This document shows positions 1 to 48,906 of a stretch of 48,906 nt of DNA, piece after piece; the stretch's first letter is position 1; each line of letters begins with the position of its first letter. A model generated the notes under the pieces. It was given only the letters and a program-made list of their open reading frames with translations, was not told the DNA's origin and searched no databases. The translations under genes and the position numbers were made by a program. This DNA comes from a virus, in IMG/VR virus record IMGVR_UViG_3300017605_000108, positions 1 to 48,906 of that record; one strand, given 5' to 3'.

Positions 1-141
1 ATTCGTTTAGTTCTTGACTCTACTTCTACAGCAGTTGCTATCTGCACAAATGGCACCGCTAATAACTGGCAGCGTCTACTTGTTCGTAGCACAACACAAG
101 CTCCTGCCGCTGGTGATGATTTATACATTGCACAAACATTA
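1..141. repeat. Left copy of terminal overlap (circular assembly)
   Basis: These 141 bases are identical to 48766-48906. The repeat lies inside an open reading frame that stays in phase across the join. It is therefore most simply the overlap left by an assembler closing a circular or circularly permuted genome, not a biological terminal repeat. 141 is also a common assembler k-mer length. The non-redundant genome is 48,765 bp. Confidence 0.95.
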
Positions 142-2328
142 GATGGTGCTACGAATCCAGCAACAGTTACTGCTCGAACAGTAACGATGAATTCAACTGC
201 TGCCACTGACTATGGAACGGCAGTAGTCAGCACATATCAATCAGCACTAAATGTTTCTAAGGCTTGCACTTTAGTCTATGGAACTGCAGCAGCTACTAAC
301 TATATTCTTAGAGTTAGCGGCACTGTGATGGTATTCTCTGGTGGAACCTTTAGCATTGGTAGTGCAGGTGCTGAGATTCCACGAGACTCAACAGCAGTAT
401 TAGAATTTGATTGTGCTGCTGATGGAAACTTTGGTCTACGTGTAATGAATGGTGGTATATTTAATTCACATGGATTATCTCGAACTGTCGCTAAAGATGT
501 GTGGATGTGTAAGCTCAATGGAGATGCAGCAGCAGGAGCTACCACACTAAACGTAGATACAGATACTGGCTGGTTGAATACTGATGAAGTTCTCATTGCA
601 CCAACTAGACGTGTCCGTAGCGAAGCTGAAACTAGGGTATTGAATGCCAATGCCGGAGCTGCATCATTTACTATCAGTGTAGGGTTAACAAATCCTCATC
701 TAGGCTCGGGAGATTACTTTGGCGAAATTTGGTTGCTAACTCGTAACGTAGAAGTGCGTTCAGTTAGTGCCACATTTATGACCTATTTTGATTTCTTACC
801 AACTTCTACAGCCAGTGTTAAATGGACACTATTTAGATACTACAGCTCTCTAACTCATACTCCAACCATCAATACTACTACTGGAAGTTGCTCATTCCAG
901 TATACTGTATTTAGACACGGAGAGCTTGGTATTACAGTCAGCGGTGCCGCTGTCAGTAATTTAACATTCGATAAAACTTTAATTTATGATGTTGGCGGAG
1001 CTGGCAATGCGTTGATTATCCCTGTTACCACTGGAACCTGGACAATCACAGATGTAGCATTTGTTGGTTGTGCAACTTGCCTAACCTTGAATGACGTAGG
1101 TGGCACACTTGGCAATTTGTGGATTGTTGGTAATTCAGCAGATGGTATTGTATGGGGACAGAATGCTTTACTAAATAACGGAACTGGTGGACCTACATTC
1201 AGTGGCGGAGCAGTATGGACAGCTCATTCAAATGATGGTGGAACTGCTGCCGCTATGCTTCAATTTAGTGCTGGTTGTTATGATATTACATTTCCAACAT
1301 TCTATTTCTGGAGAAATAGTGCAGACCCAATTACCATAGCATCTAACTTGGCAATGATGAATGTAGAATTTACAGGTGATTTCTTTGCCAATGGTGTAGC
1401 TGCCAGTGAAGAACCTTGTGCATTCAGAGTAGCTGGTGGCTCTAATGCTTTAGATAACATTAGATTTGTAAATTGTAATGTCTCTGGTGATACTTCATTT
1501 GCAGCTAATTGGGGATTTTTGTTTGATAAGAATAATGTTGTTGCAAGCAATATTCAGTGGTATAACTGCAAGTTTTCAGAGAACACCGGCACCCGTAGGC
1601 CATTGGCTGTAGCTGATATTGGTTCTATTCCTGACATTGATTCAGGTAGTATGTTGCTTCAAGGTATTGCTGAATGGTGTTCATTCGGTGCTCCAGAGCC
1701 AGTTAAGTTCTATTATGCGGCTGGAGCGGCGCCGCGTTACTCATCTGAATATTCATATGTAATTTGTCCTGGTTATGGACAGAATGCCAGCGCTCATCGA
1801 GTATATCAACCATTCTGTACTCATATTCTAGATACAACCACGTTTGATGTAACTCCCAGTCACAACATGAAAAATGTGACTACTAACACCACTAGCTCCA
1901 AATCTGACAGCAATGCCAAACGTAAGGGGACTGGATTTTTGGTTGCTGTTAATAATGGTGCTTCTGTTACTCCTTCTGTTAAGGTTCAAGTTAATGCAGG
2001 ATATAATGGAACAACTAAACCTCAACTTGTTGTTCTGAGAAACAGAGCATTAGGAATTAATAACGACACAGTATTGGCTACACATTCAGGTGCTGTTGGA
2101 GTATGGGAGACTTTAAGTGGAGCTACTGCTGCCGTTGCTGCTGATGGTATACTTGAGTTTGTTGTTCGTAGCTTTGGTAGTGCGGGGGATGCTTGGATAG
2201 ATACATGGTCTACCCTAGCAGCTAGTCAGGATACTACAGGTGATAAATACTGGAATGGACAACCAGTAACATTCGGAAATACATCTGGAGGCGGTGGAGG
2301 TGGAGGCGCACATTCTGCCGTATTTTAA
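1..2328 (+). CDS. Tail fibre / adhesin, main part (gene begins at 48391 and crosses the circular junction)
   Basis: The frame is open from base 1 and continues in phase from the ATG at 48391, giving about 900 residues once the 141-bp overlap is merged. An internal ATG at 187 is not the true start. The protein is rich in G, T, S, N and A with short alternating hydrophobic stretches, as in right-handed beta-helix or beta-sandwich fibres. The region after residue ~180 vaguely resembles G8-type beta-helix proteins (inference). The C-terminus ends in a glycine run followed by AHSAVF. It is the last tail gene before the endolysin and overlaps that gene's start by one base (TAATG). The likely role is receptor binding. 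No enzymatic motif was recognised. Confidence 0.75.
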   Translation: MRLVLDSTSTAVAICTNGTANNWQRLLVRSTTQAPAAGDDLYIAQTLDGATNPATVTARTVTMNSTAATDYGTAVVSTYQSALNVSKACTLVYGTAAATNYILRVSGTVMVFSGGTFSIGSAGAEIPRDSTAVLEFDCAADGNFGLRVMNGGIFNSHGLSRTVAKDVWMCKLNGDAAAGATTLNVDTDTGWLNTDEVLIAPTRRVRSEAETRVLNANAGAASFTISVGLTNPHLGSGDYFGEIWLLTRNVEVRSVSATFMTYFDFLPTSTASVKWTLFRYYSSLTHTPTINTTTGSCSFQYTVFRHGELGITVSGAAVSNLTFDKTLIYDVGGAGNALIIPVTTGTWTITDVAFVGCATCLTLNDVGGTLGNLWIVGNSADGIVWGQNALLNNGTGGPTFSGGAVWTAHSNDGGTAAAMLQFSAGCYDITFPTFYFWRNSADPITIASNLAMMNVEFTGDFFANGVAASEEPCAFRVAGGSNALDNIRFVNCNVSGDTSFAANWGFLFDKNNVVASNIQWYNCKFSENTGTRRPLAVADIGSIPDIDSGSMLLQGIAEWCSFGAPEPVKFYYAAGAAPRYSSEYSYVICPGYGQNASAHRVYQPFCTHILDTTTFDVTPSHNMKNVTTNTTSSKSDSNAKRKGTGFLVAVNNGASVTPSVKVQVNAGYNGTTKPQLVVLRNRALGINNDTVLATHSGAVGVWETLSGATAAVAADGILEFVVRSFGSAGDAWIDTWSTLAASQDTTGDKYWNGQPVTFGNTSGGGGGGGAHSAVF

Positions 2329-2744
2329 TGAATGGACCATCTAAACATCTATCTTGGAAAGAATTAGAATGTCATGATGGAACACCATATCCACGTCGAT
2401 TCATTGATGATGGTAGAGTGTTTCAATTAGCTGACCTATTTGAGAGAATTAGAAAACTGTGTGGAAATAAGCCAATTCAGATTCTCTCTGCATATAGAAC
2501 TGAAACTTGGAATACAAAGGTTGGCGGCGCAAAGTTTAGCCAGCATATGAAGGGGCGTGCATTAGACTTAAAGCCACCACAAGGACTCCCGATAACTGAT
2601 TTCTATAATCTTATCAGAGCCAGTTGTGATGACTTCGGCATTCATGGCATTGGTCGTTATCCAACATTTGTTCATGTGGATATTCGACCTACAGACCGTC
2701 TTGCAATTTGGTCTAGTCATTTGCAGAAGGAGTCAAATGTATGA
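2328..2744 (+). CDS. Endolysin, M15 family zinc D-Ala-D-Ala carboxypeptidase/endopeptidase
   Basis: The 138-residue protein carries the peptidase M15A signature. SAYRT (54-58) is followed by SQHMKGRALD (71-80) and HVD (116-118), which give zinc ligands H73, D80 and H116. Enzymes of this family cut peptide cross-bridges of peptidoglycan and serve as phage lysins. There is no signal peptide, so export would need a holin. The ATG overlaps the stop of the fibre gene (TAATG) and has no evident Shine-Dalgarno sequence, which suggests translation by reinitiation. The stop overlaps the next start (ATGA). The length is typical for single-domain M15 phage lysins. Confidence 0.9.
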   Translation: MNGPSKHLSWKELECHDGTPYPRRFIDDGRVFQLADLFERIRKLCGNKPIQILSAYRTETWNTKVGGAKFSQHMKGRALDLKPPQGLPITDFYNLIRASCDDFGIHGIGRYPTFVHVDIRPTDRLAIWSSHLQKESNV

Positions 2745-3157
2745 TTATCAGACCAGTTAGACCTGTAGATGATTTTGAAATTAATAGAATCTATAATAAA
2801 TGGTTCAGCGATAATGAATATCCTAACTTCTCTAATCCACAATATCAGTGTTCATTTGTGGTCACTAATGATGATTCAGATAAAATTATAGTGGCAGGTG
2901 GTGTAAAAACGATTGCAGAAGCTGTAGTCGTAACTGATAAGAGTCTGCCAGTAAAAACTCGCTTGGATGCATTGCTTCAAGCATTGGGTTCTTCAATCTT
3001 CATTGCTCAAGGAATGAAACAGAAACAGATTCATGCTTTTGTTAATCATGACGATAGATATGTAAGTATACTACGCAAGTTTGGTTTCAAAGAGATAGAC
3101 GCAAAACTTCTTGTTTTGGATTTTGGAGACTTTGATGGGCAAACCCAAACAGCCTGA
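2741..3157 (+). CDS. GNAT-like acetyltransferase-fold protein
   Basis: The 138-residue protein opens with MIIRPVRPVDDFEINRIY, which resembles the first beta-strand and helix of GNAT N-acetyltransferases. It ends with SILRKFGFKEID, like the terminal part of that fold. The central acetyl-CoA pyrophosphate loop (Q/R-x-x-G-x-G/A) is not obvious, so activity is doubtful. GNAT-like proteins are common in late phage operons without known substrates. The start overlaps the endolysin stop. An alternative is a structural protein that has lost catalytic activity. Confidence 0.5.
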   Translation: MIIRPVRPVDDFEINRIYNKWFSDNEYPNFSNPQYQCSFVVTNDDSDKIIVAGGVKTIAEAVVVTDKSLPVKTRLDALLQALGSSIFIAQGMKQKQIHAFVNHDDRYVSILRKFGFKEIDAKLLVLDFGDFDGQTQTA

Positions 3158-3839
3158 GCAGGCACAACCACAGCCCATTATTATGGGTGGTGATGATGGC
3201 AGTGGTGGTGGCGGAGGTGGTAGCAGCTATAGTAGCACTACTAACTCTTGGGAGTCTGGTGCTCCTATATCATTCTCTGGATTCCAAGACTTCTCTAAGA
3301 CTGGTGGATTCAGTGCCGCTGACCTTGCTAACATAAGAGCTAGAGCTGTAAGTCCAGTTCGAGCTGCATATCAGAATGCACAGCAAAATGTAAATCGCCA
3401 AAGGTCACTACAAGGTGGTTATTCACCTGGCTTTGGTGTATTACAAGCTAGAATGCAAAGACAGCAGGGGCAGGGAATTAGTGATGCTGCTACCAATGCT
3501 GAAGCCAGCATCGCTGAAATGGTGCAACAAGGGAAATTAGCTGGCTTACAAGGAATGGCTGGCACTGAAGGAAGAACATCTGGTTCTACTACTTCTGGTG
3601 GTAGTTCAGGTGGAGGTGGTGGAGGTGGTGGTAGTGCAGCAGATAAACTACCATTAGCTCTAGTTCCTGAGAAGAAAAAGAGTTGGTGGCAGAAGCTAGG
3701 AACTGGACTAAAGAAGGCTGGTCAGATAGCGTTACCAATAGCGGCTGGTGCATTCACTGGTGGATTAAGCACTGCCGCTGCTGCTGGATTAAGTGGTGCT
3801 GGCGCAAAAATTGGTAAGAAGATTGTAGGCGGTCTATAA
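3135..3839 (+). CDS. Glycine-rich virion protein with C-terminal membrane-active segment (putative ejection protein)
   Basis: The start is placed at 3135 because GGAG at 3125-3128 lies 6 bases upstream; an earlier in-frame codon at 3111 lacks this. The 234-residue product has two poly-Gly linkers, a middle rich in Q, A and R, and a C-terminus with a basic KKSWWQKLGTGLKKAG stretch. That is followed by a glycine/alanine hydrophobic tract that could insert in membrane. Small internal virion or ejection proteins of podoviruses have this character. It overlaps the previous gene by 23 bases and is directly followed by two larger candidate ejection proteins. Confidence 0.55.
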   Translation: MGKPKQPEQAQPQPIIMGGDDGSGGGGGGSSYSSTTNSWESGAPISFSGFQDFSKTGGFSAADLANIRARAVSPVRAAYQNAQQNVNRQRSLQGGYSPGFGVLQARMQRQQGQGISDAATNAEASIAEMVQQGKLAGLQGMAGTEGRTSGSTTSGGSSGGGGGGGGSAADKLPLALVPEKKKSWWQKLGTGLKKAGQIALPIAAGAFTGGLSTAAAAGLSGAGAKIGKKIVGGL

Positions 3840-5242
3840 TGCCTGACATGCTTAGCAGCTTCATGCGTATGGCTAATTTGTTTGGTCCTCAGCAAAATAG
3901 CAGTCCGCCTGAACAAATACCACTTATTCAGAGAGCACCACAGTTTCCTTCTCAGCTACCATACGATGAGAATGTAACTGCTCAAGTAGAGCCAGAGCCA
4001 CCAGCACCGCAATCTACATTAGATGCTTTTAGAGAGAGTGTCTTGCATCCTCCAGTGAGAGAGCATATGACATATCCTAAAAGCACTCTTAATGGATTAA
4101 CCAAAGCATTAGAGATAGCCTCTACTCCAACAGACTATGAGAAAAATAGAGTCTATGTTGATGGTCAGGCTTATCAACAAGCTAAAGCATGGAAAGACCC
4201 TGCTACTGGACAAACTAAGTTTATCAACAAGTATAAGCAGCCAGGGTTCATGGAACAGGTAATGAAGGCTATGCCTGCCGCTGTTTCAGCAGGAGCAGAC
4301 GTAGCTAACCAACCATATGCTGATGCTGTAGCTGACTGGGAGATGAAGAATAAAGGATTAGGTGCTGCCGCAACAGCAGAAGCTAATGCTGCACTAGCTA
4401 ACCAGAGAAATGCCACTGCTGGTTATACTGCTCAAAGACCAGGACTTGAGCAACAAAAAATTGACATTTCTGCTGATAGGGTTTCTGTATCTAGAATGAC
4501 TGCTGAGGAAAGAGTAAGAGCATCTCAGCTCAATACTATGACTGATAGAGAGAAACTCCAGATGCTTCAAGATGGCAGAATCTCTATTGCAGATATGAAT
4601 AATGCTGCTGCTATGGAAAGAGTAAATGCACAACAAGCTGGTGCTACTGAAAGAACTGGAATGCAACAGACTGGTGCTAATCAGAGAACTGATGCTACTA
4701 TTGCAGGTGCTAACCAAAGAAATGAAGCTACTAATGCAGCTTCAATTGAAAGGACTCATGTAGCAGGTGCTGAAGCTAGACAGACTAAAGGCACTCCAAG
4801 TGCCAATGCTGGAATGACTAGTCAGCTACCTACTCAACAGATTAAGGCTCACCAGCTAAGAGCTAATGAAGGTATCCAAACTAATCCTAAATGGAGAAAC
4901 TGGCTATCAATCGACCAGAATGGAATGGTTGAAATTGAACCACCTTCTGAACATTGGTATGATTCTGGACCGACTCATAAAGAATACGATGACATGGTTG
5001 CTTGGATGAGAGGTGAACAAGCTGCTGCTCCTATTAACCAACCAACTGTTCAGCCAGCTACTCCACCAACTAAAGCACCTGGTTCAAGTAAAATGCCAGC
5101 ACCACAAACCAAAGCGGCACCTGGCTCTGCTAGTGTTATTCCAATGACTACTCCTGATGGTAAGGGAGTTAGAATGGTTCCAGAAGCTCAAGTTCAGACA
5201 GCTTTGCAGCAAGGCTATAAATACAAGACAGCAGGTAAGTGA
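3839..5242 (+). CDS. Putative internal virion / ejection protein with A-Q-R-T repeats
   Basis: The 467-residue protein starts at a TAATG overlap. The N-terminal third is proline- and glutamine-rich. Residues ~170-315 are a long alanine-rich, charged helical region. It contains degenerate repeats of the type A-G-A-x-x-R-T/N at about 260-312, which would form an extended coiled coil. The C-terminus is proline/alanine-rich with PMTTPDGKGVRMVPE, a short motif often seen at the ends of phage structural proteins. No enzyme motif is visible. Its place between two other ejection-like proteins suggests a role in the internal core or genome delivery (inference). Confidence 0.5.
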   Translation: MPDMLSSFMRMANLFGPQQNSSPPEQIPLIQRAPQFPSQLPYDENVTAQVEPEPPAPQSTLDAFRESVLHPPVREHMTYPKSTLNGLTKALEIASTPTDYEKNRVYVDGQAYQQAKAWKDPATGQTKFINKYKQPGFMEQVMKAMPAAVSAGADVANQPYADAVADWEMKNKGLGAAATAEANAALANQRNATAGYTAQRPGLEQQKIDISADRVSVSRMTAEERVRASQLNTMTDREKLQMLQDGRISIADMNNAAAMERVNAQQAGATERTGMQQTGANQRTDATIAGANQRNEATNAASIERTHVAGAEARQTKGTPSANAGMTSQLPTQQIKAHQLRANEGIQTNPKWRNWLSIDQNGMVEIEPPSEHWYDSGPTHKEYDDMVAWMRGEQAAAPINQPTVQPATPPTKAPGSSKMPAPQTKAAPGSASVIPMTTPDGKGVRMVPEAQVQTALQQGYKYKTAGK

Positions 5243-8200
5243 TGCCACAGCAGCCAGCAGTCTTTGACCCAAATGAGTTCAGCGGCGGTCAAGCATTTGA
5301 CCCCAATGAATTTGCTCCAAAGCAGCTACAATCACCAGTAGAACCTAGCTGGTATGATACTGTAGCTAGTTATATTCCAGACCCAGTTAAGTCAACATGG
5401 AATTTTGCTAATAAGCCTCTTACTGACTATATCACTGACTCTGCTGGGAATAGAATTATTGACCCAGCGGCAGCAGCTAACTATTACGATAATCCAGCTA
5501 CTAGAAGTGAAGATGAGTGGAAGATTCCTGATTGGGTTCCATTTGCAGGAGGTGGTTCACTTAGGTCACTAGGTGCTGGTATGCTTGAAGGTGCTGGTAA
5601 CGTAGTTACTGGGCTTTCATCTCCATTAAATCTAGCTACTTTAGGTGCTTTTAAGGGAGCAAGTTCTTTAGCTGAAACTGCACCAACAGTTGCTAGAAGA
5701 TTACAGATAACTGGTAGAAGTCTATCTGCTCCTGTTGCATTACAGGGTGGTGCTACCGCACTCAATCCTAATGCATCAACATCAGAGAGATTGTTTAGTG
5801 CTGCTCAAGCTGCTGGTGGATTTGCTGGAATGGCAGCTCCAACACCAAAAGCTAAGCCAGTAGGTGCTGGTGCTTCTGAAGGACAATTACCAGTTAGACA
5901 ACCTGCCGCACCTATTGAACCAGAGATGGTAACTCCAGAGTCAATGCCTGTTAGACCTCCTAATCAGGCTGCACCTATGACTCCAGAAGTATTACCTACA
6001 GAGGCAAAAGCTCCATTGCCAGCAGAAGGTGGCTATACTCCTGAAGTCCAAAGACAGCAGATGCTAGATTTGGTTAAGGAGAGAATGCCAACTACTAATG
6101 AGGGAATGAAAACTAGACTGGAACAAGAACGTAGAGCTACACCAGGCCAGAGTCCTACTGGAGTAGAACGTAGAGCATTTGACCCAAATACATTACAGGG
6201 ACTGGAGAGAACTCCACAGCCAGAGGCAGTTCAGCCAACTAATGTAGAACAGGTTATCAAATCAATTCCTAGAACAGGAGATATTGAATTTGATAATATG
6301 GTATCTAGACTACAGGCAATGAGAGCTAAGGCAGCAGGAGAAGGATTCACTGATGCTGAATTTAATGCATATTCTGATTTAGCAATAGAGGTTCGTAGTC
6401 ATCCTAGTATGCCACCAGAACTAAATCAATTATGGAGTGATATTGGAGCAGCAAGTAAAGCTCGCGGTCCTAAGTTCCAAGTAGGAGACCAAGTTCAAAA
6501 GAGAACTCCTACACAAGCTACATCTAGACCAACTCTAGTAGAACCACAGTCTGAGATGCAGTTTGTTGACCCTAATACTGGTGAGATTAAAGTTGCTACA
6601 GAAGCTAAACCTGGTGATGTTCCATTTATTCCAGAAGCTCCTCCTAATGCAGAAGCTCCTATGCCAGTTAGGAGAGCTGGTAAGAGAATGGGTCAGCCTA
6701 ATTTGGGCTTATCCAAACCACCAGCACAATTACGTGGAACAGTTAATGAGACACCAAAATTACCTAGAGACCTAGCTGGTGCTAAGCCACGCTTCAATGC
6801 TGGCACTCAATTCTATAATCCTCAATTTGCTGATGACTTAGATAAAGCATTGTATATTATTGCACAAACTAGAAAATCAGCATCTGATGCCAAGTATCTA
6901 AAATTTGTAATGGATAATACTGGTTTAGATGAAGCTGGTGCTAGAGCACTTGGACAAGAAGTAAAGACTGCTATTAAAGCACAAGCTAAAAATTCTCCAG
7001 GTGGAGATATACAAATTCCTCAGATAGCTAGAAAGAAGTTGGGCGCTATTGAACAGACGGCATCACCTACTGAGACACCGGCTCCTGGTGAAGTTAGAGG
7101 CTACATTCAAGGTAAGCCACAAGTATCAACTGGAGAAGTTAACCCAGCTAATGTAAAGCCTGATGCCGCTACTGAAGTAATTGAATCTCTTAATAGAAGA
7201 TTAGATAAAGCAATCGAAGAACCAAACCCAACTACTGCTCCTAAAGAATTAAGTGAGATTGCTAAAGAGAGCGCCGGAATTAAAGAACCTGGAATTATCC
7301 GTAAGGTTCTAGCAGCTAACAAAGCACTTCTAACTTCATGGGACTTGTCTGCTCCTGGTCGCCAGGGTAAAGCATTCATGTTCAACAAAGCATACTGGAC
7401 TTCTCTTGATGACATGGTTAAGGCTTGGGGTTCTAAAGCTGCCGCTGATACCATTCACCAATCAATCCTAGACCACCCATCTGGATATTTCAAAGAAGGT
7501 ATCACAGATGCTGGTAAAAAGATTCCATCATTCGCTGAGAAGATGGGGCTCGACTTAGCGGCAAATGAGGAGATGTTTACTCAGTCTCTTGGTAAGGGAT
7601 TTGAGAAATACTCTGGAGTTGGCAAAGCAAACCGTGCTCACACTGCATTCTTAAACAAGCTAAGGTCTGACCAATTTGTTTCTATGATGGATGCCGCTAA
7701 GAAAGCTGGCATGAATCCGGAAACTGATACTAGAATTGCAAGAGCTTATGCTAAGTTTATCAATGATGCCACTGGCAGAGGCTCATTGCATATTGGTGAT
7801 TGGAAATTAGAGAATAATACTAGAATGATTAATGATGTATTCTTTGCACCTAGAAATATGGCAGGCCAGATTAGGACATGGAATAATGTTCTTAATCCGG
7901 TAAAGTATTGGAACTATGACCCAGTTCTTAGACAACAAGCTCTTAAATCATTATTTGCTGTAGCAGGAGCAGGATTAGCTGTTGGTGAGATGGCTAGAAT
8001 GGCTGGTGCTAAAGTAAGTAATGACCCAACTAGCTCAGACTTTAGAAAGATTAAGATTGGAGATGTTAGGATTGATTTGTTTGGTGGGTATCAGCAGTTT
8101 CCAGTAGCAGCGGCTAAACTTCTAATGGGAGAGTCTACTTCTACTACTAGTGGTAAAACTACTGATTTAACGGCGAGCCGCTTTGGTCAGCAAACGAGAC

Positions 8201-8448
8201 AGTCCGTAGCAGAGAGATTTTTTACTAATCGTTTGTCTCCTGTTGCCTCTTTTGTTTGGGCTTGGATGGGAAATAGAGAATTCGATGGCAAACCATTTGA
8301 GGTTAAGAGAGCATTGTTTGAGAGGGTCTTCCCTATTGCTGCCAAAGATATTCTTGATATGACAAAGGAAGACCCTGCTCTTGCCGCTACTCTTGCTGTG
8401 CCCACTTTACTTGGATTGAGTGGAACTCAAACATATACTGGACGTTAA
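5242..8448 (+). CDS. Large internal virion / ejection protein (polyvalent-protein-like)
   Basis: About 1068 residues. The start is at ATG 5242, overlapping the previous stop (TGATG); a GTG directly before it is an alternative. The N-terminus has two FDPNEF repeats, a short motif I recognise from large phage virion proteins. A long P/A/E-rich disordered region spans ~190-520. A folded C-terminal half starts around LLTSWDLSAPGRQGKAF and includes an alanine/glycine hydrophobic segment (LFAVAGAGLAVGEMA). The DLSAPGRQG region resembles large polyvalent proteins co-injected by phages. It is the last gene of the late operon and its stop codon overlaps the stop of the convergent gene. Confidence 0.6.
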   Translation: MPQQPAVFDPNEFSGGQAFDPNEFAPKQLQSPVEPSWYDTVASYIPDPVKSTWNFANKPLTDYITDSAGNRIIDPAAAANYYDNPATRSEDEWKIPDWVPFAGGGSLRSLGAGMLEGAGNVVTGLSSPLNLATLGAFKGASSLAETAPTVARRLQITGRSLSAPVALQGGATALNPNASTSERLFSAAQAAGGFAGMAAPTPKAKPVGAGASEGQLPVRQPAAPIEPEMVTPESMPVRPPNQAAPMTPEVLPTEAKAPLPAEGGYTPEVQRQQMLDLVKERMPTTNEGMKTRLEQERRATPGQSPTGVERRAFDPNTLQGLERTPQPEAVQPTNVEQVIKSIPRTGDIEFDNMVSRLQAMRAKAAGEGFTDAEFNAYSDLAIEVRSHPSMPPELNQLWSDIGAASKARGPKFQVGDQVQKRTPTQATSRPTLVEPQSEMQFVDPNTGEIKVATEAKPGDVPFIPEAPPNAEAPMPVRRAGKRMGQPNLGLSKPPAQLRGTVNETPKLPRDLAGAKPRFNAGTQFYNPQFADDLDKALYIIAQTRKSASDAKYLKFVMDNTGLDEAGARALGQEVKTAIKAQAKNSPGGDIQIPQIARKKLGAIEQTASPTETPAPGEVRGYIQGKPQVSTGEVNPANVKPDAATEVIESLNRRLDKAIEEPNPTTAPKELSEIAKESAGIKEPGIIRKVLAANKALLTSWDLSAPGRQGKAFMFNKAYWTSLDDMVKAWGSKAAADTIHQSILDHPSGYFKEGITDAGKKIPSFAEKMGLDLAANEEMFTQSLGKGFEKYSGVGKANRAHTAFLNKLRSDQFVSMMDAAKKAGMNPETDTRIARAYAKFINDATGRGSLHIGDWKLENNTRMINDVFFAPRNMAGQIRTWNNVLNPVKYWNYDPVLRQQALKSLFAVAGAGLAVGEMARMAGAKVSNDPTSSDFRKIKIGDVRIDLFGGYQQFPVAAAKLLMGESTSTTSGKTTDLTASRFGQQTRQSVAERFFTNRLSPVASFVWAWMGNREFDGKPFEVKRALFERVFPIAAKDILDMTKEDPALAATLAVPTLLGLSGTQTYTGR

Positions 8449-8672
8449 TCTCCTTCTATAACGCTTACGTTTCTAGCTCGTGGACCCTTGACTGTTTTAT
8501 TTGGCTCGAATGTGACTTTAACCTTATTGCCTCCTATTCTATTAAAATCAGATACAAGGTCATCCCAATCACTTATCATGTCTGTCATATGAAAGAAATA
8601 CTCTTGTCCATTATCAGAAGATATAAATCCAAACTTCTTTGCAGTTACAATGTTACTCACTTTCCCGACCAT
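8445..8672 (-). CDS. Cold-shock-domain-like nucleic-acid-binding protein
   Basis: The 75-residue start MVGKVSNIVTAKKFGFISS matches the beta-strand pattern of cold-shock domains (G-x-V-x-x-x-x-x-x-x-F-G-F-I). It is followed by EYFFHMTDM in place of the usual D-I/V-F-V-H. The chosen ATG has GAGGGA nine bases upstream; a longer reading from 8771 lacks a site and overlaps another gene. Such proteins bind single-stranded RNA or DNA and act as chaperones. It is the last gene of the leftward operon. Its TAA overlaps the TAA of the convergent late operon. Confidence 0.75.
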   Translation of the reverse strand: MVGKVSNIVTAKKFGFISSDNGQEYFFHMTDMISDWDDLVSDFNRIGGNKVKVTFEPNKTVKGPRARNVSVIEGD

Positions 8673-8676
8673 CGTA

Positions 8677-8850
8677 TTATCCCTCGCTGAATAGTTTCTT
8701 AAGGTCTTCGTTAACATCCTTAACAATTTTTTGATTCTTAATTGCTTCCAATATAGCATAAGCAATTTCAAGTGCTTCTTCTACATTCATATCTTGAAAC
8801 TTATTTCTTATTACTTTGGTTATAATTACTAGCAATTCTGCTTGAGTCAT
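8677..8850 (-). CDS. Small hypothetical protein (57 aa)
   Basis: The frame runs from ATG at 8850 to TAA at 8677 and has a full AGGAGG ribosome site 4 bases upstream. The product (MTQAELLVIITKVIRNKF...) is predicted to be mostly helical with charged faces. It ends four bases before the cold-shock gene start, and its ATG overlaps the preceding stop. The function is unknown. Confidence 0.7.
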   Translation of the reverse strand: MTQAELLVIITKVIRNKFQDMNVEEALEIAYAILEAIKNQKIVKDVNEDLKKLFSEG

Positions 8851-9008
8851 TTAACCTCCTTAATGTTAGTGACATTTATTCTCATCATATCATTTTCAAT
8901 GACAGTCTCAGTTGAACTCTTGACCATCTGCTTAACTATCATATTCTTAACGAATGCTAATATTCCTTCTTCTTTGATAAGGACTGCCATTGTTACTTCT
9001 AGTTTCAT
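8847..9008 (-). CDS. Small hypothetical protein (53 aa)
   Basis: MKLEVTMAVLIKEEG... runs to a stop that overlaps the next gene's start (ATGA). Its own start overlaps the ATPase stop (TAATG), with GGAG upstream in CAAGGAGAAGTA. It is short and mixed alpha/beta with an amphipathic C-terminus. Tight coupling on both sides supports it as a real gene. The function is unknown. Confidence 0.65.
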   Translation of the reverse strand: MKLEVTMAVLIKEEGILAFVKNMIVKQMVKSSTETVIENDMMRINVTNIKEVK

Positions 9009-10243
9009 TACTTCTCCTTGTCTTTAAGATATTTCAGATACTGTTCTAGCGGCTCTCCTGCCAAGCTCACTTCCCAATCAAGGTTAGCTCCAACTCCAAT
9101 CTTAACTTTCTTTATCCATCCCATCTCTGTTAGGTTCTCCATAATTTGATCTAAAGTAAATGTATTGTAGACTCCATATCCTTTCCACAACAACTGTTTC
9201 CTAGTCAGCTTCTGTCCACTGGCTGCTATGAGATAGTCTAATACTTGTTTGGTAGCAGCGGCTAGTGGGTCTGGACCTCTACCTTCAGTTGTTCTCTTAT
9301 TAGCATATACTAATGACGTTACCTTTTCTATTGCAGACTCGATATGATGTTCTGAAATCTCACCATTAAATTCCCATTCAGCTAATGCTAAGCACATAGA
9401 CACTTTTAATACGTGGTCTGGAACTCTGTTGAGAAATCCTGTCTTGTCGTAGGTTTGACTACCCCGCCACTTTCTTCTCCACGTATTAAACAACTGTCTG
9501 GCTTCATCAGAAGGCTTTAGTTGCCCTTTCTTAGTTTGTATCTTACTTAGATGTGGAACATATTTTGGTATTATATACTCGTCAAACTTATCTTCTTTAG
9601 TCTCACCTTCATCTAATAAATCGACGTCGTGACTTCTCTTTTCTTCATATATAATGAGATTTCTGCCAATATACCCGCCCTCAATATTCGCCTGGGGTAT
9701 AGAGTCGTAAAAATGTGCCGGGCTGCTTCCGAACAAAGCTGTGATGTATGGATTCTTGAGCTTTTCAGCACCGTCACCTTTAAGCAAATTGGTCCACTCT
9801 GGATTATAATGTCCATCGTATAAGTCCGTTAATATCGTGAGACTATCAGGGTCTTGGATGATAGCTGTTGACAGTTCTCCATTGATAATGAACCCCCTTG
9901 AATCAGTGATTGGTGCTTTACCTTCAGTTGTCTTAGTCCTCGATAACTCCTGAACTATAGCTTGTATACTGCTTCTCCCTGCAATGACTCTAGTGACGTC
10001 TGCTTTGCTGACTAGCAGCTTAGCCCTGTTAATGGGAAAGCCTTTTCCTAATCCACTCTCACCAAGCAACATTATATACAAGTTAGGCTTATAAATTAAA
10101 TCACCTTTAAGGGTTGTCAGGTGATAGTTGTTTCCAGCAGCGGCACTAATACATGATATGAAACTCCACCACAGCCACGATTCCGGTGTTTCTACATGCG
10201 AGCATTCACTAACAAGGGAGTCCAACCAATTTATTTGGTTCAC
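9008..10243 (-). CDS. P-loop ATPase, DUF3987-like (replicative helicase/primase-associated)
   Basis: The 411-residue protein has a Walker A motif GESGLGKG at 61-68 after a WLWWSFISCISAAAGNN segment. This arrangement is typical of DUF3987/YfjI-type phage ATPases that replace or load a replicative helicase. The C-terminal ~90 residues look like a winged-helix domain (TRKQLLWKGYGVYNTFTLDQIMENL). The start is GTG at 10243, overlapping the upstream stop (GTGA). Its position downstream of the polymerase supports a replication role. The exact helicase or loader function is inferred. Confidence 0.7.
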   Translation of the reverse strand: MNQINWLDSLVSECSHVETPESWLWWSFISCISAAAGNNYHLTTLKGDLIYKPNLYIMLLGESGLGKGFPINRAKLLVSKADVTRVIAGRSSIQAIVQELSRTKTTEGKAPITDSRGFIINGELSTAIIQDPDSLTILTDLYDGHYNPEWTNLLKGDGAEKLKNPYITALFGSSPAHFYDSIPQANIEGGYIGRNLIIYEEKRSHDVDLLDEGETKEDKFDEYIIPKYVPHLSKIQTKKGQLKPSDEARQLFNTWRRKWRGSQTYDKTGFLNRVPDHVLKVSMCLALAEWEFNGEISEHHIESAIEKVTSLVYANKRTTEGRGPDPLAAATKQVLDYLIAASGQKLTRKQLLWKGYGVYNTFTLDQIMENLTEMGWIKKVKIGVGANLDWEVSLAGEPLEQYLKYLKDKEK

Positions 10244-10380
10244 GTCAAGTTTTCCAGCTCCCTCTCAATCCTGCTAATTAAGTTGAATACTAGCTTTTGC
10301 AATTCAAGTGGTATCCAATTACTCCTCAATACGGAGACTATAGCTCTAGCTTCTTCCTCTGATAATGTAATCTGTCTCAT
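10240..10380 (-). CDS. Small hypothetical protein (46 aa)
   Basis: MRQITLSEEEARAIVSVLR... is an all-helical, highly charged peptide. The ATG overlaps the previous stop (ATGA) with AGGAG 1 base upstream of the start, and its own stop overlaps the ATPase GTG. The function is unknown; it could be a small DNA-binding or adaptor peptide. Confidence 0.65.
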   Translation of the reverse strand: MRQITLSEEEARAIVSVLRSNWIPLELQKLVFNLISRIERELENLT

Positions 10381-10598
10381 CTCCTATTTATCCTTCCTCT
10401 TATGTGACCCATTGAGAATAATTTTTCAAATAATATATGTGGCAATTCTGAGGCTGTATCCAGAACTACCACATGGAAGTTCTCTCTACCTTTCAAATCA
10501 TCTATATCTAGAGTAGAGAACCATTCATTATCAGCTAGCTGCTGAGCCGCTGCCCATTTCTTAGCATGACCGTAAGTTCCAGCTAGAATGAATATCAT
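10377..10598 (-). CDS. Small Rossmann-like hypothetical protein (73 aa)
   Basis: The N-terminus MIFILAGTYGHAKKWA has a beta-strand followed by a glycine turn and helix. A second strand (FHVVVLDTA) follows, so the product looks like a minimal Rossmann-type fold. It is followed by a four-base overlap with the next gene. The ribosome site is weak (GGGA). No catalytic motif was recognised. Confidence 0.6.
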   Translation of the reverse strand: MIFILAGTYGHAKKWAAAQQLADNEWFSTLDIDDLKGRENFHVVVLDTASELPHILFEKLFSMGHIRGRINRR

Positions 10599-10617
10599 TT
10601 AAGTAGTTCCCGTCGAT

Positions 10618-10803
10618 TCATCTTATCTTCCCTTTTGCCTTGCAGAGAAGTTCAGTTGTAACTTTCATTAGTCGTCTAGTGTGACGAGCATTATATGGTT
10701 TGTTAAGCATCTTCTCAGCCCAAGCATAGTCATGGCCAATCCATGTTGGATGATAACGCTTATGAGCTGGGTCATAAATTTCTATAATATATTTTACAAT
10801 CAT
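10618..10803 (-). CDS. Small hypothetical protein (61 aa)
   Basis: MIVKYIIEIYDPAHKRYHPTW... is a basic small protein. The start overlaps the upstream stop (ATGA) with GAGGTGAAGGT just before it. No family was recognised. It belongs to the string of tiny early genes between the polymerase and the ATPase. Confidence 0.6.
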   Translation of the reverse strand: MIVKYIIEIYDPAHKRYHPTWIGHDYAWAEKMLNKPYNARHTRRLMKVTTELLCKAKGKIR

Positions 10804-11126
10804 ACCTTCACCTCTATATTAACCTCAACGATTTCTAAATCATCCTTACTTCTACCATCTTCTTTAGTAGATAAATCCTCATCCCATTCGCCATCCCAGC
10901 TATTCTGATGGCCTGATACCTTTCCATTCGGCACAGCATTCCATTGAACTATGGAACCATGAGCCTTCTTTCTGCTAGAAAATAATCTTGGAACTCCTAA
11001 TACTTTCTTACCTAAGTTCTGTAGAGTATCTACCTTAGCTGGATTCCAATGACTATAGCCTCGTGTCCTTCTCAACTCTGGCATGAACTCGCCAGTTGCT
11101 TTGTGCCTAATCATGTAGTAAATCAT
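10800..11126 (-). CDS. Conserved-looking phage hypothetical protein (108 aa)
   Basis: The product begins MIYYMIRHKATGEFMPEL, with RGYSHWNP soon after. I recall this pattern from small early phage proteins of unknown role that open with an IRxKxTGEFMPE strand. A second half with charged residues ends in EVNIEVKV. It starts at a TAATG overlap and ends at an ATGA overlap. No catalytic residues are evident. Confidence 0.6.
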   Translation of the reverse strand: MIYYMIRHKATGEFMPELRRTRGYSHWNPAKVDTLQNLGKKVLGVPRLFSSRKKAHGSIVQWNAVPNGKVSGHQNSWDGEWDEDLSTKEDGRSKDDLEIVEVNIEVKV

Positions 11127-11335
11127 TAGTCAGCATCTCCATCATATCCTCCTGGATTCATATCCATAGGAGGCTCACGTTTGGGTATCTTAGCTTCGAA
11201 TTCTTTAATTACATCACCAATAGATTCTTGTGCTAGCTTTAACAATCTAATTACTTCTACATTGTTATCTTTTTGGGCTGCTTCCTCAGCTTTGTTAGCT
11301 ACCATCAATAGAAAGTCTTTGATTGTTACTTTCAT
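11126..11335 (-). CDS. Small helical hypothetical protein (69 aa)
   Basis: The start is placed at 11335 (MKVTIKDFLLMVANKAEEAA), where the ATG overlaps the upstream stop (ATGA). A longer reading would overlap the neighbour by more than 60 bases. The N-terminal ~45 residues form a helical region, followed by a proline- and acidic-rich tail (KREPPMDMNPGGYDGDAD). The function is unknown. Confidence 0.6.
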   Translation of the reverse strand: MKVTIKDFLLMVANKAEEAAQKDNNVEVIRLLKLAQESIGDVIKEFEAKIPKREPPMDMNPGGYDGDAD

Positions 11336-11742
11336 GGCTTTACTTGCAACTGAATTATTAATGGCATGTGTGGGTCCATTGTTGGAGTGACTCTCCACAT
11401 TGCTCCATATCCATCAATAAATAAGTATTCACCTCTCATATTAAGCATGACTGGTCCACAATTAAGTCCTACCAATTTATAAGTTTGATTATAGAACCAA
11501 TGTCTGAATCTCTTTCTAATATTCATACCTTCACCTCTAAACGGGATATCATCATCGTCTGCTATCTTGTATCTTCTATCTGCTTCATCTGCCATCTTTT
11601 TATGAACTTCAGTAATAAGAAATTCAAACTGTTTCTCTAAAGATTCAGTGCTATCAGCCAAAATTCTATCTAATGACTTGAATAACCCATCTTCCCATCT
11701 GGTTAGAACTAGCTCAAATCTTAACTTTCCTGAACTCAGCAT
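11332..11742 (-). CDS. Hypothetical protein (136 aa) downstream of DNA polymerase
   Basis: The start at 11742 lies 29 bases inside the end of the polymerase gene and has GGAG with 8-base spacing. Residues 1-55 are helical and acidic. Residues 70-136 are beta-rich with several aromatics (RHWFYNQTYKLVGLNCG). No motif was recognised. Overlap with the polymerase indicates co-translation. Confidence 0.6.
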   Translation of the reverse strand: MLSSGKLRFELVLTRWEDGLFKSLDRILADSTESLEKQFEFLITEVHKKMADEADRRYKIADDDDIPFRGEGMNIRKRFRHWFYNQTYKLVGLNCGPVMLNMRGEYLFIDGYGAMWRVTPTMDPHMPLIIQLQVKP

Positions 11743-14215
11743 AGTTCTTCTCCGCTATTTCAAGTTCGCATGGTATCGTTAGCACATAGTTACGTTTTAA
11801 GCTGCAATAAGTGGAGAAGTCAACTGGTGTCTCAAAATGCTTCTTCATTAGTCTACCATATGGCTCCCAGTTATTCTCAGGCACTAGCATCTTAAGGCTA
11901 TCATGGTCCTCAGATACCCACTTGAATTCTACATCGCCATTCAGTTCTTCGTCTATCTTAAGACCGGCACCTTGAACCAAATGAGCTACCGTCCTTTGTG
12001 GGATGTTAGCATACCCCTCTTTGAAAAGCTCCTCATCCATTCGCCCGTTAAATATTCTAACTCCACCAAAGGGGTCAATGAGAGTTCTCGTATTCTGGAG
12101 ACACTCTTGTATATCACGATGGAATCTCCCCCTGATTCGTGGTGACGCTGCATGAAATAAATCAAGCATTTGACCAGCACGCCATTCACTAATTGACATA
12201 GGTATATCAAACTTCTGAGCATCAGTATTAAACTCAACCATAAATCGATTCTTACCCATGTTATAATTACCTGCATGTCTTGTCTTCTTTCCACAGAATC
12301 TCTCCGGTCCATCCTTCTCTAGAATGTCAACGACTGCTATCTTATCTGTTGTCAGAACCAAATTCTTAGTGTATCCAAATATCAGACCAGCCGTTCTCCT
12401 ATGAATATCAACCTTATCAAATGCTTCAAGCAATTCCCAATCTTCAGATAAGACAGCTACTATTCTTGCTTCTGCTTGGCTACTGTCCGCGCTAAGGATA
12501 ACCTTTCCTTTATCGGAAATGAACATCGAACGGATATCCTTTGCCAGTCTCCCATGCTTTGATATCGTATGGAAGGCGAGACCGATTTTCTTAGGTCTAA
12601 CAGGTTTCTTAAGTATACTTGTAGAGCTTCTGCAAGTCTCCGTCGCAGAAATATTGAATGAGGTTTTGCAACGACCGTCGTAATCAGGACAGAAATTGAT
12701 ATATCTACTTTTTTGAGTTCGTATTCTGCGTTCTTCAAGGAGCGCAGTAAGGATTTCTTTCTTTTCTTTTGTTTTAGCATGATTACCTAGCAATGCTACA
12801 ATGGTATCCTCACTAGTTGGATTACGTTTCATTAGTCTGAACTTCATCTCTTTGTAGAGAAGCTCAAACATCTGAGGATACGAGTTGACGTTTACTTCAT
12901 GACCAACTAGCTCTGCTATCCTAGCATGTGGAATCTCAGCTAGCTCAGTGTATTTCTTCTTCAGTTCTTTCTGCCTCTCTAAGTCTACACAGAAGCCTAC
13001 GTTCTCCATCTTTAGATAGAACTTGTGCTTCTTCATCATGTAGTTATAATAATATTCTACGAGCGGCACCTTATAGGTTTCCGCCATCGAGTGTAAGTCA
13101 AGCTCTTGTTCCTCATCAATCTCATGTGTAACACAGCAGTCCCTGCCGTTGTAGTATAGTAACTTGTCAATCTTTTGTTTGCCAAGTCTAAACTCTTTTC
13201 CTTCTTCTTTATAGTATGGCTCTCTAGTCCAGATAGATGACTGAACGTGGAGTTTTTTATCAGGCAATTCGGGAAATATAACTCTCGTCTTGATAAGTGT
13301 GTCACTGATAATATTTGGAGTTTCAAATCTGATGAGGTTAAGTTTGAATTCGTCATATTTAAAGTTCTGGCCAACTAGCTTCAATCTCCTCAGCTGAGTA
13401 TCTATTATTCTCCAGACTTCGTCCATTTCCAGATTGCCCATGTCAGTGAGCTTGTGGTTGCCAATGCTACGAAGTAATGGAATAGAGATGGCATGATGCC
13501 TATTAAATGCGAAACCAATGCAAATAGGAACACAGTTAATAGATTCGATATCAGCAGTCGCCCTATCAAGTTTCTCATATTTGGCAAAGAACCTATACAG
13601 GTCAAGAGAATTGTGGCAGATGTCTATACTTCGTTCTGGCAGGCTAAGAGTTCTAGACTTGGATTCATCTACTGCACGTTGAATGTCATGTTCAATAAGT
13701 TTGATATACGTATACTCTAAACCACCAACCTGTTCTCCGTGGTCATATCTGTTGAACAGAGCGGCAGGATGAATCGTTGGAACTACCTTAGTTATCCCAT
13801 TCTTTGCTAAGAGAATAGAGCCGCGGTAATTTGTTATGGGATATGCATCCTGCTTTTCTACATGCAGTTGCCATCCCATAACGGCACGCATAGCATAACG
13901 ACCAACGGCTAGTATTGCTTTAGGTTTGAATTTGGATATTTCATTTTCCCATAGCAGCTCTGCTTGTTCAGCTAAGTCTACACCTATAAGATGTAGCTTG
14001 CTTATGTCATTCATTGGAGGCTGGTATTTACATACATTGGTAATGTAGCATTCGCTACGTCTAATACCAGCCTTCCCTAAGCAATCATTTAGTATCTCAC
14101 CTGATGGACCACAAAATGGAATACCTTGTTCATGTTCATGCTTACCTGGTGCTTCACCTATAATCATTAAGTCTGGTTCTAATGGTCCTACACCTGATAC
14201 ATATCTATTGGACAT
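11714..14215 (-). CDS. DNA polymerase I family, fused to N-terminal family-4 UDG-like domain
   Basis: The 833-residue protein replicates the phage genome. Residues ~12-170 resemble family-4 uracil-DNA glycosylases: GEAPG at 20-24, QGIPFCGPSG at 30-39 and HPAAL at 149-153. The N-terminal Fe-S cysteine pair of that family is absent. A DEDDy 3'-5' exonuclease follows: D222-x-E224, N284-x-x-x-D288 and Y355-x-x-x-D359. The polymerase palm shows motif A DSSQAEAR at 577-584, an O-helix-like region near 644-654 and motif C with H771-D772, where serine follows instead of the usual glutamate. All metal-binding aspartates are present, so polymerase and proofreading are likely active. Confidence 0.9.
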   Translation of the reverse strand: MSNRYVSGVGPLEPDLMIIGEAPGKHEHEQGIPFCGPSGEILNDCLGKAGIRRSECYITNVCKYQPPMNDISKLHLIGVDLAEQAELLWENEISKFKPKAILAVGRYAMRAVMGWQLHVEKQDAYPITNYRGSILLAKNGITKVVPTIHPAALFNRYDHGEQVGGLEYTYIKLIEHDIQRAVDESKSRTLSLPERSIDICHNSLDLYRFFAKYEKLDRATADIESINCVPICIGFAFNRHHAISIPLLRSIGNHKLTDMGNLEMDEVWRIIDTQLRRLKLVGQNFKYDEFKLNLIRFETPNIISDTLIKTRVIFPELPDKKLHVQSSIWTREPYYKEEGKEFRLGKQKIDKLLYYNGRDCCVTHEIDEEQELDLHSMAETYKVPLVEYYYNYMMKKHKFYLKMENVGFCVDLERQKELKKKYTELAEIPHARIAELVGHEVNVNSYPQMFELLYKEMKFRLMKRNPTSEDTIVALLGNHAKTKEKKEILTALLEERRIRTQKSRYINFCPDYDGRCKTSFNISATETCRSSTSILKKPVRPKKIGLAFHTISKHGRLAKDIRSMFISDKGKVILSADSSQAEARIVAVLSEDWELLEAFDKVDIHRRTAGLIFGYTKNLVLTTDKIAVVDILEKDGPERFCGKKTRHAGNYNMGKNRFMVEFNTDAQKFDIPMSISEWRAGQMLDLFHAASPRIRGRFHRDIQECLQNTRTLIDPFGGVRIFNGRMDEELFKEGYANIPQRTVAHLVQGAGLKIDEELNGDVEFKWVSEDHDSLKMLVPENNWEPYGRLMKKHFETPVDFSTYCSLKRNYVLTIPCELEIAEKNYAEFRKVKI

Positions 14216-14490
14216 TATAAGTCTAACTCCTGTATCTTCATCTCCTTCTTTTTATTCCTGATAAACTCAAGTGCATCTTTAGCACACGAGAATCGTCTTA
14301 ACTGTTTCTCATGTGTCTTTAGCCATGATGCTATGAGTAAATCCTGTGATACTGAACCAACAGAACGGCAGAGAATCTTAGCCGTTTTCTCCACCGTCCA
14401 GTTAGATTCTTCCTTAATCTGTGAGACATGAAAGTTATGTATGTCGATACATTTACTTATCCAATGCTGTTTGATTGGAGGCTGTTTCAT
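14215..14490 (-). CDS. Small helix-turn-helix DNA-binding protein
   Basis: In this 91-residue protein, residues 31-58 (NWTVEKTAKILCRSVGSVSQ) form a helix-turn-helix of the ParB/sigma-like type: a T-A-K-I-L helix, a turn, then a recognition helix. The C-terminus is strongly basic and ends in an acidic tail. The start overlaps the upstream stop (TGATG). The polymerase ATG follows directly. A role in transcriptional control or origin binding is inferred. Confidence 0.6.
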   Translation of the reverse strand: MKQPPIKQHWISKCIDIHNFHVSQIKEESNWTVEKTAKILCRSVGSVSQDLLIASWLKTHEKQLRRFSCAKDALEFIRNKKKEMKIQELDL

Positions 14491-14927
14491 CAGCTATCAG
14501 GCCCCACCTCAGTGACTGGATTTCTTTTCGACTTGTTAAATGAGAATCCACCTTCTTGAACGACTTCTTTCTTCTGGTTTCTCTCTTCTCTACTAAGACC
14601 ATTCTCATCTCTGGTTCCACGACAATCAGGATACTTTGTACAACCCCAGAACTTATCACCATTCTGCCTATTCGTCCTGAGCTTCATATCAGAACCACAA
14701 TCAGGACATGTATAACTATCAGTAGTATCTGTAGCTGGAGTAACACCAGATATTGCCTGAAGAAACTCCTCCAATTTAGCTCGACTCCTATTCAAATAAA
14801 TAACGGCGTCTTGTTTTGCACTCCCATCTAATCCTTGACTAGATAACAATGCTAGATGGACACGTGTGTCAATAAACTTTTCAATCTTATCAACGAAGGA
14901 CGTAATCTGCTCTTGTGATTTGAACAT
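14490..14927 (-). CDS. Topoisomerase-type zinc-finger protein
   Basis: The 145-residue protein has an N-terminal helical domain (1-60) followed by CPDCGSDM...FWGCTKYPDC at ~74-102. This is the four-cysteine C4 zinc finger found in topoisomerase I tails and restriction-endonuclease-associated proteins, which binds single-stranded DNA. GGAG lies upstream of the ATG. It lies in the replication operon next to the polymerase, consistent with an ssDNA-binding accessory role. Confidence 0.7.
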   Translation of the reverse strand: MFKSQEQITSFVDKIEKFIDTRVHLALLSSQGLDGSAKQDAVIYLNRSRAKLEEFLQAISGVTPATDTTDSYTCPDCGSDMKLRTNRQNGDKFWGCTKYPDCRGTRDENGLSREERNQKKEVVQEGGFSFNKSKRNPVTEVGPDS

Positions 14928-14935
14928 CGGCTCTC

Positions 14936-15526
14936 CTACTTTTTGGGCTTGAACGTAACATCACCAAAGAACGGCAGCTTGACTGTGTATTCAGGATACT
15001 TAATTGTTGATACATCAATGGGAGGCTTGTCAATGAGAACTTGAAGTTCAGCTAGAATCTTTGTGCAGGATTCAGAGATAGCTGTTTGGCCTGACATTAT
15101 TTCTTTGATGTCTCCTTCCATTTCCTTAAGAACGGCAAGGAGATAATCTTCGAGACTGTTGTCTGGTGGTTTTTCTACTGGTGGTTTTTCTCCTAGATAG
15201 TTAGCAGGTTCAACAGTAATAAAGAATTGTCCAGTAATATCTTCAGCTTCAGAACCAGCTCTTACTTGTGGTTCACGAGTTGCACCATTTTGCCAATCCC
15301 ACGAATAGAGTTTAGTTCCTTCACGTTTAGCAATAGAATCTTTGGATTGGGGATTGGTTGGTGTTGATGCTTTACAACCATAATCAGCACCGAATTCAAA
15401 ACAAAATTGTTGTGCAATCTTTTTAGTTAATCTGCGCCTATCATCATCTGTCCCTGCCGCAAGGTCAATATTTAGCCCATAAAGAACTTTAATAATCAGT
15501 GCTTGTCTCTCATTTAGAGCTGGCAT
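14936..15526 (-). CDS. Hypothetical replication-region protein (196 aa)
   Basis: The start is at 15526 (MPALNERQALIIKVLYG), chosen because GGGAG lies 6 bases upstream. An earlier ATG would extend into the neighbouring gene. The N-terminal half is mixed alpha/beta with a W-D-W motif. The C-terminal half has a proline-rich linker (EKPPVEKPPDN), a long helix and a beta-rich end. No family was recognised. Confidence 0.6.
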   Translation of the reverse strand: MPALNERQALIIKVLYGLNIDLAAGTDDDRRRLTKKIAQQFCFEFGADYGCKASTPTNPQSKDSIAKREGTKLYSWDWQNGATREPQVRAGSEAEDITGQFFITVEPANYLGEKPPVEKPPDNSLEDYLLAVLKEMEGDIKEIMSGQTAISESCTKILAELQVLIDKPPIDVSTIKYPEYTVKLPFFGDVTFKPKK

Positions 15527-15884
15527 TATTCTCCCTTCGTAGTCCCTGTAATGCACTACCTATGCTTCCTCTTGTGACACCAGGAAACTGTCTACTAGTT
15601 GCATCCATTACTTCTTTTGGTTTGACTGTCATTGGATTCAAACCATTAGCTTTAATCCACTCTCTTAGGAAATTTCTTAAGCCAGCAAACTTCTTATGGT
15701 CTTGTTTCTCATCTACTTCTTCTACTTCTTCTTGTTTCTGTTTCTTCTCAGCCTTAGGTTGCCGCTCCTCATTACCAAGAGTGCTTAACATAGAAATGTG
15801 ATGGTGTATTTCTGCTTCTAACACACCTTCACGTTTCTTTATCTCTCCATACTCTTCGATTAATTTTACTATGTGAGGATTCAT
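15510..15884 (-). CDS. Coiled-coil plus winged-helix-like hypothetical protein (124 aa)
   Basis: Residues 1-35 are a helical region. They are followed by a K/E/Q-rich coiled-coil linker at 42-65 and then a compact basic domain (FAGLRNFLREWIKANGLN...GVTRGSIGSALQGLRRE), which resembles a winged helix. DNA binding is a reasonable inference. The start overlaps the upstream stop (ATGA). Confidence 0.6.
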   Translation of the reverse strand: MNPHIVKLIEEYGEIKKREGVLEAEIHHHISMLSTLGNEERQPKAEKKQKQEEVEEVDEKQDHKKFAGLRNFLREWIKANGLNPMTVKPKEVMDATSRQFPGVTRGSIGSALQGLRRENNASSK

Positions 15885-16045
15885 TTTGGTTGTAACTTGT
15901 CAATGAACTCCAACACCTTCTTTAGCACTTCAAAGTTTAATCGTGCTTGTTCTGCACGAATTTCCGGCGGAGTAGACTCTATACTAATAAGAATTATCTT
16001 AGCTATTGTGTTGGCTAGTTCCAACGCTGCCGTTAACGGGTCCAT
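15881..16045 (-). CDS. Small helical hypothetical protein (54 aa)
   Basis: MDPLTAALELANTIAKIILI... runs from ATG 16045 to a stop that overlaps the next start (ATGA), and its ATG overlaps the upstream stop (TAATG). It is predicted to be two helices. AGAGGA lies just before the start region. The function is unknown. Confidence 0.65.
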   Translation of the reverse strand: MDPLTAALELANTIAKIILISIESTPPEIRAEQARLNFEVLKKVLEFIDKLQPK

Positions 16046-16272
16046 TAATTAAATCCTCTTAAGAAGTTGATTACTTCTTGACGACTAGCATGAGGATTTC
16101 TCATTGGTTGTATGATACACAGAGTAATCAAACCTTGATTATCAGTTTCTGGATGCTTACGTAAATCAGAGGCCATTGAAATATATGCTTTTGATGGGTC
16201 TTTGTAAAAGTCCATCTCTGCTATTGCACGTTCAATACACCAATCAAGATGCTCCCGTCTAGTTCTTTCCAT
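16045..16272 (-). CDS. Small hypothetical protein (75 aa)
   Basis: MERTRREHLDWCIERAIAEMD... has AAGGAG 6 bases upstream. It is a helical N-terminus followed by a short beta region (GLITLCIIQPMR). It ends with a TAATG overlap. I recall DUF-type early phage proteins beginning RTREEHLxWCKxRAxxY; this fits that pattern, with no known role. Confidence 0.65.
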   Translation of the reverse strand: MERTRREHLDWCIERAIAEMDFYKDPSKAYISMASDLRKHPETDNQGLITLCIIQPMRNPHASRQEVINFLRGFN

Positions 16273-16369
16273 ATAATCTCCTTGAATAGAAAGCTGGATG
16301 TTCGCGAGACACTCTTAGAGGACACGTGCCCCACCTTATTTGTTGTTTTAGCAACTTATTCGATGGCAT
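16259..16369 (-). CDS. Possible tiny ORF (36 aa)
   Basis: ATG 16369 to TAG 16259 encodes MPSNKLLKQQIRWGTCPLRV... . It fills the only gap in the operon here and overlaps the next gene by 14 bases. No clear ribosome site precedes it. The composition is basic and plausible but unproven. Confidence 0.3.
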   Translation of the reverse strand: MPSNKLLKQQIRWGTCPLRVSREHPAFYSRRLYGKN

Positions 16370-16384
16370 CCAGCAATAAATTAT

Positions 16385-16684
16385 CTAGCTTATCTCACTT
16401 TCTGGGTCATTAAAGACAACGGCTTTAATAGCCCACATTGCTGTCTGCTCGTTGTTCGTGATGGCAATAGATAGCTGACGAGAATCAGGACAAATCTCCC
16501 TCATCAACCTATCACCCTCAGCGAAATGTTCGCGCAGTTTATTAATCTTAAGTAACCCAGATACACTGGGCTTGTGATAAGCATACGGTTTATCTATCGG
16601 CATTGCACCTCTCCACTCTTTAGGTGGAGCACTGGTTAATAGTTCACCAAATGCTAGCATTCGTTCTATCGACCAGTGCTCCAT
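16385..16684 (-). CDS. Acb2/Tad1-hairpin-like protein (possible anti-CBASS/anti-Thoeris nucleotide sponge)
   Basis: In this 99-residue protein, residues 47-90 form two helices. The second helix region DSRQLSIAITNNEQTAMWAI (67-86) closely follows the pattern I know from Acb2/Tad1 hairpin proteins (R-x-L-x-x-A-x-T-x-x-E-x-A-x-M-W-A). Known members form hexamers that bind cyclic oligonucleotide signals and so block CBASS or Thoeris defence. Here the usual Leu before Glu is Asn. The first ~45 residues are a separate proline-rich extension. There is no strong ribosome site. The gene sits in the early operon, as expected of a counter-defence gene. Function is inferred from the sequence pattern only. 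Confidence 0.55.
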   Translation of the reverse strand: MEHWSIERMLAFGELLTSAPPKEWRGAMPIDKPYAYHKPSVSGLLKINKLREHFAEGDRLMREICPDSRQLSIAITNNEQTAMWAIKAVVFNDPESEIS

Positions 16685-16690
16685 GATTAA

Positions 16691-17071
16691 CTACTGCATC
16701 GGCCTGAAGTCAACAATATCGTTGAACTCATTGCCTTTATTTGACTTACCACGTTTGATGTATCCCTGAACCTTATGGCCCATAGTCTGGCGGAAAAGTT
16801 CAGTGCTCAATTCATATCCCTTCTCAGGGTCATATGGAAAGTTCAAAGACTTCCACAGAGCTTTACCAAATCCCAATGCCTTCTCATTGAATAACTTCTG
16901 AGGAGAGATACCCTTATTGGGTCCATCAATAATCTTGAATTGAAATATACAATTAGTTGAGCCATCTGTGTCAGCAGGCTTCTCAATGTAATCAATAATT
17001 TCAAGCGGATGCCAACCAGGTTCTGCCAAATCACCTTTTTTCAGGTCATCTGGTGTAAGGATTTGTCTCAT
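16691..17071 (-). CDS. Putative ssDNA-binding-like protein (DUF669-like)
   Basis: The 126-residue, beta-rich protein reads ...CIFQFKIIDGPNKGISPQKLFN... and ends with KVQGYIKRGKSNKGNEFNDI. The pattern resembles phage DUF669/OB-fold-like proteins that accompany Sak4-type recombinases. It lies three bases after the ATPase gene and has GGAG upstream. Single-strand binding in recombination is inferred from similarity of pattern and neighbourhood. Confidence 0.5.
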   Translation of the reverse strand: MRQILTPDDLKKGDLAEPGWHPLEIIDYIEKPADTDGSTNCIFQFKIIDGPNKGISPQKLFNEKALGFGKALWKSLNFPYDPEKGYELSTELFRQTMGHKVQGYIKRGKSNKGNEFNDIVDFRPMQ

Positions 17072-17074
17072 TGT

Positions 17075-17974
17075 CTAGGTTCTCCAAGAGTTTGTTGGTT
17101 TGTCTGTTGATGGATTGTTGTTGGTTTGATTAGTAGCAAACGGATTGATAGGTTTGGCGTTGTGAATTGCTACGTCATGTGTCAGCTCCTCTCTTAGTTG
17201 TTGAACTCTATTCTTCCAGATTTCATAGAAGAGTTGATTAGTAATATCAAACTCTCCTGTGAGACCAAGATTAGACTTTGCAAAGTCATCACCAATGGCT
17301 TCTGTAGTGACTTTATATTTAATCAAACTTTTACCAGAAACACTATCCCACGTAGATTCTTTGGAGAAATGATAGATTTCAGAAAAGTTACCAGGGACAA
17401 TTCCAGCTACCTTGCTTCCGTATGTAACAATTGGATTTGTTTTAGTAACTTTGATTGAAGACCCAGAGCCTTCAACTTTGATGGAGGGAACAGGGTGACA
17501 GGTCCAAATGACGTGGCAGGGGAGTGCTTTGCAGATATCTAAGGCTTGAGTAACTAACGATGTTTCAATCTTATACTCATCAAACTCTGGCATTATCTTA
17601 TCTTTATCTTTGAGCTTCTTTGTATTTCTAAATCCAAGTGACCAGTTAACAGCGGCACTGGTCATATTGGTGACTGAATCAGTAATGACTGCAAAGTAAC
17701 GGCAGTCTCTTGATAGCTCAAACATCTTATTCAAATACTCATTAGCATTATGTGAATTATATACGTCGTATTCTATATTAGCTAGTAGGTCTGGTCTCTT
17801 GATTATCTTATGGAAGAAATGAAATAGCTCTACTGGTTTCTTCTTGTCAAAATAGGCTATCCATATTGGTCCATCTAATGCAAATGTAGCGGCTGCTAAA
17901 GTTTTACCATGACCGAATGGTCCCTTTAGCAATATGGATGACTGACTCTCTAGAATCAAATCACTTGCTTTCAA
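17075..17974 (-). CDS. RecA-like P-loop ATPase, Sak4-type recombinase
   Basis: The 299-residue protein has Walker A GPFGHGKT at 18-25, a Walker B-like VITDS ending at D99 and a sensor-like VIWTCHP near 155-161. The N-terminal pattern (short strand, P-loop, then IAYFD) is that of AAA_24/Sak4 phage ATPases, single-strand-annealing or RecA-like proteins used for recombination-dependent replication. The start codon is TTG at 17974, inside a TTGA overlap with the previous gene and nine bases after GGAG. The C-terminal ~35 residues are Asn/Pro/Thr-rich and probably disordered. It is followed by an ssDNA-binding-like gene. Confidence 0.75.
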   Translation of the reverse strand: MKASDLILESQSSILLKGPFGHGKTLAAATFALDGPIWIAYFDKKKPVELFHFFHKIIKRPDLLANIEYDVYNSHNANEYLNKMFELSRDCRYFAVITDSVTNMTSAAVNWSLGFRNTKKLKDKDKIMPEFDEYKIETSLVTQALDICKALPCHVIWTCHPVPSIKVEGSGSSIKVTKTNPIVTYGSKVAGIVPGNFSEIYHFSKESTWDSVSGKSLIKYKVTTEAIGDDFAKSNLGLTGEFDITNQLFYEIWKNRVQQLREELTHDVAIHNAKPINPFATNQTNNNPSTDKPTNSWRT

Positions 17975-18135
17975 TTCTTTACTCCATGACTACGCCAACT
18001 ACATTTCTGACATTGTAGATGCCATTCATTCTTATCTCTAACTATCAAAGTTTCCTCGTGCTTGCACCTAAATATCTTCTTCCATATCCAACCTAGTGGC
18101 ACTATCAAGACGAGAGCGCAAATCCTTATTAACAT
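17971..18135 (-). CDS. Small membrane-anchored Cys-containing protein (start uncertain)
   Basis: From ATG 18135 the product starts MLIRICALVLIVPLGWIWKK, a single transmembrane segment. It continues to RCKHEETL...HLQCQKC, which could hold a metal (C, H, C-x-x-C). An earlier ATG at 18201 would overlap the zinc-finger gene by 134 bases. Neither start has a clear ribosome site. The stop overlaps the TTG start of the ATPase. Confidence 0.45.
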   Translation of the reverse strand: MLIRICALVLIVPLGWIWKKIFRCKHEETLIVRDKNEWHLQCQKCSWRSHGVKN

Positions 18136-18427
18136 CAACCGCAACATTAGCAAGGACTCGATTGGTGACTTTCTTGACATAGCGATTGTTCCCATCTTCA
18201 TCCTTTATCTTAACCTTGCCACAGTTAGAACAGTGAGGCTTGGCTAGTTTAACTGTATATTCATTCATGATGAACTCATCGCCACAAATGTTACACAATG
18301 CTCTCTTACCAAGAGCTAGTGGCGCATCAATCTTGAAGTGGCAATCAGGTAGTGTGCAGAAAAAGACTGCATTGCCTGTTGAGTATTTATGTTTCCTCAG
18401 TTTGTGAATGTGACTCTGCTTCTTCAT
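18068..18427 (-). CDS. Zinc-ribbon protein (119 aa)
   Basis: Three cysteine pairs are visible: FFCTLPDCHF (C-x4-C), LCNICG (C-x2-C) and HCSNCG (C-x2-C). The first two could form one ribbon and the third is free or dimerising. The basic N-terminus MKKQSHIHKLRKHKY suggests nucleic-acid binding. GAGG lies upstream of the start, which sits inside the last 41 bases of the nuclease gene. Similar zinc ribbons are common in early phage operons; the role is unknown. Confidence 0.65.
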   Translation of the reverse strand: MKKQSHIHKLRKHKYSTGNAVFFCTLPDCHFKIDAPLALGKRALCNICGDEFIMNEYTVKLAKPHCSNCGKVKIKDEDGNNRYVKKVTNRVLANVAVDVNKDLRSRLDSATRLDMEEDI

Positions 18428-19322
18428 TTTGCTGCCTCTTTAATTTCTCCTCCTCGATGATTTGAGACGATTTCTTCATAACTCTAGTCACATCCCAAGG
18501 TTCCAGCTTAATGTAGTTGCTATTAATTTTATAGTTCTTTGCTGGCAATCCAGAGCTGTCACAAATATCGTAGAATTCACATCGTCTGTTATATTTCTCA
18601 CAGGATGTTTCATTCATCGGCCACTTCTGCTCGCCGACACAAGCTAAATAATTGTTCATCAATACTGAAATGACATTCTGTTTCCACTCTTCAAGGATGA
18701 GTGGGTCAAAAGTTAGTTTTGTTCTTATAAACTTTTCGTGTGGTTTGAGTGTTTTTTGAAAGCCTACCTTATTGACCGTCATATAATTACTCTTGAGAGC
18801 TGTTACATAACACTTGAATTGATTGTTCATTCTCCCTACTTCGTATGTTCTGTCGTAGGTTTTATGGTCATAAGGTTCGTGCTCATATCGGTTATCACTG
18901 ACAACCAAATCTATCTTACCAGCAAGAAACAAACGAACATCATCTGTTGAATACAGCTCAAACATGAATGGCTGCTCAACCTCATTGATAACAAAGCCTT
19001 GGTCAATTATTCTCCAGTAGTCGAAGTATTCCTCAGTTACATCGACTACTCTGTTAATGTCATCATTATCTAAGTCAGTTGCGATGACACCAGCTTCTCG
19101 TATCTTTGACAATGCCATGTTAGCGGCTTCGTCATAGTGCTTTTTGTCTTTCAGAGCCTGATAGTAGGTTTCAAATCCAACATGAGTAAGTGAGCCTCTA
19201 TCTAACTGACGTGACTTGCCAGGCAAACCAATGTTTAGGTTATGTCTGTAGTTATAACGTGCTTCACATAACCTGAACAAGTCATACTTGCTCATGTCAA
19301 AGACGATGTTTACCTTACTCAT
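18387..19322 (-). CDS. Cas4/RecB-like PD-(D/E)XK nuclease with Fe-S cluster
   Basis: The 311-residue protein shows the RecB-family pattern: H47, D138 in AGKIDLVV, D152-H-K154 and the downstream Q168-x-x-x-Y172 motif. Four cysteines (C19 and C241, C248, C254) match the split 4Fe-4S ligand set of Cas4 and AddB nucleases. Such enzymes resect DNA ends. Together with the Sak4-type ATPase and ssDNA-binding-like protein it forms a recombination module. It has a charged C-terminal tail. The start is at 19322, and the gene's ATGA overlaps the stop of the preceding gene. Confidence 0.8.
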   Translation of the reverse strand: MSKVNIVFDMSKYDLFRLCEARYNYRHNLNIGLPGKSRQLDRGSLTHVGFETYYQALKDKKHYDEAANMALSKIREAGVIATDLDNDDINRVVDVTEEYFDYWRIIDQGFVINEVEQPFMFELYSTDDVRLFLAGKIDLVVSDNRYEHEPYDHKTYDRTYEVGRMNNQFKCYVTALKSNYMTVNKVGFQKTLKPHEKFIRTKLTFDPLILEEWKQNVISVLMNNYLACVGEQKWPMNETSCEKYNRRCEFYDICDSSGLPAKNYKINSNYIKLEPWDVTRVMKKSSQIIEEEKLKRQQNEEAESHSQTEET

Positions 19323-19519
19323 TGGTTTTCTTTCATGTATTGACGCAGCATCATCTGTATCTCAGTTACTAATTTTATATGGCGTGGCCTGACAATTGCA
19401 TTATCTTTAATCTTATTGAATTCTACAGACTCACCTGTGAATTCTATAACTACACCTTCTTCCTTGAAGGCAATTATCATTTTATAATTAATCTTAAAGT
19501 TGTCATTTATTGGTAACAT
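19319..19519 (-). CDS. Small hypothetical protein (66 aa)
   Basis: MLPINDNFKINYKMIIAFKE... is a beta-rich first half followed by a helix ending in ...EIQMMLRQYMKENQ. It ends in an ATGA overlap with the nuclease gene. GAGAGGA lies 4 bases before the start. The function is unknown. Confidence 0.65.
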   Translation of the reverse strand: MLPINDNFKINYKMIIAFKEEGVVIEFTGESVEFNKIKDNAIVRPRHIKLVTEIQMMLRQYMKENQ

Positions 19520-19696
19520 TTAATCCTCTCTCAAATTAATATGGCAACGAATAGTTGCACGTTCATTGATAGTACGCTCAGCTTCCCAAAGCAATTTAAT
19601 ATCAGTTAAATTTGCAATGGCTACTGTTCCATCAATGGTAATCTTATGTTCATGACCCTGAAGGTCACGACTCATTAACTCGATTAGGACTTTCAT
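19520..19696 (-). CDS. Small hypothetical protein (58 aa)
   Basis: ATG 19696 to TAA 19520 encodes MKVLIELMSRDLQGHEHKIT... , with CAGGAGG five bases upstream. The start overlaps the previous stop (ATGA) and the next gene begins immediately after its TAA. It is mixed alpha/beta with no recognised family. Confidence 0.7.
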   Translation of the reverse strand: MKVLIELMSRDLQGHEHKITIDGTVAIANLTDIKLLWEAERTINERATIRCHINLRED

Positions 19697-20094
19697 GCTA
19701 CCTCCTGCTTATGCTTATGAGAGCGACTCATTGCATGATGCTTATAAGTGGAGAACTTAACATCATTAGTATCTTTCCAGCTCCACCACTTAATCACATC
19801 ATACTCATTGGCATCAAGAATACACATAGCTACGAAGATAGCAGCTTCACCAATTCCTTTTGCTCTAGCTAGTGAGAATGGGTCTGTCTTGTATAGCTGT
19901 GCCGGTGTATGAACCTGCAATCTACGTAATACCTTTGCTAATCTGGCAGCGGCAATGAAGTTTGCACAGCCTAGTTCTTCTACCATCTCACGTCTAGTGT
20001 AGAACCAATTAAGTCCTACTTTGAATATCTCTGAATCTAACTTGTCAGCAAAGCCTTTACCGATGACTTGGGATACCGTATTTCTCTCTATCAT
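19693..20094 (-). CDS. Helix-hairpin-helix protein (133 aa)
   Basis: Residues 71-92 (DPFSLARAKGIGEAAIFVA) hold a helix-hairpin-helix motif with the G-x-G hairpin, similar to RNA polymerase alpha C-terminal-domain-like or ligase HhH units that contact DNA backbone. The C-terminus is histidine- and lysine-rich. AAGAGA precedes the start. Non-specific DNA binding is inferred. Confidence 0.6.
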   Translation of the reverse strand: MIERNTVSQVIGKGFADKLDSEIFKVGLNWFYTRREMVEELGCANFIAAARLAKVLRRLQVHTPAQLYKTDPFSLARAKGIGEAAIFVAMCILDANEYDVIKWWSWKDTNDVKFSTYKHHAMSRSHKHKQEVA

Positions 20095-20218
20095 TCTCTT
20101 TGTCCTTTAACACGACGAGATAGATGATTCTATATTCGTTATACAACGTATCACCATACTTAAAGTAATAACTCTCAAACTTATGGGTGAGTGTGTCTTC
20201 CAACTGATACACTCCCAT
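20057..20218 (-). CDS. Possible overlapping small ORF (53 aa)
   Basis: ATG 20218 to TAA 20057 encodes MGVYQLEDTLTHKFESYYFK... with balanced, protein-like composition. It overlaps the upstream gene by 38 bases and the downstream gene by 38. It bridges the one 86-base gap in this stretch. The ribosome site is weak (GAAAG). Confidence 0.45.
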   Translation of the reverse strand: MGVYQLEDTLTHKFESYYFKYGDTLYNEYRIIYLVVLKDKENDREKYGIPSHR

Positions 20219-20447
20219 CTTTCAAGAGAGTAAATGTGATTGTCTGTATCGTAGCTTCCTTAGACCTATCTGAAAGAATCACTCCCCAATTAACCTGAAC
20301 AAGACGTGTGTGTTCAAATTGAGTGGCTTCGAAATAAGCCCACTTATGTGGGTTTTTGTTAATCTCTCGCCATGTATTCAATGCTTCTTGAATGTCAGGT
20401 GGCATCTCTTTCTGTTCTGGCTTAGATTCTTCAAGATGTAATCTCAT
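20181..20447 (-). CDS. Small hypothetical protein (88 aa)
   Basis: The start at 20447 is preferred because GGGGA lies 6 bases upstream; an ATG four codons earlier (20459) is the alternative. The first half is helical and acidic and the second half beta-rich (HTRLVQVNWGVIL...IQTITFTLLKDGSVSVG). It ends in basic HTHP. No family was recognised. Confidence 0.6.
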   Translation of the reverse strand: MRLHLEESKPEQKEMPPDIQEALNTWREINKNPHKWAYFEATQFEHTRLVQVNWGVILSDRSKEATIQTITFTLLKDGSVSVGRHTHP

Positions 20448-20465
20448 TTTGTTCCCCATACGACG

Positions 20466-21056
20466 TTAGTCATCACTATCCCTTTCGATTTTTAATCCAG
20501 TAATGAACTTCTCTAGCTCTTCTCGATTTGTAAACTCCTTTGAATGAGTTAACTTCTGGCTATTGAATTCAGGGTCATCATATATTACATTAGCAAATAC
20601 CCTAACCTGAATGATTGTCTCAGCTTTGATTACTTTAGGCTCAGGCTTCTTGAATACCTTGTTAACTGCAAGACACCGCTGCATCATTCTAGCTGAACTA
20701 GCCGCTGGCATTGGTTCTTTTGTGTGGTTGTCACAGAAGTAAATCTTTTTGTCACTTACTTCAATGGCAATGAAATGACCAATGACTGTGACGATATACA
20801 TACCGTCGTCATTCACTAGTCTCGTCAATGTCATGTATAGACTGCCACCAGCAGAATCACATGCCTTGTTAGTGAATCCCAGCTTATCAGCGGCACGAAG
20901 TAAATCGGTTAACTGAACTCCTTCTATTCTATACTGTCCATTGATACGACTAATTACATTAGCACATTCATCTGTAGACTTACCAGTCAAGATTGACAGG
21001 ACAGCAGGTCCGCAGAACTTGTTCATTCCAATGTTAACTGCATTTAGTCTAGTCAT
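20466..21056 (-). CDS. Papain-like (C39-type fold) cysteine protease-like protein
   Basis: The 196-residue protein opens with MNKFCGPAVLSILTGKSTDE (11-30), the CGP-A nucleophile pattern of papain-like peptidases such as C39. A GHF with H94 (VIGHFIAI) follows, then D109/N110 (YFCDNHTKEP), giving a plausible C15-H94-D/N triad. The last ~70 residues are an extra basic/acidic domain. In an early phage operon it might process a host or phage protein. A transferase or inactive version is equally possible. The start overlaps the previous gene by 8 bases. Confidence 0.6.
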   Translation of the reverse strand: MTRLNAVNIGMNKFCGPAVLSILTGKSTDECANVISRINGQYRIEGVQLTDLLRAADKLGFTNKACDSAGGSLYMTLTRLVNDDGMYIVTVIGHFIAIEVSDKKIYFCDNHTKEPMPAASSARMMQRCLAVNKVFKKPEPKVIKAETIIQVRVFANVIYDDPEFNSQKLTHSKEFTNREELEKFITGLKIERDSDD

Positions 21057-21291
21057 TGAATATCGTCCCCATGTATTTATCTGTTATTTCATCATTCGCT
21101 TCAATGATGTGAGCGGCAGCTTTCAGCACTTTAGTCATCATGCTAGATGGCACACCTAACTGAGTGCAATCCATGACTAACCAAGTGAGAAGTGTCATCT
21201 CTTTGTCAGAGAGTTCGTATAGTATCTTTACCTCAGTAATTGTAGTGCTCAGCTCCTCAAATAATTCTAGGAACTTTTGTTGATTTATCAT
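21049..21291 (-). CDS. Small helical hypothetical protein (80 aa)
   Basis: MINQQKFLELFEELSTTITEV... is an all-helical protein with several hydrophobic faces, and could be a dimerising adaptor. It starts one base after the stop of the preceding gene and ends overlapping the protease-like gene. The ribosome site is weak. Confidence 0.6.
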   Translation of the reverse strand: MINQQKFLELFEELSTTITEVKILYELSDKEMTLLTWLVMDCTQLGVPSSMMTKVLKAAAHIIEANDEITDKYMGTIFND

Positions 21292-21585
21292 TTATTCACT
21301 CAAGCACTTTGTTTTAGTGAACGTCGTCTTGACAGGTGGCCCAACTACCTCTCTACCAATCATTCTTCTTTCCCATTCTTTTCTAAGAACCATAAGCCAT
21401 GCAACTCTTGCTACATCGCTTGCGGCACATCTTGTATATCCCATTCCCATTAGGAATAATGCTGCATTTCTTAGATGTGAATCTCTCATGTCACGAATGG
21501 GAATTAGCTCTCCTTCCTTTGTTCTCCAGCAGAGTCCCTTGAACTTATCTTCCACGAGGTATTCATCGACTATTTGAGACTCCAT
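21292..21585 (-). CDS. Hypothetical early protein (97 aa)
   Basis: The segment IRDMRDSHLRNAALFLMGMG resembles a short pattern I recall from small early phage proteins of unknown role (MxTxHLxNAxxFL). A W-rich helical stretch and a basic end follow. AAGG precedes the ATG, which lies inside the end of the helicase gene. Confidence 0.6.
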   Translation of the reverse strand: MESQIVDEYLVEDKFKGLCWRTKEGELIPIRDMRDSHLRNAALFLMGMGYTRCAASDVARVAWLMVLRKEWERRMIGREVVGPPVKTTFTKTKCLSE

Positions 21586-23135
21586 GCTTTTTTACCTTTC
21601 GTTACCAAAATACTTGCTAGTTCACTCATCAGAGATTGCTGGTCCCACTGTATTTCTTTATTATCCATCGTGCTTGCAATGATTGCTCTTTTGGACTCAA
21701 CCAGCTCAGTGAAGTATTCATCTATAGTCTCTGTTGCTATCATATAGGTGATACTTACCTTGTTAGTCTGTCCAAACCTATGGAACCTATCCTCTGCCTG
21801 AACTTCATTTGGTGGATTCCATTGTCTTTCTAGCATCACAGCATCAGAACAGAATTGAAGGTTCAATCCTTCTCCTGCTGCCTGTGTTGATGCCAGCATT
21901 ACTCTGTAATCACCATCTCTAAACTGTTCGACTATTCTTTGCTTTTCATCACCAGAGCCAGCCTTTAGATTCAAGCATCTAGGCTGCCTATTCTGTGCTG
22001 CCCATTGATTGTATTTCTCTTCTAGCATATTAACTGCTAAATGGTGATGAGCAAATACTACAATCTTTCTCTCATTACTTTCGATGAACTCTGTCAAGAA
22101 ATCTAAACAATTCTGAACCTTGCCAATGCCTGTGACTTGGCGCATTTTAGTCATGATTGCTATCATACATGACTGTTTAGCAAATCCGCTTTCGTCATCA
22201 TTGTAGTAAACATCTTCTAATTCTTGTAATGCTTCTGCATAGGCTCTGTTCAGTCTCTTGTCTAGCTCACAGTGAAAGAACTTACGTGTCTTAGCTGGTA
22301 AGTCTTTCAGAACTTCATCCTTTGTTCTCCTAAGAATGAAGTCCTTTGTCTTCTGATGGAACAACTCAGGATGCCTTAATCCACCTACCTTGTAACCATA
22401 ACCATTATGGTAGCTATCACATTCTCTTTCAATGAATGTCTGATAGTGTGGAAAGACACGAGGAGCAATCAAATTCAATACTGTGAAGTATTCACCAGCA
22501 TGATTCTTGATTGGAGTTCCAGACATTGGGATGATATGCTCTATGTTCTTGCATACCTTCTGGATTGCTTTTGCTCTGTCTGACAGGTGGTTCTTAATGC
22601 GCTGACATTCGTCAATGACAACTAACTTAATTTTGTCTCTGACCAAATCAAAGCACTTCTCATTCTTAAGCAAGTCATATGTAGTGACATAGATGTCAAA
22701 ACCCGGAGCGGCTAATTCTTTTCCAGAATTAATGACTTGTGTTAAGAAACCATGAATGCCACACTTCTCTCTAATTTCAGCGTGCCATTGGTTTGTTACT
22801 GACGACGGTGAAACAACTATAGCTGGCAATAATTCATCTTGGTGAAGTTTCATTAATGCCAATAATTGAATTGTCTTACCTAATCCCTGCTCGTCAGCTA
22901 GAAGTGCTCTGCCGTTAGCGCGTTCAAAGAACTCAACACCTTTGACTTGATAATCCCAAAGCGTAGTGCCGTTGAGAATATGTGCAATGTTATCTGAAGT
23001 CATTACAGCTTCAGTGATAATATGTCCACATTCGAGTGTGATTAACTTTGACTTTCCAAAGCTAATCCTACTCTTCTCAACGGCAATCTTACCACATTGG
23101 TCGCAAGTCAATTTGATAATTGAGCTTAACGCCAT
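21570..23135 (-). CDS. SNF2-family DNA helicase/translocase
   Basis: The 521-residue protein has an N-terminal zinc-binding set (C11, C14, C36, H38). It then shows SNF2 motifs: I DEQGLGKT (81-88), Ia IVVSPSSVTNQW (106-117), II DECQ (175-178), III SGTPIKN, and C-terminal V/VI ASTQAAGEGLNLQFC and EVQAEDRFHRFGQTNKV. The DECQ box is a variant of the usual DEAH or DEAQ. Related phage proteins remodel protein-DNA complexes or forks. AAGGAG lies 4-5 bases before the start. Confidence 0.9.
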   Translation of the reverse strand: MALSSIIKLTCDQCGKIAVEKSRISFGKSKLITLECGHIITEAVMTSDNIAHILNGTTLWDYQVKGVEFFERANGRALLADEQGLGKTIQLLALMKLHQDELLPAIVVSPSSVTNQWHAEIREKCGIHGFLTQVINSGKELAAPGFDIYVTTYDLLKNEKCFDLVRDKIKLVVIDECQRIKNHLSDRAKAIQKVCKNIEHIIPMSGTPIKNHAGEYFTVLNLIAPRVFPHYQTFIERECDSYHNGYGYKVGGLRHPELFHQKTKDFILRRTKDEVLKDLPAKTRKFFHCELDKRLNRAYAEALQELEDVYYNDDESGFAKQSCMIAIMTKMRQVTGIGKVQNCLDFLTEFIESNERKIVVFAHHHLAVNMLEEKYNQWAAQNRQPRCLNLKAGSGDEKQRIVEQFRDGDYRVMLASTQAAGEGLNLQFCSDAVMLERQWNPPNEVQAEDRFHRFGQTNKVSITYMIATETIDEYFTELVESKRAIIASTMDNKEIQWDQQSLMSELASILVTKGKKAWSLK

Positions 23136-23137
23136 TG

Positions 23138-23338
23138 CTACTCCTTGTTACTACTTACTCCGAATATCCACTTGATGAGTAGGATTTCAGCTTTTATCCA
23201 AATCATCTTAGTTCGTGTGGAAGTTTGTCTAAGGATATATACGATATCATAGAGAAACATCCACTCTCTAAGAGCCTGGATTTTAAGTCTAGTTCGGAGT
23301 ATCTCTGTCTTAATACGAAGTATCTTAAATACTTTCAT
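23138..23338 (-). CDS. Small basic, hydrophobic hypothetical protein (66 aa)
   Basis: MKVFKILRIKTEILRTRLKIQ... alternates basic and aliphatic residues, giving an amphipathic helix with two longer hydrophobic stretches (WMFLYDIVYIL; MIWIKAEILLIKWIF). It may be membrane-associated. GGAG lies upstream. It fills exactly the gap between its neighbours, and the function is unknown. Confidence 0.55.
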   Translation of the reverse strand: MKVFKILRIKTEILRTRLKIQALREWMFLYDIVYILRQTSTRTKMIWIKAEILLIKWIFGVSSNKE

Positions 23339-23341
23339 TCT

Positions 23342-23653
23342 CTACTCCGTTGCTAACTTAGGTGTATTGAACTTGCCAGTCATACTAATGTAAATGTCTA
23401 AGATTGCCTCCTCCAACTTTGACAAGTCTTCATCGTTACCCGGACGTAGGAAAAAGAATGGTTTGGTTGCTCCATTCTCATCCTTCTTTACGATGCTGGC
23501 AGGAAAGAGAACAAACAATCCCTTTTCCTTATCATCGCAAATTGTGAATCCTACCATATGAAAGCCGCTGAGAACACCGTCTTCAAACTCAATAGCTGCT
23601 TTCGCTACGCGGTTGCCTTTCTTCATCAAGTAAGGCTCAACCTTAATCCGCAT
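23342..23653 (-). CDS. SpoVG-like small protein
   Basis: 103 residues from ATG 23653 (GGAGG eight bases upstream; a GTG directly before is less well placed). The pattern RVAKAAIEFEDG...GFTICDDKEKGLFVLFPAS resembles the SpoVG fold, in which a central IxVxxGxxGLFVxMPS precedes a helix. SpoVG-like proteins bind nucleic acid. Assignment is by pattern only. Confidence 0.5.
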   Translation of the reverse strand: MRIKVEPYLMKKGNRVAKAAIEFEDGVLSGFHMVGFTICDDKEKGLFVLFPASIVKKDENGATKPFFFLRPGNDEDLSKLEEAILDIYISMTGKFNTPKLATE

Positions 23654-23656
23654 CAC

Positions 23657-24295
23657 TTAACCTCCGAATTTGAGACTAGCAGGATTGAATGGCTTCTTAT
23701 CATCTCCGTTTGGTTCTGCTTTCACCTGAACGGCGCTTACTTCATCAGCAGGTTTCTTGTAGAAAGTAACAGTCTTAAGGTTCTTGTCTGTTGCTTTCTT
23801 CTCAAGATTACCAACCATGTCCTTGATAGTAGCCTCATCAATTCCCGCTTTGACTAGCTGTTCACGTATCTTATCCATCTTGGACATACGTTCTTTTCTA
23901 GTCTTGACAACATTGATAGCACTAGATACATCATACGGTGTTTGTGTATCAGTGACTAGCCATTCCTTATTGCTAGTCTTAGCCTTCCTTTCTCGAATTT
24001 CATCGTCTGTAGCAACGAGCCTAGCTTTAGCTTCGAGTGCTATAAGCGACAGCTCATCACGATGCTCTCGTAATTGAATATGGTCCATATCCTTTACAAG
24101 AGGCTTCTGATGATTGTAGAACTTTTTGAAAAGTTCTTCCTGTGGAGTCATCCCCAATTCCTTTGCTGTTAAATAACTCATTACCCAATCAGGACTATTC
24201 TCCGATACTTGCTTGTGCTCTCCGGTAGTCTTAAAAGCGGCACAGTGTTTGTTTGTGCCGCTGTTAAGAATACCACAGTTACAAAGCCAACTCAT
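23657..24295 (-). CDS. Zinc-finger plus coiled-coil early protein
   Basis: The product from ATG 24295 starts MSWLCNCGILNSGTNKHC, a RanBP2-like W-x-C-x-C...C zinc motif. A long charged helical region follows (residues ~60-180), then a disordered tail ending FNPASLKFGG. An ATG 7 codons earlier is an alternative start. The ribosome site is weak. It is the first gene after the structured element 24327-24475, so its expression may be controlled there. The role is unknown; it is followed by a SpoVG-like gene and the SNF2 helicase. Confidence 0.6.
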   Translation of the reverse strand: MSWLCNCGILNSGTNKHCAAFKTTGEHKQVSENSPDWVMSYLTAKELGMTPQEELFKKFYNHQKPLVKDMDHIQLREHRDELSLIALEAKARLVATDDEIRERKAKTSNKEWLVTDTQTPYDVSSAINVVKTRKERMSKMDKIREQLVKAGIDEATIKDMVGNLEKKATDKNLKTVTFYKKPADEVSAVQVKAEPNGDDKKPFNPASLKFGG

Positions 24296-24326
24296 TATAC
24301 TCAATCCACTGCTCATATGTCATATT

Positions 24327-24433
24327 GCATCTCATTGAGTGGCTCATTAGCTGGTTCCAGTCCAAGGCAATTAACCTTTCTTTTCTTATTTTCTGGACCA
24401 GACTTCACTATCCTGAGCCACTCAATCAAATGC
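24327..24433 (-). ncRNA. Long structured RNA element (tall hairpin) in early-operon leader
   Basis: ATTGAGTGGCTCA (24334-24346) and its perfect reverse complement (24414-24426) form a 13-bp stem. An outer GCAT/ATGC pair extends it across a 3x3 internal loop. Inside, CTGGTTCCAG (24351-24360) pairs with CTGGACCAG (24393-24401) with one bulge. The whole ~107-nt element is gene-free and lies 30 bases upstream of the 24295 start on the leftward transcript. It may be a leader regulator, RNase III site or stable small RNA. The strand is assumed from the operon. Confidence 0.55.
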
Positions 24434-24434
24434 A

Positions 24435-24475
24435 GGCCGTTCAACTATTAGTCGCCGGTGAGGAACTGAACGGCC
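24435..24475. repeat. Perfect 9-bp inverted repeat (hairpin)
   Basis: GGCCGTTCA at 24435-24443 and TGAACGGCC at 24467-24475 give a G+C-rich stem with a 23-nt loop, immediately next to the taller hairpin at 24327-24433. There is no T-run on either side, so a classical intrinsic terminator is unlikely. Confidence 0.7.
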
Positions 24476-24517
24476 AAGAAACTCTCATTAGCCAAGTCTA
24501 GGTTTTATTATCTCCCA

Positions 24518-24537
24518 TCACTAGCCTAGCCTAGTGA
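24518..24537. repeat. 7-bp inverted repeat, hairpin after gene 24563-24754
   Basis: TCACTAG (24518-24524) pairs with CTAGTGA (24531-24537) around a 6-base loop. It lies just past the stop of the first leftward gene and could cap or process that transcript. A poly-T tail is absent. Confidence 0.55.
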
Positions 24538-24562
24538 AGCTGGAGTAACTTTAGCGCATGGC

Positions 24563-24754
24563 TTATTCTCCCTTCTTAATCACAAGCTGTGCTAAAGAAT
24601 CTGCTAACTTACTGATTGCCGCTCTCTCTTTTGCAAGTGGCAGTAATTTCTTCTCTAGTTCTTTTCTAGCTTTGCGTCGATTGCGGTGATTACGAGTAGC
24701 ATTCTTCTTCTTTTGAATTTCGTATTGCTCTTTTGATTTGAAGAACTTACTCAT
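24563..24754 (-). CDS. Small highly basic protein (63 aa), first gene of early operon
   Basis: MSKFFKSKEQYEIQKKKNAT... has a central R/K/N-rich stretch (HRNRRKARKELEKK) followed by a helix, typical of small nucleic-acid- or host-binding early proteins. It is the first frame downstream of the promoter at 24905-24933, after a ~145-base leader that contains the iterons. The ribosome site is weak (AAGAG). Confidence 0.55.
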   Translation of the reverse strand: MSKFFKSKEQYEIQKKKNATRNHRNRRKARKELEKKLLPLAKERAAISKLADSLAQLVIKKGE

Positions 24755-24810
24755 ATCTAGCTCTTGAAATTGTGTCCTCTGAAGTAGACACTACAGCTCG
24801 GATGCGGTCG

Positions 24811-24840
24811 GAGCAACTCGGAGCAACTCGGAGCAACTCG
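24811..24840. repeat. Iterons: three tandem 10-bp direct repeats
   Basis: GAGCAACTCG occurs three times in perfect tandem (24811-24820, 24821-24830, 24831-24840). It is flanked by degenerate copies (GCTCG, CGGTCG before; GACGA after). The period of 10 bases, about one helical turn, would place binding sites on one DNA face. This is typical of initiator or regulator binding sites. Confidence 0.85.
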
Positions 24841-24857
24841 GACGACTAGAGCGCACA

Positions 24858-25144
24858 CGTATGGCTGTAAGTCGTTGAAGCGGTTGCACTTCGCCCACAA
24901 CCCCATTATACCACACTCTCTGCCGAAAGTCAACCCCCCTGTCCCCCCCTGCCCCTGTATTTACTACACTGTATCTCTCTTATTCTATTCTAATATATAT
25001 ATTATATATATATAAAAGAACACAAGAGGGAGACGGAACCAGCAAGACCGGGAGGGGGGAGGGGAGGGGTCGTCATTCGATAGAGAGTGTCGAAATCGGC
25101 GAATGACCGGAAGTGATTGAAAATCAACAACTTACAGTCATACG
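24858..25144. repeat. Long-range inverted repeat flanking early promoter and AT tract
   Basis: The 21 bases at 24858-24878 match the reverse complement of 25124-25144 at 19 positions; the arms are 245 bases apart. A second 11-bp inverted pair, AACTCGGACGA (24835-24845) and its complement (25177-25187), lies outside it, so the region has overall dyad symmetry. A smaller 8-bp pair, GTCATTCG/CGAATGAC, is at 25072-25079 and 25100-25107. Confidence 0.8.
24905..24933 (-). promoter_or_regulatory. Early leftward promoter (sigma70-type)
   Basis: On the minus strand TTGACT (24933-24928) is followed by exactly 17 bases and then TATAAT (24910-24905), a near-consensus host sigma70 promoter. Transcription would start near 24898, run through the iterons and read the replication operon from 24754 leftward. 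Confidence 0.85.
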
Positions 25145-25227
25145 GCCATGAGAAAACCTGACGAAACGATACGAGTTCGTCCGAGTTCTAACGACAGCTT
25201 ACGAGATGTTAGCCCCTCAAATTGAGG

Positions 25228-25404
25228 CTAGTCATTAGTAGCAAGGAAGTAGCTTATTGGATAGATAGCCAGAGCCATAGGCTTTCCATACTTCCAAGCC
25301 GCTCGCCAGAACAAAGCGTATCTAAGATACGATTGATAGCCCATGAGATTGTAATGATACCAATACATCTCATACAATCTCTGATGCTCTTCACGATTGG
25401 TCAT
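25228..25404 (-). CDS. Small aromatic-rich hypothetical protein (58 aa)
   Basis: The start at 25404 (MTNREEHQRLYEMYWYHYNL) has AAGGAG 5 bases upstream; a longer reading would lose this site. The protein is unusually rich in Tyr, Trp and Phe. A hydrophobic C-terminus (PMALAIYPISYFLA) may associate with membrane. It stands alone, upstream of the origin-like region. The function is unknown. Confidence 0.65.
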   Translation of the reverse strand: MTNREEHQRLYEMYWYHYNLMGYQSYLRYALFWRAAWKYGKPMALAIYPISYFLATND

Positions 25405-25438
25405 GATTCTCCTTTCTATCAGCGAAGCTGAAGCGGAC

Positions 25439-25483
25439 AGGGAGAGGTTTGCCACTCTAACTTATCGTGGTTATCCTCTCCCT
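25439..25483. repeat. Perfect 9-bp inverted repeat
   Basis: AGGGAGAGG (25439-25447) pairs with CCTCTCCCT (25475-25483), loop 27 bases, upstream of the gene at 25404. It is followed directly by the palindrome AGTCTAGACT (25484-25493) and, further on, CTGTCTAGACAG (25526-25537). Possible operators or transcript-processing hairpins. Confidence 0.7.
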
Positions 25484-25543
25484 AGTCTAGACTCATTCTC
25501 ACTCCAATCTTCTTTCATTGGTTGACTGTCTAGACAGAATTGA

Positions 25544-25624
25544 TTGTTGGCAAGCTGGTGTGCTAACGGGTAATGCACGTTATTCATCACGCCATTCAAC
25601 ATCCTAGGATGCACTCGCCAACAA
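25544..25624. repeat. 8-bp inverted repeat enclosing a 12-bp palindrome
   Basis: TTGTTGGC (25544-25551) pairs with GCCAACAA (25617-25624). Inside lies the perfect palindrome CATCCTAGGATG (25600-25611). The ~80-nt size recalls a tRNA, but no anticodon arm or T-loop can be drawn, so I call it a structured element only. Confidence 0.6.
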
Positions 25625-25664
25625 ACTGTTTAGCAGATGACACTGGAAGTCAGGAGATAAAGGA

Positions 25665-25749
25665 AGAGGCTAACCATATACTGATTAGCCTCTCTGTATG
25701 AAGTAACTTCCGCAAAGCGGAATGAAGACTAGCTTTTTGAATAGAAGCT
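25665..25749. repeat. Cluster of three hairpins downstream of gene 25771-26232
   Basis: AGAGGCTAA/TTAGCCTCT (25665-25673 and 25685-25693, 9 bp), TTCCGC/GCGGAA with an AAA loop (25708-25722) and CTAGCTT/AAGCTAG with a 9-base loop follow one another past the stop of the 153-residue gene. They may terminate or protect its transcript; T-runs are short. Confidence 0.65.
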
Positions 25750-25770
25750 AGAAAACTATGGTTGAGATTG

Positions 25771-26232
25771 TTACGCCGTAGGCGCAGCAGGCTTTGCAAA
25801 CTGCTTCTCAAATCCCGGCTTGATGAGATTGACCGCATCCTCAAGTGATACCTGAGCACCACGAGAGTAATTGCGAACAACCAGTCGAAACTGAGTCTGT
25901 GCTTCCTGCGGCCACGTCAAATCCACGTATTCAGCAAGTGGGTCACTAGCTGCCGTGTAATTGGCGTCATTCACTCCACCAATCAGGAAAGACACCAGAG
26001 AGGGTTCATCCTTTACTCCGGTGACTTCCATGAACTTCTCGATAGTAGGTGGGAGTGTTTCAGGCTTTGACTCGTCGAATGCTTCCCATGAAATGACCAT
26101 GGGATTCTTTCCACGAGTCTGACCAACTCGAATACGAGTTCCAATGCCGGAACGGGAAGCATTGATTTCATCAGCTTCCTTTTGCTTCGCTTCGAGTTCA
26201 ATCTCCTTTGCCGAACGCTCTTCATTACTCAT
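25771..26232 (-). CDS. Hypothetical early protein (153 aa)
   Basis: MSNEERSAKEIELEAKQKEADE starts with an acidic coiled-coil segment of ~30 residues. A compact alpha/beta domain follows (VGQTRGKNPMVISWEAFDES...SLVSFLIGGVNDANYTAASD) and the tail is FAKPAAPTA. AGGAGA lies 6-7 bases upstream of the ATG. It has its own near-consensus promoter (26322-26350) and is followed by hairpins, so it looks monocistronic and strongly expressed. I do not recognise the family. Confidence 0.7.
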   Translation of the reverse strand: MSNEERSAKEIELEAKQKEADEINASRSGIGTRIRVGQTRGKNPMVISWEAFDESKPETLPPTIEKFMEVTGVKDEPSLVSFLIGGVNDANYTAASDPLAEYVDLTWPQEAQTQFRLVVRNYSRGAQVSLEDAVNLIKPGFEKQFAKPAAPTA

Positions 26233-26321
26233 TTAACTATCTCCTAACGTGCCCGGAAGACTCGGCTTTCATGCCAGCTTTCAGGCTTTTGTCCAGTCAG
26301 GTCATCCGACTGGCTGAAACC

Positions 26322-26350
26322 ATTGTATCACACTATCGACTTGCTGTCAA
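26322..26350 (-). promoter_or_regulatory. Leftward promoter for gene 25771-26232
   Basis: On the minus strand TTGACA (26350-26345), 17 bases, then TACAAT (26327-26322). This matches the sigma70 consensus closely. A GCGC-GAAA-GCGC hairpin at ~26351-26362 abuts the -35 box. Confidence 0.85.
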
Positions 26351-26431
26351 GCGCGAAAGCGCAAGACAATACGCTTCAGCCAATCGGAGAACTAACGCTG
26401 ACCACCAGCCATCCGTTGTATCCATTAGCTA

Positions 26432-26495
26432 GATACAGGCTAACAGCACGACCTGTTATTTAATCCATGGTTTACCCATGTATTAACCTGTATTC
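26432..26495. repeat. Nested inverted repeats upstream of promoter
   Basis: GATACAGGCTAACA (26432-26445) is the near reverse complement of 26481-26495 (two mismatches in the core 13). Inside it TAATCCATGG (26461-26470) pairs with CCATGTATTA (26476-26485) at 9 of 10 positions. The outer arms are interrupted on one side by ~15 bases. No gene is present here. The surrounding 26351-26644 holds no ORF I can support. Confidence 0.65.
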
Positions 26496-26644
26496 TAACT
26501 AATATCGTTAACCACAAATAGCCACGATGACTATTGACACAATATCAGATGGCCAGAGGCCAGATTGCTACACCATTCTCTTTTATTGCGTGTCGCGAAA
26601 GACACTTCAGAGACTGGATTTATGCAGCAATAACAATACGTTAG

Positions 26645-26918
26645 ACCGTTATAGACTCAATACACCGGAGCAATTTGAGTTTATCTAGCCAGTGTATCGC
26701 TCTTGACGAATTTGACGCTGGCGAATGCTTGACTCCCGATGCTGCTGAACGATGATATGCAATGCTTCCTCACGGCACATACCACCGCGAGCTAGCACCT
26801 TGATTGCCTGTTGAATAGCTCTGAACTGAGCGAGAGGGAGCGAAATGAGATACATTGCTTGCTCTGAATTGGTCATCTGAATCTCTTTTCTGCTCCGGTC
26901 TATAGAGCCTATAACGGT
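26645..26918. repeat. Mini-gene cassette A: inverted-repeat bracket
   Basis: Arms at 26645-26672 and 26891-26918 are reverse complements at 25 of 28 positions (they share ACCGTTATAG and ACCGGAGCA). They enclose exactly one small gene, with 12 and 14 bases to spare. The left arm can also form a local ACTCAA/TTGAGT hairpin. The right arm can pair by GAGCCTA (26905-26911) with TAGGCTC (26940-26946) in the next bracket. Confidence 0.85.
26685..26876 (-). CDS. Mini-gene A product (63 aa), hypothetical
   Basis: The start at 26876 (MTNSEQAMYLISLPLAQFRA) follows AAGAGA. The product is a helical protein with two amphipathic helices and a very basic, Q/R-rich C-terminus (QQHRESSIRQRQIRQERYTG), suggesting nucleic-acid or protein binding. 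It is bracketed by the 28-bp inverted repeat, with the ribosome site just inside the right arm. Confidence 0.65.
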   Translation of the reverse strand: MTNSEQAMYLISLPLAQFRAIQQAIKVLARGGMCREEALHIIVQQHRESSIRQRQIRQERYTG

Positions 26919-26921
26919 GCG

Positions 26922-27201
26922 ATTGATTGGATACTCTATTAGGCTCACCAAGCTAGAAGTTAAATGCTACTAGCTCTGTTTGGTCGCGTTGATTCCAACG
27001 GATTTGAACATCTCAATCAAATCCAGCTTGTCCTGCGGAGTGAGTGCTTTCAGCTCAGCCACAAACTCCTGAAGTGTCTCATTCGGCAGCATACCGAAAA
27101 ACTGTCGGCAGGCTGCGACGAAAGTCATCTCTTTCAGGTTTTCATTCATTAGCTTGTCCTTTCGGATTAGCTTGATGAGTCTAACAGAGTATCCAATCAA
27201 T
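26922..27201. repeat. Mini-gene cassette B: inverted-repeat bracket
   Basis: Arms at 26922-26955 and 27168-27201 are reverse complements at 31 of 34 positions, including the perfect 16-mer AGAGTATCCAATCAAT. They enclose one gene with 14 and 18 spare bases. The bracket begins 3 bases after cassette A ends and ends 2 bases before cassette C begins. Two of its three mismatches become G-U pairs in the leftward transcript. Confidence 0.88.
26970..27149 (-). CDS. Mini-gene B product (59 aa), conserved-type small phage protein
   Basis: The start at 27149 has AAGGA eight bases upstream. The sequence NLKEMTFVAACRQFFGMLPN and LKALTPQDKLDLIEMF match a small phage protein pattern I recall (TFVxACRxFFGxLPxQTLxxFxxExKxLTxxDxxE), whose role is unknown. 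It is predicted to be fully helical. The gene is enclosed by the 34-bp inverted repeat. Confidence 0.7.
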   Translation of the reverse strand: MNENLKEMTFVAACRQFFGMLPNETLQEFVAELKALTPQDKLDLIEMFKSVGINATKQS

Positions 27202-27203
27202 TT

Positions 27204-27448
27204 GATTATGAGTCTAACGCATGGCTGGAATTGAGTGCTAGACAGAGACTGTTTTGATTAGCTTGTCGTTTGAGACAAGCCGACGAACACGAACGAGATA
27301 AGATTGACTAGCCATTGCCAGCTTGTGTCGTCTTATCTCACGATTGATGCGAGTCACCCTAACGTATTTCACTGGCACTGGTCGATTGTAGAGACTTGAG
27401 ATAAGCATTTTATGTCCTATTCTCCAGCCATCCATTAGACTCATAATC
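27204..27448. repeat. Mini-gene cassette C: inverted-repeat bracket
   Basis: Arms at 27204-27228 and 27424-27448 are reverse complements at 23 of 25 positions (GATTATGAGTCTAA and ATGGCTGG are shared). They enclose one gene with 9 and 15 spare bases. At the B/C boundary AATCAA-T-TTGATT (27195-27207) can form a small alternative hairpin. Confidence 0.85.
27238..27408 (-). CDS. Mini-gene C product (56 aa), basic hypothetical protein
   Basis: The start at 27408 (MLISSLYNRPVPVKYVRVTR) is preferred because AGGA lies seven bases upstream; in-frame ATGs at 27435 and 27444 fall inside the repeat arm. The product is strongly basic (NREIRRHK, VRVRRLVSNDKLIK) and beta/alpha mixed. The function is unknown. 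Confidence 0.6.
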   Translation of the reverse strand: MLISSLYNRPVPVKYVRVTRINREIRRHKLAMASQSYLVRVRRLVSNDKLIKTVSV

Positions 27449-28068
27449 GGTATTGCGCTATCGCCTCTAGCTTCACTGCATGGAATCCCGTATGTTTATC
27501 TTCAGCATATAGCTTTATTGTCACTGCATGTATCCACCGGCTTGCTAGATGGCCTTTTGCTTCATCTCAGGATTACTTACTAGCTCGCAATGTTGCTGTC
27601 TACCGTGCTTGGCTAGACTCAGGGAAGCTAGTTTCGTAATCACGTTACCAGCTTGTCAGGCCGATAATGAGTGTAGGCTACAAGTAGTGCATGGTCTAGC
27701 AGCGATTATCCTACATTCGCCGGTAGTCCACTGGGCTTACTAAGTCTGCCATCAGGCTTCAGATAGGCTCACAGATATACCGTCGCCAGTATACGGCCTA
27801 CTGCCACACTACATTGCATGGTCTTAGCTTACCATTTCTGAAAGGCTAGAGTAGTCCTGCCGATTGCACAGGGGCGTCTCTGCCTTGCGTCGCGTGCGAA
27901 CGAACTTACAGATAGTAGTATAGCATACCGTGTGCCGTGCTTATGTGATACCAACACAATACCTTGTGGTAGGTCAGAAGCATATCCACTCTATATAGTG
28001 TGTCTTATAATAGGGCAAATTCAATTCCATACACTTTCGCTGTTTGTTTGCATCTAATTGCTACGTCA

Positions 28069-28274
28069 TAAGTCCTTTAGAATCAATAGCTTAGCAGTGT
28101 ATGAAGTGTATTCATACATGAATCGTGTAAGAATTACGAATGATACACTGCCGCTCGTATCTGTATGCGTATGATACACCGGCGAGCGGCATGATTTATG
28201 CTTTGTGCAATGCCAAGTGCTTTGTATTAGAGAGTATCCTAAAATAATACACGGCGCTAAGTCCTTTAGAATCA
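28069..28274. repeat. 17-bp direct repeats flanking a structured segment
   Basis: TAAGTCCTTTAGAATCA occurs at 28069-28085 and again at 28258-28274, a period of 189 bases. Between them are GCAGTGTAT/ATACACTGC (28094-28102, 28143-28151) and the tall hairpin 28150-28190. Confidence 0.85.
28150..28190. repeat. 8-bp GC-rich hairpin
   Basis: GCCGCTCG (28150-28157) pairs with CGAGCGGC (28183-28190); the loop continues with TATC/GATA pairing. ATGATACAC occurs on both the 5' side (from 28139) and inside the loop (from 28171). It may act as a terminator for neither strand clearly, since no T-run follows. Confidence 0.7.
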
Positions 28275-28353
28275 TATAGATACGGGGGGTACTAATCCCT
28301 TAGTAGTTACATATCCGTTAGTGGGGGGCGGTGATTAACCACACAAGTCACCT

Positions 28354-28389
28354 ATCAAAACTAACACTAGCCGGTCATCAAAACTAACA
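28354..28389. repeat. Two 13-bp direct repeats upstream of late promoter
   Basis: ATCAAAACTAACA at 28354-28366 and 28377-28389, 23 bases apart (about two helical turns) and 108 bases upstream of the late -35 box. The spacing suggests a pair of regulator binding sites, possibly for an activator of late transcription. Confidence 0.75.
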
Positions 28390-28496
28390 AACTACATACA
28401 ATGGTTCCATACACTCAACAAACTATGAGAGATTCAAAAAATGAAATTTTCACACCATTCATTCAGTTTCGTTAAGGTTTCGCTTCATTTTGCCAC

Positions 28497-28525
28497 TTGA
28501 CAAAGAGCCTCATTTCGGGTATATT
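28497..28525 (+). promoter_or_regulatory. Late rightward promoter (sigma70-type)
   Basis: TTGACA (28497-28502), a 17-base spacer and TATATT (28520-28525). The predicted start is near 28532, 47 bases before the first late gene, which has GAGGGAGA at 28566-28573. This is the only strong plus-strand promoter I can see for the ~28.6-kb late operon. Confidence 0.85.
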
Positions 28526-28578
28526 GGGTTAGGGCCACAGGTCTCTATCTATTCGATTCAATCTAGAGGGAGATAAGA

Positions 28579-28971
28579 ATGATTCTAAGTGATGATGAGA
28601 TACAACAGAGAATTGAGTCTCCTATTAATTTACTTAACCGTTTAAGAACCTCATTAGATAAGACAATCACTCCACAAAGCCCCTGTCTCCCACCGAAAAG
28701 TGCAGATATAATTGAGGACTTAGAAAATAAAATTTCTAATACGCGCACTAAAGCTATTGGTATTCTTAATGCTGCAATGGATGAATTGCGCGTTCGCCTA
28801 CCTGAAGTTCAGAAGCCAGAGCGTTTAGCTGCGATAGCGGCTGAAATGTCTAAGGTTGTAGCTCACCAAGACTCCAAGAATACTGGAGACAAATCACTTT
28901 CACAGATTATTGTTTATGCACCGAAGGTGCAGAATATTGAGAATTATAAAGTAGTTGAAATAGCAGAATAA
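28579..28971 (+). CDS. Putative terminase small subunit
   Basis: The 130-residue helical protein begins MILSDDEIQQRIESPINLLNRL and ends in a beta-strand tail, SQIIVYAPKVQNIENYKVVE, a C-terminal pattern I associate with phage small terminases. It is the first gene of the late operon, two genes before the large terminase. It would recognise the packaging site and recruit the motor. A strong ribosome site precedes it. The role is inferred from position and pattern. Confidence 0.55.
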   Translation: MILSDDEIQQRIESPINLLNRLRTSLDKTITPQSPCLPPKSADIIEDLENKISNTRTKAIGILNAAMDELRVRLPEVQKPERLAAIAAEMSKVVAHQDSKNTGDKSLSQIIVYAPKVQNIENYKVVEIAE

Positions 28972-28978
28972 AAAGTAA

Positions 28979-29542
28979 ATGCCTGAGAAAGTAAAGGAAT
29001 CAGTTCAGCCATCTAGAGGATTCTTATCGAGAATCTTCGGTAGCGAACCTATGACTCCTGAGATACAAGAAGGAGTTAACATAGCTAGAAAAGAGAATCC
29101 TAACATGGCTCCAGTTGAACCATATGGATTCTTTTCTAGATTACTACAGCCTAACGCTCAGGCATACGCCAGTCCTGGTAGAAGTCTCTACGTAAATCCC
29201 ACTCAAATGCAAGGTTTATCTCCACAAGATGTAGCAGATACTTTAACTCACGAACAGCAGCATATAAATCAGATGCAAAATCGTGGGTATGGGCCAGGAA
29301 TGGAACTGCTACATCAAATGTTTGGCAATAATTCAAGGTTGCCTTATGGACAGCGGCCAGATGAAATGGATGCATTTCAAGCTGAGAAGAATCGCCGCTA
29401 TTCGATGGGCAGAACCCAAACTTCAGTGCCATCGTTTACTAATCCTGGTGAGTATTACATTCCACAAGGAGACATTAACTTACCAAATCCTAATAAGCCC
29501 AGACCTAAACCTAGCGTCATAATGCCTAAGACCATGTATTAG
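28979..29542 (+). CDS. Zincin-like (HExxH) virion or packaging-region protein
   Basis: The 187-residue protein has HEQQH at 91-95 (DTLTHEQQHINQMQ), the zinc-binding HExxH signature. Acidic residues at E129 and E136 (RPDEMDAFQAEK) could provide the third ligand, as in gluzincins. The segment before it, SLYVNPTQMQGLSPQDV, is like a substrate-binding strand. Flanks are proline-rich. Sitting between the terminase genes, it could be a maturation protease or a virion-borne peptidase. A purely structural use of the fold is the alternative. Confidence 0.55.
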   Translation: MPEKVKESVQPSRGFLSRIFGSEPMTPEIQEGVNIARKENPNMAPVEPYGFFSRLLQPNAQAYASPGRSLYVNPTQMQGLSPQDVADTLTHEQQHINQMQNRGYGPGMELLHQMFGNNSRLPYGQRPDEMDAFQAEKNRRYSMGRTQTSVPSFTNPGEYYIPQGDINLPNPNKPRPKPSVIMPKTMY

Positions 29543-29550
29543 GAGGAGAG

Positions 29551-29928
29551 ATGACTGACACTAAGGCAGAAACAGCAGCTAAGGTAGAAGCAAAGGAGGA
29601 AGCTAAAGAAGCTGCCACTGTTGCTAAAGAAGAAGCTAAGAAAGCGGCAGAAGCTAAGGAAGCTGAAGCTAAGGCAGCAGCAGAAGAAGCGGCTAAGGTA
29701 AAAGCTGGTGTGACTGTAGCTAAGGAAGCAAAGATTCATGAAGAAGCTGCTAAATCCAATGCAAAAGCAGAGGAGATGGCTAAGAAAGCGGCAGAAGCTA
29801 AGGTAAAAGAAAAGGCAGAGTGCTTACTAAAGGCTCATGCCATTCTCAAAGAACATAAGGGAATAGAATCAGATATTCCAGTTAGCCATGAATACTGGGG
29901 TCTGATGAATCGATTCAGGGCGCTCTAG
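29551..29928 (+). CDS. Ala/Lys/Glu-rich coiled-coil protein
   Basis: 125 residues. Residues 1-100 are almost entirely A, K, E and V in helical repeats (KEEAKEAATVAKEEAKKAAE), a long single helix or coiled coil. Residues 100-125 form a distinct end (SDIPVSHEYWGLMNRFRAL). A very strong AGGAGGAG site lies before the ATG. Its stop overlaps the GTG of the large terminase. It may be a terminase accessory or virion scaffold piece; unknown. Confidence 0.6.
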   Translation: MTDTKAETAAKVEAKEEAKEAATVAKEEAKKAAEAKEAEAKAAAEEAAKVKAGVTVAKEAKIHEEAAKSNAKAEEMAKKAAEAKVKEKAECLLKAHAILKEHKGIESDIPVSHEYWGLMNRFRAL

Positions 29929-31547
29929 TGGCATTTACTAGTGGAGAGTGGAGGCCAACAAGAAAACAAGAGGAATTCTTGGCTCTACCACTCTCCATTA
30001 GGGAAGCAATGTATGGAGGCGGTGCAGGCTCTGCTAAGACAGATGTTTTATTGTTATATGGCATCTGTCATGGATGGCATAATCATCCAGCATTCAAACA
30101 GGTCTTTCTACGTAGAACTTTTCCTGAACTTAGAAATGAAGTAATACCACGTAGTAGACAAATATATCCTAAGTTTGGGGCTACATTAAATAAATCTGAT
30201 ATGGCTTGGACATTCATGGCTCCAGGCCAAGCAGGAAGTGGATATGCTAATGCTGGCTCGATGATATTCTTAGGCCAGTGCGAGAATGAAGATGACGTTC
30301 ATAAATATGATTCCATGGAAATTAACTTATTTACTCCTGATGAGCTTACCAGCGAAACAGAATTTATTTACCTTTATATTGGATTCACTCGTGTCAGGAC
30401 AAGCGACCCTAATTTACCTGCTATTATCCGTGCGGCTGGAATGCCCGGAGGAGTAGGTCATTCGTGGGTTAGAAAAAGATTTTACGACCCAGCTCCCCCT
30501 GGGACGGTAATGAAGGGGAAAGGTAATAATCTTAGAGTTTATATTCATGCCACACTATCAGATAATCCACACATTGACCCTGGATACAGACAATCTCTTG
30601 AGGCACTACCGGAAGCAGAAAAAAGAGCTAAGCTCTATGGAGATTGGAACTCATATCTTGGTCAGGTGTTTGATGAGTTCAGAGATAGACATTATCCTGA
30701 TGAACCAGAGAATGCACTGCATGTAATTCCAGAATTTCAAATCCCTGACTGGTGGCCTAAGATTGTAGTAGGTGACTGGGGATTTGCCGCAATGACTTGG
30801 GTTGGCTTTGCTGCCATCAGTCCACAGCGGCGAGTATACATTTACCGTGAACTCTTTTGGACTAAGACTAAGATTGAAGAGTGGGCACCATTCGTTAAAG
30901 ATTTCATCGATGCAGAAGGACCAAGAATCATTAAGTTCTGCAAGTCTGCTGGAAAGGAGCTTGGACAAGAGCACACAATTCAAGAACAAATTTCAGCCGC
31001 TCTTGGTAAGCAGATTGAATTGACGGCGAATAATGCTGGCTCTCGCATTGCTGGCAAACAACTAATTCACGAGTATCTCAGGTTTAAGCCGAAGCACGCA
31101 TTTCTTAAACAAAAAACACAGCAGTATAGCGAAGAACAAGCAATGTGGATTCTTCGCAATAGGGGAATGAAAGAGTATAAGAGTTATCTTGATTCGTTTG
31201 ACGAACCAGAACCTGAAAATAATCTTCCTAAACTTCAGATATTTGATTCATGTAGAGTATTGATTGAGGCTATCAAGGCTTGTAGTTATGATAAGAAGAA
31301 GGTTGAAGATATTGCCGAATTTGAAGGTGATGACCCAATCGATGGCTTAAGATATATTGTTGACACGGCTGAGAATTATCTTGATTCTGCGGAAGGAGAA
31401 TTTAAGATAATCCAGAAGCGTGAGCAATTAGCTGCTAAGTTAGCGGCAAGCCAAGATTGGACTGCATTCTATCGAGATATGAGAACTCTTGAAAAGAATA
31501 CTAATAAGCCAATTAGACTCTTTCATCGTCGTAGACTAGTTTACTGA
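29928..31547 (+). CDS. terL: Terminase large subunit
   Basis: The 539-residue packaging motor starts at GTG 29928 (TAGTG overlap). The ATPase part has Walker A GGGAGSAKT at 30-38 following the adenine-motif-like RPTRKQEEFL (9-18). The RNase-H-like nuclease part starts with D283 in VVGDWGFAAM and continues to acidic residues in DDPIDGLRYIVD near the C-terminus. The length fits the family. It cuts and threads DNA into the prohead through the portal encoded nearby. Confidence 0.92.
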   Translation: MAFTSGEWRPTRKQEEFLALPLSIREAMYGGGAGSAKTDVLLLYGICHGWHNHPAFKQVFLRRTFPELRNEVIPRSRQIYPKFGATLNKSDMAWTFMAPGQAGSGYANAGSMIFLGQCENEDDVHKYDSMEINLFTPDELTSETEFIYLYIGFTRVRTSDPNLPAIIRAAGMPGGVGHSWVRKRFYDPAPPGTVMKGKGNNLRVYIHATLSDNPHIDPGYRQSLEALPEAEKRAKLYGDWNSYLGQVFDEFRDRHYPDEPENALHVIPEFQIPDWWPKIVVGDWGFAAMTWVGFAAISPQRRVYIYRELFWTKTKIEEWAPFVKDFIDAEGPRIIKFCKSAGKELGQEHTIQEQISAALGKQIELTANNAGSRIAGKQLIHEYLRFKPKHAFLKQKTQQYSEEQAMWILRNRGMKEYKSYLDSFDEPEPENNLPKLQIFDSCRVLIEAIKACSYDKKKVEDIAEFEGDDPIDGLRYIVDTAENYLDSAEGEFKIIQKREQLAAKLAASQDWTAFYRDMRTLEKNTNKPIRLFHRRRLVY

Positions 31548-31553
31548 GGAAAG

Positions 31554-31796
31554 ATGCCAATGGACCAAATTCTAATGGGGCCTGTATTCTCAATGGTGCA
31601 GAATACAGTCTATGCAGCTCCTCCAGTTCCTTGCAGATTGTATGCTGATACAGCTGTTGTTGTAACTCAATCAAACACAGCAGCATTTACAGCAAGCACA
31701 GCCTGCACATTGAGTGAGGGTGGTTATCTCATAACTGCTCCATTTATTAAGATGACTTCAGCCGGTCCTGCAAATGTAAGACTTTCGAGAGCGTGA
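31554..31796 (+). CDS. Small hypothetical virion protein (80 aa)
   Basis: MPMDQILMGPVFSMVQNTVYAA... is a small T/A/S-rich beta protein. Its ...LSEGGYLITAPFIK end resembles small phage virion or decoration proteins. GAGGAAAG precedes the ATG. The stop overlaps the next start. Confidence 0.6.
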   Translation: MPMDQILMGPVFSMVQNTVYAAPPVPCRLYADTAVVVTQSNTAAFTASTACTLSEGGYLITAPFIKMTSAGPANVRLSRA

Positions 31797-32158
31797 TGAT
31801 TAAGGAGTTGTTATACAAGTGGTTCGACTTAGAACCACTACCATGCCAGTCATGCGAAACTCTAAAGCTACAACTATCTATTGCTAATCATGAAAAACAA
31901 GAATTATTAAATACAATCTTATCTTTCTCAAAACCACCAGCTAGAGAAGAGACTACTCCAGCTGTTGAATACGAGAAAGTTAAACCTAAGATGATGACCT
32001 GGACAGTTAGAAAACAGATGTTAGAAGCTGAAGATAGAAGGCAAGCAGAATTACTAGCAGACCAGAGGAGAAGGAACGAAGAAGCTAGTAAAATTAAAGA
32101 TGATATCGATAAGTTAGAAAAGGAATTAGATATTCCAGCAGAGGCACCAAATGCTTAA
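31796..32158 (+). CDS. Coiled-coil late protein (120 aa)
   Basis: The ATG at 31796 overlaps the previous stop (TGATG); a GTG three bases earlier is possible. A C-x-x-C pair (LPCQSCETLKLQ) sits near the N-terminus, followed by a long charged helix with an R/Q/E-rich stretch. I recall small late phage proteins with this CxxC-plus-coiled-coil layout, of unknown role. Confidence 0.6.
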   Translation: MIKELLYKWFDLEPLPCQSCETLKLQLSIANHEKQELLNTILSFSKPPAREETTPAVEYEKVKPKMMTWTVRKQMLEAEDRRQAELLADQRRRNEEASKIKDDIDKLEKELDIPAEAPNA

Positions 32159-32288
32159 ACCTTTTGGTGGATATATGGACCAGAAATTTACTACAAAGAA
32201 GCTGGAAAATCAGTTAATGCGTCCACATAAACTCTCACTTAATAAGGGTAGACTCAAAGCTAAGAAAGCTCCGAAAGGAAAGAAATAA
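32151..32288 (+). CDS. Small basic late protein (45 aa)
   Basis: ATG 32151 to TAA 32288 encodes MLKPFGGYMDQKFTTKKLEN... with a lysine-rich tail (KAKKAPKGKK). It starts inside the end of the previous gene (8-base overlap). It shares its first seven residues, MLKPFGG, with the next gene, which suggests a local duplication or a shared targeting signal. Confidence 0.6.
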   Translation: MLKPFGGYMDQKFTTKKLENQLMRPHKLSLNKGRLKAKKAPKGKK

Positions 32289-32522
32289 GTGCTTAAACCA
32301 TTTGGCGGTCTGAAGAAAGTATTTGGTGGAGTTAATAATGCAGTTAAGAAAGTAGGTGGTGGAGCTTTTGGTGCCGTTAATAAGGCAGTCAAAGGAACTG
32401 GCGGCGCTGTTACCGGCGCAGTTAAAGGCACTGGTGGTGCAGTAGGTAGTATCTTTGGCCAGAATAAAAAGAAGCCTAATCCTGTTGCTGGACAGGCAAT
32501 GAGACGTAGACCTGGTATGTAA
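32289..32522 (+). CDS. Gly/Ala/Lys-rich membrane-active-like protein (77 aa)
   Basis: The GTG start follows the previous stop with no gap. It begins MLKPFGGLKKVFGGVNNAVKK and contains repeats KGTGGAVTGAVKGTGGAVGS. This amphipathic, glycine-rich basic sequence looks like small internal virion peptides that perturb membranes. It lies in the head-gene cluster. Confidence 0.55.
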   Translation: MLKPFGGLKKVFGGVNNAVKKVGGGAFGAVNKAVKGTGGAVTGAVKGTGGAVGSIFGQNKKKPNPVAGQAMRRRPGM

Positions 32523-32680
32523 TGCCAGCCAAATCTGCTAAGCAATATCGTTTCATGCAGATGATGGCTCACAATCCTGAAAAAGCTAAGCATGGTAGTA
32601 AAGGGCCATCACCTGAAGTAGCAAAAGAATTTATTGATAAAACCTCAGCTAAGAAACGGAAGGAGTTTGCAAAGCGATGA
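32522..32680 (+). CDS. Small late protein (52 aa), MPAKSxKQ-type
   Basis: ATG 32522 (TAATG overlap) to TGA 32680: MPAKSAKQYRFMQMMAHNPEK... with a P-S-P-E-V-A-K-E-F segment and basic end. I recognise the MPAKSxKQxRxMxM opening, with SPEVAKEF later, as a very common tiny phage and prophage protein of unknown function (DUF3008-like). It overlaps the next start by four bases. Confidence 0.7.
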   Translation: MPAKSAKQYRFMQMMAHNPEKAKHGSKGPSPEVAKEFIDKTSAKKRKEFAKR

Positions 32681-32850
32681 TTAGTCTCATTCTCACTCTA
32701 GCTGTAGTTGGCTTCTTAGTATGGCTGATTGTTACATATATTCCGATGCCTGATATATTTAAGAAAGTAATTGTAGTATTAGTAGTTATTTTATTGATTC
32801 TTTATATCCTTAACATTGTTGGTTTTCATGACATTCCAATAAAGCGATGA
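32677..32850 (+). CDS. Small two-TM membrane protein, Thivi_2564-like (holin candidate)
   Basis: 57 residues: MISLILTLAVVGFLVWLIVT, then YIPMPDIFKK, then VIVVLVVILLILYILNIVG. There are two membrane segments joined by a short loop with P-M-P. The pattern matches the Thivi_2564 family of small phage membrane proteins. Such a protein could act as a holin for the cytoplasmic M15 lysin, although it lies among head genes rather than beside the lysin. ATGA overlaps exist on both sides. Confidence 0.65.
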   Translation: MISLILTLAVVGFLVWLIVTYIPMPDIFKKVIVVLVVILLILYILNIVGFHDIPIKR

Positions 32851-35201
32851 AAGTCGATAAACACGTTCAAGACTTGCTCAAACAGGTAGCAGACCATTTT
32901 GACAGTGAGGATAGGGCTGTCCGTGAACGTCAATTAAGGGATTGGAGGAGACTCAAACTTCTTTGGGAGGGTTTCACTAGAGTCTGGTATTCAGAGGTAG
33001 CACATGACTGGCGTATCTGGGAGGAGTCAATCAACTCAGATAATGACCAAGAATTCTATGATAAGCCTATCAATGTATTCAGAGCTTATCTGGAATCTAT
33101 CATAGCGGCACTTAGCATCACCGTTCCTGGAATCAAATGCTATCCAGATGATGCAGATAACCCATTGGACTTAATGACAGCTAAGGCTGGAGATAAAATT
33201 GCACTTTTAATTAAGAGGCATAATAATGACCCACTTCTATTTCTTCATGCTCTCTATGTTATCGTCACTGAGGGAATGGTAGCTTGTTACTCATATCCTA
33301 AAGAAGATAAGAAATTTGGCACTTACGATAATAATAAATATGAAGATACTACTGAAGAAGCATATGTTTGTCCATATTGTCAGTCTCGTTTGCCTGACGA
33401 AATTATGACAAATAGGATAATGGATGGATTCATGCCTGAGGAAGAAGATGCCGCTCTGCACAACGTAATTCAAAACATTGGTCCATTGTGTCCTGAGTGT
33501 GCATCACTCCTAGACCCTGAGTTACAGAAATCTTCTCTAATTGTAACTAGACTTGTTGGAACAACCAAAGAACCAAAGTCTAGAATCTGTCTTGAATGCT
33601 ATGGTGGCTTATACATTAAAATTCCAAATTATGCAATGAGACAGGAAGACATCCCATATTTAATCTTCTCTTACGAAACTCACTATTCTAATGTCTTGGA
33701 TAGATACAAAGAGCTACGTGGGGCTATGTCTCCTAGTGGCAAATCAGGAATTACATCTGGTGGATTGTATGACCCTTATGAACAGTGGGCTAGACTATCA
33801 CCTCAGTATCGTGGTGAATATCCTATTAACAATGTCACTGTTCGTAATTGCTGGTTACGTCCGTCAGCATTTGAAATCCTTCCAGACGAAGATTCAAAAC
33901 TTCTAAGGAAACACTATCCTGATGGAGCTAAGATTGTATTAATTAATGATATGTATGCCGACAGTGAGAATGAGAGTCTTGATGATTGTTGGACAATCAT
34001 GCAAGACCCTATGGCAGATTATTTACATAAGCGACCAATGGGTTCTCTCCTTGTCAATGTTCAAGAAATTACCAGTGATATCATTAGTCTAGCATTGCAG
34101 ACTATTGAGCATGGTATTTCTCAGACTTTCGCCGACCCTGCCGTTCTTAATTTTGACCAGTATAGGCAAACGGAAGTATTGCCTGGTGGTGTTTATCCAG
34201 CAGTAGCTAAAACCGGCAAGGCATTAGGTGAAGGATTCTTCGAGACTAGGACTGCTACCTTAAGTCAAGAAGTTTTGCCATTTTTCCAGCAAATTCAACA
34301 GCTTGGGCAGATGGCGTCTGGTGCCTTGCCGTCATTGTTTGGTGGTCAGATAGATGGAAGCAAGACAGCTTCTGAATATTCAATGAGTCGTGCTCAAGCA
34401 CTACAAAGACTCCAGAATGTTTGGAAGATGATTACATATTGGTGGAAAGATATTTATGCTAAAGCCATTCCAATGTATATTGAAGAGATTAAAGACGATG
34501 AAAGACAAGTTGAACTTGATGAGAAGGGTAACTTCATCAATGTTTTTGTTCGAGTTGCTGAACTAGAAGGTAAAATTGGTAGAGTTGAGCTTGAAGCAAA
34601 TGAAAATCTACCAATTACTTGGTCACAACGTAAAGATGTATACATGAAATTGTTAGAAGCTCAGAATCCTAAAATTCTGGAAGCTCTAACATCTCCTGAA
34701 AACATCAGAAATTTGGCTGAGGCTATCGGTCTTGATGACTTTAATATTCCAGGCCAGAACGATGTAGAAAAACAATATGAAGAAATTAGATTACTAATTA
34801 ATTCCGAGCCAATTCAACAGCCACCATCTGATGAACAGTTAATGATGGCAGTTCAGCAAGGTGCTACACCAGAACAACTTGCTCAGATTCCTCCAACTGA
34901 ATTACCATCAGTCGAAATTGACTATGACCTGGACAATCATCAAATTGAATCTGATATATGTAGGACTTATCTGGTTTCTGCTGCCGGAAGGCTGCTAAAG
35001 ACAGAGAATCCAGATGGATATAAGAATGTATTACTTCATATGAAGGCTCATCTTGAAGCTATTAAGCAGAAGATGATGGAAGAAATGCAATCTCAAATGG
35101 GAATGCAGCAAATGGGTGCTGGAGACCCCAAATTAGCAGAGCAGCCTGCTGGTAGTAATCAGCCATTATCGGAGAATCAAAATGTTTCTACACAATCTTA
35201 G
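32847..35201 (+). CDS. Portal protein (with zinc-ribbon insertion)
   Basis: The 784-residue protein has the layout of podovirus-type portals: a basic helical N-terminus (RERQLRDWRRLKLLWEG), a large mixed core with PMADYLHKRPMGSLL and a Q/M-rich helical barrel tail. It carries C175-x-x-C178 and C215-x-x-C218 (VCPYCQ...LCPECA), a zinc ribbon absent from most portals. It forms the dodecameric vertex through which terminase pumps DNA. It is flanked by the membrane protein (ATGA overlap) and the scaffold gene (20-base overlap). Confidence 0.85.
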   Translation: MKVDKHVQDLLKQVADHFDSEDRAVRERQLRDWRRLKLLWEGFTRVWYSEVAHDWRIWEESINSDNDQEFYDKPINVFRAYLESIIAALSITVPGIKCYPDDADNPLDLMTAKAGDKIALLIKRHNNDPLLFLHALYVIVTEGMVACYSYPKEDKKFGTYDNNKYEDTTEEAYVCPYCQSRLPDEIMTNRIMDGFMPEEEDAALHNVIQNIGPLCPECASLLDPELQKSSLIVTRLVGTTKEPKSRICLECYGGLYIKIPNYAMRQEDIPYLIFSYETHYSNVLDRYKELRGAMSPSGKSGITSGGLYDPYEQWARLSPQYRGEYPINNVTVRNCWLRPSAFEILPDEDSKLLRKHYPDGAKIVLINDMYADSENESLDDCWTIMQDPMADYLHKRPMGSLLVNVQEITSDIISLALQTIEHGISQTFADPAVLNFDQYRQTEVLPGGVYPAVAKTGKALGEGFFETRTATLSQEVLPFFQQIQQLGQMASGALPSLFGGQIDGSKTASEYSMSRAQALQRLQNVWKMITYWWKDIYAKAIPMYIEEIKDDERQVELDEKGNFINVFVRVAELEGKIGRVELEANENLPITWSQRKDVYMKLLEAQNPKILEALTSPENIRNLAEAIGLDDFNIPGQNDVEKQYEEIRLLINSEPIQQPPSDEQLMMAVQQGATPEQLAQIPPTELPSVEIDYDLDNHQIESDICRTYLVSAAGRLLKTENPDGYKNVLLHMKAHLEAIKQKMMEEMQSQMGMQQMGAGDPKLAEQPAGSNQPLSENQNVSTQS

Positions 35202-36498
35202 TCCTTTCTATGGTTCTAATGATGCCCCAGGCTCAGGCTCACCAGTTGAAGATGAGGCTCTCGATAAAGAATCTGTTATTGAATTTCTGGGTGAAGATGA
35301 TGATAAGGAAACTGAAACTCTTGAGATTGAAGAGACTCCAAAGCCAGGTAAGAAAGGAAAGGCTGAAGGAGAGAAATCTGATAAGGAATCTGAAGAGACT
35401 TCAGAAGAAAAAGAACTCACTCTTGAGGATGAACTAGAAGAAGAACTTCAAGAGACAGATGATGAGAAATTAGAATTAATCGAAGCCCCCAGAAGAAAAG
35501 AAATTCTTGCTAAATATCCTAATATTTTCAAGGATTTTCCTCAACTTGAAAAATCGATGTATCGTGAACAAAGATATTCTGAGATTTTGCCGACAATTGA
35601 AGATGCTAAGGCTGCCGCTGAGAAAGCCAATATACTAGATGAGTATGAAAAAGAAATTTTAAGTGGTTCAACTGAATCACTTCTAGTAGCCGTTAAAGAC
35701 AACGACAAGGAAGCATTCGCTAAGGTTGTCGATAACTACTTGCCGACCTTGTATAAGGTTGACCAACACTCATACTATCATACGATTGGAAATGTTATCA
35801 AGCACACTATCATCTCAATGGTTAGAGATGGTAAAGAACAAAGTAATGAGGAATTGGGGACAGCGGCAGCTATTCTCAACCAGTATATATTTGGCACTAG
35901 CCAATTTACCCATCCACAAAAGCTCTCAAAAGATGATGTTGAGGATGGTGAGTCAAGAGAAAAGGAAGAAGAACTCTCTCGTAAGGAAAGAGAGTTTCTT
36001 GAAAGACAATTTACCTCTGCAAGAGATGACCTAGGGACTAGAGTTGATAACATCCTCAAGTCTAGCGTAGATAAGGCCATCGACCCCAATGATTCAATGA
36101 CTGAGTATGTCAAGAAGAATGCTAGTCGTGAAGTTCTCGAGGGTTTAGAAGATTTAATCTCAAAGGATACTAGATTTCGTGCCATTTATGATAAGCTCTG
36201 GGAAAGAGCATTTGAAAGTGATTTTGACAAAGAGTCTATGGACAGAATTAAATCAGCCTACTTGTCCAAGGCCAAGACTCTTTTACCAATACTTATCAAG
36301 AAGTCTCGTAATGAGGCATTGAGAGGACTTAATAGAAAAGCAAGCGATGATAATCAAAGAGATAAGAAAGGACCGCTACCTGTTGGCAAAACCCGGTCAT
36401 CCACAACCCTCGCTAGTGGAAGCGCCAATAAAGGTAGCAACAATAAACAAATTCCTAGAGGTATGACTACTCTAGAATTTCTTAATTCTGATGACTAG
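35182..36498 (+). CDS. Scaffolding protein
   Basis: 438 residues. The first ~105 are extremely acidic (runs of D, E, S, T, K) and disordered. The remainder is mostly helical, with a basic C-terminus (KASDDNQRDKKGPLPVGKTR) ending in MTTLEFLNSDD. Its position between portal and capsid and its composition fit a head scaffold that directs capsid assembly and then leaves. GGAG precedes the ATG, which lies inside the portal gene end. Confidence 0.8.
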   Translation: MFLHNLSPFYGSNDAPGSGSPVEDEALDKESVIEFLGEDDDKETETLEIEETPKPGKKGKAEGEKSDKESEETSEEKELTLEDELEEELQETDDEKLELIEAPRRKEILAKYPNIFKDFPQLEKSMYREQRYSEILPTIEDAKAAAEKANILDEYEKEILSGSTESLLVAVKDNDKEAFAKVVDNYLPTLYKVDQHSYYHTIGNVIKHTIISMVRDGKEQSNEELGTAAAILNQYIFGTSQFTHPQKLSKDDVEDGESREKEEELSRKEREFLERQFTSARDDLGTRVDNILKSSVDKAIDPNDSMTEYVKKNASREVLEGLEDLISKDTRFRAIYDKLWERAFESDFDKESMDRIKSAYLSKAKTLLPILIKKSRNEALRGLNRKASDDNQRDKKGPLPVGKTRSSTTLASGSANKGSNNKQIPRGMTTLEFLNSDD

Positions 36499-36509
36499 CG
36501 AGGGAATAA

Positions 36510-37760
36510 ATGGCAGTTGTAGAACAACAGGTTGCAGCTCTTGAACTAGAGCGAGTCATTCCTAAAATTCGAACTCTGTTCGAGAGGGATGACAAATTCT
36601 ATGCTAATATCAAGAAGCGTGATGTAGAGAAAATCTCAAATCGCCAGATGCGAGTTCCTCTTGAACTTCGTCCTGGTGGTTCATTCCAGTATTTCAATCC
36701 TGATGGTGGAGATTTGGGTCGTGGTGGTGGGCCTACGTTTGATAAGGCCGTTCTTACTTGCGTGTTTGCCAGTGAGAATATTGAATACACCAAGCTGACT
36801 CAATGGGCTACTGATGATGATAGAAAATCCATTACTAATGGCGTCAGGAGACTGACTGCTACGGCATTGGATGAATTAAGGCGTCAGCTCGATGCACAGA
36901 TGATGCAGGCTGGTGATGGTGTAATTGGAACAGTTACATCAGATACACCGGCTGGTGGCTCAAATGTCATCGTTCTGACTAGTGACGGATTTGGTGCAAG
37001 ATTGATGAGGTATGGACAGACTGTTCAAATCTTTGATACTACTCTTGCAACTCTCCGTGGTAGCGGCGTAATTACCTTCTGGGATGTTGAGAATAAGACT
37101 GTCAATATTACACCTCAGATTGCTGGTGTTATCGCTACCGATAAGATTGTTACGAATGGTATCTCAACTCCTACTTCGCTTCCAGCGTTGTATGGTGTTC
37201 CTTACCATCATAGCAATGCCTCTACTGGCACTTGGCTTGGATTTAGCCGTAGCACAACTCCTGAGATTCGTGCAAACAGGGTTAATGGGCTATCTGCTTC
37301 ATTGACATTGCCACTGCCAAGATTGGCTATCAATAAGATTGGTAATCGTATTGGAGCAGATAACGATTTCAGTCCTAATGCCTGGATGCATCCAGCACAG
37401 AAGGCAGCTTATGAGGAGATTGGTCAACTTGTAAGCATCATTAACAAGAAGCCTTCTGAAGAAGGATTGAATATGTATTTCGGTGATAGCATGTCATTGG
37501 CTGGCGCTCCAGTCAAGACATCCTATAACTGGGATAAGACTCGTATTGATTTCGTTACTGATTCTGTTTGGGGCCGTGGTGAAATTCTACCAATCGGCTT
37601 CTATACTACTGATGGACGTAATATCTTTGAAATTCGTGGTGCATCTGGTGGTGTGGCAACGGCTGAAATCTTCTACATGGTCGTAGGAATGCAGACGTTT
37701 GTTACTAATCCTGCTGGATGTGCATATATTGATGCATTAGCAGTTCCATCAGGTTACTAA
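36510..37760 (+). CDS. Major capsid protein
   Basis: The 416-residue protein sits immediately after the scaffold, with GAGGGA upstream. The N-terminus has a charged helix (ELERVIPKIRTLFERDDKFY). An E-loop/P-domain-like region follows (RPGGSFQYFNPDGGDLGRGG...TQWATDDDRKSITNGVRRL), and later ASLTLPLPRLAINK and MHPAQKAAYEEIGQL. HK97-fold is the likely architecture. It should be the most abundant virion protein. Confidence 0.85.
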   Translation: MAVVEQQVAALELERVIPKIRTLFERDDKFYANIKKRDVEKISNRQMRVPLELRPGGSFQYFNPDGGDLGRGGGPTFDKAVLTCVFASENIEYTKLTQWATDDDRKSITNGVRRLTATALDELRRQLDAQMMQAGDGVIGTVTSDTPAGGSNVIVLTSDGFGARLMRYGQTVQIFDTTLATLRGSGVITFWDVENKTVNITPQIAGVIATDKIVTNGISTPTSLPALYGVPYHHSNASTGTWLGFSRSTTPEIRANRVNGLSASLTLPLPRLAINKIGNRIGADNDFSPNAWMHPAQKAAYEEIGQLVSIINKKPSEEGLNMYFGDSMSLAGAPVKTSYNWDKTRIDFVTDSVWGRGEILPIGFYTTDGRNIFEIRGASGGVATAEIFYMVVGMQTFVTNPAGCAYIDALAVPSGY

Positions 37761-37761
37761 C

Positions 37762-37977
37762 ATGCCAGCTACAGTCACACTTACGGGGACTGCCGGACCA
37801 GCGAAAGCTGTTACGGCAGCCGTGTTTAGTGGTGTTACATCATTTACTATTGATACAGACAAGAATATGATTACCCTTGTTCAAGGTAGCACGATTCTAT
37901 CACCCATTGCCGTAGATGCAGCTAGTACTGTAACTGCAACTAAAAGCGGCAACGCTTGGACATTGACGATTAGCTAA
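37762..37977 (+). CDS. Small beta protein, decoration-like paralogue 1 (71 aa)
   Basis: MPATVTLTGTAGPAKAVTAAVFSG... ends with WTLTIS. It is a small all-beta protein with T/S/V repeats, directly after the capsid gene, so head decoration is likely. It aligns along its full length with the next gene (TxTG-x-x-GP...F...F-x-IDT...TxT...LTIS). Confidence 0.6.
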   Translation: MPATVTLTGTAGPAKAVTAAVFSGVTSFTIDTDKNMITLVQGSTILSPIAVDAASTVTATKSGNAWTLTIS

Positions 37978-38201
37978 TGCCTAGCGTAGCTACCATCACG
38001 GGTAAAGTTGGACCTGGTGGGACACTTACCACTCAGGTTTTCAACAATGTAACATTCTTTTCTATTGATACCACTAACGAAGTCCTTGAAATTGTATTCA
38101 GCGATGCCAATGGTCCACGAAGGATTCAAATTGACATCGGTGCTGATACAACTATTACATGCACAGTAAGTGGTAACACTTACACGCTAACAATCAGCTA
38201 A
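37977..38201 (+). CDS. Small beta protein, decoration-like paralogue 2 (74 aa)
   Basis: MPSVATITGKVGPGGTLTTQ... is a diverged tandem copy of the preceding gene, sharing FSIDT/FTIDT and the YTLTIS/WTLTIS end. It starts at TAATG with no ribosome site, so it is probably translated by reinitiation after its paralogue, which would tie their amounts together. Confidence 0.6.
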   Translation: MPSVATITGKVGPGGTLTTQVFNNVTFFSIDTTNEVLEIVFSDANGPRRIQIDIGADTTITCTVSGNTYTLTIS

Positions 38202-38223
38202 TAGGAATCTAGGAGGTGGAGGA

Positions 38224-38511
38224 ATGATTCCTGGGGTTCAAAGTAAGCTATCTGAGTCTGTTGTAGCATCAGCAACTACAATCAACGTCAGAACTGATGT
38301 TGTTCGAGTTACCGGTAGCACTCAGATAGAAACCATCTTGTCGCCACTAATGGGTAGTGGCATGATGGTAATTCTTATTCCGGTAGACGGTGCGGTGACT
38401 CTTGGAACCAGTGGTAATATCCTTGTTGGTATTGCAATGGCCCAAAATCGTGCTGTTTGGTTAGTATGGAATAAGACGGCTGCAAAGTGGTATATCAACT
38501 CTGGAGTTTAG
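38224..38511 (+). CDS. Small capsid-region protein, second paralogue pair member 1 (95 aa)
   Basis: It is beta-rich, with VVASATTINVRTDVVRVTGST and ...GNILVGIAMAQNRAVWLVWN...KWYINSGV. This AxATI-x-x..VxxVTGxxxIxTI layout is common in phage head or tail decoration proteins. A strong GGAGGTGGAGG site lies just upstream, unlike the preceding genes. Confidence 0.6.
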   Translation: MIPGVQSKLSESVVASATTINVRTDVVRVTGSTQIETILSPLMGSGMMVILIPVDGAVTLGTSGNILVGIAMAQNRAVWLVWNKTAAKWYINSGV

Positions 38512-38514
38512 CTA

Positions 38515-38835
38515 ATGCCTGACCTGAATTTTCAAGACCTGTCTACGGTAGCAAGTGGTATACAGCCAAAACCTGTTACCATTGCATCAGCGGCGACAGT
38601 TGCTCCTTCCACTTTCTTGTCATTCATTAGTGGAACTACAGCAATTGCCACTGTAACACCGCCGGTAACTGGCGCTCACATGCTGTTGTTTGTATTCACT
38701 ACGACTACACCAGCGGCATTCACTACAACTGGTAATATTAAAGCAGTGGCAACACCTGCTACTAATTTGCCAGTCATGCTTGTCTACAATCCTCTCGAAG
38801 GCAAGTATTACGCCTCAGTAACGAAAGCGAGCTAG
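38515..38835 (+). CDS. Small capsid-region protein, second paralogue pair member 2 (106 aa)
   Basis: PVTIASAATVAPSTFLSFIS...TGNIKAVATPATNLPVMLVYN...KYYA aligns with the preceding protein (S-A-T...G-N-I...A...W/M-L-V-x-N...K-W/Y-Y). It has a TAGCTAATG junction and lacks a ribosome site. Probably structural. Confidence 0.6.
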   Translation: MPDLNFQDLSTVASGIQPKPVTIASAATVAPSTFLSFISGTTAIATVTPPVTGAHMLLFVFTTTTPAAFTTTGNIKAVATPATNLPVMLVYNPLEGKYYASVTKAS

Positions 38836-38840
38836 TAACA

Positions 38841-39395
38841 ATGCAGGCCATAGTAGACATCTCGAAGGCTCTCTCAATCGGGGGTTGGATGAGCAGACGA
38901 GAACTACTATGGCTTGCAAGCGAAGCGCAAGAGTGTAATAAGATTGTTGAATTTGGTTCTTTTCATGGTCGTAGCACAAGAGCACTTGGAGATAATATTA
39001 AGGAAGATGGAAAAGTATGGGCTGTAGACCCTTGGAATGGTGATTATCCTGATGAATCAGGAACTGCTCTTGGAGAAATTAATACCTATGTTTATCCATA
39101 CTTTAGAGCTAATCTTCTAGACCTCATAACAGTTGGACGTGTAATTCCTATTCGTGGCTTCTCGTTCTCATTCTATCTTCCGTTTCAGGTTGACATGGTT
39201 TTCATTGATGGAGACCATCGTTATGAGACTGTATTGAGAGATATAGATAGAGCTTGTGGATTAGCTAAATCTGGTGGTATTGTTTGCGGTCATGATTATG
39301 GGCATCCATTGTGGCCTGGTGTTAAAAAAGCTGTAGATGAGAAATTCGGTGATGTAGGTATTGAGGAGACAATCTGGTGGAAAATAAGGTCTTAA
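38841..39395 (+). CDS. SAM-dependent methyltransferase (Methyltransf_24-like)
   Basis: The 184-residue protein has motif I VEFGSFHGRST (36-46), an acidic-loop VWAVDPWNGD near 59-68, and DMVFIDGDHRYETVLRDID, typical of class I methyltransferases acting on sugars or small molecules. It overlaps the glycosyltransferase start by 19 bases, so the two probably work together on a surface glycan or virion protein. The target is unknown. The ribosome site is weak. Confidence 0.75.
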   Translation: MQAIVDISKALSIGGWMSRRELLWLASEAQECNKIVEFGSFHGRSTRALGDNIKEDGKVWAVDPWNGDYPDESGTALGEINTYVYPYFRANLLDLITVGRVIPIRGFSFSFYLPFQVDMVFIDGDHRYETVLRDIDRACGLAKSGGIVCGHDYGHPLWPGVKKAVDEKFGDVGIEETIWWKIRS

Positions 39396-40117
39396 TTGGT
39401 TATGTAACTCAAGAATACGCTCGTAGAGCAGATTTCTATGACTATCTTGGTTTAATGGAGAAACCTAAAGACTGGTTACTTCTTCCATGTCATGACCGTT
39501 CACCGGCTAAGGGAAGAAACGTAATTATTGATGAAGCAATAAAACACAACTGCACGCATATACTATTTGTAGATGATGACATAGCTTGCAAACCAGATGC
39601 ATTAATGCAGCTATTGTCACACGATGTGGATGTAGTTACTGGATTATATTTAAGTAGGTCATATCCACATCAGCCGCTGATATTCGATGTAGCTGATGAA
39701 TCAGGAGCATGTTTGTTTGCTTATCTGATGGGAGATGAACCTAGACTGAAAGAAATTGTAAACTGCGGTCTTGGATTTGTTCTTGTCAAGACTAGCATTT
39801 TTGAGAAACTAGAGAAGCCATATGTCAGATTGGGTGAAATAGACCCTGAACAATGGTGTGATGATGTCGGCTTCTTTAATCGTATCAGAAAAGCAGGAAT
39901 TAAAATTTATTGCGATATGGAATGTATGCTTGGACACATTGGAACAATGATTATTTGGGCTAACAAAGAAGATGGCAAATGGATGAGTGGATATGACACT
40001 AGTGGGAGAGGAATGATTAACATTCCGCAAGTTATTCCACACGTAGGTTATGAATCACCCAATACTGGTCCGAGCGGCGAAAGAACAATTAAAGTAGGCC
40101 ACGGTCGTAACTCTTAA
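39377..40117 (+). CDS. GT-A glycosyltransferase
   Basis: The 246-residue protein starts at GTG 39377 with GAGGAG eight bases upstream. The N-terminal strand KVLIGYVTQEY and PAKGRNVIIDEAI lead to HILFVDDDI, where D66-D67-D68 is the metal-binding DxD. A second acidic site, EQWCDDVGFFNRIRKAGIKI, is the acceptor-base region of family-2-like enzymes. It may glycosylate capsid or tail proteins or host glycans; the target is inferred only from position. Confidence 0.75.
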   Translation: MENKVLIGYVTQEYARRADFYDYLGLMEKPKDWLLLPCHDRSPAKGRNVIIDEAIKHNCTHILFVDDDIACKPDALMQLLSHDVDVVTGLYLSRSYPHQPLIFDVADESGACLFAYLMGDEPRLKEIVNCGLGFVLVKTSIFEKLEKPYVRLGEIDPEQWCDDVGFFNRIRKAGIKIYCDMECMLGHIGTMIIWANKEDGKWMSGYDTSGRGMINIPQVIPHVGYESPNTGPSGERTIKVGHGRNS

Positions 40118-40185
40118 ACAGTGTTGTTGCTGGGAGCACCATACTAGGTCAGGGAACTTCCGTGGTCTACTGAAAAGGAATTCAA

Positions 40186-40542
40186 ATGGCAGTTAATGCG
40201 GCTCGTTCAATAACCATTAATCTTACTGGAGATGTAATTGGTGATAAGATTTATAGCGCCGCTGCTAACGCCGTATCACCAGGTTCGATAACAGTTCACT
40301 CTCTAATCGCTGGTGACAATACAATTTTAGTTCCAGCAGTTGTGGGAATTACTGTCAAAGCGGCTACTATTATTCCTCCATCTAATAATCTTCAAGCTCT
40401 GGTTCTTAAGGGAAATGCTGCTGACGTAGGTATAACTCTCAGTAAAACAGACCCAACAAGCATTGCATTTGAAGTTGCTCCTGCAAACTTTATTTTGAAT
40501 GCTGGTGGAACAATCGATGGAGTGAGAATTGTCTGGACGTAA
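40186..40542 (+). CDS. Hypothetical virion protein (118 aa)
   Basis: A beta-rich protein with alternating hydrophobics and G/T/N (SITINLTGDVIGDKIYSAAANA), resembling small structural proteins. AAGGA lies 5 bases before the ATG. The 68 bases before it (40118-40185) hold nothing I can name. Confidence 0.55.
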   Translation: MAVNAARSITINLTGDVIGDKIYSAAANAVSPGSITVHSLIAGDNTILVPAVVGITVKAATIIPPSNNLQALVLKGNAADVGITLSKTDPTSIAFEVAPANFILNAGGTIDGVRIVWT

Positions 40543-40546
40543 AAAC

Positions 40547-40903
40547 ATGGATGACAATGTTCCAAGCATGGAGGCACCTGTTAATGTAACAGCTCCCAAA
40601 GCTGCTATATTAACTTCTGAATCTCTATCTCCAACAACCACAGCAGAACAGGATAAGCATTCGGCAGGACAGAGAGATATTAATCTAATTTGGGAAAGAA
40701 CTCAAATGAGAATTGCTCTCTCAGTAATCTGGGCTTCATTGTTTGTGGGAGCAGTTCTATCCGTAACTGGTAAGTGGCTTGGAACGTCGGATATGCAGTT
40801 GGCAGCTATTGTATTTTTGTTTGGTGTAGCTAATCTTGTGACTGGATTCTATTTCGGAAGAACTAACCATCAGAAAATCGGTGGAGTTCAGATAGGTAGG
40901 TAA
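40547..40903 (+). CDS. Two-TM late membrane protein
   Basis: From ATG 40547 (MDDNVPSMEAPVNVTAPKAA; a TTG at 40529 is an alternative) a ~45-residue cytoplasmic part is followed by RIALSVIWASLFVGAVLSV and QLAAIVFLFGVANLVTGFYF, two membrane spans, then FGRTNHQKIGG. Late membrane proteins ending in GRTNH-x-x-x-GG are familiar from other phages. A lysis (holin or antiholin) or virion role is possible. Confidence 0.6.
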   Translation: MDDNVPSMEAPVNVTAPKAAILTSESLSPTTTAEQDKHSAGQRDINLIWERTQMRIALSVIWASLFVGAVLSVTGKWLGTSDMQLAAIVFLFGVANLVTGFYFGRTNHQKIGGVQIGR

Positions 40904-40904
40904 A

Positions 40905-41483
40905 ATGGAAACAGCCGAATCTATTGACTCTCTCAATCAACAACTTAGTGATATATATGGAATTGATACTATTACTGGTCTGCCAATGTGGAGAATTGTT
41001 TGGAGTGAAGACCAGTTTGAGCATCGTTATGGAACCTTTGAAGATTTCAGTCCTGCTGGAATCTATCTTAGAACTGTAACAGAAGTTCGTTGGGTTCCTA
41101 AGTATAGACAATGGATTCACAACAAGTATGTCTTAGAGAGGCTGGTCTTGATACCGGAGGTCAATCGAGGTGATTTACCGGCAACAAGAATGTCTTACGA
41201 ACCTATGTATCCGTTTGAAACTAATTCTGGTCAGTATCTTCCTCCTCGCCTTGACGCTGCTGAATTCGTTATTGACTCTGTATTATCAGTTCAAGGAAAA
41301 GGAAACTTGGCTAGATACAAAGACCCGGTATCCGGAATAAGTAATGAAGAATATATGGAAATGAAAAGCCAAGAAATTGAAAAACTTCAGGAAGAACTGT
41401 TTGGTAACGAAACAGATACGGGCGATTCACTAGCTCATGGTGAAGCTATTGTCGTCCCTCATATCTATAAAAGGGAGAGCTAA
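40905..41483 (+). CDS. Late hypothetical protein (192 aa)
   Basis: METAESIDSLNQQLSDIYGI... has an aromatic-rich domain (WSEDQFEHRYGTFEDFS...VRWVPKYRQWIHNKYVLERL) and a charged coiled-coil tail (EEYMEMKSQEIEKLQEELFG). It is followed one base after its stop by the next gene. It is probably a virion or assembly protein; no motif. Confidence 0.6.
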   Translation: METAESIDSLNQQLSDIYGIDTITGLPMWRIVWSEDQFEHRYGTFEDFSPAGIYLRTVTEVRWVPKYRQWIHNKYVLERLVLIPEVNRGDLPATRMSYEPMYPFETNSGQYLPPRLDAAEFVIDSVLSVQGKGNLARYKDPVSGISNEEYMEMKSQEIEKLQEELFGNETDTGDSLAHGEAIVVPHIYKRES

Positions 41484-42185
41484 ATGGGCATTGTAATTGT
41501 AGGTCAATTTCCTTTAATTTCAGATATGAAGCGTAGAACGATTCGTGCTCCTACGAATCCAATGGACAAGTCTACTGTAGTATCAATTTTTCCAAAATAC
41601 ATTCTAGAGAAGAAGCATACCATTCAGCCTGGTGTGTTTGAAATTCAACCAGGAACTTATGAGAGACCAGCACTCTTGGTTGTTGGTCCTAGTTCATGGT
41701 GGAAAGAAATTGATGAGAATCAACCATTACTTGAAATTCCTCATTCATCTGTTCAGATTGCTGACAGCATTGTGAAGGATTATTGTAACGGGGTAGTTGG
41801 TTGTGACATGGCTCAGAATATGCCTGGCTTATTCTATCTTATGGGTGAGTGGAACATAGATAAAATTAGAAAAGAAAAACAAGGAGAACTTCATGCCGCT
41901 AATGTCAAACAAAGAAACTGGTTTACCACTCTAGTTAGAATGGGTGATGCTCTCTGGGCTAGAAGCGGTGGTAATCCATTAGCTATTTCAGATGAGATGA
42001 AGCTAGCTGCTCGTGAATTAAACTTGGTCAATAAAGAGTGGTTGAAAGATTCTCAGACGATGGAGCTAGTTCGTTGTCAGGCTTGTGGTAATCTAAAAAA
42101 TCCTCTTTATCCAATCTGTTCGAATTGCAAAGCTATTACTGATAAGGAGAAGGCCAAAGAACTTGGTCTTATCTTTGCACAATGA
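41484..42185 (+). CDS. Late protein with C-terminal zinc ribbon (233 aa)
   Basis: The N-terminal part is beta-rich (MGIVIVGQFPLISDMKRRTI) and a helical middle has several tryptophans. The C-terminal VRCQACGNLKNPLYPICSNC gives C-x2-C and C-x2-C for one zinc. GGGAG lies 6 bases upstream. Role unknown; it pairs with the preceding gene and is perhaps a head-completion or assembly factor. Confidence 0.6.
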   Translation: MGIVIVGQFPLISDMKRRTIRAPTNPMDKSTVVSIFPKYILEKKHTIQPGVFEIQPGTYERPALLVVGPSSWWKEIDENQPLLEIPHSSVQIADSIVKDYCNGVVGCDMAQNMPGLFYLMGEWNIDKIRKEKQGELHAANVKQRNWFTTLVRMGDALWARSGGNPLAISDEMKLAARELNLVNKEWLKDSQTMELVRCQACGNLKNPLYPICSNCKAITDKEKAKELGLIFAQ

Positions 42186-42511
42186 GAACTTTCTTAATAA
42201 CTCTCACTCTTATACTTATACTACTTATTGGAATGGTAAGTGCCCAATCTAGCATGGTTTGTGGTATGGGTGTCTTACTAAAGAATGATGGTTCAGTTAT
42301 GATTGATGGATGGAAGCTATTTCCTGGGATACTAACGGCTCCGGGTCCGTTTTTACCAGGAAATCCTCCACCACAAAATCCACAACTAAAAGATGGACCT
42401 TCTCGTGTTACACTTGGATTAACAATTATTGATGAAACTCCCATATGTTGGGAAACTAATGACGGCTCTAAATGCACCACAATGAAGAGTATCAGAGGAT
42501 TAGCAAAATGA
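42182..42511 (+). CDS. Secreted late protein with Sec signal peptide (109 aa)
   Basis: MRTFLITLTLILILLIGMVSAQ is a clear signal peptide with cleavage after V-S-A. The mature part is ~87 residues with a proline-rich stretch (PGPFLPGNPPPQNP) and three cysteines. No lipobox is present. It would be exported to the periplasm or surface late in infection and might be a spanin-like or superinfection-exclusion protein. I do not recognise the family. Confidence 0.65.
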   Translation: MRTFLITLTLILILLIGMVSAQSSMVCGMGVLLKNDGSVMIDGWKLFPGILTAPGPFLPGNPPPQNPQLKDGPSRVTLGLTIIDETPICWETNDGSKCTTMKSIRGLAK

Positions 42512-42909
42512 AAAGATTTCTCATTTTTCTTGCTTTCGTAGGAATTGCAAACGGCGTATCAGCTCAGACTGTAGTAACTGCTGGACCCGTAGATACCTCA
42601 ATGAAGATTGAATGGGATTTGCCATCTAATCTAACATTGACTGATGCACCTACTTTTGAGGCTCGTCTTAGAGACTCAACTGCTCCAACTTCTTTCACTG
42701 TTCTAAATGGTGTTAATTGTGTAGCAGGAACACCGATTGTTTGCACATCTCAGCTTACAACAGAGCTAGTAACTCTCATTAATAAGGTTGGGAAGCATGA
42801 CTTAACCCTTACTTACTATCGTTCTGATGTTGGGGAGTCTTCACAATCACTCCCTTTTTCGTTAACAGTTCCAACTATTGCTCCTACCAATCTCAGGATT
42901 ACGAAATAG
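42508..42909 (+). CDS. Secreted Ig/FN3-like beta-sandwich protein (133 aa)
   Basis: The ATG overlaps the previous stop. MKRFLIFLAFVGIANGVSAQ is a Sec signal peptide with the same V-S-A-Q cleavage site as its neighbour. The mature domain has Ig-like strands (MKIEWDLPSNL, TFEARLRDS, HDLTLTYYRS) and ends APTNLRITK, like the opening of a fibronectin-III repeat. A surface- or host-binding role is inferred. Confidence 0.65.
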   Translation: MKRFLIFLAFVGIANGVSAQTVVTAGPVDTSMKIEWDLPSNLTLTDAPTFEARLRDSTAPTSFTVLNGVNCVAGTPIVCTSQLTTELVTLINKVGKHDLTLTYYRSDVGESSQSLPFSLTVPTIAPTNLRITK

Positions 42910-42944
42910 GATTTATTCTAAATCTTTATTCTAATAGACAAAAG

Positions 42945-43040
42945 ATGCAAGAAGTTATTAATAGCATGACTAATTGGACTTTGGCAGGAACTACTCAAAT
43001 TAGAAATAATCAGTATCAATTGACATTCGTTTGCAAGTAA
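42945..43040 (+). CDS. Possible tiny ORF (31 aa) or frameshift extension
   Basis: ATG 42945 to TAA 43040 encodes MQEVINSMTNWTLAGTTQIR... in a frame open from 42830 and overlapping the secreted gene in the -1 phase. The ribosome site is weak. It could be a mini-gene, a -1 frameshift tail or a remnant. Confidence 0.35.
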   Translation: MQEVINSMTNWTLAGTTQIRNNQYQLTFVCK

Positions 43041-43054
43041 GTGGAGAGTAAAAA

Positions 43055-43768
43055 GTGAGCAGCACGTCTTTAACAGCGGCACGAGTAATGGATAGAGCTG
43101 CATCGCTAATGAACGATACTTTGAAAACAGTGTATACTTATACGGCTCAAATGCCATACCTGAACATGGCTCTCTCTGAATTACAAGAAGTTTTCCAGTT
43201 AAATAACATTCCAGTTACTAACGAGAGTTCAGTTCCAATTATAGTTCCTGTTGGAACTAAATCAATTAATCCATTTGACGGTGTTGGTTCAGGACCACCG
43301 CCAAATTATCCACAGGATTTAGTTGAAATTCAACAGATTTTTGAAAGACTTTCAGGAACCAATAATTCGTGGGTTCCTCTCGGTAAGAGAGACTTTCTTC
43401 CTCATGCCGTTGATGATTTACCAACAGACTCACTTCAGTTCTGGTCTTGGCAGAATCAGAGAATCACATTCATTGGTGCTACATCAGTCAGAGAAGTAAA
43501 ACTTGATTACATCAAGACTTTATTTCCTGAAGTCACCAATCAAGCTGCTGAACTAGGAGTGATTAATGCTGAAACATTCTTGTTCTATCGGACAGCGGCA
43601 CTTTGCACGCAGTTCATCGGTGAGAATGAGAGTAGAGCTACTGAATTGAATAATTTCGCTGTATTGGCATTAGATAGAGTGACCGGAATTGGAACAAAAG
43701 CTAGACAATCTATCAATACAAGAAGAAGGCCGTTCATGTCATCTTACAAACGACGTAGCTTTAGCTAA
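43055..43768 (+). CDS. Tail connector / head-tail adaptor protein
   Basis: The 237-residue protein starts at GTG with GGAGAG upstream. It is helical at the start (ARVMDRAASLMNDTL...YLNMALSELQEVFQ), a pattern of podovirus gp4/gp11-type adaptors and tail tubular protein A. A beta-rich middle follows, and a helix-rich basic C-terminus (RQSINTRRRPFMSSYKRRSF). Position before the nozzle-like protein supports this. Confidence 0.65.
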   Translation: MSSTSLTAARVMDRAASLMNDTLKTVYTYTAQMPYLNMALSELQEVFQLNNIPVTNESSVPIIVPVGTKSINPFDGVGSGPPPNYPQDLVEIQQIFERLSGTNNSWVPLGKRDFLPHAVDDLPTDSLQFWSWQNQRITFIGATSVREVKLDYIKTLFPEVTNQAAELGVINAETFLFYRTAALCTQFIGENESRATELNNFAVLALDRVTGIGTKARQSINTRRRPFMSSYKRRSFS

Positions 43769-45252
43769 TGAGAGACCACTCACCAATAACGATTGATGAT
43801 TTCAATGGCCTCTGGGCTAGAGGCGATGCCGATACTTGTCCGCTTGACCACTTTCAAGAAGCTACTAATATACAATTTTTTGATGGAGGATTTCAAACAA
43901 GAGATGGTATAGATTTATATCAGACAGTAGGACAACTCACCAACGTAGCTCGTATCCATCCTTACAAGATGATGAATGGTTTGACACTATTAGTGCTAAC
44001 CACTGATGGAATCATTCATCATGTTGTAAGTCCGAGCCTTACTTATAGCAACATATTATCAATACCAGCAATGACAGATTTTAATGTCGTATCATTTGCT
44101 GGTAGAGCCTACATCACTCCATTTTCAACTGATGCTAATGGAATTGAGAAAGGATTACAGAATAACTTTCTCTATGTCTACAAAGGAGATGGAGTAGTAG
44201 CCAGAAAAGCGGCTGGTAATCCACCAGTAGGAACACTTGCCGTAGTTGGTGGTGCCGCTGGTAATATGGATGCAGGTTTGCATCTGTTTGGTGTGGTATT
44301 TGAGAGCGACACTGGCTGGCTAAGTGCTCCAGCCGCTTTCCAGCAATTCACAACTGCTGAGGGTGTTACAGTCAGCTTTAGCAATATTCCAGTAAGTTTA
44401 CAGCCATTCGTTGTTAAGAGACATATCGTTGCCACTGGTAAGATTGAACAGTTTAACGGTGACTTGGATGGCTATCAATACTACTTCATCCCAGGAGCTA
44501 CAATCAATGATAACACTACCACTGTTCTTGCTAATGTGGGCTTCTTTGATATTGATTTACTTGATGATGCTTCTCACCTTCTCGATAATTTTACCGAAAT
44601 TCCGGCTGGTGTCGGACTCACCATGTATCACGGCAGGTTATGCCTTACTACTACTTTTACTGATATATCCGTTGCTTATCTTAGTGAACCTGGTGAGCCA
44701 GAAGCTATTAATCAAGTAGATGGTTTGTTAATTGTCCCATTAGATGGGAATCCATTAACAAATTGTACAGAATTTAGAGATGTATTGTATCTATTTAAGC
44801 CAGTAAGATGTGTAGGTTATCATGATAATCAGGACGTTCCTGCTACATGGGAGAGTTTCGTAGTAGATGAGGCTCAAGGTGCTCCTGTTCATGGAATTGG
44901 CTCAGTTCTAGATTCTGGAGCAGTAAACCAAGACTATCTAATCATTGGGAATTACACTGGAATTAGACTATTCAATGGTGCATTTGAAGACCCAGAGCTG
45001 TCATACAAGATTTTAGACTTTTGGGATGCACAGGATAGAACTAAGTTCAGAGCCATTGAGATAATTAACAATACTATTGCAATGAGGTTCTATGTCATTC
45101 TCCCAGATGGAACTATTCTATTTTGTGACTATGAGAATGGCATAACTCATGAAGATGTTAAATGGGCACATTGGACGTATCAAATCTTCATAACAACGGC
45201 TGAAATAGTCAGCATAGATAAAATCGTTCTCGGCGCTAAAGTTGTAGTCTAA
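43768..45252 (+). CDS. Tail tube / nozzle-like protein (494 aa)
   Basis: It opens with ITIDDFNGLWARGDADTCP and QEATNIQFFDGGFQTRDGI, a pattern I recognise from podovirus-like tail proteins (DFxGLNxxGxxxxxPxxxxxxxxNVxFxxGxxxxRxG). The rest is all-beta with propeller-like strands. It would extend the short tail below the adaptor. Both ends are TAATG junctions without ribosome sites. Confidence 0.65.
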   Translation: MRDHSPITIDDFNGLWARGDADTCPLDHFQEATNIQFFDGGFQTRDGIDLYQTVGQLTNVARIHPYKMMNGLTLLVLTTDGIIHHVVSPSLTYSNILSIPAMTDFNVVSFAGRAYITPFSTDANGIEKGLQNNFLYVYKGDGVVARKAAGNPPVGTLAVVGGAAGNMDAGLHLFGVVFESDTGWLSAPAAFQQFTTAEGVTVSFSNIPVSLQPFVVKRHIVATGKIEQFNGDLDGYQYYFIPGATINDNTTTVLANVGFFDIDLLDDASHLLDNFTEIPAGVGLTMYHGRLCLTTTFTDISVAYLSEPGEPEAINQVDGLLIVPLDGNPLTNCTEFRDVLYLFKPVRCVGYHDNQDVPATWESFVVDEAQGAPVHGIGSVLDSGAVNQDYLIIGNYTGIRLFNGAFEDPELSYKILDFWDAQDRTKFRAIEIINNTIAMRFYVILPDGTILFCDYENGITHEDVKWAHWTYQIFITTAEIVSIDKIVLGAKVVV

Positions 45253-46661
45253 TGCCTATACCACCTAATACAACGTCAGCAACGGCTGTAGTAATACCAT
45301 CTATTCCATACTCGAATATCCAAGCTGGTATTCATGATGCTGGAACTACATATACTGTTTGGTATAAGTATACTGCTGATGGAACTGAAGGCGTTGTTGG
45401 TGAAATGTTCCGTGGAGATGGAGTCACATATATTCCAGATGTAAATCTATATATTGATAATGATGCAACATTACTCGGAAATATTTCCGCTAACAGGATG
45501 AGTCAGATTCCACTTTTAGCAGGTAGAACCTATTTTTATGAAGTTGTTCCCAACATTGGCAATCCTAATCCTGCTACTCTTACTGTAAGTCTAGTCAAAC
45601 AACCACGTTTAGGAGCTGTTGCTAATAACATCTTTATTCGAGCAGCTACTATTCTTCCAGCATTCACAACGGCTGGTTATCTTGGACTTGGTGCTGGTGT
45701 AGTAGACCACACTACTGGTTTGATTAAAGATTATCATCCTGTATTGCCAGTAGGTGAAGCTGGTGACTATCTGCCAACTGGTGAATTCTTCTTTGCTGAT
45801 GAGAAGAATAGCCCATTTGATAAGATTAGAATCTATAATCCAACACTTCCGCTAACTCAAAGAGCTTTAGTTACCTATGCTTGGCATAGTAGCTTTCCAA
45901 CTATAAGAACTTGGCGTGAAGGAGCTAAGGTTCTAGTTGTTGACAAAGGACAGGCACCTACTAACCCAGTTGAATATTTCACTATAGATAGAAATGGTGT
46001 TCGTTCTGCCATTACTCCAGTAACTGCTGGTAGTTATGGTTGCACTGCCGCTGCCATGAATCCTGCTGGAACATTCGTGTATATGGCAGGAGTTGGTGGT
46101 TCAATCGGTGCAGCTATTAAGAAATGGGATGTTGTTGGAGGAGTATTTGTTGCTGATTTCGCTGCTGGAGTTGCCAATCATATCGTAACAGATATACTGG
46201 TAATGAGAACTGGCGAAGTTGTAGCAATGTATTGGGAGAATGCTACTGACGATATATTTGTGCGTGTATATGATTCTACTGGAGCTACTCTTAGAACATA
46301 TATTGCACCCATCGTCAATTACACAAGCACGTCACCTAGAATGGGATATGCCAATAATGATTCAATTTCATTCTGGCTGTTCCTACATCAAAATGATGGA
46401 TTTTCTAGGTTCATTGAAGTCAAATTGAGTGATGTATCTGTCCTTACAAATATTTCAGTTCCAGATAGTAAGTATTTCACAATAGACCAGGGAGCTACGC
46501 CAGCTTATAGATTAGTAATAAGTGATAGCTGTCCAATGGTTCTATTCACAACTGTTATACCATCTGGTCCATCTGGAATATATGTTATTGTTCCAAATAA
46601 AAGAAACGATGACGGCTTGGCAATTCCAGCTCCAATCTGGAAAACAGCTTTACTACCATAA
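45252..46661 (+). CDS. Beta-propeller-like tail protein (469 aa)
   Basis: It is all-beta with G-, T- and N-rich loops. An N-terminal jelly-roll-like segment (TTYTVWYKYTADGTEG...RTYFYEVVPN) is followed by propeller-like repeats (KVLVVDKGQAP; AAMNPAGTFVYMAGVGG; VVAMYWENATDDIFVRVYD). Possible receptor-binding or nozzle component. No enzyme motif. Confidence 0.6.
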   Translation: MPIPPNTTSATAVVIPSIPYSNIQAGIHDAGTTYTVWYKYTADGTEGVVGEMFRGDGVTYIPDVNLYIDNDATLLGNISANRMSQIPLLAGRTYFYEVVPNIGNPNPATLTVSLVKQPRLGAVANNIFIRAATILPAFTTAGYLGLGAGVVDHTTGLIKDYHPVLPVGEAGDYLPTGEFFFADEKNSPFDKIRIYNPTLPLTQRALVTYAWHSSFPTIRTWREGAKVLVVDKGQAPTNPVEYFTIDRNGVRSAITPVTAGSYGCTAAAMNPAGTFVYMAGVGGSIGAAIKKWDVVGGVFVADFAAGVANHIVTDILVMRTGEVVAMYWENATDDIFVRVYDSTGATLRTYIAPIVNYTSTSPRMGYANNDSISFWLFLHQNDGFSRFIEVKLSDVSVLTNISVPDSKYFTIDQGATPAYRLVISDSCPMVLFTTVIPSGPSGIYVIVPNKRNDDGLAIPAPIWKTALLP

Positions 46662-46969
46662 TGGTTCAGACAGCAGCTCTTAGCGGAACTCAAGATAACA
46701 TAGTCCACTATACGTCTGTTAGAATGCGTATAATCGGTAGTGGACAGCTTAAGATGACTATGTATAGTCAGGATGATATATACTCATCAGTTCTAGTTCC
46801 ATTTACAATGTCGGCTACTACAAATATTCGTCCAACTAGATTGATGAATTTTCAGCATCAAAGAGCTTATCTTAAGGGCACCACTGACACAATAAATCAT
46901 TGGTTTAAGATTAATAAAATTGTCATCTACGCTAAGGAAGTATTTGTTGATTATCCGAATCTTACATAA
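46661..46969 (+). CDS. Small tail protein (102 aa)
   Basis: A beta-rich protein (YTSVRMRIIGSGQLKMTMYS...STVLVPF-like strands...INKIVIYAKEVF). It sits between two tail genes with TAATG junctions on both sides. This pattern fits a domain that in other phages is fused to the tail-tube protein. Confidence 0.55.
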   Translation: MVQTAALSGTQDNIVHYTSVRMRIIGSGQLKMTMYSQDDIYSSVLVPFTMSATTNIRPTRLMNFQHQRAYLKGTTDTINHWFKINKIVIYAKEVFVDYPNLT

Positions 46970-47391
46970 TGGCATTCAAGCCTCCACCAGTTCAGCCGGA
47001 CTTTTCGTCTCTAGTTACATCACTAGATAACTCTAGGACTCAACTTACAAATTATTCACTATATCAAACAATACTCTTTTTAATTCAGAATACACAAAGA
47101 GCTAGAGACCTAATCGTAAATGACCTTAAGAACATTGATAAGGAAATCAGTGAAATATTTGCTGCTTCATTCTTAACTATAAATCCTGAAACCTTTAAGT
47201 TTCCTAACTCTAGACAGCTATTAGCAGGAACTGGTATTACATTCGATGATACAGCCGCTGGCAAAAGAACAATAAATGCTAGTGCTAGTGGAATGGTGCC
47301 AATGGCTACTGGAGCAGAACCATTAGAAATCATGTCTAATGGTGCTGGAGAAGTTCTCTTAATTGGATTCAGCACGGACCAGCCGATATGA
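46969..47391 (+). CDS. Tail fibre adaptor-like protein (140 aa)
   Basis: Residues 1-75 are helical (PDFSSLVTSLDNSRTQLTNY). They are followed by FPNSRQLLAGTGITFDDTAAGKRTINAS, the collar-like motif seen just before trimeric fibre shafts (AGTGIxFxDxxxGxxTI). It probably anchors fibres or a stem. Its stop overlaps the next ATG. Confidence 0.65.
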   Translation: MAFKPPPVQPDFSSLVTSLDNSRTQLTNYSLYQTILFLIQNTQRARDLIVNDLKNIDKEISEIFAASFLTINPETFKFPNSRQLLAGTGITFDDTAAGKRTINASASGMVPMATGAEPLEIMSNGAGEVLLIGFSTDQPI

Positions 47392-47603
47392 GCGATACAG
47401 TCTATTCGACGTTTCAGCATTATGGAACAGCGGCGCAACGTGCTGTATTTGTTCCAAATCCGGCTGCTGGAATACAACCTATCTATATTTGGTATGAAAC
47501 AGATACAGGCAATACATATCTATATGATAGCTCTTGGCATCTACTAGGTTCTGGTGCCGCTATCATTTCGACATTTCATCCGTTCTTGGTGATGGGGGGA
47601 TAA
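47388..47603 (+). CDS. Small tail-fibre-associated protein (71 aa)
   Basis: MSDTVYSTFQHYGTAAQRAV... has the motif IQPIYIWYETDTGNTYLYDS, typical of short phage tail proteins (TxWYxxDTGxxYxWD). ATGA overlap upstream. Likely a fibre component or chaperone. Confidence 0.6.
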   Translation: MSDTVYSTFQHYGTAAQRAVFVPNPAAGIQPIYIWYETDTGNTYLYDSSWHLLGSGAAIISTFHPFLVMGG

Positions 47604-47933
47604 GTGGCTGATACATACAAAGTTCTTGGACAGTCAAATCCCTTAGCAACCACGCTAACGGATATATACACTGTTCCCGCTGCTACTTCAGTAGTTGTTA
47701 GTACTATTGTAATTGCTAATAGGAGTGCTACTGGAACTAGCTTTAGAATTTCAGTAGCTATTGCTGGAGCCGCTGATAACAATGTTCAGTATATTGCATA
47801 TGATGTGCCTATTGGTGGAAATGAGTCAATCAGTTTGACTCTCGGCATCACACTTGCTGCCACCGATAAAGTTCGTGTTTATGCAACACTAGCAACTCTT
47901 ACGTTCAGTATCTTTGGCGTAGAGAAGACCTAA
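47604..47933 (+). CDS. Tail-associated protein (109 aa)
   Basis: The GTG start abuts the previous stop. MADTYKVLGQSNPLATTLTDIYTVPAATSVVVS is a recognisable pattern of small phage proteins (LGQxxPxxxTxTxLYTVPAxTxxVVSTIxxxN) found beside tail fibres, predicted to be a beta-sandwich, possibly for fibre attachment. Confidence 0.7.
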   Translation: MADTYKVLGQSNPLATTLTDIYTVPAATSVVVSTIVIANRSATGTSFRISVAIAGAADNNVQYIAYDVPIGGNESISLTLGITLAATDKVRVYATLATLTFSIFGVEKT

Positions 47934-48391
47934 TGATTAGACAATTTAAGAATTTTTTGTTCGGTAAACTATCTGGTAGTGCTACACAATACTATGATGG
48001 CACCGGACTGTTTTCTACACCTCCAGGTGCTCAAATATATAAAGTGGGCATTACCATTGACGGTGGTGGTTCTGCTATTACTACAGGAATTAAAGGTTAT
48101 ACTTCTATTCCCAAAGCTGGTAATATCGTGCGTGCACGTATGATGGCTGACCAAGCTGGTGCTGCTGTAGTTGATGTATGGAAGGATATATTCGCTAATT
48201 ATCCTCCTACAGTGGCAGATACTATCACAGCGGCAGCTAAACCTACATTAGCTGGTCCTGCTGACCATAGTGATGATACTACATTAACTGGTTGGACTGT
48301 TGCTGTGGCAGTAGGTGATGTTTTAGGATTTAAGGTAGATTCTGCAACTACCATTACACGTCTTACGCTCGAACTCTGGATTCAACCTTAA
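47933..48391 (+). CDS. Tail protein with conserved ITTGIKGYTSIP-type domain (152 aa)
   Basis: The domain GITIDGGGSAITTGIKGYTS followed by MMADQAGAAVVDVWKD and ...WTVAVAVGDVLGFKVDSATT is a familiar C-terminal module of phage tail and fibre proteins, predicted to be a beta-sandwich. Here it is a separate protein directly before the large fibre. TAATG overlap at the end. Confidence 0.7.
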   Translation: MIRQFKNFLFGKLSGSATQYYDGTGLFSTPPGAQIYKVGITIDGGGSAITTGIKGYTSIPKAGNIVRARMMADQAGAAVVDVWKDIFANYPPTVADTITAAAKPTLAGPADHSDDTTLTGWTVAVAVGDVLGFKVDSATTITRLTLELWIQP

Positions 48392-48906
48392 TGGCTAATC
48401 TAGTCTGTGTTGCAACAGGTAACTTTACAGCCGCAGCTACATGGGGCTTAGTAGACCATGCACTTTTATCTTCAGCTACTGGTAACACAATTTTAACTAC
48501 TGGCAATCTTGATTCAGCTACATTTGTTCCAACTGCCAATGCTCTTGTCGGATTTGCACTAAGACTAGCATCTAGAGCGACTGGTGCTCCAACAAACAAA
48601 TTAACTGCAATACTACGCAATTCTACTACTGCAACAGATGTTGCTACTGTTGTAGTTAATGTGAGTGACCTACCTGCTTGTTCTGCTGGTGGTGATTCTG
48701 AGGGTGGCTGGCACTTCTTCAAGTTTAGTGCTACTCACACACCTAATGGAACTGATAACTATGTTATTCGTTTAGTTCTTGACTCTACTTCTACAGCAGT
48801 TGCTATCTGCACAAATGGCACCGCTAATAACTGGCAGCGTCTACTTGTTCGTAGCACAACACAAGCTCCTGCCGCTGGTGATGATTTATACATTGCACAA
48901 ACATTA
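48391..48906 (+). CDS. Tail fibre, 5' part (continues at base 1)
   Basis: ATG 48391 (TAATG overlap) opens MANLVCVATGNFTAAATWGL and runs to the end of the window. Base 48766 equals base 1 and the frame is preserved, so this is the N-terminus of the ~900-residue fibre listed at 1-2328. The N-terminal domain is a beta-sandwich-like unit with a G-G-W-H-F-F-K-F core and T/S-rich strands, probably anchoring the fibre. Confidence 0.8.
   Translation, partial: MANLVCVATGNFTAAATWGLVDHALLSSATGNTILTTGNLDSATFVPTANALVGFALRLASRATGAPTNKLTAILRNSTTATDVATVVVNVSDLPACSAGGDSEGGWHFFKFSATHTPNGTDNYVIRLVLDSTSTAVAICTNGTANNWQRLLVRSTTQAPAAGDDLYIAQTL
48766..48906. repeat. Right copy of terminal overlap
   Basis: Identical to 1-141 over its full length; it marks circular closure of the contig. 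Confidence 0.95.

Follow-up and report, generated by a model that had tools for sequence, protein, structure and literature searches.

In the phage genome record analysed here (the window, the whole stretch of 48,906 nucleotides), three mini-genes lie head to tail, each enclosed by its own long inverted repeat, and the same architecture recurs in related phages. The mismatches within the repeat arms and the covariation of the arms between phages indicate that the target of selection is almost certainly the leftward coding-sense RNA rather than the DNA. With moderate confidence, we interpret the tandem stems as sites of RNase III-type processing, which would divide an early transcript into separate, end-paired mini-RNAs.

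The 48.9-kb record encodes a terminase large subunit and carries leftward replication genes and divergent rightward packaging and further genes. An 833-aa protein encoded at 11714-14215 on the minus strand has a uracil-DNA glycosylase domain at residues 8-157 and, further along the same chain, a family A DNA polymerase domain at residues 416-797. A nucleotide search found no DNA-level match to the window among cultured phage records, and a terminase scan of host genomes gave no match and hence no prophage or host. The array has the rightward operon on one side and a conserved leftward 153-aa gene, up153, on the other, the latter with its own sigma-70-like promoter at 26350-26322. The stretch of ~1.1 kb between the array and the rightward operon (27449-28570) has no recognisable gene and no leftward sigma-70 promoter. 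Likewise, in the window and most relatives, no leftward sigma-70-like promoter (at least 10/12) was found from the divergent operon to the array, and a search of the relatives for a common leftward promoter motif upstream of the arrays found none. The features of the locus are as follows.

28579-28971, plus strand: first gene of the divergent rightward operon, 130 aa, locus anchor
27423-27448, minus strand: bracket 3, 5′ arm (RNA sense), pairs with 27204-27229 at 24/26 positions, G·G 9 bp from the loop side
27238-27408, minus strand: mini-gene g3, basic protein of 56 aa; at least nine other relatives have bracketed homologues
27204-27229, minus strand: bracket 3, 3′ arm, pairs with 27423-27448
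27168-27201, minus strand: bracket 2, 5′ arm, 31/34
26970-27149, minus strand: mini-gene g2, 59 aa; homologue in viral contig L001 and match to gp47 of EBPR podovirus 3
26922-26955, minus strand: bracket 2, 3′ arm, pairs with 27168-27201
26891-26918, minus strand: bracket 1, 5′ arm, 25/28, G·G 9 bp from the loop side
26685-26876, minus strand: mini-gene g1, 63 aa; no relative found
26645-26672, minus strand: bracket 1, 3′ arm, pairs with 26891-26918
25771-26232, minus strand: up153, conserved 153-aa gene downstream of the array, locus anchor

Inverted repeats were scanned with Watson-Crick pairs only (blind to G-U) and loops of 30-600 nt, under settings that would accept 16 perfect pairs. The three brackets are the top three inverted repeats in the 48.9 kb, with scores of 20.5, 26.5 and 21, which bears out the head-to-tail arrangement given in a preliminary description of this DNA. 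Five matches in the window score at least 16, compared with 0.1 expected from 20 dinucleotide shuffles (highest shuffle score 17); the other two lie at 24326-24434 and 24858-25144. Arm sizes agree with that description for brackets 1 and 2, whereas the arms of bracket 3 are one pair longer. The gaps between the brackets measure 3 and 2 nt, within the 2-3 bases described, and every bracket encloses a single leftward gene together with its ribosome-binding site; the genes have 63, 59 and 56 codons, against a described range of 56-63. The coordinates leave 8-18 spare bases on each side of the genes, rather than 9-18.

In the predicted folds each bracket forms one closed domain (z = -6.5, -8.1 and -6.5; 0/200 shuffles as stable), and the predicted 901-nt fold of the whole array has the three stems formed simultaneously. 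The duplex energies of the native stems range from -41.7 to -50.0 kcal/mol. Pairing between neighbouring arms, which had been proposed to give alternative folds, does exist but is weak and minor, the best wrong arm pair reaching -18.4 kcal/mol. An outer stem around the whole array is also predicted (26600-26644 with 27449-27500, ATGCAGTGA..CAATAC with GTATTG..TTGCTGCAT); a clear conserved counterpart was not found in the relatives and this stem is therefore not claimed.

Relatives were gathered via the terminase, the 153-aa gene, the first rightward gene and the pattern of the stem core. The G-U-blind scan identified 32 such brackets (class A) at the same locus, the three of the window and the rest in ~17 related uncultured soil-phage genomes. 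Four brackets in a row are present in L120/L121 and L130 and three in L028, as in the window. Two each occur in L032, L059, L140 and L009, and single brackets in L025, L026, L027, L029, L034, L116, L122, L129, L132 and L134. The locus in L140 was assigned by its homologous terminase and neighbouring genes, both anchor genes being not found there. Gaps within the arrays are mostly 2-19 nt, and 51-97 nt in three cases. The arms differ between most brackets of one genome, with near-identical tandem arms in L032 and L140.

Above the threshold, the scan found no class A bracket in one near-complete relative (L033/L044/L112), and in six relatives a g3 homologue lacks a class A bracket. Thus, the stems are dispensable. 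The outcome that the preliminary description named as contrary to its proposal, relatives that keep the genes without complementary arms, is in part observed in these six. A conserved hairpin with a GYAATAA internal loop overlaps, or lies 3′ of, the ends of unbracketed g3 homologues:

L029 6160-6290, GYAATAA-loop hairpin
L033 9715-9850, GYAATAA-loop hairpin
L032 9745-9860, GYAATAA-loop hairpin
L034 9770-9885, GYAATAA-loop hairpin
L024 7240-7340, GYAATAA-loop hairpin
L027 9770-9880, GYAATAA-loop hairpin

A common stretch, GACTCAGGCTGATAAGCGCAGCC...ACGCTGTC, which looks like structured RNA, is located just before the first bracket in L029, L034, L122 and L129 or before the g3 homologue of L033.

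Arms kept alike as DNA would be expected to carry G-U and A-C mismatches equally on the coding strand. A recount of the eight arm mismatches of the window in the coding-sense RNA gave the four G-U previously noted, together with two G·G, one U·U and one A·C. The G-U:A-C ratio is 24:3 in the first 17 brackets (p=5e-5) and 20:1 in a later independent set of 13 brackets (p=2e-5), both p-values treating mismatches as independent, and the bracket pair of L140 adds 3:0. In contrast, an inverted element of another kind in the same phages, used as internal control (class C, described below), shows 18:23 (p=0.53). Similarly, G·G and C·C mismatches number 19 and 0 in class A versus 10 and 10 in the class C control. 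As the brackets are partly of common descent, mismatches and change counts are not fully independent, and the agreement of the two sets together with the class C control is a stronger argument than the p-values. A G-U-permissive scan with matches counted on both strands could not tell the strands apart, since most stems qualify on each of them; the comparison of mismatch types could. Strand-biased deamination was considered as a cause of the G-U excess and rejected, since the RNA strand is A-rich rather than T-rich and the class C control is unbiased. The earlier hint of selection on RNA, taken from G-U mismatches, is thereby substantiated by both sets of counts, by the unbiased control and by covariation.

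Class A stems are 21-34 bp long. Alignment of 23 stem cores at the mismatch showed 98.7% of the cells paired, and changes on both sides at 20 of the 21 pairs, so that the arms do co-vary as pairs in the relatives, a check that had been proposed at the outset. Cells with changes on both sides number 141, compared with 38.7 after shuffling and 10-21 after displacement of the partner by 1-3 columns. The mismatch column holds G·G in 17/23 and U·U in 3/23 of the aligned stems. Of all 32 stems, 19 carry a G·G mismatch at a distance of 7-11 bp from the loop side and none carries C·C; a few stems (L034, L026, L009b) have no internal mismatch. In the typical stem, 7-13 bp separate the mismatch (G·G or U·U) from the loop; the part next to the loop is a GC-rich clamp and the part beyond the mismatch an AU-rich run, with the consensus 5′-UARUA[G]RCUGSCU near the mismatch. 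The outer parts of the stems vary freely yet stay paired. Searches with the Rfam 15 covariance models gave no match at E up to 1 in window 24000-29000, and in the relatives searched none except Pistol, which lies outside the brackets.

The brackets mostly contain one or two mini-genes and sometimes a non-coding RNA, the enclosed units being 83-526 nt long. All coding brackets examined have their genes leftward and never inverted. The commonest content is a small basic protein family that includes g3; it is found in or beside many arrays, and in those of the window, L028 and L120 its place is the bracket closest to the rightward operon. A tblastn search of cultured phages found no member of this family. 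The g2 homologue in L001 is 62% identical and has no bracket around it, and g2 matches gp47 of EBPR podovirus 3 at 40%. No relatives of g1 were found in the scan of viral contigs, and Pfam and PHROG gave no significant match for the small proteins. Contents move between brackets: the gene that stands alone in the L027 bracket is found in second place within the L129 bracket, and in the L025 bracket a g3 homologue is accompanied by a second gene, whereas g3 is alone in its bracket in the window. Of the swaps and inversions for which the preliminary description suggested searching relatives, the former thus occur, whereas no inverted gene was seen.

Some brackets contain no gene. An RNA of 83-86 nt is common to those of L034 and L120c; it starts with GATAATCC and ends with CACGGAATAA, has no match in Rfam and, in its L034 form, is 87.5% identical to a sequence in L132. 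Brackets L120b, L130b and L059b share another non-coding RNA of ~190-220 nt, which starts with TTTACGGATACG.

L120 488-616, L034 9273-9408, L132 1815-1910: conserved small RNA (GATAATCC...CACGGAATAA) in bracket, arms differ between phages
L120 622-877, L130 782-1055, L059 5813-6060: TTTACGGATACG non-coding RNA in brackets, arms differing

As several brackets enclose a conserved non-coding RNA, the stem appears to delimit an RNA unit, coding or not, which points to processing or end protection rather than translation control.

In the reading that we favour, the leftward transcript would be a row of tandem RNA units, the ends of each paired by its own 21-34 bp long-range stem, with the ribosome-binding site located in the loop close to the inner end of the stem. 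The stems would be cut near the mismatch by an endonuclease specific for double strands, in the simplest case the host RNase III, which would release each unit as a separate RNA, and the paired 5′ and 3′ ends would slow exonucleases. One early transcript would then yield independently stable mini-mRNAs and non-coding RNAs, and self-cleaving ribozymes may do related work elsewhere in the transcript of some relatives. A double-stranded transcript stem of about two helical turns is present in the form of the predicted, covarying stems. No stem is shorter than 21 bp, although the scan accepts 16 perfect pairs, which fits a double-strand endonuclease. The packing, with gaps of 2-19 nt in most arrays and brackets that close around the genes, fits separate units.

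The same RNA-level evidence, the G-U asymmetry in two sets and the covariation, would also be produced by stems that are never cut but close and insulate the units as separate folding domains of a polycistronic RNA, shielded from RNases and from interference by neighbours. The folding of the array into adjacent closed domains and, in arrays with distinct arms, native stems far stronger than the cross-pairs suit this alternative, which is a reasonable possibility though a less probable one. Uncut stems alone, however, do not account for a conserved G·G at a fixed distance from the loop or for the stems of non-coding RNAs packed 5-10 nt apart. Processing sites and closed ends, both raised in the preliminary description, are thus strongly supported as RNA-level features, and the sequence is compatible with stems cut and with stems left closed. 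The constraint on sequence as well as pairing near the mismatch would be explained if the stem and its G·G were the binding site of a phage or host RNA-binding protein that controls the enclosed unit, for example an antitermination or translation regulator. The g3 product would be a candidate, as its family is basic and lies in or beside many arrays. We regard such a binding site as unlikely, since the outer parts of the stems vary freely while remaining paired, unrelated genes and non-coding RNAs are enclosed, and the small proteins have no known domain in Pfam or PHROG. A more elaborate form, in which the units of a Pistol-using transcript are excised or capped by stems that a dedicated factor (perhaps g3) recognises, and possibly become closed or circular mini-mRNAs, would be a new RNA architecture and is improbable.

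An explanation at the DNA level, with the arms as recombination or inversion sites or as cassettes kept alike by gene conversion, draws on the movement of gene content between brackets, the L027 gene being the second one in the bracket of L129, and on the near-identical tandem arms of L032 and L140. However, it predicts neither the large excess of G-U over A-C nor G·G without C·C, both in the sense of the coding strand only, and biased deamination is not their cause, the RNA strand being A-rich. The arms are pair-specific and differ between most brackets of one genome, and the genes have a single orientation, so that the earlier suggestion of invertible segments is not supported. That of recombination-exchangeable cassettes is retained at most as a secondary effect, and the DNA-level explanation as a whole is very improbable. 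Chance or an assembly artefact is hardly credible. Nothing was found in its favour; the window has five matches against 0.1 expected, the architecture is present in ~17 independently assembled contigs, and the same scan found no score of at least 15 in HMO-2011 (50 kb), the T7 early region (1-12000), RHph_N3_19 (49 kb) or the EBPR podovirus 3 stretch (9 kb).

The RNase III sites of T7 are local hairpins between genes. RNase III cuts the early polycistronic precursor of T7 at five sites, and this transcript, with small genes of the host-takeover type, is divided into short mRNAs at RNA stems (PMC4858673). The likeness lies in an early transcript of small genes that is split at stems; here distant arms pair around each gene, and T7 1-12000, unlike the array phages, has no bracketing long-range stem by the same scan. 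In ribosomal RNA precursors, a long-range stem pairs the ends of each unit and is cut by a double-strand endonuclease, with tandem units in one transcript. It is RNase III that releases the 16S and 23S rRNA (PMC5371410). The phage arrays resemble these precursors in the long-range stems that pair unit ends and in the tandem units, and would resemble them in cleavage as well; they differ in that the units are mini-mRNAs or non-coding RNAs of 83-526 nt and in the conserved G·G mismatch. The PeSLs of T4-type phages are described as stem-loops between small early genes that are tied to gene shuffling (PMC4503421, citing Arbiol 2010 and Comeau 2014). They consist of a promoter and a hairpin (terminator), whereas here the stem spans the whole gene and no early promoter accompanies it at the sigma-70-like threshold of 10/12 in the window and most relatives. 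In Cluster K mycobacteriophages, the ESAS are imperfect inverted repeats of 17 bp that accompany some of the small non-structural genes (PMC3203893). They lie upstream of the start, nearly always have 4-13 bp spacers and follow one consensus, whereas the arms here are pair-specific and flank the gene.

Strings of separately closed RNA units are known for rRNA, and to our knowledge for no mRNA. We know of no tandem row of mini-genes or non-coding RNAs with their own covarying stems and a conserved G·G mismatch. The layout of tandem self-closed units was not found in the open-access literature searched and is absent from Rfam 15 at these places. This agrees with the initial statement that no described phage system with this exact layout was known. 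The processing stems themselves are of a known kind.

If the favoured processing holds, there would be a phage lineage whose early transcript consists of RNA units strung together and closed one by one. It would then be possible to test how phages provide each tiny orphan gene with a stability and expression of its own, and how such genes are exchanged as RNA-defined modules. The stems with a G·G mismatch make up a family of RNA motifs not described before, for which other viromes can be searched, and they mark many short phage ORFs as real genes.

Two further kinds of inverted repeat occur in these phages. Class B is a stem of 20-31 bp with a non-coding loop of 47-117 nt; in the window it lies upstream of the gene at 23657-24316, and in several relatives upstream of the homologue of that gene. 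Class B stems have the same G-U bias (G-U:A-C of 6:0 and 7:0 in two sets, 13:0 together) and the same internal G·G and U·U mismatches as class A.

Window 24326-24434, minus strand: class B stem, 19/21, 67-nt non-coding loop, upstream of gene 23657-24316
L034 10757-10902, L028 11232-11398, L025 11202-11361, L027 10995-11118: class B
L116 4718-4818, L121 3236-3340, L122 5492-5597, L129 4707-4803, L134 972-1075: class B

Class C consists of long inverted arrays of iteron-like repeats around a centre of 250-340 nt, AT-rich in the window, where it includes a strong sigma-70-like promoter at 24933-24905. As its mismatches have no strand bias, class C is perhaps an origin-like element of replication.

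Window 24858-25144: class C
L014 5599-5998, L044 5389-5788, L116 5260-5660: class C
L121 4503-4920, L129 5317-5751, L136 5649-6134: class C

Pistol self-cleaving ribozymes (RF02679), of which none was found in the window, are present in the leftward transcript near the array region of four relatives, downstream of the 153-aa gene.

L034 10478-10542, plus strand: Pistol, Rfam RF02679
L026 5804-5862, plus strand: Pistol, Rfam RF02679
L129 4979-5046, minus strand: Pistol, Rfam RF02679
L116 5094-5156, minus strand: Pistol, Rfam RF02679
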